Source: Terebella lapidaria
Taxonomy: Eukaryota > Annelida > Polychaeta > Terebellida > Terebellidae
Length of the DNA stretch: 64,000 nt
Assembly: GCA_949152475.1 (NCBI GenBank)
Contig: OX424561.1
Location: forward strand, 4,278,001-4,342,000
Direction: 5' to 3'
The translations under genes and the position numbers were made by a program. Numbering within the stretch: position 1 is the first letter of the stretch; each line of letters opens with the position of its first letter. Shown here one piece after another: positions 1-64,000 of the stretch. The notes under the pieces were generated by a model. It was given only the letters and a program-made list of their open reading frames with translations, had not been told where the DNA came from and did no database searches.

Positions 1-3000
1 AATTTGTCATAGATTTATACATTGGTCATAATGGTTACTTGTAGCACTGGTGTGATGACAGGTGGACAGGTCTTGTTACCATGGATACCCCTAGTGAGTG
101 ACACGTGCGACACGCCTAGCACTTTTAGTCCGTGCTGACAATTGGGGGTTTTGATGGCCACCCGAGTCAGCTTGTCGAGTCGTCCTCTAATTTATCAACA
201 CTCGTCAACTGTGTCACAGGCTCGCGTAGCATCCATCCATCGACATTAAACCACCAGTGGCTGATACTTCCGCACTTCGTAATTAATCTTTTTTTTCTGT
301 ACCGTTCTGTCAGACCCTGGATAACGATCTGCCAAGTGATAGTGTAAAGATATACCTGGGGGGGGGGGCTGGTGGGGGACTGAATCTGATATAAGCCTCA
401 GAGTATAAACAAGACGAGTAGGACAGCTTCTTGAAAAGGAAATATAAATAAAACCTCGCAAAAGTTGACTTGTTTTGTGTCGGAGGATAGTGTGGGAAAG
501 TTTCGAAAGCCATAGTTTTTAGCTTGGCAGGTGAATGAATCAAGCCGGGCGATATTTTTTTTAGTCGTCTGTTTCTCACGTTGTGCTGTGGGTCAAAGGT
601 CAGATCGCAATAATAACACCTGTAGGATTCATTGAGGATGCTCGTCTGATGAATAACAGAAAAAAAAGTAAATAAAAACTGGGTGCTCATCGTAAAAACC
701 AAAAAATTTATTAGCCGCAGGCATCATTTCTGTATTTGCTATCATACATGTATGTCCATGTATAGGAAGGTTTCCTGGGAACCTTACATATCTCGGGCTG
801 TGTTTGGTTTGTACTATCGAGTCCAACTATAATCATGTATATTGATTCGAAAGCCTTGGGGAGGTCTATGATAAGTGTTGTTCACATGTATTCATGGTAT
901 TTGACAAGTTTTCAATATGTTGAACCATTGCTAATATAATGGTTGTACAGAAGGTTGAAGTCACTATAACGATCATTGAGTGTTCCTCCTACATGTATAA
1001 TTGTATATGGCAAACTTTGTGGGAAAAAACCTCCGTAATCACCAGTGTCCTTTACATTTGAAAACAAGAGTGCTTTGATAGTTACATACTTGGTTCTGCT
1101 TTGTAAGAGAATAACTTAACTTGTATCCCAGCGTTATATGCTCATTGCTGCCTGTTAATTGGCTGTTTACTTGATCACTGGAGTGGAATTTTTCTGAGAA
1201 TTTTGCACTTGATGGACTCTACATACAATTGTAAAATGCATTCTGTCTCGAGATTCAGTCGGTTACTTAAAAAATATATATGTCGAATTGTCATGTAACT
1301 TATAATAAAAAACGCTGGGTATCAAAATTATTGGCAAAATTAATGTACTTGCAGAATTTGGTCATGTATGGAAATGATTTATTAGGTACAGAGATTCAGG
1401 GAATGCAGCAAATTGCATGTAGATTGTTCCATGGCTATTGAGAGCTGCATTGTGATGCAATTGATGAGGAATGCCTGGGAGGGGAAGACTTGGCAAAGGT
1501 TCGGCAGTCCATCCCAGTTCTGGGAACATGGCGGGATCAATTTTGCCTCCGAAGTAAAGCTTACTCGGATTGTTTGTTGGAAACATTTCGCGGAGTTTTG
1601 GCCGGGACTTGATCACCGCTGATGGATGGAATGGCACAAGTCGACTCTGTAAAACTCGTGACGCTGACAGACAGTCCCTGATCACTGGCAGATGTCCGGC
1701 CGGGCCGTCGCAGAGTTTTTGTCACCTCGTTCTGAGCCACATGCAGTTGTTAGCCGCAATCAGACGGAAAGTGAAACCAATTGGGAGAGGCAGGAGTCGG
1801 GGGAAATCCATCATCCAACATTATGTGTAAAAATATATCTGTATGATCTTGTCTATATTTGGTGCTTGTCAGTGTAAATTTCAGTCTGGGATAGATATGA
1901 ATTTGAATTGATAAAACAAACAGTTTTAATGAATTAGTTCAAGTTAGTTGACAGTGGTAGCAGCATTTTTTTATGGGATATCATGTGAAATGACAAGTGA
2001 TGCTCTTGTTACTTGTATCTCAGGTGGTGGTGTGCTCTTTGCGTGTTCCCTGCACAGCTGTAGTCTCAGCTAAGCTCACTGGTCTCCTGTAACCCAAAAT
2101 CTATACTACAGAGATGAAAACTTTCCGTTTGAGCATGTTGAGAAAACAAAATTGAATACAGACAGAAATATTTTGATACCAGTGACTGAAATTATTTGGG
2201 TTTTATGAAAAACCAAGCGCAGGAATCTTGCCTATATTTAACACCTGAAAACACACACTCTAAAGCGAGTTATGGGATAGAAGCTTCCTCGTTTTGTGGA
2301 GTACGTGGAACACTTCTGTCACTGGTTAAATACAGTTGAATAATTGAAGTATCAAAATATACTGGTACAAAATAGCCAGATTACCTCGCATAGGTTGTCT
2401 GAAATGATTATGTTCAAACACCGAACTACCGTATGCTCTCCAAAATATATTTTGAAAGCCAGTGGAGAAGAATGTGAAAGTTGTGGGAAAGTAAAAACTA
2501 GAATTTGTGATAAATGCTAACAGTATTACTGACTTTTTTCTTGTATTTAACAAAATTGTTACCTAAGATCTTCACGAGTATTGAATTACCACGTCCCGCC
2601 ATGATATCTGGGGTGGAGTTTCCTGTTGGAATGGTTCACGCAAGTTCTTTGAACATGTGAAATATCAATTTAAAATACGCCATCAAATTTGAGTAGCAGT
2701 GAGTCATTGCCTGTTGATCATGCGTGCCTGTTGTCCGTTTCTGTTCTGTTTATGGTACAGTCTATATGTGTTACTGCAGCAGGACATTGCGTGATGTCGA
2801 TAGAAGTTTTGTATTGATTTGTTCTCATTTCCGCTTACTTCATTTTTAATTGTGAGAAACTGACGATTTTGAGCTTCATATGTTGTAAATAATACTTATT
2901 CCATGAAATATGATTACTGTACGGTGTTTTCACCTTGTGGTTATAGAAACTAGTGAAATACATGCTTTTCTCGAACCTAAAAGAAAATTTACAATTTGCC

Positions 3001-6000
3001 ATAAATGTTACAAAATTCTTTTTCTTACCCTACCTTTTCTTACCTTTTCATGTTGTCAAGCTGTAGGTAACTATTCCAGTTTTATCTATCATGGCTCCAT
3101 GAACTACATGAACTTGCTATTTCCTTATCTATGTTCGAAATAATAGCACACGTGGTATCGAGTGCGTTATTTGTGTCGAATCTACCAGGTAACCTTTCAG
3201 TTTTTATCCAGAAAAGTTATATAATTGTAATGCCTTGAATGTAATAGTGAACTCCAGTGATTGAGCAACTGTAATAACTAACCAGTAAGCGATGACAAAT
3301 ATACGTCAGACGGACTGCTGCTGGGCACACGAGGTACCTGTGATTGGCCAAGGAGAGTTTTTCACCCTTCCCCCCCCCCCCCCCTCCCTCACATTGCTCT
3401 GTAATGTTACGACCATTTATAGGTACAAAAACTCGGCGTGCCACCAGAGCGCGACTTGTTGCTCGTTGCCGTGGATTTTCCCACGTTCCTGGCTGGCGAC
3501 CCTGTGACACCACACGACTTAAGCACTGCCGTCGCAGACCCCTGCTTTAATTTATGTCGGTCTGTCGCCATGGTAAAGTCTGTCAGTGACCGGACTACAC
3601 TAAATACGCATGTCACATGTTTTCTTTCTTTCTCAGATTAGGTGTCAATTGTAATAGAGATCATATCATGTGGGTATTGTTTCAATCAAAGTTTAATTAA
3701 TATGTTGAATGCTTTTATGAAATTACTACACTGATTATGGTGTTATATTTCACTGAAATTTTTTTCTCTCTCACAAATTCATGGTTTGGGTTTCTAGCAC
3801 TGCACATACATGTAATTATGTTTGTTAGCTTAGGAACCTACAGTAGGCTATTGATTAGAATATAGAAATTTGAATAAATGTACCAGTAATTCGAACTCAC
3901 TTTACATGATATAAGATTATGAGTGGCAGTATAAAATTTGTTGATGTCACTTGACGGAGATGTGATATATTCTACTCTCTACTAGGACTGACACAGCAAT
4001 TTATCGCCATTACTAATGAACAGTGAGCTCGCCAAGTGATGTTGGTTTTGTTTGTTGGTTTAATAAGGCATTAGATTGTTCTCCATCAGTCGAAACGTAA
4101 CAGCTTCTTGCTCCTCTGATATTGTATGCCTCTGTGACAGGCATGGATGTAGATTTTGTTCAAATTAAAAACATATATGAAATAAAATTTGGCCAGTTTC
4201 AGATCTGACTCTCTGGGTTTAATAGGTGCTGCTTTGAATGAATGCGTACAATGTACTCACTAAATATTCAATCTAGAAATAAATCTTAACTATACTTGAA
4301 ATATGAAGTATATAAATAATATGGTATTGTAAATTTGTGTTAAAATTCTGTATTGAGCTATTTATGCTCTGTTGTCGCTTTTCCAAAATTTATTTTACCG
4401 GTATGACCTATTTGAATGTAACAGACTTCCCTTGGAAAGACTGCGCATCCACCATGGCTTGAGAATAAAAAAATCTCCAGTCTGTCGCTACCCTCTGGTG
4501 TCTCTCGTTTTTGCAATGTCGAGAATCATGAATTTTACCATCGATCCCGGAAACATGTTTTTATGTGTTAGACACAAATTATTTTGTTTCCCATGAAAAC
4601 TCCTCAAAGCTAATGTGCTGTTGTAGATTGTAACCTTGCCACCTTTCTCAAGCAAAAATATGAAGCATTAAATTAAGTTTCAGATATAAAACTGTTCAGC
4701 AATCGAAAAGGAAAGAAAACAATCGGGCTGGGAAAAGAAATATCCAATTGATATTTTGGAATGTTAAGTAGCTTATGACCGTTGATTAGAGGCCCAGTTA
4801 CAGCATGACTACCGTATCGCATATACCCCCAGGTTTGGTTGTTCGGCCGGGGAGAAAACAAAACATTCCACCGTTGCTGGTACAGGACAGAGAAAGGACA
4901 GGATGCGAGGAGATTTTTGCAGGTATCGAGAGCCGCAGTGGACGGCATTCCCACGGCAGAGTTATTGTGCTAAACACCCGGCCATGCACTAGCTATCACC
5001 AGCCACATACATATGTATGTACGTATCCATGCATTTGTTGTCGCCTGACGATCAAACGCTTGTCACCGATGGGCAGCATTCGAATATCAAGGTGGATATG
5101 ACGTGACCCGGAGGGGGGGGGGGGGGGGTTTGAAGGGACTTCAACGAATGCATTATGTTTCTCTTTGTACTTTGCATAACTTGATCAAAGTCTTTGGAAT
5201 AATATGCCACAACAAAGCTTTGCTGGGTATGGAAAGCCATTTCATTGGGAGTTGAGACGCCAGATCCAATGGCTGATTGTCTATCCAAGGTCAGGTACGG
5301 CGAGAGTCTTCTGTATGATTACCAGTGGAGTTTCTGTGGGCTATGGAGGGCACTGGTACTGTGTCTTTACATGGGAAAGAATGTATCCATGCATGCATTG
5401 TCAAGGTCAAGGTCACTAATACCATGGGCATGCATACAGCCTATTGAAAGGAAATATGTGTCAGAGACATTGTTTCAAACTGTGTCTAAAGCCCGAGGCA
5501 AGTCCATTAGAACGTATGGTGTACCGGTTAAATTGTATGTCTGTTTTATCGCTGAACCAGGCAATTTACAGCTATTTGTAATTGTTTCGCTGGAAGCTAG
5601 AGAATATTTCTGATTGGCCATGCTTGTGAAAGTTTCTGTTTTGCCTGGTGCGCAACAGCTTGTCTAGTACACCTGAACAGGAACTAGCGCTCTAAAACAA
5701 GCATTGTCATATACTAATATACATGTATGAAACTTGAACATGCCAAATAACATGCATGAACATGTCAAATTTTAAATTTTAATTTATTCTTCTTTATGTA
5801 TTCTAAAACAAATTTTATTCCGCTGTAACTTAACTGCGTACTAGTACCTAGGACCTATGGAAAGAGTTACTAGTATATACCAAACATTGCTCTGCTTGTT
5901 CACTGATAATGGCCGGTGCACAGTGTTGCCATAGATCTGCCTTTTACACCGCAATTCCCCCTTTAACTCATCTTCATATTCCTTATCAGTCACTTATTAT

Positions 6001-9000
6001 TCCATATAACACATTCCATCTTGTGAGGTTGACAGTCAATTCTGACAGTATATAGCCTATCAATAAAGATAAAGTCAAACCAGTTGTCAGGGAAGGATGT
6101 GCTGGACAGTGTGACACTCATTCATTCCCTGGATTGGTAAATCAATCCCCCTGCATTGTGAGGAGAATAAATGCAGGAGTGTATTGTGGGATTAAACATG
6201 TGACAGGACAGGGTGGTCCAGGGTTGGGGAGGGGGGGGGGGGGGCGCATATATGCAAGCTATGCTCTGATGTTAATCTATGCTATCATTTGCCAAACATG
6301 TACGTCCTAATTGAGATATGTTTATAGAGGTCAGCTATTCCCCCTGTAAGATATGGAAAACATTTTCTGATCAACACAAAGGGCTGGATTGATGAATTTT
6401 CAAATTTCAAATTCAAATTGCATAAAAAGTTGGAAATGAGTATCGGATCGAATAGTAATTAGTTTTACTATGTATTGAATTTCAAATGTGTGATGTTGTA
6501 GAAATCATGAACTCAATGTGCTGAAAGATTCTCAGGAATATTCTGATAGATTCAAATATACAGCACACCGTACAATGGAGGTTCTGCTTTAGGTCGAATA
6601 TACATGTACCTGACTGATGCAGACAGAATGCTGCTTGATTTCCAAGACCTGTTCGGTTTTCTTTGTGCACTGGGTCTGGCCAAATGTCAGGTGTTTCAGT
6701 ACAGTGGCATCGTAAATGTTTTTTCTTGCCCTAACAATAGACGGCATCCCGAGTCTGTGGCACCGGTGATCCGGAACACCTGTACCATACACAGCGCCAC
6801 CTGTCCACGAGTCTGGGAACCGCGACTGGCCAGTAATGCTCCCCGACAACACCTCGGTAACATCCATGGGCGACCCACCTTGGCTAATAAAACAGCAGTC
6901 CGTAGTACCCTCATTGGAGGCCGATAGTGGTTCCAAATCTGCTTTTCTTGGCATCGTGCATATAGTTCTATTGCTGCCGAAAAAAGCCTGTTTTCTTTTT
7001 CGGGAAGATGAATTTTGCTGATCAATTTTTTCTGTGCTTTGCGGTTTCTATGGCTCTAATGCCCAGTGCGCTGGCATCTTTTCAACTAACTCTATACCCC
7101 CCTAGACTCCAGTTTCATTTCTGCATGTATGGATCAGAGGTTTTAGTGGGTTTTTCTCGGACAGACTTACACAAGGTGGGATATCATTGGCTTTCTGCAG
7201 AGTTTGCTGTGATCTGAACCAGTCTAAATATTTTCTCTGCAAGCATTATCACAGAGCAGACATCCAAGAGAGATTTACTAAATACAGAATCACGCAAAAA
7301 ACACAAGGTTAAAAATGTCCCACAATAAAATCAGACCAATAATCATTATGAGCTCAAAATTTGAGATTTTCCAAGTTTTTACTAACATCATTATCACCAT
7401 CGTTAACAAAACGGCTTGTAAAAAGCAATTAGTGTAGCAGATTCTCCGAGTTATACATGTATCAAAGTTTTATACAAAAAAAATGTGTCATATATGGATA
7501 CATATTGTGCATTTGTTGTCATATATCATAATGAATTGCTATTATTAGCTTTTTCACATTCCTTTGAATGACTCAGTCATTGAGGATGTAAAATGAAAGT
7601 TTTTTCCCCATAATGTTTTTCATGCTTTCATCAATTGCGTTTCACGACTTCATAATACATTTATATGTATCAGCGTTCATAATGTGCACCAGTATCATTG
7701 TTTTTTTTTCCTCTCTAAACCAACATGGTGGTCTGACTGTGACCTAGTTGTGTTCGAATGCGGTAGATTGAACTGATTAGGCGCTTCGACAGCACAGTGA
7801 GTCACAAGCCATCTGTCACCTCGGGGAGACCATCAACATGATCAAGTGAAATTGTACTGGAATCAATATAGTCGCGAAGTGCAAGCTTTATGGATGTATT
7901 GGCTCATGCTCGCCTGTGTTGATCGTTTGCACTCAGTGACATCTTGAGAGTGGTCCACAGACATTGATTACTTATTGTTGTCATTAAAATTCATAAAGTC
8001 TCTGATGAAACTGAATCAGGAAAAGATGCATGACTGCTGTAAAAGATTTGTATATTGTCATCCTTGTATTGTAAATGTTTTTCACACGGACAATCAACTG
8101 GAATTTAGCTAATGATATTTGATCAATTGATATTTTCCCTGAAAAGAGGTGAAAATTCATGAAAAACCTGACAAACGAGTTTGTAAACAGATCTGGATCC
8201 TATCTTGTATCTGTCAGTAATCAGCAGTTTCCTGTTCCATGAGTTGACAAGGATCAAGGGCACAGATACCTGAAGAACGTCAAAACTTCGCCACTGTGAG
8301 ACATTCACAAAACATCCGCACATAGCCTTTGAAGTCTGGTGTCTGTGTTGTCCAATCCCAAACAAACTGACCGGCACGCGGCTCTAGCTCGGTAGATCCC
8401 AGCTGGTGGAACCCTCGGGGCAGTGCTCACATCACTCTACCTTTGATATCTCTGACAATGACTGACATATGCATTTCTCAACTGACCATAACATTGGAAT
8501 AGTCGTGAGTGTTGTTTTATGTAGCCAGGTGGTCTGCAATTCCTGGTGAGAGCTGAGAACCTTACGGTACCTGACCATCTCTCCCCCCTCCCCCCCCCCC
8601 CTTCACCCCGCTCTTGATTGCAGAACTACCGACATGGTGACTGATTGAAGCAGTTGCAGTGGCATACGCTATTGTAAATGAAACTATTTCTTTCTTTTTG
8701 CCCCTACGGCTGACCAGCAAGGCCAATCCACACGAGAAATAACACCAATATTTGCTCAGAGTCCTGGAGACTTACAGATTGGTTCACCTGGAGCTGGCCA
8801 TCAGACACACCCGGTGAGACCCAGTCAGACCCAGTCAGACCATTCAGCAGTGGCCACATGAGTGAAGCCAATCAGTCAGAACCCCCAACAATCGGCCTGA
8901 TTGACTAGCGTGGCTCCTGTGGTGCTGGGAACTCAGCTAGGGAGTGTGTACAAAACATGCTGGTAGTTGTTTCTGGTAGCACACGTGGGCCCGCGTGCCT

Positions 9001-12000
9001 TACTGACCGGATCTCAGTGGGAAGTCCGCAGGGATTCCCCCCACCCCGGGATTCCCCGGCTGTGTGTGGTACACTTCCATCTGCCTGGTCTGCAGCGTTG
9101 GTTCGTTCTTTTGAAGTTGTGAACTTGAGGTTGGGTGTTCGCTGGGCTGGTCGCCAGTTCTAGGCTGAGAGGAGTTCTGTGTTCTGGGATGAAGGAGTTC
9201 GGAAGGCAGCAAGTAACTGCTTGGAGGTCATTCTAATGTCCATCTGCATCCAGAATGTTATAGAAACTCCCTGATTTGGTACAGATGTCCACTGTAATTG
9301 CTGACAAACTTTGTTTACTACCAGTAGGCCACACTGCTGCAGCTGCCTTGTTCTGATTGCTTTGTGAAGTGTACGTGTAGCGTTGCCTTCCAGTAAGCCA
9401 CAGAGTACATGTAAGCTTCCATGCCAGTGAAACAGATGAGGCCAGATCATCTTCACAGTACGGTCTTCTGACATGCATGCTCTTTCAATGATTGTTTATT
9501 GGTAGTTTGTCATACATGCATTCATATTTGCACATGCTTCAATTTGGCACTATCAGTTTCAGTTACTATGGTTACTATGATCTGTACGGAAAATGCTAAA
9601 TGAACAATGGGTTGGAAAACTTTCAATGAATTCAATTATAGTAAAATTCTAGCATTTCGGTCAGTTTCATGCTATAGGAGACTATTGTTGAGAGTTCACA
9701 AGCCCATCATTGACCATGTTCGCCCACCCACCTTACCACTGACCAGTCCGCGGCCCACACTTCAGTGTTGTGGAACACTCTATCCGAAGTTGTGTAGGTC
9801 AGTGCCGATATCTGATCAGATAGCCGAGTCAAAACAGATCCGGGGAGGGCCGAGTGAGAGGATTCCTGTAAATCAGGTCCAAATTAGCGCTGGACCGGGA
9901 TGTAGACACCCGATAGTTCTAAGTGTTTGGCCAAATCTCCTGGAGGAGAGGGTTCTTGGTGGAGTGAGATTGCGAAGTGGTCAGCCGTCTTGCAGGGAAC
10001 AGCGCGGAGTTGTTGGCCCACAGAGGTGATGAATTATGGGAGTTATCTCCTCACGTTAATAGAATATCTACGGGACTAATACACGTTGGCAAGTTTTTCG
10101 GGAATACTACCCAGTGATATATTGTTCTCATGGCTTTCATTAAAAAACTATGTATAACATCTCAAAATAGACTCAATACGTGTAGCATAAATTGTGATTT
10201 TGAATAGAAATACATAAAAAAAACGTTGGAGAACGGATGATTACAGAGAATCAAACTGAAAATTGAGATCAAATTTTTTCTGTTTATAAATTACGTAGTT
10301 CACTAAATATAGAGTTATGAAAATTGTTACATCATCGCTAACAGATTGACTTAGTGCATTAGGTACATGAACTGTGTAGTCATGTGATTCATTCGAAAAG
10401 TGCGTTGACAGAATGATATCAATAAATTTTAACCATGAGAATGGTATCGTTCACCTGAAATAAACAAGCTAGTTGTCATGTATACGATGTACAGTACACT
10501 GTTAGTGCAGTTATATAAAAAGGTGTCAGATGATGTACTCAATCTTGGACATCGTTGTTTACCAATATTTCATATGAGAAAATAGGAATAAGCAGAAAAT
10601 ATTCTTTTTGCCAGTTTTCAATAGCTGCAAAACCTGCTGCCTCCTGACAATCCTGTGCGAGAAAATTACTGTAATGTAATATTCGGGCAATGACTATAAA
10701 GCTAAGTCAAGCTAGTGATCGAGGCTCATAATAACACTCTGAGAAAATACAAAGTACTCAAGAAAACAATAAGCTCAGGGACAGTGATCCTGGTGAAATG
10801 CGCGGAGGTGTTGATGTGTTGTGAAACAATGATGTCAAGTTGATATTGTTTATCACAAACAGTGGCCCATTAACTTGCGTCACTGGTCTTCTCACTTGAT
10901 GAATTCATTACGTATTATGCGGCCCCTTGTGTTCACTGTAGCGTGGTGGATGGAACCATGCACTCGTCACACGGGCTCCACGGATCAATTATTGAATGCT
11001 CACCAGGGAATTAACACTCGCACATTGATCACAAGCTAGGTGCAGGGTGCAGGCCTGCTAGGTGCAGGGTGCTGTGCGTGGACAGGTACTGGACTCATGC
11101 CGCTCAGGACCTCGGCTCGGGTCCCCGGAGCTTACACCAACATGCCTACAGGGAGGGCAACACAGGAAGATGATCATAGCCACTTAAGCATTTACAAGGA
11201 ACATTTGCGTGAAATCAATTCGTCGAAAAATGAGTCAAATTAAAAAATTTGATGCAAATTACATTTCTATTCATACATTGCATGTTTGAGTATCTGCATG
11301 GATCTACATCTGTAACAAGCAGTATCGATGATCAGAAAGTTATGCATGGGTTTCAGTGCCAACAAGACATGATGGAACATGGGAGAATATTGAATGTAGT
11401 AGAGATTAAGTAACAGTTAAGGTTTATCGCTAGACACACTTGCCCTAGTACCTGGAGAATTTGGGAAATCCCCTAAAAGACTTGTGCGAGGTCCCAGAAA
11501 TGATGGCGTTATGGTAACAATAGAGGGATGGGGGAAAGTAGAAATCAGAACATTTTATCACATCTTTAGATTATGGGCAGGCAGATGTATCATACTGGTA
11601 ATATAAAATGACCAATAAATGGGGAGATAAGATAGCTTGTGTTTAGTGCAGAAGGAAGAAAATGCTATCATCATAAGTTAACCGCCAATGTCGACACAGA
11701 CCATGAAGGACGGTATTTATGCTGCGGCGTGTAGTCTCTGATCTTGTCAAACTCCCGGTGTCCATGAGAGTGAAGTGAATGAAGCTTAGCTTTGTTCACT
11801 CCACTGGCAGTCCGTGGTTAATAAGCAGTACACCTCGAGGCATCGTGTTCCTCAACGAGCCCTGGCTTTTACATTTTCCCGATACACAGCCTCCGAAAAA
11901 CTCAGCATCGATCCAGAATGCTCCATAGATCAAATTATCACAAATTTATGATCAACATTTCACACATGAAACGAGTGGTTTATGTTGATGGCCGGCCGAC

Positions 12001-13987
12001 CCAGTGCTACGAGCACACACACGGCCGGCGGTACTCGGACAAACTGTTTACGTGCGTACCTGTTATATCTCCAAGGCACCCTGACAGGTCCATGCTGATC
12101 CGGACGCCGATCCTGACGGGTAAAGGATCAATGGAGATTGTCGACGATCCAGGGAATTGGGAAAGCATGATTCTTTGATAGCTCTGATCCAGGATTACGT
12201 CTTCCCGAGGTATTAACTGGACCAGTTCTTGTCTCCTCGACACTCAAATCTACATAACTTTAGCAGTACACCATGCAGTGCTTGAGATGTGGTGGTTCGT
12301 GTTGTGGGCTGGGGAGCTGTTCTTCTGTCAGGGAGTGTGATGCGAGAGTTCCGAGCAAGTAGTTTTCAAGGGAGTTAAAAGCCTGCCAACACATAATATC
12401 CCCCATGTATCATTCTTTATTATGCGCGTGTGCGGGTGTGTGCGTGCGCTGGCTGACTGGCTGGGTGATTGGTCACCTCACTTTGACCCACGGTCTCACT
12501 ACGATCTTGACTCTGGATCGAGCGAGCGCACTACAGAGGTATTTATCTCAGACACTGCTGCTCCCTGGCAGCGCATACAGCAAAAAGCATGCAATAGTGT
12601 TTTTGTGCAGTGTGTAACATTAAATGTTGTAGTGGGAGAATAGAAGCAGTCGTGGCATCTCATGGCAGTACTGACTGCATAGAGCACACTTGTAGGCAAA
12701 TTGTTGTAAAGGACTTTTGCCATTACTTTTGCCATTAGCGCTTGGCCCAGGCGACAAATGGAGAGTATCGGAACTAGAAAATCTGATTCAAATCAGGAAT
12801 AGTTGACGAATTAGGAAAGTGAAGAAGATTTGCTTTATTTGGCGTGAAGCACTATAAAATGAAACAATACATTCAATACATGATTGATAACCACTGATAA
12901 CAGCTATCAGTGAAATATCTTAACTTTCATGTTCATTGTTCATGATCATTTTGTCTTTAGATAGTGTTTCCAAGCTGAGTTTTGAAAGGGAACCAAAGAC
13001 CCTGTATGTATATTAGCCTGATACCTTGTCAAAAATGTGTAGTTTTCACCTGCCAGTATGTAAGATCAAGAGAGGATGTTAGATGGGCCGAGTGAATGCT
13101 ACATTTGAATACATATTGTGGTTGTTTGTTCAGCAATGGTAACAGATGGCTGGCATGTATAGATGTTGTGTGGTATGGGGGTGAAAATATTGTGACATAT
13201 TTTCGAAATATTTTTAACCACTGGTCAAAAGGTGGAACAAATGATTAAACTTGAAATGAATCTTGGAGATGCAGGCTGAGCACATGTAGCTGAAGCTGTA
13301 AATTTTGTACATATATTCCAGGAAATCTTTGACTTACCTCACAATAGGCTGAGATTCTAGGACTCTGTCCGATGATAAATGACAAGCAGTAATCCAATTG
13401 TGCATGTTGATATCCGATAGATGCTCTCACAGCTCACAACTGTCCATGTGGAGGCCGGGAGATCACTGATTTATAGGATATCGATTGTTTGATCAGTGAT
13501 TGGCAGTCTGCCAGGCTGATGCTATGCTATGATATGTTTTCCCACCCATTTATCATGTTCAGCAGCATCAGTTCAGCTGCGGAATGCTCAAAAGAATATC
13601 TCACTTCTTGGAAAAGTCTTCAGCGTGCAGGCAGCTGGCAGTAACTAGCTGTTAGGTTACTAGATTTATGCTCTGACATCGCGGCTAGTTCAGTGACCAC
13701 GTAGAACAAGTTGATGTGCGAACTGTTTCTCTGTCAGTTGGTCCGCTCGTCCAACAAGCAACTGTGCGGTAACTGTCGGTCTTCCCGAGCACACACCTGT
13801 GCCTGTTACGTGTTACATTCCTGCGTCCAGTCCTGCCGTCTGTTCTGTGCGTACTGTGGTGAGACTGTGAGCGTGTGTGGGCTGAAAGCCGCACTGTCCC
13901 GTAAAGTTACAACAGTTTAACCAATGACAACGGACAAACAACAGGGAACACTGGTGAGGACCTGTGCTGCAGCGCTGCGATGGCTCT

Positions 13988-14018
13988 CTGTCCGTCCGTC
14001 CGTCCTTCTGTCCGTCAG
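13988..14018. repeat. TCCG microsatellite
   Basis: Imperfect run of GTCC/TCCG tetramers. A shorter similar run lies near 19,796-19,816 and a GGAC run near 17,522-17,538. Confidence 0.7.
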
Positions 14019-14744
14019 TCGGCAGGCTGCGGGATGGATGAGCACATTGATTCTGTTTGTTTACCTACATTGTGCTGTTGTTGCGCAGCACGCGGCATGC
14101 GGCATGCACGCGGCACATTGATATAGCGTACTGTATGTGTGCAAACGGCAAAGAATCATCGCGGGATCCTGTGACTGGCTCTGTCCCTACCCTGGACAGA
14201 AAATATTCAATACATACTTGATGTACGAAGTATGCTGTCCTATCATATTTAAGTGTTATTAGATATCTATTTTGTTGCATTTCTGGGCGGTTGCAAGCTA
14301 TGGTACAAGAATTCAGTAGATGGAGCATGGACTTGATGAAAGAAATGCTGATCCAAACTGACATCGGTCTTGGACTCTTGGTATTTTGCTGTTGTTGGAC
14401 ACTGCATTAAATCACCTGGAACATGCCTCGGCCATTTTGGCATGCGAGGTAAAATATGTGAACGCCAAAGGCCCTACAAGGTCATGTCTTGTAGCATCTT
14501 CTACTCTTGATGTCATGTTGTAAAAACATCCTACAGTTTGATGCAACTTATGCCTTCAGCTGCCATAAAATATTGTTTTTATGGAGTAAAATATCGTATT
14601 GGCATAATAATTACACATACATGAGAATGTAATGGTATTTGATATTAATTGGTGAGAACAATTCATATTTTAGTGCAGAGCAAATGTATGAATTCTAAAA
14701 TATTTATCTCATCACAAAGGTGAAGGCTTGTTTTATAACAATGG

Positions 14745-14778
14745 CAACCACCAAATATTTTGTTTTATTTGGTGGTTG
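14745..14778. repeat. Perfect 13-bp stem hairpin
   Basis: The arm CAACCACCAAATA (14745-14757) is followed by 8 bases and then its exact reverse complement (14766-14778). Weaker pairing continues outward, with ATAACA and TGTTAT flanking, so the whole palindrome spans roughly 14,736-14,785. It may be a tiny foldback element or a structured RNA; no function is evident. Confidence 0.6.
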
Positions 14779-16884
14779 GTCTGTTATATTTGCATGGGAA
14801 TAATTATGATTGATGGTCTGATTCAGTGTTCACTTTGAATGCTTCTGTTTTAATAAGACTGGTATCACAATGACTACCAGTAATTAATCAGCGAGTGTAA
14901 TTAGTTAGTACCGGTAATCAATTATATTCTTGAGTGATGTTACAAATACACTTTGCCTTCTTCAATACCAATTAGAATCTTTATTGCGCAGATGACTGAA
15001 GTGCTGATAATGTTGTCAATACATGTATAATGACCAGTTCTGAATGTTCCTACATGTTCTGCTTTCATCATTATGGCCTGTTGTCATGAAATTAGACAAT
15101 ATCTTATGCATTATGCATATTTTATTGCCTATAAAAGGGAATGCTCCATTTCTTTTGGTCATCCACGTAACTGTTTGTTTTGTTGCCATTGACACCGCTG
15201 TTGCTACCCTCATCCACGCTGTGTGTAGTGCAGATTTGTTTGGTTGCTATTGCTTTATCTTATGACCATATTGCCGTCACTTTTAATTTCACTGATCAAA
15301 CAGTTTTTTCACGCAGACTCAGATCAAAGTTCTCCCCACTCGGCCTCATTCTCGCAATGAAAAAATTTAGAGCAGTGCATTTCGTACCTGTACTTTATTA
15401 CCGGTAATTAATTAAGAACGCCTGTCGGTGATAAGGACTTATATTTCTCGGAAGGTTATTTTTTTTTCCAGGAGAATTGAGGTAGGAAAAGGGAGCTAGA
15501 GGGAATGAGGTGGAACTGATATTTGAGCTTTTATAATTAATTATTTCTACTCATTTCTCCTTGCATGGTTTGTTTCTGTAATGATAAGCTTGTGTAACAT
15601 TCAATCCTGTCGTACCTTGATGCAAGCATATTGTTATTTCTGAGTTTCGCGTTGATATCTCTGCTCCTGGATTGAGATTCTAATTGAAGATTTACGCCAG
15701 TGGACCACCCCGGTTTCGAGACATGCTTGATCAATGGTGACTTCCCCAAACACAGTCGTTGCCTTGCGAGACAACACGCAGTCACGGACATGGTTACCCA
15801 CGGTTACAGTACTGCCGTCAAGTGTATCAGGAAATGAACGGAACAAATTAAGCAAAAACAAACAGCAGTAAAAGTCGGCGGAGAGGTGAGCTTGAAATGG
15901 AAAATACAAGAGGCTTTGTCCTTCCTCCACGCATGCTAGAGTAAAATAAAAATACATTTTTATATGTTTTTGTTATGGGATGGCGAATAATGCAGCAATA
16001 ATAGACCTGTCCCCAACAGACCACCCATTGGGTTTCTACTTTCTACTTGATCAGAGAGAGTGCCATTCAAATTTATAATGGCACAAAGCCGAAGGAATCA
16101 TCCATAATCATAATTATTATCTTTTAAAGTATAGAGCATGATCAAAATCCTTAGCTGTACTGGAGTAATGCAAAAGTAAACACTGATGAATCGGGCTGTA
16201 GCATTGTGACACATGTCACAGAGTTCAGGAGAATCATCTACTTGAGGACAGGGGTCTAAATGTATCATTGTCAATGAAAATAATAACATACACACTCTAA
16301 GGTCCATTGGTGTGTGTAGGGCTCATGAGTGGCTGCATGCTCAGGGCACCAGTGTTTATGTTCAGGTGTGGCAGAATGTCCCGACCAGACCAGGAACCTC
16401 CCAGTGTAGATGTGCAGCCCTCCCACCTTGAAACCATGGAAACCCATACACCAGGCTAGACTGCTACAGTAGCCTTCTATGCTCATTCATGCCAATGTTG
16501 AAAGTAGCTTTTAAAAGATCTGCTTTTATGAAGTTCCACCAGGTACATATAAGCTGTACATCACTGCAGCAGACTTTTGACTCTCTCGCAGATCTATAGG
16601 TCTGTCAGGTCTGACCCTGTGAGGAGAGCGTACAGGTAGATATCGTCATGACTACCCAACCACGGTGCCTTTGATACACGTGGGAGCCAACTCTCCCACA
16701 GGTTTCCATGGTCACTATAGCTTGACTTGCTTCTTTGAAATGCATCTTTTGTTTTTGAGAACGTAGCCTGATAGATCTACCTTCAAATTGTTTTTCTATC
16801 ATCAGTACACAAGCAGGTGAAGTTTTCTTTTCTGTCATGTGTCCGGGAGTTCTGGAGTGCACTGGAGTGTTGTGTGTGAAGCAA

Positions 16885-16917
16885 GGGGGGGGGGGGGGGT
16901 GGGGGTGGGGTGGGGGG
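16885..16917. repeat. Poly-G tract with interruptions
   Basis: A run of 15 G, then G blocks broken by single T. It has strong G-quadruplex potential on the plus strand. Confidence 0.8.
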
Positions 16918-17886
16918 ATCAAGGGGGAATGGTCTGTGTGAAGCCAGCCTGGTCTTCCTTAGTGCTTGTTTTTTGAGCAATGGACACTCTCACAACAATC
17001 CATGGACATACCTACAGCTCCACGCCTGAGGTGGAGTATTAATAAACAAAACCATCTATATATTTGGCGAGTGGCTTTTTTCTGGAAACAAAAACAGTCC
17101 TAGAACTTTGCAATGCATCCCTGGAAATCAGACGGTTGTTGTCTTTTTGTTGAAATGGAGTAGTAAGATTTTTTTCTGGAGTGAGGGTGGGGAGGTGCAT
17201 TCACAATGAGAGAGAAAGGCAGTTGTGGGGAGGACTGTGCCATTGAGAGAAATTGCAGCACGCAAAGAGTAGAACAAGGAGATAAGATATCGGGATAGGT
17301 TACAGAGCTTCGTGCTTGCGTGCTCAAGGCAACAGTCCACGTTCTCCAGATCTGGTAAAGGGAGCTGCACAGTCCCAGGAAACCAGGCGATAAACCAACA
17401 AATCTGACAATATGGTTTAGTATTTTTTCATTCCCTGTCTTCCTTACAACAAGGAGCAATACTCCAGAGAAATGTTTTGTTTTAGACACGAGGATGCTCC
17501 AGGGAAGACCTGACAAAAGGCGGGCGGACGGACGGACGATGCCACTGACAGATGGACCACACTAGGACTACAGGTCCACTTCTGTCCGCCCAGTGAACAG
17601 TATCTTGTAGAACTCTTCGGACTTTCTGAAGAACCTCCGCTCACACCCCATTCCAGATAAACTTCTTACCAAAGATGGACTGGGAATCAGGGAGTCAGGG
17701 GCTGGGCCTGAGAGGAAGACATTGACTTGGCAATGTTCCAAGTTGCGCTGTAATCAGTGGCTTGCACAAACACTAGGAGAGACACTGTCCAGGTAACCAG
17801 GGGTAACTATGGGTAACCCACGGTAACAAGGCCACTTGAGTCTTTGTCTCCCGCTGGCATCCAGTGATCCACGGCACCCTACTTCT

Positions 17887-17933
17887 CCCCCCCCCCCCCC
17901 CTTCCAACCCTCACTCCCCCCCCCCCCCCCCCC
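17887..17933. repeat. Paired poly-C tracts
   Basis: Two C runs (about 15 and 18 bases) separated by about 14 bases. They have G-quadruplex potential on the minus strand. Confidence 0.8.
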
Positions 17934-20665
17934 TGGTAGCTGCCACAGTAACAGCGTGGCACAGAATGCCATCCCATTGCTGTCATAACGTTGTTATCGC
18001 GGCACGGCATGGTGACACTACTTGGCCTTACTTGTGAGGACTAGACTAGAGACCAGAAGGTGGTGGAAGACAACTGTGAGTGTAAATACCTAGTAAATGA
18101 AGTGGTTTTTGTAAGGCAAAACCTTTTTTCCCCATGAAAAACACACTCAATCAAACTGGAGATTGTTTCCATTATTGAAGTACCAGTGCTGGCAATAGCT
18201 GTTGCTACTCACCTTTTTTCTGTGGTTCTTGTGTATTTTTAATCCAAATATTTTTTGAAGCACATAAACATTGCGTATCCATTAGGTGGAGCTGATGAAT
18301 CAGGCTGATAGTAAAACTTTGACGTTCTATCGCTCTATCACGTGTAGTGGAGTTAGAAAGCAGGATAGTATCCAGTGAGGCTGATGCCAATGAAGTAATG
18401 TGAACGCAATAATAAAACACAAGCTGAAAAACTTCACTCTGAACGAGCGATCATCCACCAAAAACTAACACAACATTGTACACCTTCCAAAGAGAAGGCG
18501 GAATATTCCGATGTTATCGAGTCGTACCACTGGCATCAACACCCGCAGATAGGTTTTTGATCATTCGTCGAGACTTTCTGGGCAACCTTAGTGCATGTTC
18601 GCCATCAATGCAAGTTTTCCAACTCAATGGTACTCCATAAAAAACGACTTTTGTGAGATATTATTACCTCCGAGATGGAGTCCCGATGTTGGCACTGTCA
18701 GTTACTGTAGTATTCCGTTACTCTTTGCTGTGTATTTTTAAATATTCACATCAAAAACACAGCGAATAACATGAAGGAAAACAATCAAATCTCACAGATA
18801 TTCACGATTGCAAAATTTCCACGGTTTCCTGGTAGGTTCATCTAATCTGGAGTAAGAGTAAGCGAATGAAGCGCATAGTAAAATGTGGCTGAGTGTTTAT
18901 CGCTAGCTGCTCGATTATAAAAATGACTTGTTTTCCCGGAGATTATCCAATGCACGAACCAGCGTTTTCTGGTCTGGAGGTTCGGACTTGGCGGCCGTGC
19001 GGCAATATGTCTTGTCCTGGAGCTCTTTCCCTCGCTGCAGAGCCGTGGAGCCGTGGAGCCCGGGATAAGTGTGTTACGAGGCAGTAAGTTCTGAGCACTG
19101 CCCCTGTGCTTTCATGCGTCCTGACATCTGGGGCAGGCAAAGATCACCTCTGGCGGCCTGCATGCGTACCTGTGAAGGCGAGAACCACCGACAGACGACC
19201 CAGACACCTAATCAACGTTCTGCTTGTCCACCGTGAGTAACACTTGCTGTTCCCGTTCGCTGATCCCAGTTGAATCTGTTAGTGAGACGCTGGACGGACC
19301 GAGAGATATCCTGGCTGTCGGCAGCACTGTCTGATCTCCTGACTGCGATGTCCATGCAGCTTTACTCTCCCCAGTGCTGCTCCACCTCGCCTTTTTGTGA
19401 GACTTTTTATGGTTGACGTATGTGTTTTCTATTTAGGAGAGAACAGCTCGGCGGGAGAAAGTTACTTACTACTTTCCATTTTTCTCTCGGCTACTTTTAC
19501 CCCGCAATTCTTCCCATCCAAGTTCCACTCTAGCCACGACCAGAGCACCGTGGGGAGTGCGCGTGTGTGTTGGAGCATGCGTGCACTGTGTAGTTTTTTT
19601 TTTCGTTTCCCCACATGCAGAGGTCCTGGATAATTTGAGTAGTCTGCGCGGGCGACTGAGGAAGCAAGCGGATCCCTGACGCAATAGACGCAGCATCAAC
19701 GTAACAATACCACCATCCATCGAGCCCTGTACAGCAATTCCTCCAGCACAAGCTGCTCCAGACCTTCAATCGTCTCACTAGCCCTGGCCTGCAGTCTGTC
19801 CGTCCGTCTGTCCGTGACTTGTCTGCGCTGATCGCTCCGTAGCGGCACTTTCCACAGATAGCACTCTGGACATCTCTCATCACCACCACGCTACTTTGTT
19901 ATCACTCAGACAGCTCGCTCTTACAGAAAGTACAGCTTCCCAGAATTTACAAACTAGTTACACTGGCAGTTAATTCCATCAATGATGCACAAGGATGTCC
20001 AGGAAACTGTTACCATGTTTTCCTGATGAGCCGTGGGGTGGGAGATTGGCTCGTAGACTGGAATCTGAATGACAAATGTCTATGAGGGGGGATGTAGGCA
20101 CAGGGAGGGGGTCGATGACAGATATGTTGGGAGTTATGCAATTATTTATTTACTCTCACATAGTGCTTTTAGTACATATATCCATTCCAACAAACATCAT
20201 GACAAATTTGTGTTACAAGTTGCAGGAAAACGTGCCACCCACACTATTGACTGAATATATGTGATATTGTTCCTGGAAATCTTTTAATAGAAGATACTGT
20301 AGATGCAATGTAACAATACTGACTATGCTCTGATAATGGAATGAGACTTCATGTGAGCCACGAGGTCCATAATTTGTTAATGTTGTTGTTGTTTGTTCTA
20401 CTTCTTTGAACAAGGTAAATGGACATCCTGGCAGATGAGCAATCGTAGAAAATTGTCAGCCATCTAAGTCTTTGTTCTGGTGACATTGAGCTGTACTCTG
20501 AGAGGCGTGGCCTGTCCCTGGTCTGTCCGTGGCTGCCTGGAAGTACCCTGATCAATCAAGCGTGAAGTGTCATTGATCCCAGGAGCCATTAAGTGCTTGT
20601 TGTTTATTTCCTCCTATTGGAGAGTTCCGGGAAGAGATCGAGACACTTGACATGCGGAGAAAACA

Positions 20666-20712
20666 GGGGGGGGGGGGGGGGGGGGAGGTAGAGGTGTCTG
20701 AGTGGTCAATGT
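20666..20712 (+). repeat. Poly-G plus 27-bp duplicated flank, copy 1
   Basis: A run of 20 G is followed by a 27-base flank that recurs exactly at 21,775-21,801, again directly after a G run. The G tract therefore looks like part of a duplicated unit. The flank contains GTCTGAGTGG, faintly like a tRNA A box, but no B box follows. Confidence 0.65.
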
Positions 20713-21758
20713 ATTTCAGTGCCAGTCGCAGAACAGAGGCCACAATTGCAACTTTGTCAGACCCACTTAATGGACATTTTCATTGGTGTTTATCCCACAA
20801 TGCAGGGTTCTGGATTCAATGGATTTCCAATAAATCACCAGATTCGCCATTTCTTTGTTTTCTCATGTCAGGGAAATGAAACAATTTGGACCTGTCAGCG
20901 GAGTGTTTCCCCCTTCTCCAAGTTCCCTGAGATGGAATTTATGCCTGTAAAACATGACAACGATTATTGCAGAAGTAGCGGAGTTGATGCCTCCACACTT
21001 GCTGTGTCTTGTTTTCTCGTGTATACAACCCAAATGTTGTAATTGGAAAGATAACTCTTGCATTGCGATGGGGACTTTTTGCTCCTGTTTCTGGATGCAC
21101 TCTACGGTTGCCATGGCGTTACATGTAACTGAGCACTGAGACGCGGCTGGGAGGAGTCCAGATACAACACTGACACTTCTCCCGGTCTGGTAGTTATCAT
21201 CCAAACTCACGAATGATCTCAATACACATTATCTTAATCAGGACCTGGGCGTGATTCCGGCTGCCAGTGCCTCCAGGTCTTCAGAAGAAAGTTGTGCAAT
21301 GCGGCAAGTATTGGTTACACTTACACTCCATCATCTTGCAGACTTGTGCTGTGGTTGGCTGGTAGAGACATGTAAATACTTGGCTGATTGATTACTGCCC
21401 GCTTCACTTCCGATATCCTCAGCTATTCAGTGACTGATTTGACCAATCAGAGGTGGTCATTCTTTGGCTAATTGACCATCACCCATGGGGTGTTATTGGT
21501 AGCTAAAACATGCCAGATCGGATTCCAGATGGACTTCCCGCCTGGACATTCCGACTGGACTTTCCAATAGATAGTGGGTGATAACCTGGTTCCCTGGGGC
21601 TCTAGGTCAGTTCAGATCTAACAGAGACTGATAACTGTTGAGACCAGGTCAGTCTGAACCATATCGCACCTAAAACCACTGCAGAGGATCCCACTCAAGG
21701 GTCAGAGATGAAAGCATCATTTTGTGGAACAGGTAGGGGTGGGGAGCGTTGTGTGTGT

Positions 21759-21801
21759 GGGGGGGGGGGGGGGAAGGTAGAGGTGTCTGAGTGGTCAATG
21801 T
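21759..21801 (+). repeat. Poly-G plus 27-bp duplicated flank, copy 2
   Basis: Second copy of the unit at 20,666-20,712, about 1.09 kb away: a 15-base G run, then the same 27 bases. Confidence 0.65.
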
Positions 21802-21856
21802 GATGAGAGATTATATCCGGAAGCTTCTTTGAGTGGTCAGACTCTGGATCTTGTGA

Positions 21857-22078
21857 TACTGTAAAACCCTTTAAGTTTGCTGCCACAATTTTTCACGTTT
21901 TTGCCATCAGACCATGTTCGCGGCCATTTAATTTCACGGTTCGGCCGTCTCGAACAATTTTGTCATAACAATGTGGGTTGTCATCAGAGATGTTTTGCGT
22001 CCATTTAATTTCGTGATTCATTGGAGTCGCGAAATTCACAAAAATAAAAGGTCACGAATAATTTGTGACTTCACAGTA
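21857..22078. mobile_element. MITE-like element with TACTGT/ACAGTA ends
   Basis: The ends read TACTGTAAAA and TTCACAGTA, short inverted repeats flanked by or including TA. The interior has two versions of a CCATTTAATTTC segment followed by a C/T-rich or GTGATTC tail. Length is about 222 bp with no coding capacity. It resembles small DNA-transposon derivatives common in marine invertebrates; family assignment is inference. Confidence 0.45.
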
Positions 22079-22897
22079 ATCCGTGGTCAGTAGTAAAAAA
22101 AGAAATTCAGACAAACTTTGCAAATAGATTTTGAACACGGGTATTATGTGGTCATGCTGGCCAGTGGACTTGTTGGTGGGTTGGAAAAGCTGGACCACCA
22201 TATTTAACATGATATGTAACATTAGCCTCTACGGCTTTCATCCGGTGAGCTGAAAACCCAAGACTTGAGATGCTTCTGGGATTGGTAGACCTTTGCATAC
22301 CACGATAAATCTAAGATAAACGACAATGCGTAGTTGCTGGAAACAAAACATTGAGTACTCGCAAATTTGTATTGTAACTGGTAAATTTTCCAATTCTGGC
22401 AGATGAAGATCAGTTTTCTGAAGCAGCACATCAAAGTCTTCATTGGGATTCTTGGCTCAGTTCTATCAGTATTGATAAGCAGATCATGTACGGTGCCTGG
22501 AATGCCGGTCATGTAATGTTATCATGATACAGACAGTGTATCAATGGACCCGAGCATCGATACCTCTAGTCCTGCTCTCAGGTCTCAGACAGATGACGGT
22601 CGATCCCCTCGGGTCACAGATATGTTGGTTTAGTGTGTTTTTTAAAAATTAATAGATCTCAAAAATTTCGTTTCTCTGTGTGATCCCTGTACAGCAGCTG
22701 AAAATCTGTGATTGCTGATTGAAATTGTGAAAGAAAGTGAGTGAAATTATTGGTCATTTAGGATATATACTAGTTCCATACTTCCTTAACATGTACTTTA
22801 TTGTATCCCCCGAACAAAGTTCGGCGGATACTATGGATTTGGCTTCGTCGTCCGCGTCCGCGTCCGCCGCGTCCGCGTCCGCGTCCGCAGAGATTTT

Positions 22898-23270
22898 CTT
22901 GTGAACGCGCTACAGGCCGCAATTCTCACCCGATCACCATTATTTTTTGCAGGCACATATATAATGGTAAGATCCCGACACCAATCGATTTTGGTTGCCG
23001 TGGCAACTGAATTGGTCGTTTGGGGACACATTTTGCATTGAAAACAGCCTGTTTGAGACACATGGCTTGTGAACGCGCTACAGGCCGCAATTCTCACCCG
23101 ATCACCATTATTTTTTGCAGGCACATATATTATGGTAAGATCCCAACACCAATCGATTTTGGTTGCCGTGGCAACTGAATTGGTCGTTTGGGGACACATT
23201 TTGCATTGAAAACAGCCTGTTTGAGACACATGGCTTGTGAACGCTCTACAGATGGCAATTTTTGACGAAT
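22898..23270 (+). repeat. 168-bp tandem repeat, two full copies and a partial
   Basis: Repeats begin near 22,898, 23,066 and 23,234 with CTTGTGAACGC. The period is 168 bp, a multiple of three, so the minus strand stays open for about 169 codons with a 56-residue repeat. The first two copies are nearly identical; the third decays after about 30 bases. This is treated as noncoding element DNA. Confidence 0.8.
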
Positions 23271-23500
23271 CTCGATAATATTTGGAAGTGTTGTTGGGAA
23301 GGGCTGTCACACGAAACCAATCGTTTTTTAGAATGATCATATAAATATTAATATGTTAACAGCCTAACTTATTACAGAATTTTGAAATATCCATTTTGAC
23401 ATGTACGATCATTCCAATAGCCTGTACAGTGGAAGGTAATGACACTGGTTTCTTGTTCAGAATGGAGAACTGAAGTTTTCAGTGAAAACAGGACAATATT

Positions 23501-24790
23501 ACTGAATAAGTTAACATTAGTTTTATTAGTTAAGTCTATTATTGTCCACAATAAAAATAGTTAAGACGAGAAACGTTTATTATTAAGCTCAACAAGGTAA
23601 AGGTTTTGTCCAGTACAAATTTCATGGGTGTAACTGAATAAGTTAACATTATTTTTAATAGTTAAGTCTATTATTGACCACAATAAAAATAGTTAAGACA
23701 AGAAATATTTATTATTAACCTCAACAAGGTAAATGTTTTGTCCAGTACAAATTTCATTGGTGTAACCGAATAAGTTAACATTATTTTCACTAGTTAAGTC
23801 TATTATTGACCACAATAAAAATAGTTAAGTCTATTATTGACCACAATAAAAATAGTTAAGATGAGAAATATTTATTATTAAGCTCAACAAGGTGAAAGTA
23901 TGTCCAGTACAGATTTCATGGGTGTACTGAATAAGTTAACATTATTTTTACTAGTTTAGTCTATTATTGACCACAATAAAAATAGTTAAGACAAGAAATA
24001 TTTATTATTGGGCTCAACAAGGTAAAGATTCTGTCCAGTAGACATTTTATGTCTGTAACCAAATAAGTTAAAAAATTTTTTGCTAGTTAAGTCTATTATT
24101 GACCTCAATAAAAAAAGTTAAGATGAGAAACAATTATTATTGAGCTCAACAAGGTTAAAGATTTGTCCAGTACAAATTTCATTGGTGTAACCGAATAAGT
24201 TAACATTATTTTCACTAGTTAAGTCTATTATTGACCACAATAAAAATAGTTAAGTCTATTATTGACCACAATAAAAATAGTTAAGATGAGAAATATTTAT
24301 TATTAAGCTCAACAAGGTGAAAGTATGTCCAGTACAGATTTCGTGGGTGTACTGAATAAGTTAACATTATTTTAACTAGTTTAGTCTATTATTGACCACA
24401 ATAAAAATAGTTAAGACAAGAAATATTTATTATTGGGCTCAACAAGGAAAAGATTCTGTCTAGTAGACATTTTATGTCTGTAACCAAATAAGTTAACATT
24501 TTTTTTGCTAGTTAAGTCTATTATTGACCTCAATAAAAATAGTTAAGATGAGAAACAATTATTATTGAGCTCAACAAGGTTAAGGTTTTGTCTGGTAGAA
24601 ATTTCTGGGTGTAACCGAATAAGTTAACTTTATTTTTACATGTTAAGTCTATTATTGACCACAATGAAAATAGACAAGAAATATTTATTATTGGGCTCAA
24701 CAAGGTGAAGGCTTTGTCCAGTAGAGATTTTATGTTTGTGACCAAATAAGTTAACATTATTTTTTTGCTAGTTAAGTCTATTATTGATCA
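23501..24790 (+). repeat. About 132-bp AT-rich tandem array with higher-order structure
   Basis: Units carry AATAAGTTAACATTATTTT, GTTAAGTCTATTATTGACC and GAAATATTTATTATT. Successive units start near 23,501, 23,633 and 23,765. Some contain an internal duplication of the GTTAAGTCTATTATTG segment. A block of about 425 bp recurs (23,765 and 24,190), which indicates higher-order unequal exchange. Confidence 0.8.
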
Positions 24791-24799
24791 CAATAGCTT

Positions 24800-25620
24800 T
24801 TTATGAAAACATTGATCAACTTTTACTTTGAATTTCAACTTGAGACCATGTTTGGCACAAATTATGAGTTAAAATATAACTTATGGTGAAAAATTCGATC
24901 TGGCTCCTATTTCGTCATCTTGAAATGCAGTTTTGGTCAACTTTTACTTTGAATTTCAACTTGAAAGCATGTTTGGCACATATTATAAGTCGAAATATAA
25001 CTTATGGCGAAAAGTTCTATCTGGCTCCACTTTCGTCATCTTGAAATGCAGTTTTGGTCAACTTTTACATTGAATTTCAACTTAATACCAAGTTTGGCAC
25101 ATATTATGAGTTGAAATATAACTCATGGCGAAAAGTTTGATCTGGGTCCAATTTCGTCATCTTGAAATGCAGTTTTGGTCAACTTTTACTTTGAATTTCA
25201 ACTTGAAAGCATATTTGGCACATATTATGAGTCGAAATTTAATTTATGGTGAAAAGTTCGATCTGGCTCCAATTTCGCCATCTTGAAATGCAGTTTTGGT
25301 CAACTTTTAGTTTGAATTTCAATTTGAAACCAAGTTGGGCAGGTATTATGAGTTAAAATATAACTTATGACGAAAAGTTTGATCTGGCTCCAATTTTGTC
25401 ATCTTGAAATGCAGTTTTGATTAACTTTTACTTTGAATTTCAACTTGAAACCATGTTTAGCCCATACATGTATTATGAATCGAAATATAACTTATGGTGA
25501 GAAGTTCAATCTAGCTCCAATTTCGTCATCTTGAAATGCATTTTTGGTCAAATTTTACTTTGAATTCCAACTTGGAACCAAAATTGTAAAATATTCTGAG
25601 TTGAAATATAAATAGGTGAA
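24800..25620 (+). repeat. About 121-bp tandem array
   Basis: Seven or so units share CAACTTTTACTTTGAATTTC, GAGTCGAAATATAACTTATG and TTCGTCATCTTGAAATGC. The period is about 121 bp (for example 24,931 and 25,052). Divergence between units is higher than in the 168-bp block, so this array looks older. Confidence 0.8.
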
Positions 25621-25915
25621 AAGATTGATCTATCTGTATTTTCGTTATTTTATCAAACATGTCGAATGGAAATTCATATAAAGAGATTTCAGTGGTGATT
25701 TTGAATTCGACCTTCAATAACCTCGGAAAATCAGTGCAGCAGTTTTGGTGGGGAAAAGAAAACAGTTGTGACTTGGGATTTAACATTTCTCTGGTAATCT
25801 TTTTTAGCCCTTGCTCTAGTTTTTCACACTTGACAGTGATATATTTGGGGCAACAGAGATGATAGGGCTACGGGGGATACACCCAAGCGGTCGTAGGCGA
25901 CCGGAAGTGTCTAGT

Positions 25916-26935
25916 TTCTGTAACATGATTGTGTCATGTGATAAAATTTAACCATTTTTGTACTTCGTCAGTTAAACGTTTCTGACTGGTTTACCCATGG
26001 CCATGACTATAACAATGATCCGACTTTGATATTAAAGTGATATTGGCAGAAAGTTATGGACTTTTTCATAAGTTTCTGATCGAACGAAGATAGCATAACA
26101 GTTATATATCTGCACTTGTATGCCCAAACAGATGCCGCTTTCTAATCGATTTGGTTGTGATTTTCGGGTGGAGTTTCTTCGTTGCGAGTTACTTGGGTTT
26201 ATTCCCATGCAGTAATAAATTGTTCAATTACAATGGGTGAAATTTTATTTATAGTTATATATAGAAATAATACCCATACTTTTGTTTGCCAAAATGTAAA
26301 ACAGGTCAGTGGTAGGCAGCATTGAATCAATGTTACGTTCATGTATGCCGCAAGCAATAGATTTTGTCACAGAACATGTACAATGGCCCTTGATTCTGTG
26401 TGACAAGAAACAGAGCGTCGTCGTCTTTGCCGGAATACCGTGGACGTGTTGAGTAATTGCCGTTAAGGTGTGCGACTTTGAAGCCTTCCCTGGGGCAGTC
26501 CATCACTCGGTACACATTGTGATATTTTGTACTCGTTTCTTGGCCCAGATATCATCATCGTCATTGGCAACATTTCCGATACATGAAGTGGGTGGAATCC
26601 ATAGATGTAGTATAACTCATTCAGGGGCGTATAAATATCTAGACTGCATAATATGATAGAGGCATTTCCCCTTGAGACAGTTTACTAGGAATTGTGTGAT
26701 CATTCACGAAAAGTGATCATAAAACATGGGAACATGTACCATCCTAGCGAGAAACATCCGAATGGACATGAAGCTATCTTGAGTTCAGTATGGGCTTCAT
26801 TCTCATTGCACAATTTAGGCTGTATTGAATAGTCAGATGACTCAGTGAAATGTCCAAGAATCGACCTCCAGATCTATACATGTAGAATAAATTTTTTCCT
26901 GACGTTTGGGTGAAGCTCACTGTGTCACTGTTTGA
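25916..26935. other. Noncoding, nothing recognised
   Basis: AT-rich sequence between the Helentron-like element and the minisatellite. No gene, RNA or element end seen. Confidence 0.6.
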
Positions 26936-27740
26936 ACTAGATGCGTCTAGTAGAGCACACAACAGCGTCTAGTCAAAGAGCTTATTTTCACTTTATTGGT
27001 ATAAGCTCTTTGGTCTAGTAGAGTAGATAATAGCATCTAGTAGAGTATGCAACAGCGTCTAGCAGACCAGCTATTAGTGTCTAGTAGAATAGACAACAGC
27101 GTCTATAGTAGAGAAGACAACACCATCCGCTGGAGCACATATCATTGTCTAGTGGAATAGACAACAGTGTCTAGTAGAGTAGATAATAGCGTCAAGTAGA
27201 GCAGACAACAGTGTAAGCAACAGTAGAGTAAGCAATACCGTCTGGTAGAATAGACACCATCTATTAGAGTAGGCAATAACGTCTAGTAGAGTAGATGACA
27301 GCCTCTAGTAGAGTAGACAACAGTGTCTAGTAGAGTAAGCAATACCGTCTGGTAGAATAGACACCATCTATTAGAGTAGGCAATAACGTCTAGTAGAGTA
27401 GATGACAGCCTCTAGTAGAGTAGACAACAGTGTCTAGTAGAGTAAGCAATACCGTCTGGTAGAATAGACAGCATCTATTAGAGTAGGCAATAACGTCTAG
27501 TAGAGTAGATGACAGCCTCTAGTAGAGTAGACAACAGTGTCTAGTAGAGTAAGCAATACCGTCTGGTAGAATAGACACCATCTATTAGAGTAGGCAATAA
27601 CGTCTAGTAGAGTAGATGACAGCCTCTAGTAGAGTAGACAACAGTGTCTAGTAGAGTAAGCAATACCGTCTGGTAGAATAGACACCATCTAGTAGAGTAG
27701 GCAATAACATCTAGTAGAGTAGACAACAGCATCTAGTAGA
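26936..27740 (+). repeat. TCTAGTAGAG minisatellite with 107-bp higher-order repeat
   Basis: The basic unit is about 20-22 bp around GTCTAGTAGAGTAGACAACA. From about 27,231 the block starting AGCAATACCG recurs at 27,231, 27,338, 27,445, 27,552 and 27,659, exactly 107 bp apart, so five basic units became a homogenised higher-order unit. The left third is more degenerate. Confidence 0.85.
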
Positions 27741-28342
27741 GCGACTATCAGCATAACCCGATTTATGTCTCTACACCGCTACAGGATTGAGTGTTACTTA
27801 TGTGCTACGAGTTATATAGAACTGGGAAAATATTCTACAATTACGTGTATTGCCCAAAATATAACCCCATAAAAGTGCAATGCTGATGCCTTAAAGTACA
27901 AAGATAACACTAGGGGCATAGAGCAGGAGAAATTATTGTAGTACTAGTTATGGACGATAGGTAATGAATCCAGCACAGATTACTCTTGGTTGTGGCAAGG
28001 TTGAGGGGATTTCTGGTCTTGAATTGTCTCCCGGAGGGTTGTGTGAGGGATGGGGGGGGGGGGGGGTCTTTTATCAGGGATAGGTCAGCATTAGGAGATC
28101 ACATGAAATATTGTGCATCCTTCACACTTTGGGCTGTGCATCCTTACGCTTGAGAAATGATTCCAGGGGGAGCAGAGTGAAACATGGAGAAGGAAGATTA
28201 GATAATGCTGCATTTACAAATTTTGGAAAACGTGAATTGCTGTAGGCTGTTGAAAACTTGAAATACGAAAATATCAGGAGAAAAAGCTTTCTTTACTTTC
28301 TGAAGCTTGAATTCAGGAGTGAGGTTATGTTTAGAATACTTG
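27741..28342. other. Noncoding left flank of the retrotransposon
   Basis: No gene seen. Holds a 15-base G run at 28,052-28,066. The last five bases before the LTR are ACTTG. Confidence 0.6.
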
Positions 28343-29685
28343 TGTAGCGATTTTACGATTGATGGTTGTTTGGTGCCGTGTTTGTTTCTCGTTGTGTTTA
28401 TTTTTCGTATAGTCTTTTTGTAGTACCTCTCGTCTCTGTGTCCGAACGCTATAGACAATTAATAGTGAGACGTCCGCAATTCCATAGTATTTCTCTGGTT
28501 AGAGAAAAGTGCTGAAGACATATTAATTCAAAGACACGGGTTTTATTACCAAATTCGACAAGTTACTCACTCACAAAATATATGAAATGTTTCCCCAAAT
28601 TACACAGTGACCAGGTTTAGACTAAGTCACCGGGCTTTACAATAATAAAAGGTTACACCGGGTCCAGGTTTAGACTAAGACCTGCTTTAACTTTAGGCAT
28701 CCGAACTAGCGTCAGTCTCCTCCTACGCGAAGTCCATGCGGAGGTGAAGGTTCCCTGGCTCCGCAATTCTTCCGCCTCCGGAGGTAGATACTTGCGGAGG
28801 TCGTCTCGACGTCGTCCGCGGAGGTGTCGCCGGTGCGGAGGTCCTCACTCTCTGCGGAGGTCTTCCGCGCTGCGGAGGTCCTCTCTCTGCGGAGGTCTTC
28901 CGCGCTGCGGAGGTCCCGAGGCTCCGCAGAGGCTCCTCGTCCTTGCGGAGGGTCCTCCGCACGTCTGCTACACCTCCCTCGTCCGCGGGTGCGGAGGGTC
29001 GTCACCTGCGGAGACTGGGTGTCTCCGCACGTCGGGAAACTTCCCTCGCCACTCCGCGGGTGCGGAGTATCGTCCGAGACGTCCTTCACAAGTCCGCGGG
29101 TGCGGAGGTTCGTCTAATGCGGAGACGGAGTGTCTCCGCACATCAGGGGACGTCCCTCACAGGTCCGCGGGTTGCGGAGGTCTACCAGAGACTTCCCTCA
29201 CGCTTGCACCAGTGTGCAAGAAGAGATCGCCGCCTTGCCGTCAGCTGCAGGTGAAGAGGGCCGGGGTTCATAAATTGAAGGGCCGTTGGACCGGATTCAT
29301 ACGATTGTCTTCATCTGGGACCCACACCCTTCCCGTTGAAATTTCCCTTACATGGAGTCCAGGGGCTCCGCACTGCGGAGGTCAATATGTGCGGAGGTAC
29401 GGCAAACTGCTAAGTCCTCTCCCTCGCCTGTCCAAAGGACAGAACCGTCTCAGGGTGATGTGTCTCCTCTGGTACCTTGCCCCGACTGACTCCCAGAGAG
29501 CTGTGGCTGCCTCCTTATATTGGGCTCTCCACCGGAAGCTGTTCTGCGCATGTGCATGCCTGGTCTTCCGCAAGCACGTGGCCGATCCTCTGCATGCACG
29601 TGGTCGAACCTCCGCAAGAACGTGATCACTCCTCCGCGGGTGGTTTTGCGGAGGAGGACGGTGGTTTTATGAGTTCGTTATATTT
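28343..29685 (-). repeat. 3' LTR (left LTR)
   Basis: On the plus strand it begins TGTAGCGATTTT and ends GTTATATTT, so in element orientation it runs AAATATAAC...GCTACA. The 3' edge has the usual CA, but the 5' edge lacks TG. I count about 17 TGCGGAG and 7 CTCCGCA between 28,737 and 29,660. Minus-strand AATAAA signals occur at 28,397-28,402 and 28,542-28,547. TATA-like words lie near 28,579 and 29,513-29,522; if the former is the promoter, the motif array sits upstream of it in U3. Promoter position is inference. Confidence 0.93.
28397..28547 (-). promoter_or_regulatory. Candidate LTR polyadenylation signals
   Basis: Two minus-strand AATAAA words (28397-28402 and 28542-28547) in the 3' LTR, with equivalents in the right LTR (for example 38,037-38,042). 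The one nearest the LTR 3' edge is the better candidate; not proven. Confidence 0.35.
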
Positions 29686-29697
29686 CCACCCTCTCTG
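29686..29697 (-). other. Polypurine tract
   Basis: On the minus strand GAGAGGGTGG directly abuts the start of the 3' LTR (followed by AAATATAAC). This is the expected place and composition for the plus-strand DNA primer of an LTR retrotransposon. The one T makes it imperfect. Confidence 0.7.
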
Positions 29698-29766
29698 GGT
29701 TGGACACGTCCTCGTGTCCGGGGTTGTAGGCATCTCTGGTGCCGCTTCCCGCTCCGATGTGCTCCC

Positions 29767-30864
29767 TCACTCCTGAGACGGAGACTTCGTCAGGAGTCGC
29801 CGCAGGGCTTCCTCTCGTTGGTCCTGCTTCCTGCGGAGGCGCTCGTTCTCTTCCCGTAGGGACTGCCGCTCCTCTGTAGCGCGTAGTAGAGCCTCCTCCA
29901 CAGTAGCTAGTCGCCGCTGCAACTCGCTGACCCGGGGCAGCTCCCTCAGCTCCTGGAGACGTCGCTCGGCTCGCTCCTGCGCACGGCGCCCTATCCCCAC
30001 CAGCTCGTCGACCTCGTGTCGGAAGGTGCAGAGCCTCAGCAGGACCCGGTAATGGGCCCCCACCCACGTCTGCACCTCCGCGGCGGTAGCGTCTTCCGGA
30101 GGTCCGGCGAACCAGTCTCTGTCGTGGCCATCCAACAGCTCGGGCACGATGCCGTCCATGACGACGGAGGTTGCCGACTTCTGGCTGGCGGGGGTCTGAG
30201 GTTCGTCCTCCTCCTCCGAACTGGATCCTCCCGAGCTGGAGAGGGGTCGCAGACTCCCGGCTTCCCGGGTCGTCACCACCCGCGTATCACCCGACTGTTG
30301 GTCCACGAGAAGGTGCACGACTTCCTGGTCCCGCTCCGGTTCTCCGGTGGTCTCCGGTGGCGCCATGGAGGACTCTCGCCTTGCCTTCTTCTGGCTCGGG
30401 GTGGCCTTCATTCTACTCGGCTGGGTGTCCCGACTTCGGCTCCCAGAGGACTTCTGCGGGCGCTTCTCCCGCCTCTCGGTGCTCCGCCGACTCTCTCTCG
30501 CCCGCCGGTCATGGCCCAGGAGGTGCCGTTGAAGGTCTCCGTAGCGGGACGTGCGGTAATCGCATCCCGACCTCTCACACACAAGGAGACGCGGCTTCTC
30601 GTGAACTTCCCTCCGGTGCCTGGCCATGTTCTTCTTCAGGACTAGCGTCTCGCACTTTTCACACTTAGTGTGCCGGGGTGTGGCGGACGGGTCATCGTCA
30701 TCAGTGAGGCCATGGACGTCGTCCATCAGCATCTTCGTCAAATCGTCTTCGCTATGTCTCTCTTTCGACATCCTGTCAAACTCTGCACAGATTTGCGGAG
30801 GTGCCGCCCTTTTAAAGACTCCCAAAAGTATTTTTCCCCAAATTCTAGGTATTCTCCATGACAT
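29767..30864 (-). CDS. ORF3: two-finger C2H2 zinc-finger, coiled-coil protein of the retrotransposon
   Basis: 365 residues from ATG at 30,864; an internal Met at residue 32 (MSKERHSED) is an alternative start. Finger 1 is C68, C71, H83, H88 (11 residues before the first His, one short of canonical). Finger 2 is C96, C101, H114, H118. A 7-residue linker beginning EKP joins them, the normal linker length. Helix residues are N79 and R82 at positions 3 and 6 of finger 1, and R107, D110 and R113 at positions -1, 3 and 6 of finger 2; the recognition code gives GCG then GA-any. Residues 119-161 are basic and could be a nuclear localisation region, 207-230 are Ser/Glu-rich, and 285-357 are Leu/Glu/Arg heptads, a likely coiled coil broken at P310. 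No signal peptide or membrane segment, so it is not env. It lies between pol and the 3' LTR, 288 bp after pol, and probably needs a spliced or internal message. Role inferred: binding the TGCGGAG words of its own element. Confidence 0.85.
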   Translation of the reverse strand: MSWRIPRIWGKILLGVFKRAAPPQICAEFDRMSKERHSEDDLTKMLMDDVHGLTDDDDPSATPRHTKCEKCETLVLKKNMARHRREVHEKPRLLVCERSGCDYRTSRYGDLQRHLLGHDRRARESRRSTERREKRPQKSSGSRSRDTQPSRMKATPSQKKARRESSMAPPETTGEPERDQEVVHLLVDQQSGDTRVVTTREAGSLRPLSSSGGSSSEEEDEPQTPASQKSATSVVMDGIVPELLDGHDRDWFAGPPEDATAAEVQTWVGAHYRVLLRLCTFRHEVDELVGIGRRAQERAERRLQELRELPRVSELQRRLATVEEALLRATEERQSLREENERLRRKQDQREEALRRLLTKSPSQE

Positions 30865-30902
30865 CGATTGTCATTTTACGTCATGACGTCATACCGTTTG
30901 TT

Positions 30903-31020
30903 CGGCTCCGCAATGCGGAGGGTGTCTTCCGCACTGCGGAGGTAGGGTCCTCCGCACTGCGGAGGTCCTCCGCACCGCGGAGGTTGGTCTTCCGCACTGC
31001 GGAGGTAGGTCAGTCTCCGC
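30903..31020. promoter_or_regulatory. Palindromic CTCCGCA/TGCGGAG array between pol and ORF3
   Basis: In about 118 bases there are four CTCCGCA and four TGCGGAG words plus near matches, arranged head to head as palindromes such as CTCCGCACTGCGGAGG. The spacing suits a dimeric binding protein. The array lies directly upstream of the ORF3 start, so it could be an operator or promoter element for ORF3, or an RNA hairpin series. Function is inference. Confidence 0.6.
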
Positions 31021-31152
31021 AGCCGGCACCAAACTTCTTTAATATTGAAAATAATTTTCAACATTATTGTCGAGTTTCTTGTAGTGACGAAAATAATTCC
31101 CATCATTGGCACCCGTCTCTGCAAAGGCATCGCGTTTCCATCGCTCCCGATT

Positions 31153-34100
31153 TTATCTCGCCTTCAGAAATAGTATGTCCAGCCATACTAAAAGTATAGC
31201 TAACGCTCCCCCAAGGTAAAACAGCCACGGGAGCTCAGGCCGTACAGCCATCTCCCTCGGAACGGAAGTGCCACGTGACTTGGCCCGGGTGGGTGCTGGC
31301 GCTTCTGTAGCACAATACGCCCAATCTCCGAGCCTTTGCGGCGCCCTCCAACTCCGTCTCGGTCGTCTTGCCTCCACCGTCTCGTCCGGCTCCACATCCG
31401 GCTCCGCGTCCGTCACCTCCCTAGGGTCCTCCGGTTCTCCTGCGCCCGACGCGTCCTCCGCGGCCGTCACCTCCGGTCCGTCCATCCCGTCCTCCCTCGA
31501 CGCCTCCGCATCCTCCACCTCCTCCGCAGGGTCTCCGCCACCAGTGCGAACCCAAGGGGCCTGTTCAGGAGTGTACGGGCACGTCTTAAGATGGTCAATA
31601 TGGACTTCCTTCGGCGCGTCCGTCGGGGACTTCTGGATTTTAACACGCCAGCCCAGTTGGGCGTCCACGACCAGGTAAGGTCCTGTCCAACCCAACCCGA
31701 GCTTCGGTCGAGCCTTCGGTGGATACCAGTACAGTACCCAGGTACCAACTGGAAACCGTCTCCGTGCCGCCTTCAGATCGTGGTTTTTCTTCTGCCGCAC
31801 CGTAGCCGCCTTCATCTGAGCACGGGCGTACTCGTGAGCGATGGCAGTGGCTTCTCTCACCCACTCCACATACTCGTGTGAGCACGCAGGTGGGGCCTCC
31901 TCCCTCCCTTCAGGGTCCGTCCGATACATCAGATCGAGAGGAGTAGTCGCCTCTCTGCCCGTCATCATCCGATTCGGCGTGCAGCCCGTACTGTCATGAA
32001 CAGAAGCCCGGTACGCAGACGTCACATATGGTAACCAGTCATCCCAGTCGTCATGGTTGTCATTGACGACCGCGGATAACATCTGGAGGAGCGACCGGTT
32101 GAATCGCTCCACCATGCCGTTAGATTGCGGGTGATATGGGCTAGCATGGATCTTCTCGCTGCCCAATATCGTGGCTAGCTCTCGGAAGAGGCCGGATTCG
32201 AATTCTCGGCCCATATCTGAGAAAATACGGGCCGGAGCTCCCCATCTACACACAAACTCCGTGACGAACACGTCCGCTACCGTCTGCGCCCTATGGTCAG
32301 GCATCGCGTAGGCCTCCGTCCATCGAGTGAAACAATCTGTGATGACGAGAACGTACCGCTGCCCCCTCTTTGAGATCACGCCAATCTCCAGCACGTAAAT
32401 CGCCACCCTCTCTAGACGGTCACCCACCGGTGCATTACCCATGGGCTGATGCCGGGGCCCTGGCCGTGGTTTCCGCGCACTGCACCTCGGACAGGCTCCG
32501 CACCAAGTCTCGACGTCCTTCGTCATCCCGCACCAGTACATCCGTGCCTTGATCTTCCGGAGCGTCCGGCTGACACCTTGATGTCCCCCAAGAGGCCGAT
32601 CATGGACTTCCTTCAGGACTGCCTTCCGCACACTGTAGGGTATGATGAGCTGGAGTAGGGGCTCCTTCTGCCAGTCCACCTGTGCACGGCGGAAAAGGAG
32701 TCCGTCCTTCACAACCAGCTGGTCCCACTGCTGCCAGTAGGCCTTCACTGCGTGGCTCTTAGTCCTGACATCTGTCCATTCCGGTCTCTCGTCAGCCGCC
32801 GTCTTCCAATCGAGTATATGGCGAAGGTCCGGGTCAGAGCTCTGCAGAGTCTTGAGCTCCTCCGCAGAGTAACCAACCCATCTTTCCTCCGCGGCTCCGG
32901 AGGTAGAGAGGTCCGACACACTTGTGGAGTCTCCGCTCGGCTTCCGGAGGTTTTGTCGGCGCCGCGGCTCCGGAGGGTCCTCTGCATCGACGACTGGGGT
33001 GATCCTCTTCACCAAGGGCAGAACAGAGGTCCGGCCGTTGACCTCCGCGCTCCGCACCTCGAAGTCCATCCTCCCCAGTCCATCTCCGCAAAAGTCATCC
33101 TCCTGCCAGCGCCGTCCTTCCTCCGGTCGCAAAGAGAGCAAGAGCCCCACAAGGCCATCCCAGTTCTCCCCACTCAGGGGAGGGAGAAGCTCCTCGTCTG
33201 AACCTCCCTCGTCCTCCGTTCCTCCACATCCTTCTCTCTTACACTGCCGACACCGGGACATGCCGTCCGCGTTGCTATGCCTCACTCCGGGACGAATCTC
33301 ACAGCGAAAGTCATAGCTTGCGATCCGTGCTGCCCAGCGGGCTATCATGCCCTCCGCATCCCTGAAATTAAGAAGCCATCTCAGGGAAGCATGGTCGGTC
33401 CTGAGCAGGAACTTCCGGCCCCATAGGTAGTGGCGAAAGTGGTGTATCATCGCCACCACCGCAAGGAGTTCCCTCTTTGTGGTACAGTAGTTCCTCTGGG
33501 TGGTACGCAAGGAACGACTGGCATAAGCGATCACTCTCTCCTGACCCTCGCGGACCTGGGAAAGGACTCCTCCTATGCCGTACCCACTCGCATCCGTGTC
33601 CAGGACGAAATCCTGGGTAAAGTCCGGGTAGACCAGCAGAGGGCTCTTCGTGAGGGGTTCCTTCAGCGCCTCAAAGGCCTCCTGGCAGGCGTCCGTCCAT
33701 CTGTAGGGGACATCCTTCTTCAGGAGGGCCGTGAGTGGACCCGCCTTCGTGGCAAAGTTCTTGATGAACCGCCGGTAGTACCCGACGAAACCAAGGAAGC
33801 ACCTCAGCTCCGCCAGGTCCCAGGGAGGCTCGTAGCGCTTCACAGCCTCCACCTTCTCCGGGTCGCACTCGACGCCTCGCTGAGACACCTTGTGGCCCAG
33901 GAAACGGACTTCCCTCTGAAGTAGCTGGCACTTCGAGGGCTTCAGCTTCAAGCCCGCCTCCCGGAGCCTCTGGAACACATCCCTCAGGTTGCTCAGCGCC
34001 TCCGCCAGATCACTCCCGATGCAGATCACGTCGTCCAGGTACACGAGACACCTTCTCCACTGCAGCCCTCGCAGCGCAAGCTCCATGAGCCGCTCGAAGG

Positions 34101-36012
34101 TGGCTGGGGCGGTTGCAAGACCAAACGGCATCACGCGGAACTGGTATAATCCGCTCCTCGTGGTGAACGCTGTCTTCCCCTTGTCCTCCTTCTCCATTTC
34201 CACCTGCCAGTACCCGCTCGCCAAATCGAGCGTGGAGAAGTACTGGGCCCCTGCCAGAGTGTCGAAGCTCTCGTCTATCCTGGGCAAAGGATAGGCATCC
34301 TTTCTCGTCACATCATTGAGTTTCCGGTAGTCCACACAGAACCTTGTGGTTCCGTCCTTTTTACGGACGAGGACTACGGGAGACGACCACGGACTATCAC
34401 TGGACTCTATCACTCCCACTTTCAACATCTTGTCCACCTCTGCCTCTATAAGCTCCTGCTGCTTGTAGGGCGCTCTACGGAGGGGCTGCTTGATGGGTCT
34501 GTGATCTCCTGTATCTATCGTGTGTCGCACCAGTGACGTCCGTCCTAGTCCCCCGTCTTCCCCTGTGAACACATCCGTGAAGTCCAAAATCAGTTTGCGG
34601 AGGTCCTGGACCTCCGCAGGAGTCAGTGCGGAGGTAACACCCTCCAACAGTGGCTGCAAGTGCGGAGGTAGCGGCTCCGCACCCCGTCTCTGCAGAGGCA
34701 TGCATCCTGCCACGCACTGCTCCGCGTCTCCGGAGGGAGAAGGCTCCGCACAGTCCGGTTGATGTTGACTCGGCACCGGCATTACCTCCTCAACCTCATG
34801 TAGGTGTGCCAGCAGGCTTCCTCCTGGTATCGTCACCTCGTGCTCCTCCGTGTTAAGGAGAAGCACCGTCACCTCGCCTCCGCACGGCTCTACCAGGGCT
34901 CTTCCCACCGTCACGTCACCATCGGTTGGCGGCTGCACAAGGCCGACCCGTGGTCGCCTCGTACCAGGTGTACCGTCGATCAGAAGGGAGACCAGGACTT
35001 CGGACCACGCCGGGAGACTAATGGGATCCCCCGCACGTAGCCCTAGGACCGTTGGCTCCGGTCTCTCACTCAGGAACACCGTCCGCTCTTCTATCTTCAT
35101 TTCTCCACGGGCGAGGTCGAGTGTGGCACCCAGAGTGTGTAGTACGTCCATACCGAGCACTCCAGGCATCCCCACACGTCCTATGACGACTTCTGATGGT
35201 ACCTCCAAGTCCCCCAGATGCAGGATGGTAGGGAGCGTGCCGAGGACATCAAGGTAGTCTCCCGTTGCTGCGCGTAGGGCGATCCTCGAGGTCCTCAGAC
35301 GCTCCTTCACATGGTCAGGTAACTTATCAAAAACAGAAACATCCACAACTGTGGAAACAGCACCCGTGTCAACCAGGAGGTTGATTTCTCGTCCCTCAAG
35401 GAGACATCGGGCATACCAAGCTAAGGGTTTAGGTTTGGTGAACTTTATACAGGACAAGGGAAGCTCCGCATCCCTCTCGGGCATGACACCCGGAGTCTCG
35501 GCCTCAGTATGTACAGTTGACAGAGGAGGGCCGTCCTCCCCCTCAGGTAAGACACCTGGAGTCGTACGAACATCACGAACATCGTTATTTACAGTAGACA
35601 GAGAAGGGTTCACCTTCCCCTCAGGTAAGACACCTGGAGTCGTAGGCACATCATCATCATCATCAATGCTATTTACAGTGGACAGAGAAGGGTTCGCCTT
35701 CCCCTCAGGTAAGACACCTGGAGTCGTAGGTACATCACAAACATCAGTATCATCAGGCACATCATGAACATCAGTAACATCATCGTCGCGGAGGCAGGAG
35801 TCTCCTCCGCAAATATATTCCCATATGAGGTCGCAGAGACTATCCCTGCGGGTAACTCTATTCACACTATGTACAGATCCTGCATCTCCACCTTCCGTCT
35901 CGTCTTGTCGCCTTCTAATCCTGACCTGTGCTTGCCAGGAATTGCCCGTCGTCTCGGCGTCAGAAACGGGCCCCTCTAGTTTGACGAGAGGTCCTCCGTC
36001 TCTAACTCCTCC
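31153..36012 (-). CDS. pol: Pol polyprotein: protease, reverse transcriptase, RNase H, integrase
   Basis: The frame opens after a stop at 36,013-36,015, overlaps the gag end and lies in the -1 frame. It has no early ATG, so I take it as a gag-pol frameshift product. Numbering from the GTG at 35,865 (1570 residues): acidic TTPGVLPEG repeats about 46-130; aspartic protease LLVDTGA (D166); reverse transcriptase about 470-680 with YLDD 609-612; RNase H with D758, E799 and D824; integrase zinc domain H1088, H1095, C1125, C1128; integrase core with D1217 and E1253 spaced by 35; GPY/F module near 1392-1400. The first core Asp, expected about residue 1157, is Tyr (RVAIYVLE), so strand transfer is predicted to be impaired in this copy. 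The last 26 residues include a hydrophobic, membrane-like stretch (about 1546-1567), unusual for an integrase. No other break seen. Confidence 0.95.
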   Translation of the reverse strand, partial: GGVRDGGPLVKLEGPVSDAETTGNSWQAQVRIRRRQDETEGGDAGSVHSVNRVTRRDSLCDLIWEYICGGDSCLRDDDVTDVHDVPDDTDVCDVPTTPGVLPEGKANPSLSTVNSIDDDDDVPTTPGVLPEGKVNPSLSTVNNDVRDVRTTPGVLPEGEDGPPLSTVHTEAETPGVMPERDAELPLSCIKFTKPKPLAWYARCLLEGREINLLVDTGAVSTVVDVSVFDKLPDHVKERLRTSRIALRAATGDYLDVLGTLPTILHLGDLEVPSEVVIGRVGMPGVLGMDVLHTLGATLDLARGEMKIEERTVFLSERPEPTVLGLRAGDPISLPAWSEVLVSLLIDGTPGTRRPRVGLVQPPTDGDVTVGRALVEPCGGEVTVLLLNTEEHEVTIPGGSLLAHLHEVEEVMPVPSQHQPDCAEPSPSGDAEQCVAGCMPLQRRGAEPLPPHLQPLLEGVTSALTPAEVQDLRKLILDFTDVFTGEDGGLGRTSLVRHTIDTGDHRPIKQPLRRAPYKQQELIEAEVDKMLKVGVIESSDSPWSSPVVLVRKKDGTTRFCVDYRKLNDVTRKDAYPLPRIDESFDTLAGAQYFSTLDLASGYWQVEMEKEDKGKTAFTTRSGLYQFRVMPFGLATAPATFERLMELALRGLQWRRCLVYLDDVICIGSDLAEALSNLRDVFQRLREAGLKLKPSKCQLLQREVRFLGHKVSQRGVECDPEKVEAVKRYEPPWDLAELRCFLGFVGYYRRFIKNFATKAGPLTALLKKDVPYRWTDACQEAFEALKEPLTKSPLLVYPDFTQDFVLDTDASGYGIGGVLSQVREGQERVIAYASRSLRTTQRNYCTTKRELLAVVAMIHHFRHYLWGRKFLLRTDHASLRWLLNFRDAEGMIARWAARIASYDFRCEIRPGVRHSNADGMSRCRQCKREGCGGTEDEGGSDEELLPPLSGENWDGLVGLLLSLRPEEGRRWQEDDFCGDGLGRMDFEVRSAEVNGRTSVLPLVKRITPVVDAEDPPEPRRRQNLRKPSGDSTSVSDLSTSGAAEERWVGYSAEELKTLQSSDPDLRHILDWKTAADERPEWTDVRTKSHAVKAYWQQWDQLVVKDGLLFRRAQVDWQKEPLLQLIIPYSVRKAVLKEVHDRPLGGHQGVSRTLRKIKARMYWCGMTKDVETWCGACPRCSARKPRPGPRHQPMGNAPVGDRLERVAIYVLEIGVISKRGQRYVLVITDCFTRWTEAYAMPDHRAQTVADVFVTEFVCRWGAPARIFSDMGREFESGLFRELATILGSEKIHASPYHPQSNGMVERFNRSLLQMLSAVVNDNHDDWDDWLPYVTSAYRASVHDSTGCTPNRMMTGREATTPLDLMYRTDPEGREEAPPACSHEYVEWVREATAIAHEYARAQMKAATVRQKKNHDLKAARRRFPVGTWVLYWYPPKARPKLGLGWTGPYLVVDAQLGWRVKIQKSPTDAPKEVHIDHLKTCPYTPEQAPWVRTGGGDPAEEVEDAEASREDGMDGPEVTAAEDASGAGEPEDPREVTDAEPDVEPDETVEARRPRRSWRAPQRLGDWAYCATEAPAPTRAKSRGTSVPREMAVRPELPWLFYLGGALAILLVWLDILFLKAR
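35460..35745 (-). repeat. In-frame TTPGVLPEG repeat at the Pol N-terminus
   Basis: Three good copies and one weaker copy of TTPGVLPEGK-NPSLSTVN, separated by Asp/Val linkers, lie just before the protease. Copies are nearly identical at DNA level, so expansion was recent. It may be a spacer or a protease-processing region; unknown. Confidence 0.8.
35976..36012 (-). other. Gag-pol overlap, candidate -1 frameshift window
   Basis: Gag ends with TAG at 35,976-35,978 and the pol frame is open from 36,012, giving about 37 bases of overlap in the -1 relation. The only heptamer near the stop with an A-AAC second half is GTCAAAC, directly before TAG. It is a poor match to the X XXY YYZ rule, because the first three bases are not identical. 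The frame relation is certain; the slip site is a guess. Confidence 0.6.
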
Positions 36013-37919
36013 TCAGGGACGTCTTCGTCCTCCAGCTGCTTCAACAGGAGCGCCAGGGACTTGACATCCTTCGGTCTCTGGGGACACTCCCTACTCAGGT
36101 GTCCGGGTTGTCGGCACAGCCAGCACTCCCGGTCCCGACCTCGAGGTCCCTGTGCCGAGGTCGTCCGCGGAGTCGTCACTCCCTCCACCTTCTTCAAGAC
36201 CGTCCCCATCAGTTCGATCAGCTGGTCCATCTTCTGGGCCTGGGTCTCGAACATTCCCTTGAAGTAGGGAAGTCGAGGCCCAAAGCCACTCTTCTTATCG
36301 TCCTTCTTCGGTGGAGGCCGATCCCCCTTGGTGAAGGCCATCACATCGTGTGGCGCCTCCACCGGTTTCTCGTCCTCCGCCAAGGCGCGGACTGCACGCA
36401 CTGGCTTGCGGTTGACACTTTCATACTGGGTGATGAAAGCCGTCGCCTCTTCCAGGGTCTTCATGTCCTTCATCAGGGCCATGAGCTTCATGTCACCGTC
36501 CCCGTGACCCTTCAGGAAGCTTTCCAATGCGATGGTCTCGTGAGCCTCATCCCCGAGGTGAGGATACGACCTCTCAACCAACCGCCGGATATGTTGAGCA
36601 AAGGCCTGCGGTGTCTCCCCAGTCTTCCGCGTCCTGCTTCGTAACGCCGCCCTGTAGGTCTCTTCTTGGCAGGCGGGGTCGAAACGCTTGGCCAGTTTCT
36701 CCACGAGGAGATCCCAGTCCTTGTACTGGTCCGGTTTCATCCCCGTGAGGATCCGCCTCGCATCTCCCGTCAAGCTGCTCGCCAGGTACAGCCCCCGTTC
36801 CATCTTTCCCCATCTATTGACTTCGGCGATCACCGAGAAGTGGCTCAGGTATTCAGGCCACTCCATCGAAACACCGTCATACTTGTCCGGGAACATCTGT
36901 CTCCGTCGCTCCGCAGGTGCCGGTGCAAATGCGGAGGAGGATGAGGTGCTCCCGTCGGAGTCACTCCTCCGGCCTCGCCGTCTCTGCGGACCCGAAGACC
37001 GTCGACGTCCCCGATGAGAGAGGGTACTCTCGGTGGTAGACCCGTCTGTCTCCGAATCCGTATCTCTCCTCCTCTGCCGCTCCTGGGGTGTTACTGGAGC
37101 GGTTACCTGTCCGGGCTGGACGGCCGGTGGTCCTTGGTGGTAGTAGACCACCGGTACTGGCTGCGGAGGCGGCGCTCCCATCTGCGGAGCCATCTGTGGA
37201 GCCACCATCTGCGGAGCCATCTGTGGCCGTTGCTGCGGAGCCACCTGCGGAGCCATCACGAGCTCATACATCGGCGGAGCCGGCTGTACTGCGGAGGCCG
37301 TCGGCTGCGGAGCGTACGCGGCTCCTCCCATCTGCGGAGGTGGTACAGCTCCCATCGTGCGGCCGGCGGCTGCTCCGTGCCCCACATCATGGCCGGAAGG
37401 CCCGGCTTGGGACTGATCATGGCTCAGCCCCCTCTCTTCCTGCCACCCTCTCTGGACCGAAGGTCCCCCGTGGGTGAGAGACCTCAGAAAGGATGGGGAA
37501 GGTGCTCGCTGCCTCCCCTCGGCCGATCGGGTTCTTCCTCGTCCCTCCGATGCGGCTCGTCCTCTGCCTCGCAGGTAGTCCTCAGACACGAGGATCTCGC
37601 TGTCCCCCAAGTAAGAGCTGGGTCTCCCCAAAACTCTACTGAGCCCTGGGCTCTCGCGGACCCTCTGCAGGTAGCGCTCCCGCTCTCGCCTCCTGTCATG
37701 TTCCGTCCACCCAGACCACTCGGGGGTCTCCTCACTCCGGATGGAGCGAGGACATCTGTCATCACCAGCTCCGGAGGCCTCTGATCTTCCGGAGTCCTCC
37801 GGACCCGCGTCCTCAGATTGTCTTCCACACTCCTCTGCGTCACCAGATCCTCCGCACTTCCTCGATCTTCCCTCGTCTTCCGCGGAGGACTTCAGATCCT
37901 TTCCCTCTGTTTCGGACAT
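35976..37919 (-). CDS. gag: Gag polyprotein with CCHC zinc knuckle
   Basis: 647 residues from ATG at 37,919. The N-terminal third is charged and low complexity. Residues 190-270 are rich in Pro, Gln and Met with several MAPQ/APQM copies. The retrotransposon gag (capsid-like) domain covers about 340-505, starting near MFPDKYDG. The nucleocapsid zinc knuckle is C599, C602, H607, C612 (spacing 2-4-4), and the tail is acidic. Gag assembles the particle and packages element RNA. The APQ repeats are encoded by GCTCCGCAG, so this stretch also holds about eight copies of the element-wide TGCGGAG word. The frame is intact. Confidence 0.93.
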   Translation of the reverse strand: MSETEGKDLKSSAEDEGRSRKCGGSGDAEECGRQSEDAGPEDSGRSEASGAGDDRCPRSIRSEETPEWSGWTEHDRRRERERYLQRVRESPGLSRVLGRPSSYLGDSEILVSEDYLRGRGRAASEGRGRTRSAEGRQRAPSPSFLRSLTHGGPSVQRGWQEERGLSHDQSQAGPSGHDVGHGAAAGRTMGAVPPPQMGGAAYAPQPTASAVQPAPPMYELVMAPQVAPQQRPQMAPQMVAPQMAPQMGAPPPQPVPVVYYHQGPPAVQPGQVTAPVTPQERQRRRDTDSETDGSTTESTLSHRGRRRSSGPQRRRGRRSDSDGSTSSSSAFAPAPAERRRQMFPDKYDGVSMEWPEYLSHFSVIAEVNRWGKMERGLYLASSLTGDARRILTGMKPDQYKDWDLLVEKLAKRFDPACQEETYRAALRSRTRKTGETPQAFAQHIRRLVERSYPHLGDEAHETIALESFLKGHGDGDMKLMALMKDMKTLEEATAFITQYESVNRKPVRAVRALAEDEKPVEAPHDVMAFTKGDRPPPKKDDKKSGFGPRLPYFKGMFETQAQKMDQLIELMGTVLKKVEGVTTPRTTSAQGPRGRDRECWLCRQPGHLSRECPQRPKDVKSLALLLKQLEDEDVPEEELETEDLSSN

Positions 37920-37957
37920 CTCGGGCTCGTTCTTCTGAGCTGTATGCTTCTTCGAAG

Positions 37958-37976
37958 GATCCTGGTCACGGCACCA
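37958..37976 (-). other. Primer-binding site, tRNA-His type
   Basis: Six bases inside the 5' LTR edge the minus strand reads TGGTGCCGTGACCAGGAT. Its complement ends TCACGGCACCA, which matches the acceptor end of animal tRNA-His (5' strand GCCGTGA) plus CCA. At least 18 bases fit the arthropod-like form I recall. It would prime minus-strand DNA synthesis. Confidence 0.85.
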
Positions 37977-37982
37977 AGTTTC

Positions 37983-39326
37983 TGTAGCGATTTTACGATT
38001 GATGGTTGTTTGGTGCCGTGTTTGTTTCTCGTTGTGTTTATTTTTCGTATAGTCTTTTTGTAGTACCTCTCGTCTCTGTGTCCGAACGCTATAGACAATT
38101 AATAGTGAGACGTCCGCAATTCCATAGTATTTCTCTGGTTAGAGAAAAGTGCTGAAGACATATTAATTCAAAGACACGGGTTTTATTACCAAATTCGACA
38201 AGTTACTCACTCACAAAATATATGAAATGTTTCCCCAAATTACACAGTGACCAGGTTTAGACTAAGTCACCGGGCTTTACAATAATAAAAGGTTACACCG
38301 GGTCCAGGTTTAGACTAAGACCCTGCTTTAACTTTAGGCATCCGAACTAGCGTCAGTCTCCTCCTACGCGAAGTCCATGTGGAGGTGAAGGTTCCCTGGC
38401 TCCGCAATTCTTCCGCCTCCGGAGGTAGATACTTGCGGAGGTCGTCTCGACGTCGTCCGCGGAGGTGTCACCGGTGCGGAGGTCCTCACTCTCTGCGGAG
38501 GTCTTCCGCGCTGCGGAGGTCCTCTCTCTGCGGAGGTCTTCCGCGCTGCGGAGGTCCCGAGGCTCCGCAGAGGCTCCTCGTCCTTGCGGAGGGTCCTCCG
38601 CACGTCTGCTACACCTCCCTCGTCCGCGGGTGCGGAGGGTCGTCACCTGCGGAGACTGGGTGTCTCCGCACGTCGGGAAACTTCCCTCGCCACTCCGCGG
38701 GTGCGGAGTATCGTCCGAGACGTCCTTCACAAGTCCGCGGGTGCGGAGGTTCGTCTAATGCGGAGACGGAGTGTCTCCGCACATCAGGGGACGTCCCTCA
38801 CAGGTCCGCGGGTTGCGGAGGTCTACCAGAGACTTCCCTCACGCTTGCACCAGTGTGCAAGAAGAGATCGCCGCCTTGCCGTCAGCTGCAGGTGAAGAGG
38901 GCCGGGGTTCATAAATTGAAGGGCCGTTGGACCGGATTCATACGATTGTCTTCATCTGGGACCCACACCCTTCCCGTTGAAATTTCCCTTACATGGAGTC
39001 CAGGGGCTCCGCACTGCGGAGGTCAATATGTGCGGAGGTACGGCAAACTGCTAAGTCCTCTCCCTCGCCTGTCCAAAGGACAGAACCGTCTCAGGGTGAT
39101 GTGTCTCCTCTGGTACCTTGCCCCGACTGACTCCCAGAGAGCTGTGGCTGCCTCCTTATATTGGGCTCTCCACCGGAAGCTGTTCTGCGCATGTGCATGC
39201 CTGGTCTTCCGCAAGCACGTGGCCGATCCTCCGCATGCACGTGGTCGAACCTCCGCAAGAACGTGATCACTCCTCCGCGGGTGGTTTTGCGGAGGAGGAC
39301 GGTGGTTTTATGAGTTCGTTATATTT
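37983..39326 (-). repeat. 5' LTR (right LTR)
   Basis: Direct repeat of 28,343-29,685, differing by eye at C/T in ATG(C/T)GGAGG, G/A in GTGTC(G/A)CCGG, T/C near 39,231 and one extra C near 38,323. It drives transcription leftwards. U5 contains TTGGTGCCGTG on the plus strand (38,010-38,020), an exact 11-bp inverted match to the primer-site region at 37,967-37,977, with a 32-base loop. Confidence 0.93.
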
Positions 39327-39589
39327 GTTATCATCATGCATGCTCCATGATCCTGATCTAAATGTATCTGGATTCGGGATCATGGTACAGACAAATTACT
39401 ATTGCTGTGGCAATGAACTCAGCCATTTTACCACACAAGGGTTCAAAGCTCGTGATTGCACTAACAGTGACAATTTTCAAGGCATTTTGAGCAATAGCAT
39501 CCTACACAAAAGAGCAATATTGTACTCAAATTATTCCCAATAAGTGAAATATAAAGTTTCTGATGTCACGTGTTATTATTGTATGTTCT

Positions 39590-39683
39590 GTACATGTATT
39601 TACATATTTTGAGTGACAGAGCTGATGGCCAGGGATCAGGGGGATACATCAATGAGATTGCCGGTGACCGGAGAGTGTCTAGT
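39590..39683 (+). mobile_element. Helentron-like 3' end, second copy
   Basis: Has GGGGGATACAT (39639-39649), a hairpin CCGG-TGA-CCGG (39661-39671), seven bases AGAGTGT, and CTAG followed by T (39679-39683). The order and spacing are as in the copy ending at 25,915, and upstream sequence is also alignable (ACAGAG-TGATGG). No matching 5' end was found; the retrotransposon just to the left may have inserted into this element. Confidence 0.55.
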
Positions 39684-42600
39684 TGTTCAAACACGAGGTC
39701 ATGACTCTATGCCTTTTGGTTTGTTTGCGCTGTGAATAAATAGTTCTATAAATTAATAAAGTAACGATTCTATCCTGTGACAAATTATACGACGTTATAC
39801 GGAAAATAAGTGGTGTAATATAAGTACTTGTACATTTATGATGGATTTTTCATGATATCTGGTGATATTGCGCCGTTAGGAAGTTTTTCTGGGAACAATA
39901 AATCTTCTGTGTGAATGTGACACATGTACACCAAGGGCTGTTATATTGTATACTCCCATAAGGGATTTGGATTTTAGAAAGAATGAAATATCGTGCTGTG
40001 GAGAGAAGAGCTGTTTGTGAAGTCCAGCATACGTAACTTGAGCAGTACAGTTGCAAGAGAGGTAAGTATTTATTGAAGTCATAATTACCGGTAGACCTTG
40101 ATCCCAATCTATGTTGGCAATTATTCACTGGAGGGTTTCTGTTTAGGTAGGTGCTGATCTTCGTGACTTTTTAGTGTGTCATTACACCAATTAAATTTAA
40201 TTATCAAGTTTCACTGGTGTAGGTTGAACTAATCAGAAAAGTTTATATTTAGTTATTGTTGATAAGTCCCCAGCTTGGATTAGATGCACAGTGATGACTT
40301 GCTTCCATTACAAGATCCAGATAGAATGTGAGGTCTCGTGTTGGGTTGTCGAAATTGTAACTTGAGGCAAAGATAACAGCGAAGAAAAAACAATGTAGAA
40401 TAACATGTTTTGGTGAGTTGTTATCGTTCATTGCCCGGAACGTGGCGGTCAGGTATGACACGTAAGGATCGACCCCACGCCAGCGCTACGTGTATATCCA
40501 GGAGACTAGCGGTGTGCTGTAATAGGTACAATATTTCATCAGAAACCTGTTTATTATGTCTCCAGTTCAAGGTTGGAGCACTAATCAGCTGGGTAATAGC
40601 AGGGGATCCTGGAGAAATGTGGCGGGGGAGAACCATCATTTGTGAAAGTTTCATGGGATATGTTTGTTGTGGAATTCTTTAGCTTTTTGCGGCGTCTGCC
40701 TGGACATTACCAAACGGTAACGGTGCAGCACTGGTGTCCATTGAGTTATTGGTTCAACAGCGTCCGACCACCAGAAAGTGTGGGTTTCTGTCCTGAGAAA
40801 CTCCCCAGGTGACAACTGACTTGAACTGTAGTCATGGCAACTTTCCCTTTCTTGATGTTGTCTGTGATATTGGAACTTATTTTGACCTACGATCGCTTTG
40901 CTTTCGTCAAGATTGATCTTCTGTGAATCCAGAGAACACTGATCGCTGGTGTAATGTCCCTAAACAAATCAGCGAGCTGGGATTTGCATCCAAACACTGC
41001 GAGACCTTCTTGGTGGTCATCCGACAGAGTTATGCGCCAGAGCAAAACCCCATAATATTCTGTCTTCTTATAATGCCACGTATAAAACACGTGGCGGCTA
41101 GCTTACCAGGCATAGACAAAACTGCCACCACAGGAACACGGAAGGAAGCAGAAGAAAAATTAGCCAAAAAAAAATAGCACAGTGATTGTGGTTGTTATTT
41201 AATTGAATTCCTGCGGGTCTTCCTCGTTTGTACGGCGGCCGCCCGCCACCAGCAGCCAGTGACTGGAGACGCATGTGTGTGAGTTTTGGCGGCCCACAGA
41301 GGTTCTGGGAAAGTTGGGGTCAGGGCGAAGGTGACTGCATGTTACACGGGATCTGCCAGGTCTCCCCCCTCCCCCCACAGACAGTCGCTGTGGCAATTAC
41401 ATCCAGGAAGGTCCGCGGATCTAACACCTTCCTGGTACGCGGGGTCTGCGGGCGATTGCATTGCTGATTTATCGCTGATCGCTCCCAGCGAGTGGGGAGC
41501 TGTCGGACGTCTGTCCGAGATGTAAAAGGGATGATCCCGATCATGGAGGAACAAACTATGGCGAATCGTCAAAGCGTGGCCGGTCATGTGTGTGTGTCTG
41601 TCTATCAAAGTTATCGCACAGGTTGGAGCCTGAGTCTCGTATGCATGGGAAGCCTGGATTTGATTGAAGTAAAGTTAGATACTGTTGTGCAATGGGGAAT
41701 CTTTTATCTCTATGATTGGCAACAAATTGGTTCAAGGTGTTCATTGAACTACAGAAATGTCCTTCTGATAGATGCCGAAGTGATCCATGTTGTAAAATGA
41801 TAATCATCAAAGTGAAATCATATCCTTATCATATCCTTGACATCAGTACCCCAAGCTACCATAATATGAATAGTATATTTGTCCAAATAATCACAATATA
41901 TATATATATTATATCATTTTAATACTAAACAAAATCATGGCAAATGTGAAATGGCATTTTTAATCTTCAAAGGTGATCTTTTTTTTATTGATTTTTGAGA
42001 GAAGAGAAAGAAAAACTAATTTGAGAAATAGACCCCACTCATAAGTGTGACACGTTGGTTGTATGTTTTCCTGTTGTTGTGAGATGCTGAGGCACGTGTC
42101 TCTCCATGCCAAGTTTAATACCGTAATTTCTCTCATCCATTCCCTCACCTTATCCCCTCCCCACCTTTTCTACCAAACCACCACCTCTCCAGTACAATTT
42201 TACCGCCCTTGCCTATCCTCGTCACCTGTTTTCAGTTATTCAGTATTGGCCATCTTCTACAGTTTTCGGATGCCTTCCTAAACAAATACCCTGAGTTCGC
42301 TTTTGGCAGCAGCTTCCTGTCGCGGTACTGCAGGGAAACGATTTGTCTTCCACAATGAGCTTGTTATGCCCTCAAAATGGCAAAAGGCAGAGTCCATAGG
42401 CATACGTTTAAATTAAATTTAAATTTGTTCTGTCAGATCATACATGTATGGGCAGCTGTACTTGTATCATTGATAAAAAAATTAAGAACAATTGAAAATG
42501 CTGAGATAGAATCCTCAACTTTCAGTTTTGGGGCAATCTGGAATGGATTCCATACATGTATCAGCGACACCCAGACAAAGATCCATGTTGGAATTTGTAC

Positions 42601-43195
42601 TTTTGCATGAATTATTGTTCTCAAGAGCAGTGAGGCACAGACTGGATTCTATCGCTAACAGACAATGTGATCATTCACCTCTTCCAAAGGTTGTTGCCAA
42701 GAATTCAGTAATTTGAAATGTTGCAATTGTTTCAGGCTCTGATGCCACTCTGAGATGCAGTCTTCAGTTAAAAAATATTCCTAAAATACATGAAATGGTG
42801 ATTTACACCTTCCGAGATACTCCTTGATTAGGCTAGCTTGGTGGCTGCCATTGATAAAAAACATTGAAATCCATTGTCTGTGTAGCCGAGGCTAAGTTTG
42901 GGAGTACGTTATGCACGCACAGGCTGATAAAAGTATCTATTTTGCTGTAAATATTTCAGCGACCGCCTGACGCAGAGGTCTGTTGTGGTCAGGGAGACTC
43001 CCAGTTGATCTGTTGTTACTCTGTGTGGAGCAGATTGTACACACCATTTGTATTGCAGCAGGCAGTGTTTGTTGTTCCCTGTGCCACTCTTGTCATATTC
43101 TGCAAGGTAGAATTTCTTTGCTATCAGAATCTGTTATGACCATTTTAAACTCAAACATTGCTGAAGGTTATCATTTAAAATGTTATTAACTTTAT
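39684..43195. other. Noncoding, nothing recognised
   Basis: AT-rich sequence with a short TA microsatellite near 41,897-41,912. Open frames here are short and unconvincing. Confidence 0.6.
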
Positions 43196-44115
43196 AGACC
43201 TTCAGATACGTTTGACCTCTTGTGATATCTCGTGACTGATGACCTTTTGTTTTCTTAGCTGGTTTTGAATTTGACCTTTAGTGATATCCAATGACGTTTG
43301 AGCTTTGGTGACCTTCAGTGACTGTTGAGTGTTGACCATTTGTGACCTCCAGTGTATTTTGACCTTTGATGACCTCCAGTGATTATTGTCTTATGGTGAC
43401 CTTCAGTGACTAATGACCTCATGTTACCTACATTGACTGTTGCTGTCTGGTGACATCCAGTGATTATTTAGCTTTTGTGACCTCTGGTGACTTCTATTGG
43501 CTGAGGAACGTTGATCTCATTCGTCTGGTGAGCTCTGGTGACCAGCAGTAATTGTTGAGTGGTGACTTCTGGCAGACTCAAGAGACTATTAACCTTTGAC
43601 AATTGACCTTTGGTGACCTCCAGTGTATGTTGACCTTTGGTGACCTTCAGTTATTGTTTACCTCTCTTAACCTCCAGTGCCTGTTTCATCTGGTGACCTT
43701 CAATCAATTTCTGGTGACCTCCAGTCAATTTCTGGTGACCTTTGGTGACTTAGTCGACCTTTGGTGACCTCCAGTGACTTGACCTCTGCTGATCTTCAGT
43801 CAACTTCTGGTGACCTGCAATGACTTCTGGTGACCTTTGGTGACTCTTAGTTGACCTTCCGTGACCTCCAGTGACTTGAACTTTGCTGATCTCCAGTCAA
43901 TTTCTGGTGACCTACAGTGACTGGTGAACTTTGGTGACTCTTAGTTGACCTCTGGTTACCTCCAGTGACTTCACCTTTGGCAACTGGTGACCTTTGTTGA
44001 GTTTTATTCAACCTTGGTGAGCTCCAGTGACTGTTAATCTTTGCTGACCTAAGTGCCTGTTGACCTCTGATGACTTCCAGTGAATATTGACCACTGGTGA
44101 CTTTAGTAATTGGTG
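43196..44115. repeat. Degenerate TGACCT-rich repeat
   Basis: About 900 bp built from variants of TTGACCTTTGGTGACCTCCA and GTGACT. Units are roughly 24-50 bp and too diverged for a fixed period. Many adjacent TGACCT words are four bases apart (TGACCT-TTGG-TGACCT). TGACCT is the complement of the nuclear-receptor half site AGGTCA; whether that matters is unknown. Confidence 0.75.
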
Positions 44116-45618
44116 AACTCTAGTGTCTTGTCCCTGATAATTCTGTCAACATTCAGTGACAGATGGCATGCACTCATGATGAGTATGAATTATATGTGTG
44201 CTGTATTGAGCTGCTGGTGAACTGAACTGTAAAGAAAGATCTCTGAGTGTTTTGAGACATTCACTGGCATATCTGGTATGTGTTCTATTGCTCTCCCTTG
44301 CCATGTTTGCGATATCTGATGATATCTGATTACTGCATGGCATTCCTGTCAGATCTTTGAATGCTGCTCAGGCGATTAAGGCAACATTTGTTGGCTGAAA
44401 ATGCTGCAGGTGCTGTTTAATCAGCTATAGGGTGCCCTATTACAGAGGGAAGGGTCAAAGGACAAACGTAATCTTGGTGGGGTGCTGCTTAGCTGAGGGT
44501 TATTGGATGGTCAGCCTCGGTTTGCTACTGCTGATCGCTGTCTGGAAAGTGTCTGCACAGGAAAGCTGAGGCAACTGTGCAGGTTACCAGTTGTTACATA
44601 CCTGGGTATTCCGGGAGGGATGTGGCTCGCAAGACTTTTGCTCATGGGCCTGATCAAATTGTGCAAAAATTATACAATCATGGGATAGATGGCATGGTAT
44701 TACCCACGTTACATTGTATTATGGTTAGGTTGTACATGTATCATTTATCTGGTGTTGAAAGTTGAGGATCTTATGATCTTACAGAGTTGCTTGATACTTT
44801 TCATGTCTGGGCATAAAACTGATAAATCTGATGAAAGGTTTTCCCAGTGTGTCCGTGTTACAGATACATTTTACAGATTACTTGTATAGTTTACAAGTTA
44901 TGTAATAATTTGTGTTGACGTTTCATTCCTTCCTCGAGAATACATGAGCATGAAATGACTTTGCGTCCTTGAAGTTTCATCAATATCATCATTCAAGTAT
45001 AATGTTTGAAACACATGCACAAATGGGAAGAAAATAGTTCCCCCAGATATTGGCCTGGTTAGTTTTGAAGGTGTTCCATAGATGGCAGATATAATTTAGG
45101 GTTCTATTTGAGGCGGCTAGTCTATTGATTTAGCCCAGTGATGCCGTAGTTGTCCTGTTGTTCCATGTGTGACATCGGAAACACTAATCAGGTCCGGAAG
45201 ATGGTTTACGTCATTTAGTATTTGTCCAAATGGCCGCCGCTCCCTGAGTCTGCGACGTATGGCGGTCTATGATCGTCATATTCACAGGATGTCTGTGTGT
45301 TTTTTCTGGGCTGCAGCTTGTTAACCTTTCCACTGTCTGCCATGAAAGCCAAGCTGACTCGTGGGGGGTATAGACAGAACTTATAGTCAGTGTATAATAA
45401 TACTTGTCCATTGACTGTATATTTTGATACCAATTTAAACATTTTATTGCTGAAATTGCTCTTGTTTTTAAATATATAAATTGTGACATGCCACAATTCC
45501 ATGATAAAATTTTCGAGACAGCCTGCTTTATCTACAAGGCTACACAAATATTAGTTAAGACTGATTAAACTCATGCATTCTTCATGTACCTCGATATGTT
45601 TGATAATATCTTATATAT
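44116..45618. other. Noncoding, nothing recognised
   Basis: No gene or element seen between the TGACCT-rich repeat and the first TA-flanked MITE. Confidence 0.6.
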
Positions 45619-45748
45619 TACCGTATCGATCCTAATAATAGCACAGAGTGCCAAAGCAAGATCTGATTAGGAAGATATGAAGTGAATTACGAGGTTACAA
45701 AATAAAACATTTTGGGGGAAAAGAAAGGGATGTGCTACTAATACGGTA
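45619..45748. mobile_element. TA-flanked MITE, short copy (Tc1/mariner-like)
   Basis: About 130 bp, bounded by TA. Left end CCGTATCGATCCTAATAATA, right end complementary with a deletion (CTACTAATACGG). The interior shares GATATGAAGTGAATTAC and CATTTTGG with the copy at 48,573, so this is an internally deleted relative. The TA boundary suggests a Tc1/mariner-type mover. Confidence 0.65.
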
Positions 45749-48572
45749 AGTCTATTTCGACATGTTTGACATACATGTATTTTGTATGAATATGCTTTGC
45801 ATTGGGCTCTTGCGTCGATAAACTATCTATCTATTTGTACTATCTTCCTCAATGCCTATTCCACCAAGACTACATTTCAGAATACAGATGATTAGGAACC
45901 TGACCAGACTATGTTGTTGATATCCTGATCATTCCGTTATGAACAGAAGCTCTGAAACAAAGTGAGAATTTACGAATGTGAAGTTGCATGGAGTGAAGAG
46001 GCTGTAAATACCACACTTTGTTAAAATGTTACACACAAAACAATATAATAGTATTACAAATCTTAAATATTAGTGTGATTGGGGAATTCAGCTACGTTGT
46101 GACTGCAGGGCAAACCCAGAAAGTTATGGAGAGGCTTTCCTGCTGACATCCGAGGGGGAAAGCTGTCTTTGTTCCACCTGCTGGGGAAAAACTACGACAA
46201 AAACTGATAATGAGTGGAGGGAGTTATCCCTGGCTGTCGTTGACGATGTTCATCAAGCTAATACCTGAGGGGCTCCTCTCCCGTGTCAGGTCTGGTGCAG
46301 TAATGAAAAGATAAAAACCTCGGCTCTAATTGAAGCTATAATGTACAGTGGTAGAGCTGGTTGCCATAACGATGATTAGTGTGATCAGGGGGGCAGGGGT
46401 GAAGCCTGCCAGCAGGTTACCAAAACATCAAATATTTAGACATAATACATTGTATTTTGGGAATATTGCTAACAGCCTGCAGACTCGAATCTAGCATAAA
46501 AACGTGCCGTGTTTTGGGCAATCTGTCTTGACTGCGAAGCGATTATTGATAGAAGACTGTAATAGTCCCTATTGTTTTGCCATACTTGTGTTGGCGTTGG
46601 ATATGAGGAAATTTCAAAGGAGTTCGGTGTTTTGTACCACTTCAGATACATCTCTAGCATCAAGGAAACTGGATGTAATTCAGATGAAGAACTCTTTAGG
46701 GTTTATTCAACAATATATTGTGACATAAACCGTTCATCATATTCAAATCATGGAGGTTTATTATCAGCTTCCCAAGCAGAAATTTTTGAGCTGTAGTTCT
46801 GACTTTTTGTTGAGGTGACCTCGAAAAAAATTGAAATTTATGACAGTTGGCAGGCATATTCAAATGATATTACATGTAGGCAGAAGTACTTATCGAGATG
46901 TCGCTATGTACTTCTGATGTAGGAAATGTTCAGTACATTGTATTATTGGCAAATCTGTACATTATGTAATTCCAAGATTTCTATGCTGAATGGCAATGTA
47001 AAAAATCATTGCAAAGACTTTTGGCACTCATGACCATAGCATTTGATAATATTTCATTTTCCTGCATGAAAAAAAAACCTATTGAAAGTGGCACTACTAG
47101 CTATTACTGTTACGCGTTATAATAACTACACGAGCGGCAACTACAAAGAAATATTGAAACTTGAAATAAAGTTTTTTCCCAGCATATTGAAGTCTGTTTC
47201 TGTGGATTTTGTAAACACATAACAGAAGTTTGGATTCTTTGGTTGATTTTTCTGTTGATTCATACTAGTAATCCCAGTCACTGAGGGATGTGCCATCAAA
47301 GGCATGATATGACTGGATGTAGCAAAATATCTCGTTGAGTGCATAAAGGAGGCCAAAAAACTGATCACAAGTTAATAATAGTATTCCGGGTAATCCTAAA
47401 TAAACTGCTGCTTTGCTGATGCTAACAGTTGAGTGGCTGGTTATATCTCTTGTGAGCCATGTATCCAGTGATATATTCATACTTCTACCAGTTACCAAAA
47501 CATCCAGATCTTTCATCTGTTCTTGTTGTTGTACCAACACCAGAAACGCGAGAAATTCTGTCTGGATACCTAGCCACTCAGTGGCGTGGAATGACATGAT
47601 TGCTTGCTATCATTGCTAGCAGTGCTTGATTTTTAATTGATTTCTAAAAAGTGTATTCTTCTCATAATTTCGAATGATTCAAGCAGCTAAACAATACATT
47701 TACAAAGTACATTCGATAAAAGTTGTGCATGTCTTGTAAACTTTATGAGTTGAGACACAATTGTATGCAAAAATTAACAATTAATTCCTATCAAGCTTCT
47801 TTAAGATTAAGGTTTCTCCTAGGTAACTCTTGTATCCACTTACTTGGAATGTTTGATTCATTTCTGTTCATGTTCAAAGACGATGTCCTTGATCCCAAAT
47901 ACACTCAGTCTGAGATTGACCTGTGCCTAGTGAACTTGCTGTTACTGTCCCAGGGGTCAACCAGGGTGCTCAAAATAAAGCAAAAACTTGGAACCGTCCC
48001 ACATGACTGATTTCGTTAGGTAACGAAAACACTGTTGGTTAGGGAGACATCGCTACCTGATATCCTGAGTTTTATCCATCGCGTCGGCATGCATGACCCT
48101 CTCTCCCACCTCCCCTTCCAGCTTTCCTGTGTGATTTCTGTCTGATCTCCCAGTCACGCTCCCACGATCCTGGAACAGCATCAGTTATCGCTGAATTTCT
48201 TGGTCTGCGGGTCTCGGGTATGACAAGGGAAGTTCATGGAAATATTTCTTGGAACATTTGCTCCTCTCCAGGTTTTGACTGGAGGCCCCGGCGGGCAAAG
48301 ACGGCCTGGATACATGGAATTGATAAGCTACCATGGTTACTTCGTTCTGCATCGAAACCATGGTAATCAAAGTCCAATAAGCAAAACTGTAAATTTTGGA
48401 AAGATAACATTGAAAACATGTGTGTTACCTCAAAAGTTTTTATCAGCATACAAAATAATTTATCTACTCTTTCAAATATCTCTTGATGTTCCATCAAAAA
48501 TATTATCATATTTACCAGGTAAATTCAGCATGGAACATTTTGTATCAGCATTAACTCACGTTTTAAAAGGAA
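45749..48572. other. Noncoding, nothing recognised
   Basis: AT-rich sequence between the two MITE copies. No supported gene. Confidence 0.6.
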
Positions 48573-48858
48573 TACCGTATTGATCCTAATAGTAGCACGG
48601 TGAGCCAAAGCAAGACCTCCTGCAGCAGCACGCGTAAAAATGGGGTCAAACTAGAGGTCAAATTTAAGAAAATCACTGATAGCCTTCAATTACCTTTATT
48701 ATGATTCAAATAACATAAAAGAGTGGATTGGAACACTCCAAGATCTTATTAGAAAGATATGAAGTGAATTACAAGGTTACAAAAATTGAACATTTTGGAG
48801 GCAAAGAGGGGGGCCCTCTACTATTAAGGCACGTGCCACTATTAAGACCAATAGGGTA
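48573..48858. mobile_element. TA-flanked MITE, longer copy (Tc1/mariner-like)
   Basis: 286 bp bounded by TA. Terminal inverted repeats of about 27 bp, CCGTATTGATCCTAATAGTA against CCCTATTGGTCTTAATAGTG, with about five mismatches. No transposase. It shares interior sequence with 45,619-45,748. Confidence 0.7.
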
Positions 48859-50035
48859 ACTTTTTTTACTTTTGCAAAAAAAAAGATTGCTACATTTCTT
48901 GGGCCAGTTCGGTGCAGTTTACTCAAGTTTGTGTTCCCACAACAATCGATTGGCCCAATTCAACTCGGACACTGGCCAAATTCACCTTGTCTGCCGCCTT
49001 ACTGGAACCATCTCAAATGGGTCAGGGAATTCATAAAAAATATTAAATTGTATGTCTGACATTTTCTCCCGTGAATTCCGGGTATTTTGATATTGGGGTG
49101 GCGTGATTTGATGGCGTGATCATGTGATCAGGCCCGGGGCTTGGTGATTGGACGACTGGTCGAGTTTAGTGGCCAGTTGATCACTCCAGGTGTAAAACAA
49201 ACAGCTTTGTTGTGGCGGAGTTTTGTTGATGGTGTTGTGTTTTTGACTGAGGGAAGCTGCACTGAGGCAGATTGATTGAAGATGGTTGGCCGTGTTTGAT
49301 GGTGACTTACGCAGAACTCCGCGATTGGTCCAAAATAAACAGCGACGATTCGACCCATCCAAACCTCCACCTACCTTGCAAAAATTATTCCCTCGTAATT
49401 AGTGTTATATTTCTTTTTGGTAAACAAATGGGCCATCAACACTGAAGATTTTGCTGTTTGTTTGCAGCTCAGCTTTTGCAATAGTTCTGGATGAATCTTC
49501 AGACATAAACTGTTTATTCCATAATGTTTTAATACACTAACATGCAGCTCTAGATTTACGGTGCCTTAAATTTTTGGTACACTCTACATATACATATAAC
49601 ATTCATGTACATTTATCTATCATTCTAGGATTGAGACAGAAATGGATTATGTTCAAGTGAAGTTTGGCTTTATAAACAATTTCAAACAGATTTTGAGCAA
49701 AGTAGATGCAATATAAGTAGATCTTACACAACAGTGATCTCATGACTATTGTTGTAGCTGCCTGGTGGGTGGTCTGTGTGTCTGTCTGTCTGTTGTCCAA
49801 AGCACCTGGCTGGGAGGGCACAGACACATCTGGTCAACTCTAGCTTCTTCACACCGATAGAATGCTGCTGCACTGGCTCCTTCCCTCCCTGCCTCTGTGT
49901 CTCTGCACGGGAAAATTTCTGGATGCTACATGTTTGCCCGGGTGACCATGGTTACTGGTTGTCGTGATGATACCTTTTGATCCCCTGACTTACATGTATC
50001 AAACATTAGTGCCTTTGTCTTAGGTGTAGTGGGTG
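48859..50035. other. Noncoding, nothing recognised
   Basis: No gene seen. The last 40 bases (from about 50,000) could include a decayed left end of the element that ends at 52,882, but the match is weak. Confidence 0.55.
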
Positions 50036-52722
50036 CACTATCCTCCTCAGTCCACTCGTCCTCAGTACATCCCGGGCTCACCTAAAGGCTTGGCTTGGAT
50101 ACTATCCCCCTCAGTCCACTCGTCCTCAGTACATCCCGGGCTCACCTAAAGGCTTGTCTTGGATACTATCCCCCTCAGTCCACTCGCCCCCAGTACATCC
50201 CAGGCTCACCTAAAGGCTTGTCTTGGATACTATCCTCCTCAGTCCACTCGTCCTCAGTACATCCCGGGCTCACCTAAAGGCTTGTCTTGGATACTATCCT
50301 TCTCAGTCCACTCGTCCTCAGTACATCCCGGGCTCACCTAAAGGCTTGTCTTGGATACTATCCTCCTCAGTCCACTCGTCCTCGGTACATCCCGGGCTCA
50401 CCTAAAGGCTTGTCTTGGATACTATCCTCCTCAGTCCACTCGTCCTCGGTACATCCCGGGCTCACCTAAAGGCTTGTCTTGGATACTATCCTCCTTAGTA
50501 CACTCGTCCTCAGTACATCCCGGGCTCACCTGAAGGCTTGTCTTGGATACTATCCTCCTCAGTCCCTCGTCCTCAGTACATCCCGGGCTCACCTAAAGGC
50601 TTGCCTTGGATACTATCCTCCTCAGTCCACTCGTCCTCAGTACATCCCGGGCTCACCTAAAGGCTTGCCTTGGATACTATCCTCCTCAGTCCACTCGTCC
50701 TCAGTACATCCTGGGCTCACCTAAAGGCTTGTCTTGGATACTATCCTCCTCAGTCCACTCGTCCTCAGTACATCTCAGGCTCACCTAAAGGCTTGTCTTG
50801 GATACTATCCTCCTCAGTCCACTCGTCCTCGGTACATCCCGGGCTCACCTAAAGGCTTGCCTTGGATACTATCCTCCTCAGTCCACTCGTCCTCAGTACA
50901 TCCCGGGCTCACCTAAAGGCTTGTCTTGGATTCTAACCTCCTCAGTCCACTCGTCCTCAGTACATCCCGGGCTCACCTAAAGGCTTGCCTTGGATACTAT
51001 CCTTCTCAGTCCACTCGTCCTCAGTACATCCCAGGCTCACCTAAAGGCTTGTCTTAGATACTATCCTCCTCAGTCCCTCGTCCTCAGTACATCCCGGGCT
51101 CACCTAAAGGCTTGCCTTGGATACTATCCTCCTCAGTCCACTCGTCGTCAGTACATCCCGGGCTCACCTAAAGGCTTGGCTTGGATACTATCCCCCTCAG
51201 TCCACTCGTCCTCAGTACATCCCGGGCTCACCTAAAGGCTTGTCTTGGATACTAACCTCCTCAGTCCACTCGTCCTCAGTACATCCCGGGCTCACCTAAA
51301 GGCTTGCCTTGGATACTATCCTCCTCAGTCCACTCGTCCTCAGTACATCCCAGGCTCACCTAAAGGCTTGCCTTGGATACTATCCTCCTCAGTCCACTCG
51401 TCCTCAGTACATCCCAGGCTCACCTAAAGGCTTGCCTTGGATACTATACTCCTCAGTCCACTCGTCCTCAGTACATCCCAGGCTCACCTAAAGGCTTGCC
51501 TTGGATACTATCCTCCTCAGTCCACTCGTCCTCAGTACATCCCGGGCTCACCCAAAGGCTTGCCTTGGATACTATCCTCCTCAGTCCACTCGTCCTCAGT
51601 ACATCCCAGGCTCACCTAAAGGCTTGCCTTGGATACTATCCTCCTCAGTCCACTCGTCCTCAGTACATCCCAGGCTCACCTAAAGGCTTGCCTTGGATAC
51701 TATCCTCCTCAGTCCACTCGTCCTCAGTACATCCCGGGCTCACCTAAAGGCTTGCCTTGGATACTATCCTCCTCAGTCCACTCGTCCTCAGTACATCCCG
51801 GGCTCACCCAAAGGCTTGCCTTGGATACTATCCTCCTCAGTCCACTCGTCCTCAGTACATCCCGGGCTCACCTAAAGGCTTGCCTTGGATACTATCCTCC
51901 TCAGTCCACTCGTCCTCAGTACATCCCAGGCTCACCTAAAGGCTTCCCTTGGATACTATCCTCCTCAGTCCACTCGTCCTCAGTACATCCCGGGCTCACC
52001 TAAAGGCTTGTTTTGGATACTATCCTCCTCAGTCCACTCGTTCTCAGTACATCCCAGACTCACCTAAAGGCTCGCCTTGGATACTATCCTCCTCAGTCCA
52101 CTCGTCCTCAGTACATCCCAGGCTCACCTAAAGGCTGGCCTTGGATACTATCCACCTCAGTCCACTCGTCCTCAGTACATCCCGGGCTCACCTAAAGGCT
52201 TGCCTTGGATACTATCCTCCTCAGTCCACTCGTCCTCAGTACATCCCGGGCTCACCTAAAGGCTTGTTTTGGATACTATCCTCCTCAGTCCACTCGTTCT
52301 CAGTACATCCCAGACTCACCTAAAGGCTCGCCTTGGATACTATCCTCCTCAGTCCACTCGTCCTCAGTACATCCCGGGCTCACCTAAAGGCTTGCCTTGG
52401 ATACTATCCTCCTCAGTCCACTCGTCCTCAGTACATCCCAGGCTCACCTAAAGGCTTGCCTTGGATACTATCCTCCTCAGTCCACTCGTCCTCAGTACAT
52501 CCCGGGCTCACCTAAAGGCTTGCCTTGGATACTATCCTGCTCAGTCCACTCGTCCTCAGTACATCCCAGGCTCACCTAAAGGCTTGTCTTGGATACTATC
52601 CTCCTCAGTCCACTCGTCCTCAGTACATCCCAGGCTCACCTGAAGGCTTGCCTTGGATACTATCTTCCTCAGTCCACTCGTCCTCAGTACATCCCAGGCT
52701 CACCTAAAGGCTTGCCTTGGAT
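50036..52722 (+). repeat. 64-bp satellite array, about 42 copies
   Basis: The unit runs from ATCCTCCTCAGTCCACTCG through CAGTACATCCCGGGCTCACC to AAAGGCTTGTCTTGGATACT. The period is 64 bp, with at least two 63-bp units (CAGTCCCTCG). Main variants are CCCGGGC/CCCAGGC and TTGTCTTGG/TTGCCTTGG. Marked variants recur 256 bp apart (CACCCAAAGGC near 51,550 and 51,806; the TTGTTTTGG and CATCCCAGACTC pair near 52,010 and 52,266), so exchange moves blocks of four units. The overlapping 60-codon frames it yields follow from 64 not being divisible by three and are not genes. Confidence 0.97.
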
Positions 52723-52789
52723 TCGCAGACTTGTTGGGAAATCTCTATCCCCCATGGAAACGACATGGGATTTTCTTAATTGTGGGGCC

Positions 52790-52882
52790 CTAAAACTTAA
52801 ACACAGGGATAATAGGAACACAGGGATAATAGGGCATCATGGGGATACACTGGAGTAGTGCTCAGGGACCAGAGCATCTAGT
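52790..52882 (+). mobile_element. Helentron-like 3' end, third copy
   Basis: GATAATAGGGCATCATGGGG then ATACAC (52,827-52,850), hairpin TGCTC/GAGCA with an 8-base loop (52,859-52,876), one base, then CTAG followed by T (52,878-52,882). It aligns with the ends at 25,915 and 39,683. It lies only about 120 bp after the 64-bp satellite, so the satellite may be the interior array of this element. Confidence 0.5.
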
Positions 52883-53589
52883 TTATGATCTTTTGACAGA
52901 TCACTAGTACAGTTAGTACTAACTTGGGGTACTGAAGAGTCATATCCAGAACTACTGATATGAACTCTTATGTTTATTACAAATGCAATGGCTCATCAAA
53001 ATCATCAGCCCTGAATGAATCGATACCAATTTTCAACAAAAAAAAATGTGTGCAAACCAGCACATCTTGATAAAAATATGTAGGTATCTCAATTTGTAAA
53101 ATAATAATATCAATTGTAACAATACATAACAAATCAAAAATAACTCTGTTATGTCCTCATAATTACTGCCTACCAATTGTCCAGAGTTATAGATAGATTA
53201 TCAATAGACAAGTAGATAAGCACACACAAGTGTGACGTCAAACTGGTCTGGTTGATATTCAGCACAGTATCTGAAGTATTTCCTTTATCACAATGTGGAG
53301 TTTGAGATATGAATTGATCAATTACGGCGACTTATTAGTGATTTATCTTGATGTGCAAGACTGCAAAATTAACACTAGATATTCCGCTTTCAGACATAAA
53401 CTGGATGTTTTCTCTATCCTACTGCAGTCATGACCATGATGTCAGAACATACTTCTGGATTACATGTATACATTATTTTGTCACAAACCAGTGTGCACAC
53501 CTAATTCATTTTTGACATGTCTGCTTCATCATTGTTTGCATTCATATCATTTATGTATTAAACTACTAATTTTGGCCTCATTTTTACAG
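52883..53589 (+). other. Noncoding; probable intron or 5' flank of the 53.6-kb gene
   Basis: AT-rich. From about 53,375 it is weakly alignable to 62,555-62,737 (shared ATCCTACTGCAGTCA), so the duplication that made the downstream paralogue includes this flank. It ends in a pyrimidine-rich stretch and ACAG at 53,586-53,589, a good splice acceptor. Upstream exon not identified. Confidence 0.5.
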
Positions 53590-53605
53590 AGTGATATAGA
53601 CAGCA

Positions 53606-56600
53606 ATGGACAACAGAGACCTTTCCCTAATATCCATGGCAACCTCTGGTGTCTCTCAGGGGAGGGGCCGGAGCAGGAGTAGGCATAGAACAGCCTCGCT
53701 ACCTCAGCCAGGGGTAGCCATCACTGGCCCACCGCCCTCGTCATGGATACAGGCTGACTTGACTGGTCCTCCGCCATTTGTGCTGGATGAAAAACAGCAA
53801 CTCATATCATCATGGCAAAAAGAAGAATCAGCTGAACAGCAGCCGACATCTCCCTGCAAAAAACAGGGAAATTGTGACTTACAAGCTGCATCTTCCAGTC
53901 TGTTCACGTCTACCAGAATTGAAAACGTGAAATCTCAAAGAAAGAAGAATGTAAAGAAAAGTGACGAAAAAGTAAAGTGGTCTTCATGGAAAGGTGATGA
54001 GGTCTTCTTCGATCAGGATCTGCTGACTTTGATTCAGCCAGGTGCCATGTGCAAGGATAGAACTGGTGCGGAATCAGGAAGGCATCAGGACACTCAGGAA
54101 CTTCAGGAGTCGTTTGTGCAGCCTGCTCACCTGGACAGTTTTCCAACAGGGGATAATCAAAGATCACTACACACTGAGTCATGGTATGACAACTGTGCAG
54201 TCCCTTGTTGCACGGCCCAAATTCCTGGACATGAAGGACCACAAACTAACTGGAACAGAAAGATGAAAACATGTGCTACAGCTAAACAGGACAAAGCACG
54301 CCATCAACATGTGCATCAAGAGAAAACTAATCAACATGTCCAGAAGACGACTAAACCCAAGAAGAAAATGAGAAATGTAAATGTGCCAAATTTCTCTCCG
54401 AGTAAAAGCAGCTGTTCTCTGACAGAAAGTCACTTTGCAATGAATGCTTGGAATCTTTCAGTGCCAGATCATCAGAAAACTGACAAACTGGTATCATCTT
54501 CTGAAAACAAAGGGAAGAAAAGTGTTACAGAGCAAGATCATCAAAAATCCAACAAACTGATATCGTCTTTTAAAAACAAAGGACAGAAAAGTGTTACAGA
54601 GCAAGATCATCAAAAATCCGACAAACTGGTATCGTCCTCCAAAAACAAAGGACAGAAAAGTGTTGCAGAGCAAGATCAGAAAAAATCTGACAAACTGTTA
54701 TCTTCCAGAAACAAAGGAGAGAAAAGTGTTGCAGAGCAAGATCAGCAAAAATCTGACGAACTGGTATCGTCTTCCAGAAACAAAGGACAGAAAACTGTTA
54801 CAGAGCAAGATCATAAAAAATCTGACAAACTGGTATCGTCCTCCAAAAACAAAGGACAGAAAAGTGTTGCAGAGCAAGATCAGCAAAAATTTGACAAACT
54901 GGTATCATCTTCCAGAAACAAAGGACAGAAAAGTGTTACAGAGCAAGATCATCAAAAATCTGACAAACTGGTAACGTCCTCCAAAAACAAAGGACAGAAA
55001 AGTGTTGCAGAGCAAGATCAGCAAAAATTTGACAAACTGGTATCGTCTTCCAGAAAAAATGGACAGAAAAGTGTTACAGAGCAAGATCATCAAAAATCTG
55101 ACAAACTGGTATCGTCCTCCAAAAACAAAGGACAGAAAAGTGTTGCAGAGCAAGATCAGCAAAAATTTGACAAACTGGTATCGTCTTCCAGAAACAATGG
55201 ACAGAAAAGTGTTACAGAGCAAAATCATCTAAAATCTGACAAACTGGTATCATCTTCCAAAAACATAGGACAGAGAAGTTTTTCAGTGCACGATCATCAA
55301 AAATCTGACAAACTGGTATCGTCCTTCAAAACCAAAGGAGAGAAAAGTGCTACAGAACAAGGTCATCAAAAGTCCGACAAACTGGTATCATCCTCCGGAA
55401 ACAAAGGAGAGAAAAGTGTTACAGAGCAAGATCATCAAAAATCCGACAAACTTGTATCGTCCTTCAAAACCAAAGGAGAGAAAAGTGCTACAGAACAAGG
55501 TCATCAAAAATCTGACAAACTGGTATCATCCTCCGGAAACAAAGGAGAGAAAAGTGTTACAGAGCAAGATCATCCAAAATCCAACAAACTTGTGTCGTCC
55601 TTCAAAACCAAAGGAGAGAAAAGTGCTACAGAACAAGGTCATCAAAAATTCGACAAACTGATATCATCCTCCGGAAACAAAGGAGAGAAAAGTGTTACAG
55701 AGCAAGATCATCTAAAATCCGACAAACTGGTATCATCCTCCAAAAACAAAAGAGAGAAAAGTGTTACAGAGCAAGATCATCAAAAATCTGACAAACTGGA
55801 ATCATCCTCCGAAAACAAAGGAGAGAAAAGTGTTACAGAGCAAGATCATAAAAAATCTGACAAACTGGCATCCTCCTCCATGAACAAAGCAAAGAAAAGT
55901 GTTACAGAGCAAGATCATCAAAAATCCAAACTGGTATCGTCCTCCAAAAACAAAGGACAGAAAAGTGTTACAAAGCAAGATCATCAAAAAACTGACAAAC
56001 TGGTATTGTCTTCCAAAAACAAAGTAGATAAAAGTATCCAGACACAACTTGTGAAATCAGCGGGTAAACCAGGAGCAAGACTAAAACATTTGAAGGAGGA
56101 AGACTGCAGTCAGCCAATGAATATCTCAAACAATCTCATCGAGAAAAACTTAGCAAGAATGCCAATGACAAATTATTCTCCCGATGCAGGTGATCCTGTG
56201 TCTGGAAGCATGGGGACATCGCGTGCAACAACTTCTGCCCTATGTCCATCTCCAGATTGTACTACTCAGTCATTGAGTAATTCTGTGTTTACTTATAACA
56301 CACAAGTATCAGACAATGGGGAGGGAAGTGATGTTATTCACAATCTAAAAGCATTCACGCCACAGTATTTCCCTGCAGCTGACCTCGTCAAACCAAGACA
56401 ACAAGTTAAGCTTCAAGGACTCAAGAACCTCGGACGCATGACGTCATGCTATGAAGTACCTGAAGTAAAGACTGAGAAGAGTAAGCCGGGTGATGAAAAT
56501 CTCACAGGGAAAAGGCTGAGTAAAAAGGCTAAGAAAAAATTAAAAATGGGGAAGAATCCGGCAATACCAAGTAAGAAACCCCTCGGCAACGTCAAGGAGA

Positions 56601-57229
56601 CCAACCTGGGTCAGATCGTGCAAACAATAAGTAGAAGCCAGCAAGAGAAGCAGGTGATCAGCAACCATGTACCTCCATCCCAAACCATATTGTCTGAGGT
56701 GTCATCGCCCACAGCAGGTGTTGCACGCAAAGCTGAACAACTGAACTCCACCCACCATGAAAAGATACCCAATACAGCTGGTCGACAGATCATACCATAC
56801 ACATCTCGCCAGAAAAACTTATTAAGCACAGCTGTCCCAAATACCAAACTACACAAATCGTACAAAAAACGTCTACCAGCTGGTCCAAAGACCATACCAC
56901 ATGATTTCTACCAGCAACTTGTCCGAAAGTCAGTACCAGTCAGCAGCACTTTTGACCATCACCAAGTGACGCCATATGGTCGTGCGAGAGAGATGAGCGC
57001 CTGCACATATGTGCAGGTGACCGGTATGAAGGTCCACGTGTCCACCACCCCCAGTAGTCGGTATGACCCTCAGGTCTGTCTCGGAGAGATCAATGTACTA
57101 GACATGATGTGCGTGAATCCACCCTCCTTCACCCGGGTATCGATACTGCCAAGTGATGATCGAGAGAATCATGTTCAGGAGGGAAAGAAAAAAAAGAAGA
57201 AAAATAAGAAGAAATCAGAAGAAAAATAA
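53606..57229 (+). CDS. Repeat-rich Lys/Ser protein of unknown function (N-terminal part, ends at a frameshift)
   Basis: 1207 codons from ATG at 53,606, with an in-frame stop upstream at 53,597 and a likely acceptor 16 bases before the ATG; the same 16-base spacing occurs in the paralogue at 62,754. I recognise no family. Residues 1-90 contain two similar PPP motifs (GPPPSSW and GPPPFVL) followed by LISSWQKEE. Residues 135-215 include DQDLLTLIQPG and a Cys-containing WYDNCAVPCC. Residues 288-814 are 23 copies of a 23-residue repeat, DHQKSDKLVSSSKNKGQKSV plus TEQ. Residues 815-1190 are basic and low complexity with conserved islands (SDVIHNLKAFTPQYFPA, FDHHQVTPYGRAREM). The frame runs into TAA at 57,227 because of a 22-bp tandem duplication; the original protein was about 1399 residues. 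No signal peptide or membrane segment; the high Lys content suggests a nuclear or nucleolar protein, inferred only. Confidence 0.85.
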   Translation: MDNRDLSLISMATSGVSQGRGRSRSRHRTASLPQPGVAITGPPPSSWIQADLTGPPPFVLDEKQQLISSWQKEESAEQQPTSPCKKQGNCDLQAASSSLFTSTRIENVKSQRKKNVKKSDEKVKWSSWKGDEVFFDQDLLTLIQPGAMCKDRTGAESGRHQDTQELQESFVQPAHLDSFPTGDNQRSLHTESWYDNCAVPCCTAQIPGHEGPQTNWNRKMKTCATAKQDKARHQHVHQEKTNQHVQKTTKPKKKMRNVNVPNFSPSKSSCSLTESHFAMNAWNLSVPDHQKTDKLVSSSENKGKKSVTEQDHQKSNKLISSFKNKGQKSVTEQDHQKSDKLVSSSKNKGQKSVAEQDQKKSDKLLSSRNKGEKSVAEQDQQKSDELVSSSRNKGQKTVTEQDHKKSDKLVSSSKNKGQKSVAEQDQQKFDKLVSSSRNKGQKSVTEQDHQKSDKLVTSSKNKGQKSVAEQDQQKFDKLVSSSRKNGQKSVTEQDHQKSDKLVSSSKNKGQKSVAEQDQQKFDKLVSSSRNNGQKSVTEQNHLKSDKLVSSSKNIGQRSFSVHDHQKSDKLVSSFKTKGEKSATEQGHQKSDKLVSSSGNKGEKSVTEQDHQKSDKLVSSFKTKGEKSATEQGHQKSDKLVSSSGNKGEKSVTEQDHPKSNKLVSSFKTKGEKSATEQGHQKFDKLISSSGNKGEKSVTEQDHLKSDKLVSSSKNKREKSVTEQDHQKSDKLESSSENKGEKSVTEQDHKKSDKLASSSMNKAKKSVTEQDHQKSKLVSSSKNKGQKSVTKQDHQKTDKLVLSSKNKVDKSIQTQLVKSAGKPGARLKHLKEEDCSQPMNISNNLIEKNLARMPMTNYSPDAGDPVSGSMGTSRATTSALCPSPDCTTQSLSNSVFTYNTQVSDNGEGSDVIHNLKAFTPQYFPAADLVKPRQQVKLQGLKNLGRMTSCYEVPEVKTEKSKPGDENLTGKRLSKKAKKKLKMGKNPAIPSKKPLGNVKETNLGQIVQTISRSQQEKQVISNHVPPSQTILSEVSSPTAGVARKAEQLNSTHHEKIPNTAGRQIIPYTSRQKNLLSTAVPNTKLHKSYKKRLPAGPKTIPHDFYQQLVRKSVPVSSTFDHHQVTPYGRAREMSACTYVQVTGMKVHVSTTPSSRYDPQVCLGEINVLDMMCVNPPSFTRVSILPSDDRENHVQEGKKKKKKNKKKSEEK
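54467..56047 (+). repeat. 69-bp in-frame coding repeat, 23 copies
   Basis: Units are 69 bp except two of 66 bp. Two dimer patterns are visible: VAEQ-DQQKF units alternating with VTEQ-DHQKS units (about 54,800-55,230), and SFKTKGEKSATEQ units alternating with SSGNKGEKSVTEQ units (about 55,290-55,730). This gives 138-bp higher-order repeats, a sign of recent unequal exchange. The reading frame is kept throughout. Confidence 0.95.
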
Positions 57230-57827
57230 GAAGAAATCAGAGCCTGTATTGTCAGAAATGTCAACTGATGGCTCTCTGAAACAAAAGGTTCAAGACCTTG
57301 TTCCGAGAGGAAGAAAGAAGAAAAATAAGAAGAAATCAAAACCTTTGTTACTCGTACACCAAGGTGATGGCAAGCAGAGCCAAGATCAAGGTCAGAAGGA
57401 GAAGAAGAAAGAGCAGCAGGGGAAATCGAAACCATTGATCAAGGAAATATCACAGAAGCTTGAGAAGAAGAAGATGAAAAGAAAAGAGCGAAAACAGAAT
57501 GCTTCATTCAAAATTGTGAAACTCACGAAAACCGGAAAGCTGCAGAGAAAGAGTACGCAACCGAGTGTGGTTAACTCTAAAGGCAAGAGGAGATACAGGT
57601 TCAGACCTCCTCCAAGAACCAGAGATGCTGACATCATCCACTGGAAATATTACTCACTGAGAATCATTGACTACAGCGATGACGAGGAGACTGGGATTGA
57701 CATGGACTGGACGAAGATCAAGGCTGGACGGCTCAAGTACCACTGGTACACGGACAGGTGGCTCAGGAAAGGTCATGGCAACCTGGACTGGGAACGATGC
57801 TCCAACCCAAACTTCTACTGGGACTAG
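57153..57827 (+). CDS. C-terminal part of the same gene, shifted frame
   Basis: This frame continues the protein after the 22-bp duplication; gene-specific reading resumes at about 57,220 and the earlier codons overlap the upstream frame. Both frames read KNKKKS at the junction, which identifies the original continuity. The segment is Lys-rich with further KKKNKKKSKP copies, then a compact, less repetitive end with many aromatic residues (DADIIHWKYYSLRIIDYSDD, then WTKIKAGRLKYHWYTDRWLR) finishing in NPNFYWD and TAG at 57,825. The aromatic tail looks like a folded domain, but I recognise no family. Without the duplication it would simply be exon continuation; alternatively an allele or assembly error is responsible. 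Confidence 0.75.
   Translation: MMIERIMFRRERKKRRKIRRNQKKNKKKSEPVLSEMSTDGSLKQKVQDLVPRGRKKKNKKKSKPLLLVHQGDGKQSQDQGQKEKKKEQQGKSKPLIKEISQKLEKKKMKRKERKQNASFKIVKLTKTGKLQRKSTQPSVVNSKGKRRYRFRPPPRTRDADIIHWKYYSLRIIDYSDDEETGIDMDWTKIKAGRLKYHWYTDRWLRKGHGNLDWERCSNPNFYWD
57195..57241 (+). repeat. 22-bp tandem duplication causing a frameshift
   Basis: The 22-base AAGAAAAATAAGAAGAAATC-type unit occurs twice in direct succession (for example 57,198-57,219 and 57,220-57,241). 22 is not a multiple of three. The first frame stops inside the second copy. Confidence 0.85.
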
Positions 57828-58937
57828 ATGCTGGAGGGTGACTCAAGTACCACTGGTACACGGACAGGTGGCTCAGGAAAGGTCATGGCAACCTGGACTG
57901 GGAACGATGCTCCAACCCAAACTTCTACTGGGACTAGATGCTGGAGGGTGACTCAAGTACCACTGGTACACGGACAGGTGGCTCAGGAAAGGTCATGGCA
58001 ACCTGGACTGGGAACGATGCTCCAACCCAAACTTCTACTGGGACTAGATGCTGGAGGGTGACTCAAGTACCACTGGTACACGGACAGGTGGCTCAGGAAA
58101 GGTCATGGCAACCTGGACTGGGAACGATGCACCAACCCAAACTTCTACTGGGACTAGATGCTGGAGGGTGACTCAAGTACCACTGGTACACGGACAGGTG
58201 GCTCAGGAAAGGTCATGGCAACCTGGACTGGGAACGATGCTCCAACCCAAACTTCTACTGGGACTAGATGCTGGAGGACGACTCAAGTACCACTGGTACA
58301 CGGACAGGTGGCTCAGGAAAGGTCATGGCAACCTGGACTGGGAACAATGCTCCAACCCAAACTTCTACTGGGACTAGATGCTGGAGGGTGACTCAAGTAC
58401 CACTGGTACACGGACAGGTGGCTCAGGAAAGGTCATGGCAACCTGGACTGGGAACGATGCTCCAACCCAAACTTCTACTGGGACTAGATGCTGGAGGGTG
58501 ACTCAAGTACCACTGGTACACGGACAGGTGGCTCAGGAAAGGTCATGGCAACCTGGACTGGGAACAATGCTCCAACCCAAACATCTACTGGGACTAGATG
58601 CTGGAGGGTGACTCAAGTACCACTGGTACACGGACAGGTGGCTCAGGAAAGGTCATGACAACCTGGACTGGGAACGATGTTCCAACACAAACTTCTACTG
58701 GGACTAGATGCTGGAGGGTGATTCAAGTACCACTGGTACACGGACAGGTGGCTCAAGAAAGGTCATGGCAACCTGGACTGGGAACGATGCTCCAACCCAA
58801 ACTTCTACTGGGACTAGATACTGGAGGGTGATTCAAGTACCACTGGTACACGGACAGGTGGCTCAGGAAAGGTCATGGCAACCTGGACTGAGAACGATGC
58901 TCCAACCCAAACTTCTACTGGGACTAGATGCTGGAGG
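57731..58937 (+). repeat. 110-bp tandem array, 11 copies, derived from the last coding segment
   Basis: The first unit is the coding end of the gene (LKYHWYTDRWLRKGHGNLDW to the stop). Ten more copies follow at exact 110-bp steps (CTCAAGTACCACTGG near 57,842, 57,952, and so on). Because 110 is not divisible by three and the first copy contains the stop, later copies are 3' noncoding in this transcript. The nested 77-codon frames beginning ATGCTGGAGG are by-products. Confidence 0.95.
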
Positions 58938-59646
58938 CTTATGAACTGGATACAACAGGCAACTATATATCTTGAAAACAGCTACTGGTTTATCTGTCTT
59001 GGTACCAGTATGTGATAACTGTAATGTGTTGAATGTGTTGGTACATATGTATCATCGTTGTCCTTGATGGAAGAATTCTTAATCTTTATATAGTAATTTG
59101 ATGCAGCTTGATATGTGCAATCATGTATCTGGTACATTATGACAATCTCACGAAAAAGTAGTGGAAAGACGGTAACGTAATGACAATGTGGACGAGGTGT
59201 AAGTGTGGTACGATATTGGTCACATTATGACACCATAACGCTATCACAATGAACTGATTTGATTCATATTGTGAAAACACTTAATGTATTATTAGGCAAT
59301 ATATATTCAACCTAGGACTGTGCACTTTCATTTGATCAACTTTGTGTATTTGACTGGTGTGCACGACTGCAGTATACGAGTATACATTTCCTGTCATGTT
59401 GTACTGGTCATGTGAGTGTACGAATATCCATTTGATGAGGATGTGATGAACATCTTAGTGTATCATATATCATATGCGACTGTGATTTATGTGATGAAAC
59501 TGATGATAAACGAAAGAAACATGTTTGTGTTTGTTTATCTTTAGTGTGTCAGTGATAATTTAATTCTTGAATTTGAACAGTTGAGTTCACAACGAAACTT
59601 TCATTGGAACGACATCACTGGTGTGTTGAAAAAAAAAACCTGTTTA
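58938..59646 (+). other. 3' flank of the repeat gene
   Basis: Noncoding. No canonical AATAAA seen near the array, so the transcript end is not placed. Ends in A-rich and T-rich runs before the Harbinger-like element. Confidence 0.5.
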
Positions 59647-60519
59647 GGCCAAAAAAAAAAAGTCTTTTGGTTCTCATTCCCGCGCGCACCACTTTTTACT
59701 CCCGCGTCAGTGTTTTTTTTTTTTTTGTGAACACAAAAAGAAATAGGCTTCCCTTAAAAAAATGAGATGAAAATTTTTACTTTTCAATACGAATCTTGTT
59801 TCGCGAGTTTCCCATGGACTTTCCTGATCTCTTAGGGCGTATTCGATTTGTATCTACAAATCTCACCGGGCATAACATGGCCTCAGAAAACTTGTTTTGT
59901 TTTCGTTCCTGGTTGCAGTGTATCATGACACTGTGTAAATTCAACACACAAATATTATCCCAAATTAAATACGTGAAACTCAACACGCATGACACAGTGT
60001 AAAAGCCGGGGATATACCTCCGTGTATATTTTGTTCATTTCTAGTCTTGGTCTGCAAATGCTGTAGTATTGTTTCGTAAGTTTTATACAATTGTTTATGT
60101 CGAGTAGCCTGAATTGCATTTTATAGTTTAACATGTATATTTCGCTCATTTCTAGTCCTGAATCTGTGTAAACTTCTGTATCATTACATATCAAGTTTTA
60201 CATACATGTTTATGTTGAGTAGGCGTAATTTTACATAAAATAGCGTTCGTATAGCATTTCACTTGTCAGTAGGCCTACTATTCACTTTTATTCACTTCTC
60301 TCATTGGGAAGATGTGCTGAAATATACTGTATATAGAAATTTCAGTTTTAAAACCTGAGTATGATTTGTAAGCGTTTTACAAGTAATAACTTGAGTCGAT
60401 CGCGCCTTTCAAAATTTTCATCGCCCCGCGTTGAAAAAAAAAAAAAAAAAATCATAGCACCATAGCACCAATTTTCCAAGAGCACCATGATGAGAACCAA
60501 AAGACTTTTTTTTTTGGCC
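59647..60519. mobile_element. Harbinger-like MITE with 30-bp terminal inverted repeats
   Basis: Both ends begin GGCC plus 10-11 A, then GTCTTTTGGTTCTCAT, as perfect inverted repeats apart from one A. Each side is flanked by TTA (59,644-59,646 and 60,520-60,522), a 3-base target duplication typical of PIF/Harbinger elements. 873 bp, no transposase. Confidence 0.7.
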
Positions 60520-62555
60520 TTATATACATACCTGTAGTTCTAGTTCGTGTCAGAAGAACCGTTTTATGTGAATGTACCTGTAGATATTGTGTCCAATATT
60601 GCCATATTTGTCGTTGCAATGAATGTTTCACCGTCATTTCTAGGCGAAAAAATCTCAGTCAAACAAGCGAGGGCTGGTTATTGACATTAGAGCGTTGGGG
60701 GCGAAGCCCCCAACTCTCTACATGACTATATGCTGACTTTTTTATGGAGGTTTCATGCCAATCTATCGACGCCCGTTCTCGCATGTAAACCTTTGTACAC
60801 CTACTTCAAATGAGGATTTTCTTCGTCCTTGACATAAAATCTCTCGATTTGATGGCAAGCTTTGAATATTCCACAGATAAATAATGCATAAATCGATGTG
60901 TTAGGTTTGAGAAAATTACGCAAAATGGTCAGCTCGTCTGGAAAACGTCAACATGGCGGAGCCGATGGAAATTCACGTTCCCAGAATGCAAAGCAAATTT
61001 TACCGCAATGACGCGTACTTTGGAACGCACAATTTTCTGTGCAGCATTTTGTGCATGCATGTACATGTAACCTTGCGTGTGGCCTTCTTTGGCGTCATGA
61101 AGTAAACACAACGATTCGTCTGCGGTACCACGACTACATTTACCGTAATTGGAAATATTTTATCACATCACAAGGTGTTCCATGCTGGGTTGCGAAACCT
61201 TTTTATTTTAAACTGGTCTTTTAATTTGCTCAGTATGCATGTATTATCTATATCATGATATCAGATGCAGATATTCATCATAGTTTCCAATATTTTAAGG
61301 ATATTTTATTGAGGTTCAATATCATTTTATCAGGCGTATCTGTTTCATTGAGTTCAAAATAAATGTTTACTCATTAGGAATATGATTGAAGTAGGCCTAT
61401 GTGTTTCATCATAATATACGGGGATCATGTGAGATATGATATGTTTCAATTTTCTTTTTTTGTAAGGGGGGGGGGGGGGGGTAAGATATATTCAGGTCTC
61501 GTGGTGCTGATGGTGTGCTCGAGCTCTAATGTCGTCTCCCGCAGTTAGCTGCATTTTCTTGTATGATCGTACAATTAAAAAGGGTTGATGACTTCTATGT
61601 TAATCTCAACTCTAAATGATTTGATACAAAATTATGTCAAATAAAATTTCAAATGTTTTCAAAAATGAAGTTTTCACTTATTTAAACATTACGTTATTTC
61701 CCTGCATATTCTTGATTCGAGTGTAAATGTCATTCAGTTTGTGAAATGCCGCGAATGCTCATCATCCTGATAATTGCTGATCATTAGTCATTATCAGGAC
61801 TGTGACTAGAAAATTAGGAAGACAGTACAAATCTGTAAAAAATATTTTAGCTAGATGGCGACCACCGGAGGCGTGAAGCACAGTCACATATTACCAAACA
61901 CTTTTCTTCGGAAACTCACTGTTTGGTTGGGGGTATTTGGCCTGCACGTGCGCTCTCGGGCTTTCGTAGTAGTAAGTATCGGCCAAATTAATTCATATTT
62001 TTGTTGAAATTATATACAAATCTGAAAGCACACAGAATTTGTGATATTATCTCATTACAAATATACAAACATTTCATGAGCCATTACCTCATATTTTCAG
62101 GAGTTCGTTGTTTATACAAAACTCTTTTCAACTTTGACCAGATTCAATGCATGTTTTGTCCGGTATCATTTTCCTCCACAAATAGGAGATTGATTCAACA
62201 CACCACCTGGTCCATATGGCCGGGATGAAATCATGAATCGTATGACTTGGTACAATGGAAGCAAACAATAGTCAAATTTGTAAATCTACGCTCTGGCATT
62301 GACATGAATAGAGGTAACCCAGAAGACGTAACACCTCTCCCTCTGTACCTACCTACCCCCCCCCCCCCCCCTAGCTACGGGCCTGCACGATGTGTGTTAT
62401 ATCCACTTGATATTTGAGGAAAAGTAAACACTTATCATGAGTAGGATGATGTCAAACTCTCCAATATATGCAAGACATTTTATTTCAAGTACCAGTATTT
62501 CTGCTCTTTGGACCTTTGTTTTGAAAGTGATCAGGCGAGACCGGTTATCGTGAAA
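60520..62555. other. Noncoding between MITE and paralogue
   Basis: No gene recognised. Holds a perfect hairpin at 60,694-60,714 and a G run at 61,466-61,481; a C run lies at 62,356-62,371. Confidence 0.6.
60694..60714. repeat. Perfect 9-bp GC hairpin
   Basis: GTTGGGGGC, loop GAA, GCCCCCAAC. Possibly a transposon-end or terminator-like structure; the context gives no further clue. Confidence 0.6.
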
Positions 62556-62737
62556 TATTCACTAGATATTTCACTTTCCTTGATGGTTTCTTCATCCTAC
62601 TGCAGTCACAGATATGTTCTTAGAAAGTACTGTTCCAATGTAACAAGGTGCGTACGCCACATACTTGAAATTTGTCTGATTTACCATGTTTACTGCATGC
62701 AAACCTGTACTCATATAATTACTCAGGCGTCACTCAG

Positions 62738-64000
62738 AGTGATATCCTAAACAATGGACAACATGGACCCTTCTCTTGTATCTATGGCAACCACTGATGT
62801 GCCTCCCAATGTTTCCAAGGCAACTACCCGTGTCATTGGGCAGGAGTAGACCTCAGCCAATCCAGGAATCTCGGCGGAAGGTACCTATCGCAAGCCCACC
62901 ACCCTCGTTGACATGGAAACGGACCGGCCTGGCTGCTCCTCCACCATTCGTGCTACAGGATGGACAGGAACTGATATCGTCATGGCAAAAGGAAAAAATA
63001 TCTGGACAGCTGCAGACATAACAATAGGGTGGACTGGAAAATTGTGACTTACAAGCACAAACATCACCCAGTCATGGAAAACGTCCAAACATAATGTCAA
63101 AGTGGACATATCAAGTTCAGAATATGCATGAAAGGAAATTATTGACAAAAAGTTCAGTAAATTTTCATGGAAGAGCAATGGTGTTTTTGGACCAACCAGA
63201 TCAACACAGTAGTACCTGCAGTTTTGAGGACACACAATGTCAGGATCTGCTGACTTCTATTCATCCATGTGTTATTTTCAAGGATGTAACTGGTGGAGAA
63301 CCAGGGAGGCTCCAGGACACCGAATCAGTTCAGGATAGTTTGCTAGCAAATGACAATCACAGATCACTACAAACTGTGTCATGTTACTATGAAAACTGTA
63401 CAGGTTGTTGGTGCATGTCAAAACTCTGTGAACATGATGGTCCACACAACAGTTCAAAAATCAAAAGACGCACTGCATTGAAGAGGAAACAACACTCAAG
63501 CAAAATGTACACCAAAGAGGAAAACCTGTTCAATATGTGATTAACTCCTTTTCTCAAAGGATCAACACCAATGAAACAAAGCTCAGATGAAAATGAGAAA
63601 TGTTCTCTGACGGGGAATGACATTGCAATGAATTCGGAGAAAATTGTCAGTGCCAGATCATCGAAAAGATCTGGCATTGTTTTCCATAAACAAAGGAAAG
63701 AAAAATATCCAGACACAACATGTGAAATCAGCAGGTAAGCCAGGAGCAAGATTTAAACATACGAAGTAACCCAGGACCAGTGTCTGAGACCATGTACCAA
63801 TTTACCTGTAACACACGAGTACCAGACAATGAGAAGGGAAGTGATGTGATTCACCACTTCAAAGCATACACGCCACAGTATTATCCTGTAGCTAATTTCT
63901 TAGAACCAGGACCACAGACTAAGCAAGGAGGTCTCAAAAACCTGAGACGCATGTCATCCTGCTATGAAAAACACAAAGTGAAGACCGAGGAAAGTGGAAT
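62738..64000 (+). pseudogene. Tandem paralogue of the 53.6-kb gene, broken and truncated by the window
   Basis: It aligns to the 53.6-kb gene from the splice acceptor (CACTCAG at 62,731-62,737) onward: ATG at 62,754, MDNMDPSLVSMATT, then a stop at 62,847. Homology then resumes in other frames: SPPPSLTW to LISSWQKEK (to 63,021), CQDLLTSIHP to SLQTVSCYYENC (to about 63,540), one DHRKD-type repeat unit followed by SAGKPGARFKHTK and a stop (about 63,655-63,766), and NEKGSDVIHHFKAYTPQYYP onward, open to the window end. The long 23-residue array is absent, with about one unit present. Several frame breaks make it a pseudogene, unless unrecognised introns separate the blocks. Confidence 0.8.

Follow-up and report, generated by a model that had tools for sequence, protein, structure and literature searches.

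A zinc-finger protein encoded by a Ty3/gypsy retrotransposon of Terebella lapidaria has the repeated word of its own element as predicted target

Can a retrotransposon encode both a sequence-specific regulator and, many times over, the short DNA word that this regulator is predicted to read? This question is raised by a single Ty3/gypsy element on the minus strand of the 64,000-nucleotide stretch of DNA analyzed here (the window; C7:4278001-4342000 of a 761.6-Mb genome). Between its LTRs the element carries gag and then a pol frame with the domains PR, RT, RNaseH and IN in that order (154-243, 500-660, 723-851 and 1075-1246), which is the arrangement of Ty3/gypsy elements and not that of Ty1/copia, the group that includes the Sireviruses. 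Only 4 mismatches and 1 gap position distinguish the two LTRs, and thus the insertion is young. A gap of 288 bp separates pol from an additional frame, ORF3, whose working start is probably Met32 at position 30771 (Table 1). Among the 120 pol relatives listed, eight rows carry an organism name, and four of these eight are bivalves (Pinctada, two Mytilus and Pecten) at 41-50% identity. The window also holds large tandem arrays at 50037-52722, 54459-56035 and 57732-58937 (64 bp x 42, 69 bp x 23 and 110 bp x 11), and further arrays lie left of the element at 22898-25631 and 27013-27741, with units of 168, 132/425, 121 and 107 bp.

Table 1. Features of the Ty3/gypsy element, in window coordinates.
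Feature	Position	Strand	Remarks
5' LTR	37984..39327	-	direct repeat with 28344-29686; contains 24 TGCGGAG, 36 GCGGA
Candidate primer-binding site TGGTGCCGTGACCAGGA	37960..37976	-	read from the sequence adjoining the 5' LTR end
gag ORF with CCHC knuckle	35976..37919	-	22 GCGGA, exceeds synonymous shuffles
pol ORF, PR-RT-RNaseH-IN	31153..35865	-	Ty3/gypsy domain order
Word cluster, pol-ORF3 gap	30906..31021		11 GCGGA, both orientations; includes five TCCGC-N3-GCGGA inverted pairs
TATA-like box TTTAAAAG	30809..30816	-	45 bp upstream of ORF3 Met32; box present in 7 of 8 compared copies
ORF3	29767..30864	-	365 aa from first ATG; between pol and 3' LTR
Finger 1, C-x2-C-x11-H-x4-H	30601..30663	-	contact residues N3, R6
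Finger 2, C-x4-C-x12-H-x3-H	30511..30579	-	contact residues R-1, D3, R6
Acidic Ser-rich stretch after fingers, possible activation region	30061..30360 (approximate)	-	net charge -6 and -9 per 50 aa
Possible coiled coil at the C terminus, rich in Leu, Glu and Arg	29785..29970 (approximate)	-	composition only
Candidate polypurine tract before 3' LTR	29687..29698	-	read from sequence
3' LTR	28344..29686	-	word content as 5' LTR; main word cluster 28737-29179

The two fingers of ORF3 occupy residues 68-88 (finger 1, CEKCETLVLKKNMARHRREVH; helix positions -1 L, 2 K, 3 N and 6 R) and 96-118 (finger 2, CERSGCDYRTSRYGDLQRHLLGH; -1 R, 2 G, 3 D and 6 R), and our re-reading of ORF3 confirms the contact residues on which the original prediction was built. 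Under the recognition code, wherein Arg, Lys or His specifies guanine, Asn or Gln adenine and Asp or Glu cytosine, with the protein read antiparallel to the DNA (PMC12264921), finger 2 is predicted to read GCG and finger 1 GA-any, which reproduces the proposed target 5'-GCGGAN-3'. Finger 2 fits the canonical pattern (CX2-4C X12 HX3-5H), whereas in finger 1 the second Cys and the first His are separated by 11 residues in place of the typical twelve (PMC12264921). The same spacing recurs in all four ORF3 proteins read, namely those of the window element, of two further families of this genome (the sister family and family C, described below) and of P0004, a protein from another source. Because of this spacing, position -1 of finger 1 is unsure, but positions 3 and 6 are sure since they are counted back from the His.

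Database searches give a graded picture of these fingers. No finger model reached the cut-off in a Pfam scan of ORF3, the best being zf-H2C2_5 (E 1.4e-4, 21.8 bits versus 27). A profile of seven ORF3 sequences, some of them partial, nevertheless matched DNA-binding C2H2 proteins in the PDB, best YY1 (E 4e-6), along with the solved structures of WT1, CTCF and Zif268. When ORF3 alone was compared with the protein database, none of 7994 scored candidates had E<=0.01; a profile of three ORF3 families gave one match among 7992 scored, which was the sister family's own ORF3 (P0121), and scans of IMG/VR and of GTDB contigs confirmed no ORF3 relative. Two fingers alone are expected to recognize a short site, and specificity would need dimers or clustering.

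The word that contains the predicted target does saturate the element, as the original prediction held: TGCGGAG occurs 86 times in the window versus 4.3 expected (sd 2.1; largest of 100 shuffles 10). All but one of these 86 copies lie inside the element (24 per LTR, 8 in the gap between pol and ORF3, 16 in pol, 11 in gag and 2 in ORF3), and the flanks hold a single copy in 10.3 kb and none in 20.6 kb. In a ranking blind to the prediction, GCGGA, comprising the five bases that the code specifies, tops both the 435 5-mers of the window LTR (36 versus 3.3 expected) and the 177 of the gap (11 versus 0.9 expected); a given 5-mer would take the top rank 1 time in 512 under a uniform null. The bases around this core are variable, although it is commonly preceded by T and followed by GG. 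Among LTR sequences of the window family, GCGGA ranks first in 19 of 21 (second in L042, 74th in the 432-bp fragment L029), and LTR columns inside the words are better conserved than others in 18 of 20 comparisons despite the CpG that every word holds, the exceptions being the window element's own second LTR and L045; the copies share descent, and so neither set of counts is independent. Old copies carry the forms TGTGGAG and TGCAGAG, as decay of the word's CpG would give.

The excess extends into coding sequence. In both gag and pol, GCGGA is more frequent than in any of 1000 synonymous shuffles; ranked by shuffle z among 512 5-mers, GCGGA is first in gag and fourth in pol. ORF3 itself lacks such an excess, with 338 of 1000 shuffles reaching its observed count. 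The CpG observed/expected ratio is 1.01 in the LTR versus 0.45-0.65 in the flanks.

A sister family, found by integrase search (integrase 64% identical to that of the window element; two loci read), retains the core of this system after extensive divergence. Its ORF3 (L053 428-1525) is about 30% identical to that of the window element, yet it carries the same contacts N3, R6 and R-1, D3, R6. The LTRs of the two families share a single BLAST match at E<0.01, of 21 bp. The sister words are mostly TTCGCGGAAG(C/A), that is, GCGGA in another context, and the variants ATTGCGGAAG, TCAGCGGAAG and GTCGCGGAAG retain the core. In the sister LTR GCGGA leads the 364 5-mers (16 versus 2.5 expected), and in the gap of this family it takes third place among 154 (9 versus 1.4 expected). 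The sixth base is mostly G in the window element and A in the sister, and residue -1 of finger 1 is L and T, respectively, although we claim no contact here given the 11-residue spacing. At least 112 sister copies have an ORF3 listed as 100% identical (1713 first-look candidates, of which 112 were scored; for example G000, C1:6480827-6481921), and by this identity the family appears to have undergone a very recent transposition burst.

Family C (ten pol copies among 19 scored candidates; eleven matches to its ORF3, 99-100% identical over a 352-residue query) differs in both contacts and word. Finger 1 carries H3 and R6, and finger 2 carries R-1, D2, L3 and K6, for which the code gives (G)-any-G-G-G-any (rules from PMC12264921). 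In the 1343 bp upstream of ORF3 the top 6-mer is GGGCGA (10 versus 0.7 expected), 9 of whose 10 sites have the context RMGGGCGA; the base before the core is C in 6 and A in 4, and the one before that is G in 5, A in 4 and C in 1. GCGGA ranks 32nd of 455 5-mers in this upstream stretch. Compared with the window and sister families, the middle base of the finger-1 triplet changes from A to G with the change from Asn to His, and the change from Arg to Lys goes with a mostly purine base at the start of the finger-2 triplet. The two shared Arg residues keep GG, and the bases under the window Arg and Asp are looser under the family C Lys and Leu. Thus, the word has changed in the predicted direction, which fits co-change with the contact residues. 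Taken alone this match is weak, because it concerns one locus (a single 2.4-kb stretch) with ten sites and three firmly predicted bases, and a random 6-mer contains GGG on either strand about 1 time in 10. In one copy the word clusters again about 5 kb upstream of pol (C1:39307934-39308002), in what may be an LTR or a leader. The word pair pattern of family C is not private to it (1293 forward and 1145 reverse matches versus 426 and 341 for the control). Upstream of the GGGCGA cluster, family C also repeats the word GTGACA/TGTCAC, in 5-6 copies (L055 930-1110).

Two more distant candidates can be set beside these families. P0004 is 50% identical over the integrase query, has its ORF3 fused to pol and carries the contacts N3, R6 and R-1, D3, R6; it contains 47 Ala-Glu pairs versus 18.6 expected, 12 of them in residues 1471-1640, an excess such as GCGGAR would encode and only a hint. 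For family E (C4:21291847+), a weak match of finger-like character (E 0.13) lies 1.8 kb downstream of pol.

Taken together, word and finger residues appear to be either kept together or changed together in the two further ORF3-bearing families of this genome. The core of the original prediction, a retrotransposon finger protein predicted to read the word of the element that encodes it, thereby survives the refutation test that it had proposed, as applied to ORF3-bearing families. A second part of that prediction, in which a dimer reads inverted pairs of the word, fares differently. Inverted pairs do exist, and CTCCGCANNGCGGAG has 227 forward matches in the genome versus 1 for a reversed control. 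As a general logic, however, this arrangement fails, since close neighbor words are direct repeats in the sister family, mostly 14-15 bp apart, and in 5 of 6 cases in family C. For this reason we rejected a palindrome-bound dimer as a general rule, as well as a hairpin formed in the RNA.

Could the match between fingers and word be fortuitous? The words might be host-factor sites or slippage repeats, with ORF3 doing some other job, for example as an RNA or particle partner. Part of the words do reside in short tandem arrays, including 18-bp arrays in the window LTR, and the regular spacing in the sister family is likewise consistent with slippage. Moreover, Arg-rich helices favor G-rich predictions; once G-x-G-G-x is granted, the remaining agreement would arise by chance about once in 16 for each family, and the families are non-independent. 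We nevertheless consider this explanation very improbable. GCGGA outranks its neighbors while the flanks of the sites vary, the word tracks the contact residues across three families, and these residues persist where synonymous sites are saturated. An RNA signal is further disfavored by the equal use of both strands in the window LTR (GCGGA 18 and 18), although the sister family differs, with 24 of 25 sites on one strand.

The persistence of the contacts is evident from the ORF3 copies in this genome, where a search with ORF3 gives 92 matches at identities from 100% to 29%. In 15 copies compared with the window, pooled omega is 0.076 for the fingers and 0.288 for the rest of ORF3, a sign of purifying selection. 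Finger-1 R6 and finger-2 R-1, D3 and R6 are present in 15 of 15 copies and N3 in 14 (the decayed copy L045 has Ile at position 3 of finger 1), even though finger dS is >1 or saturated in 8 of the 15. This count does not include L043 (decayed; finger 2 with N3 and W6), L049 (without most of the fingers) or L050 (five contacts kept). Among decayed copies, L039 has lost the first Cys of finger 2 and L051 has Cys at finger 2 position 6; the oldest two copies read (L051 and L052) have degenerate fingers and few exact words.

The finger DNA of the 15 copies forms about three deep groups, and two copies, L044 and L047, reveal how ORF3 has traveled. Relative to the window, their ORF3 coding sequence is 62-79% identical, whereas readable 100-bp bins of the pol end, the gap and the LTR are 87-100% identical. 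In the comparison with window 29720-30770, their finger synonymous sites are saturated or nearly so, versus integrase dS values of 0.04 and 0.13. The borders of exchange lie near Met32 and near the 3' LTR, and the word is the same in gap and LTR; despite the heavy synonymous change, the contact residues have stayed. Because the drop in identity is confined to ORF3 coding sequence, we conclude that elements with a common word have exchanged ORF3 as a cassette; the border near Met32 also supports Met32 as the start. At another locus (L036 160-4463), one ORF3 copy is followed by a tandem series of three LTR pieces, two partial and one full, at intervals of about 1.5 kb.

What might a protein that binds these words do? 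The gaps of the window, sister and family C elements share one order, in which the words are followed by a TATA-like box and then by the ORF3 ATG, with 45, 42 and 35 bp, respectively, from box to ORF3 start. In the sister LTR, 14 words precede CTATATAAGG and two follow it, and two further overlapping TATA-like strings are found near the 3' end of this LTR. In the window LTR, five words precede a TATAA string at offset 168 and 31 follow it, and a second TATAA string is located at offset 5. TATA-like strings are no proof of promoters, and the internal promoter discussed here is putative. The fingers are followed by an acidic stretch in all three families, whereas P0004 is strongly acidic in only 1 of 14 bins. 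Between the word cluster and ORF3 (window 30865-30905) there is also a CRE-like palindrome, TGACGTCA, possibly a site for a host factor.

With moderate confidence, we propose that ORF3 is an element-encoded, sequence-specific C2H2 transcription factor that targets the GCGGA words of its own element and activates an internal promoter and the LTR. In this mechanism ORF3 would bind GCGGA-core words with finger 2 on GCG and finger 1 on GA-any. These words crowd around two presumed sites of transcription start. One is an internal promoter in the gap, from which ORF3 would be expressed, and the other is the LTR, from which gag-pol would be expressed. The protein would switch on its own promoter first and then the LTR, so that the loop would sustain itself, much as with foamy-virus Tas/Bel1. 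The sequences themselves document the finger motifs, the rank of the word, the retention of word and contacts among relatives, the cassette exchange and the TATA-like boxes downstream of the words; we infer binding, activation as the direction of the effect, use of the internal promoter and dimer formation. Among the roles originally offered, the promoter-like placement and the acidic stretch favor a transactivator over an RNA or particle partner.

The foamy-virus protein is the closest functional parallel in layout. Tas/Bel1, an activator of the acidic class, binds DNA at targets located in both the LTR and an internal promoter of its own LTR retroelement (PMC517496). ORF3 resembles it in its acidic stretch and in predicted DNA binding, and the word clusters in gap and LTR of the window and sister elements may be comparably placed. 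In contrast, ORF3 has C2H2 fingers and a repeated short word where Tas has a 27-bp site (PMC517496), its host is a Ty3/gypsy element in which no env was seen, and no foamy-virus Bel family is found among the ORF3 Pfam matches listed at E<=1.

If ORF3 instead repressed its own element, as a form of copy-number control by covering promoters, the same cis anatomy would fit, and most words of the window LTR do lie downstream of the candidate TATA box. We regard repression as improbable, given the acidic stretch after the fingers and the recent burst of a sister family that carries the same system and does not look repressed.

The main rival to transactivation is that ORF3 is a sequence-specific anti-silencing factor acting on the dense words, where it would remove or block methylation or repressive chromatin as VANC proteins do. 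Several observations speak for it. The word is dense over much of the element, including gag and pol beyond codon needs, every word holds a CpG, and the LTR lacks the CpG depletion of the flanks. VANC proteins, too, are encoded by the elements that carry their dense short motifs, and these motifs spread by tandem repetition and change together with the protein between related elements (PMC5735166); the element described here is likewise dense in a single short motif, with tandem spread suggested by the 18-bp arrays of the window LTR and the mostly 15-bp spacing in the sister. On the other hand, VANC21 motifs are mainly non-coding and in one orientation (PMC5735166), whereas the words described here also occupy coding sequence and are evenly oriented in the window LTR. 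VANC proteins belong to VANDAL transposons of Arabidopsis, with hypomethylation shown (PMC5735166), and the ORF3 element differs from these in its readable finger code and its promoter-like placement. The words before TATA-like boxes in three families point to promoters, and the element's density of words does not extend to ORF3 itself. We judge anti-silencing to be rather unlikely. A model confined to promoters, however, does not need the GCGGA excess in gag and pol, which would be better explained by anti-silencing of the VANC type or by both functions.

Two plant systems offer further comparison with the proposed transactivator. Sireviruses, which are Ty1/copia elements, have element-specific, CpG-rich CGG-CCG words in the LTR upstream of a TATA box and again upstream of a third gene after pol, where an internal promoter is suspected (PMC2829016). 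Their words are palindromic, unlike those described here as a whole, the third gene is called env-like, and the portion of that account used here proposes no element-encoded reader of the motif (PMC2829016). Additional ORFs of plant LTR retrotransposons likewise lie between pol and the 3' LTR, some of their products are nuclear, and an own promoter is reported for maize Grande gene23; many of these ORFs are antisense, however, and 'zinc finger' occurs 0 times in the main text of that source (PMC7264820). Within the open-access literature, judged by titles and the starts of abstracts and with most subscription papers outside this scope, no Ty3/gypsy element with such a system was found.

We lean towards the view that these elements represent an animal Ty3/gypsy lineage with a C2H2 regulator that is readable by code and acts on its own family's word at an internal promoter and the LTR. 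The pair of regulator and word would diverge between families, giving each a private regulatory channel, and cassettes would be exchanged only among elements that share a word. Protein and target can both be read from sequence in this case, and it would join known self-targeting regulators such as foamy-virus Tas and VANC. With three families in a single genome there are matched and mismatched pairs, such that co-evolution of a regulator and its cis sites is directly testable. The finding could also bear on why other LTR elements, as in the comparison with Sireviruses, keep CG-rich repeated words. The many identical sister copies of ORF3 point to a very recent spread of elements bearing this module, which would distribute preassembled networks of factor and sites across host genomes.
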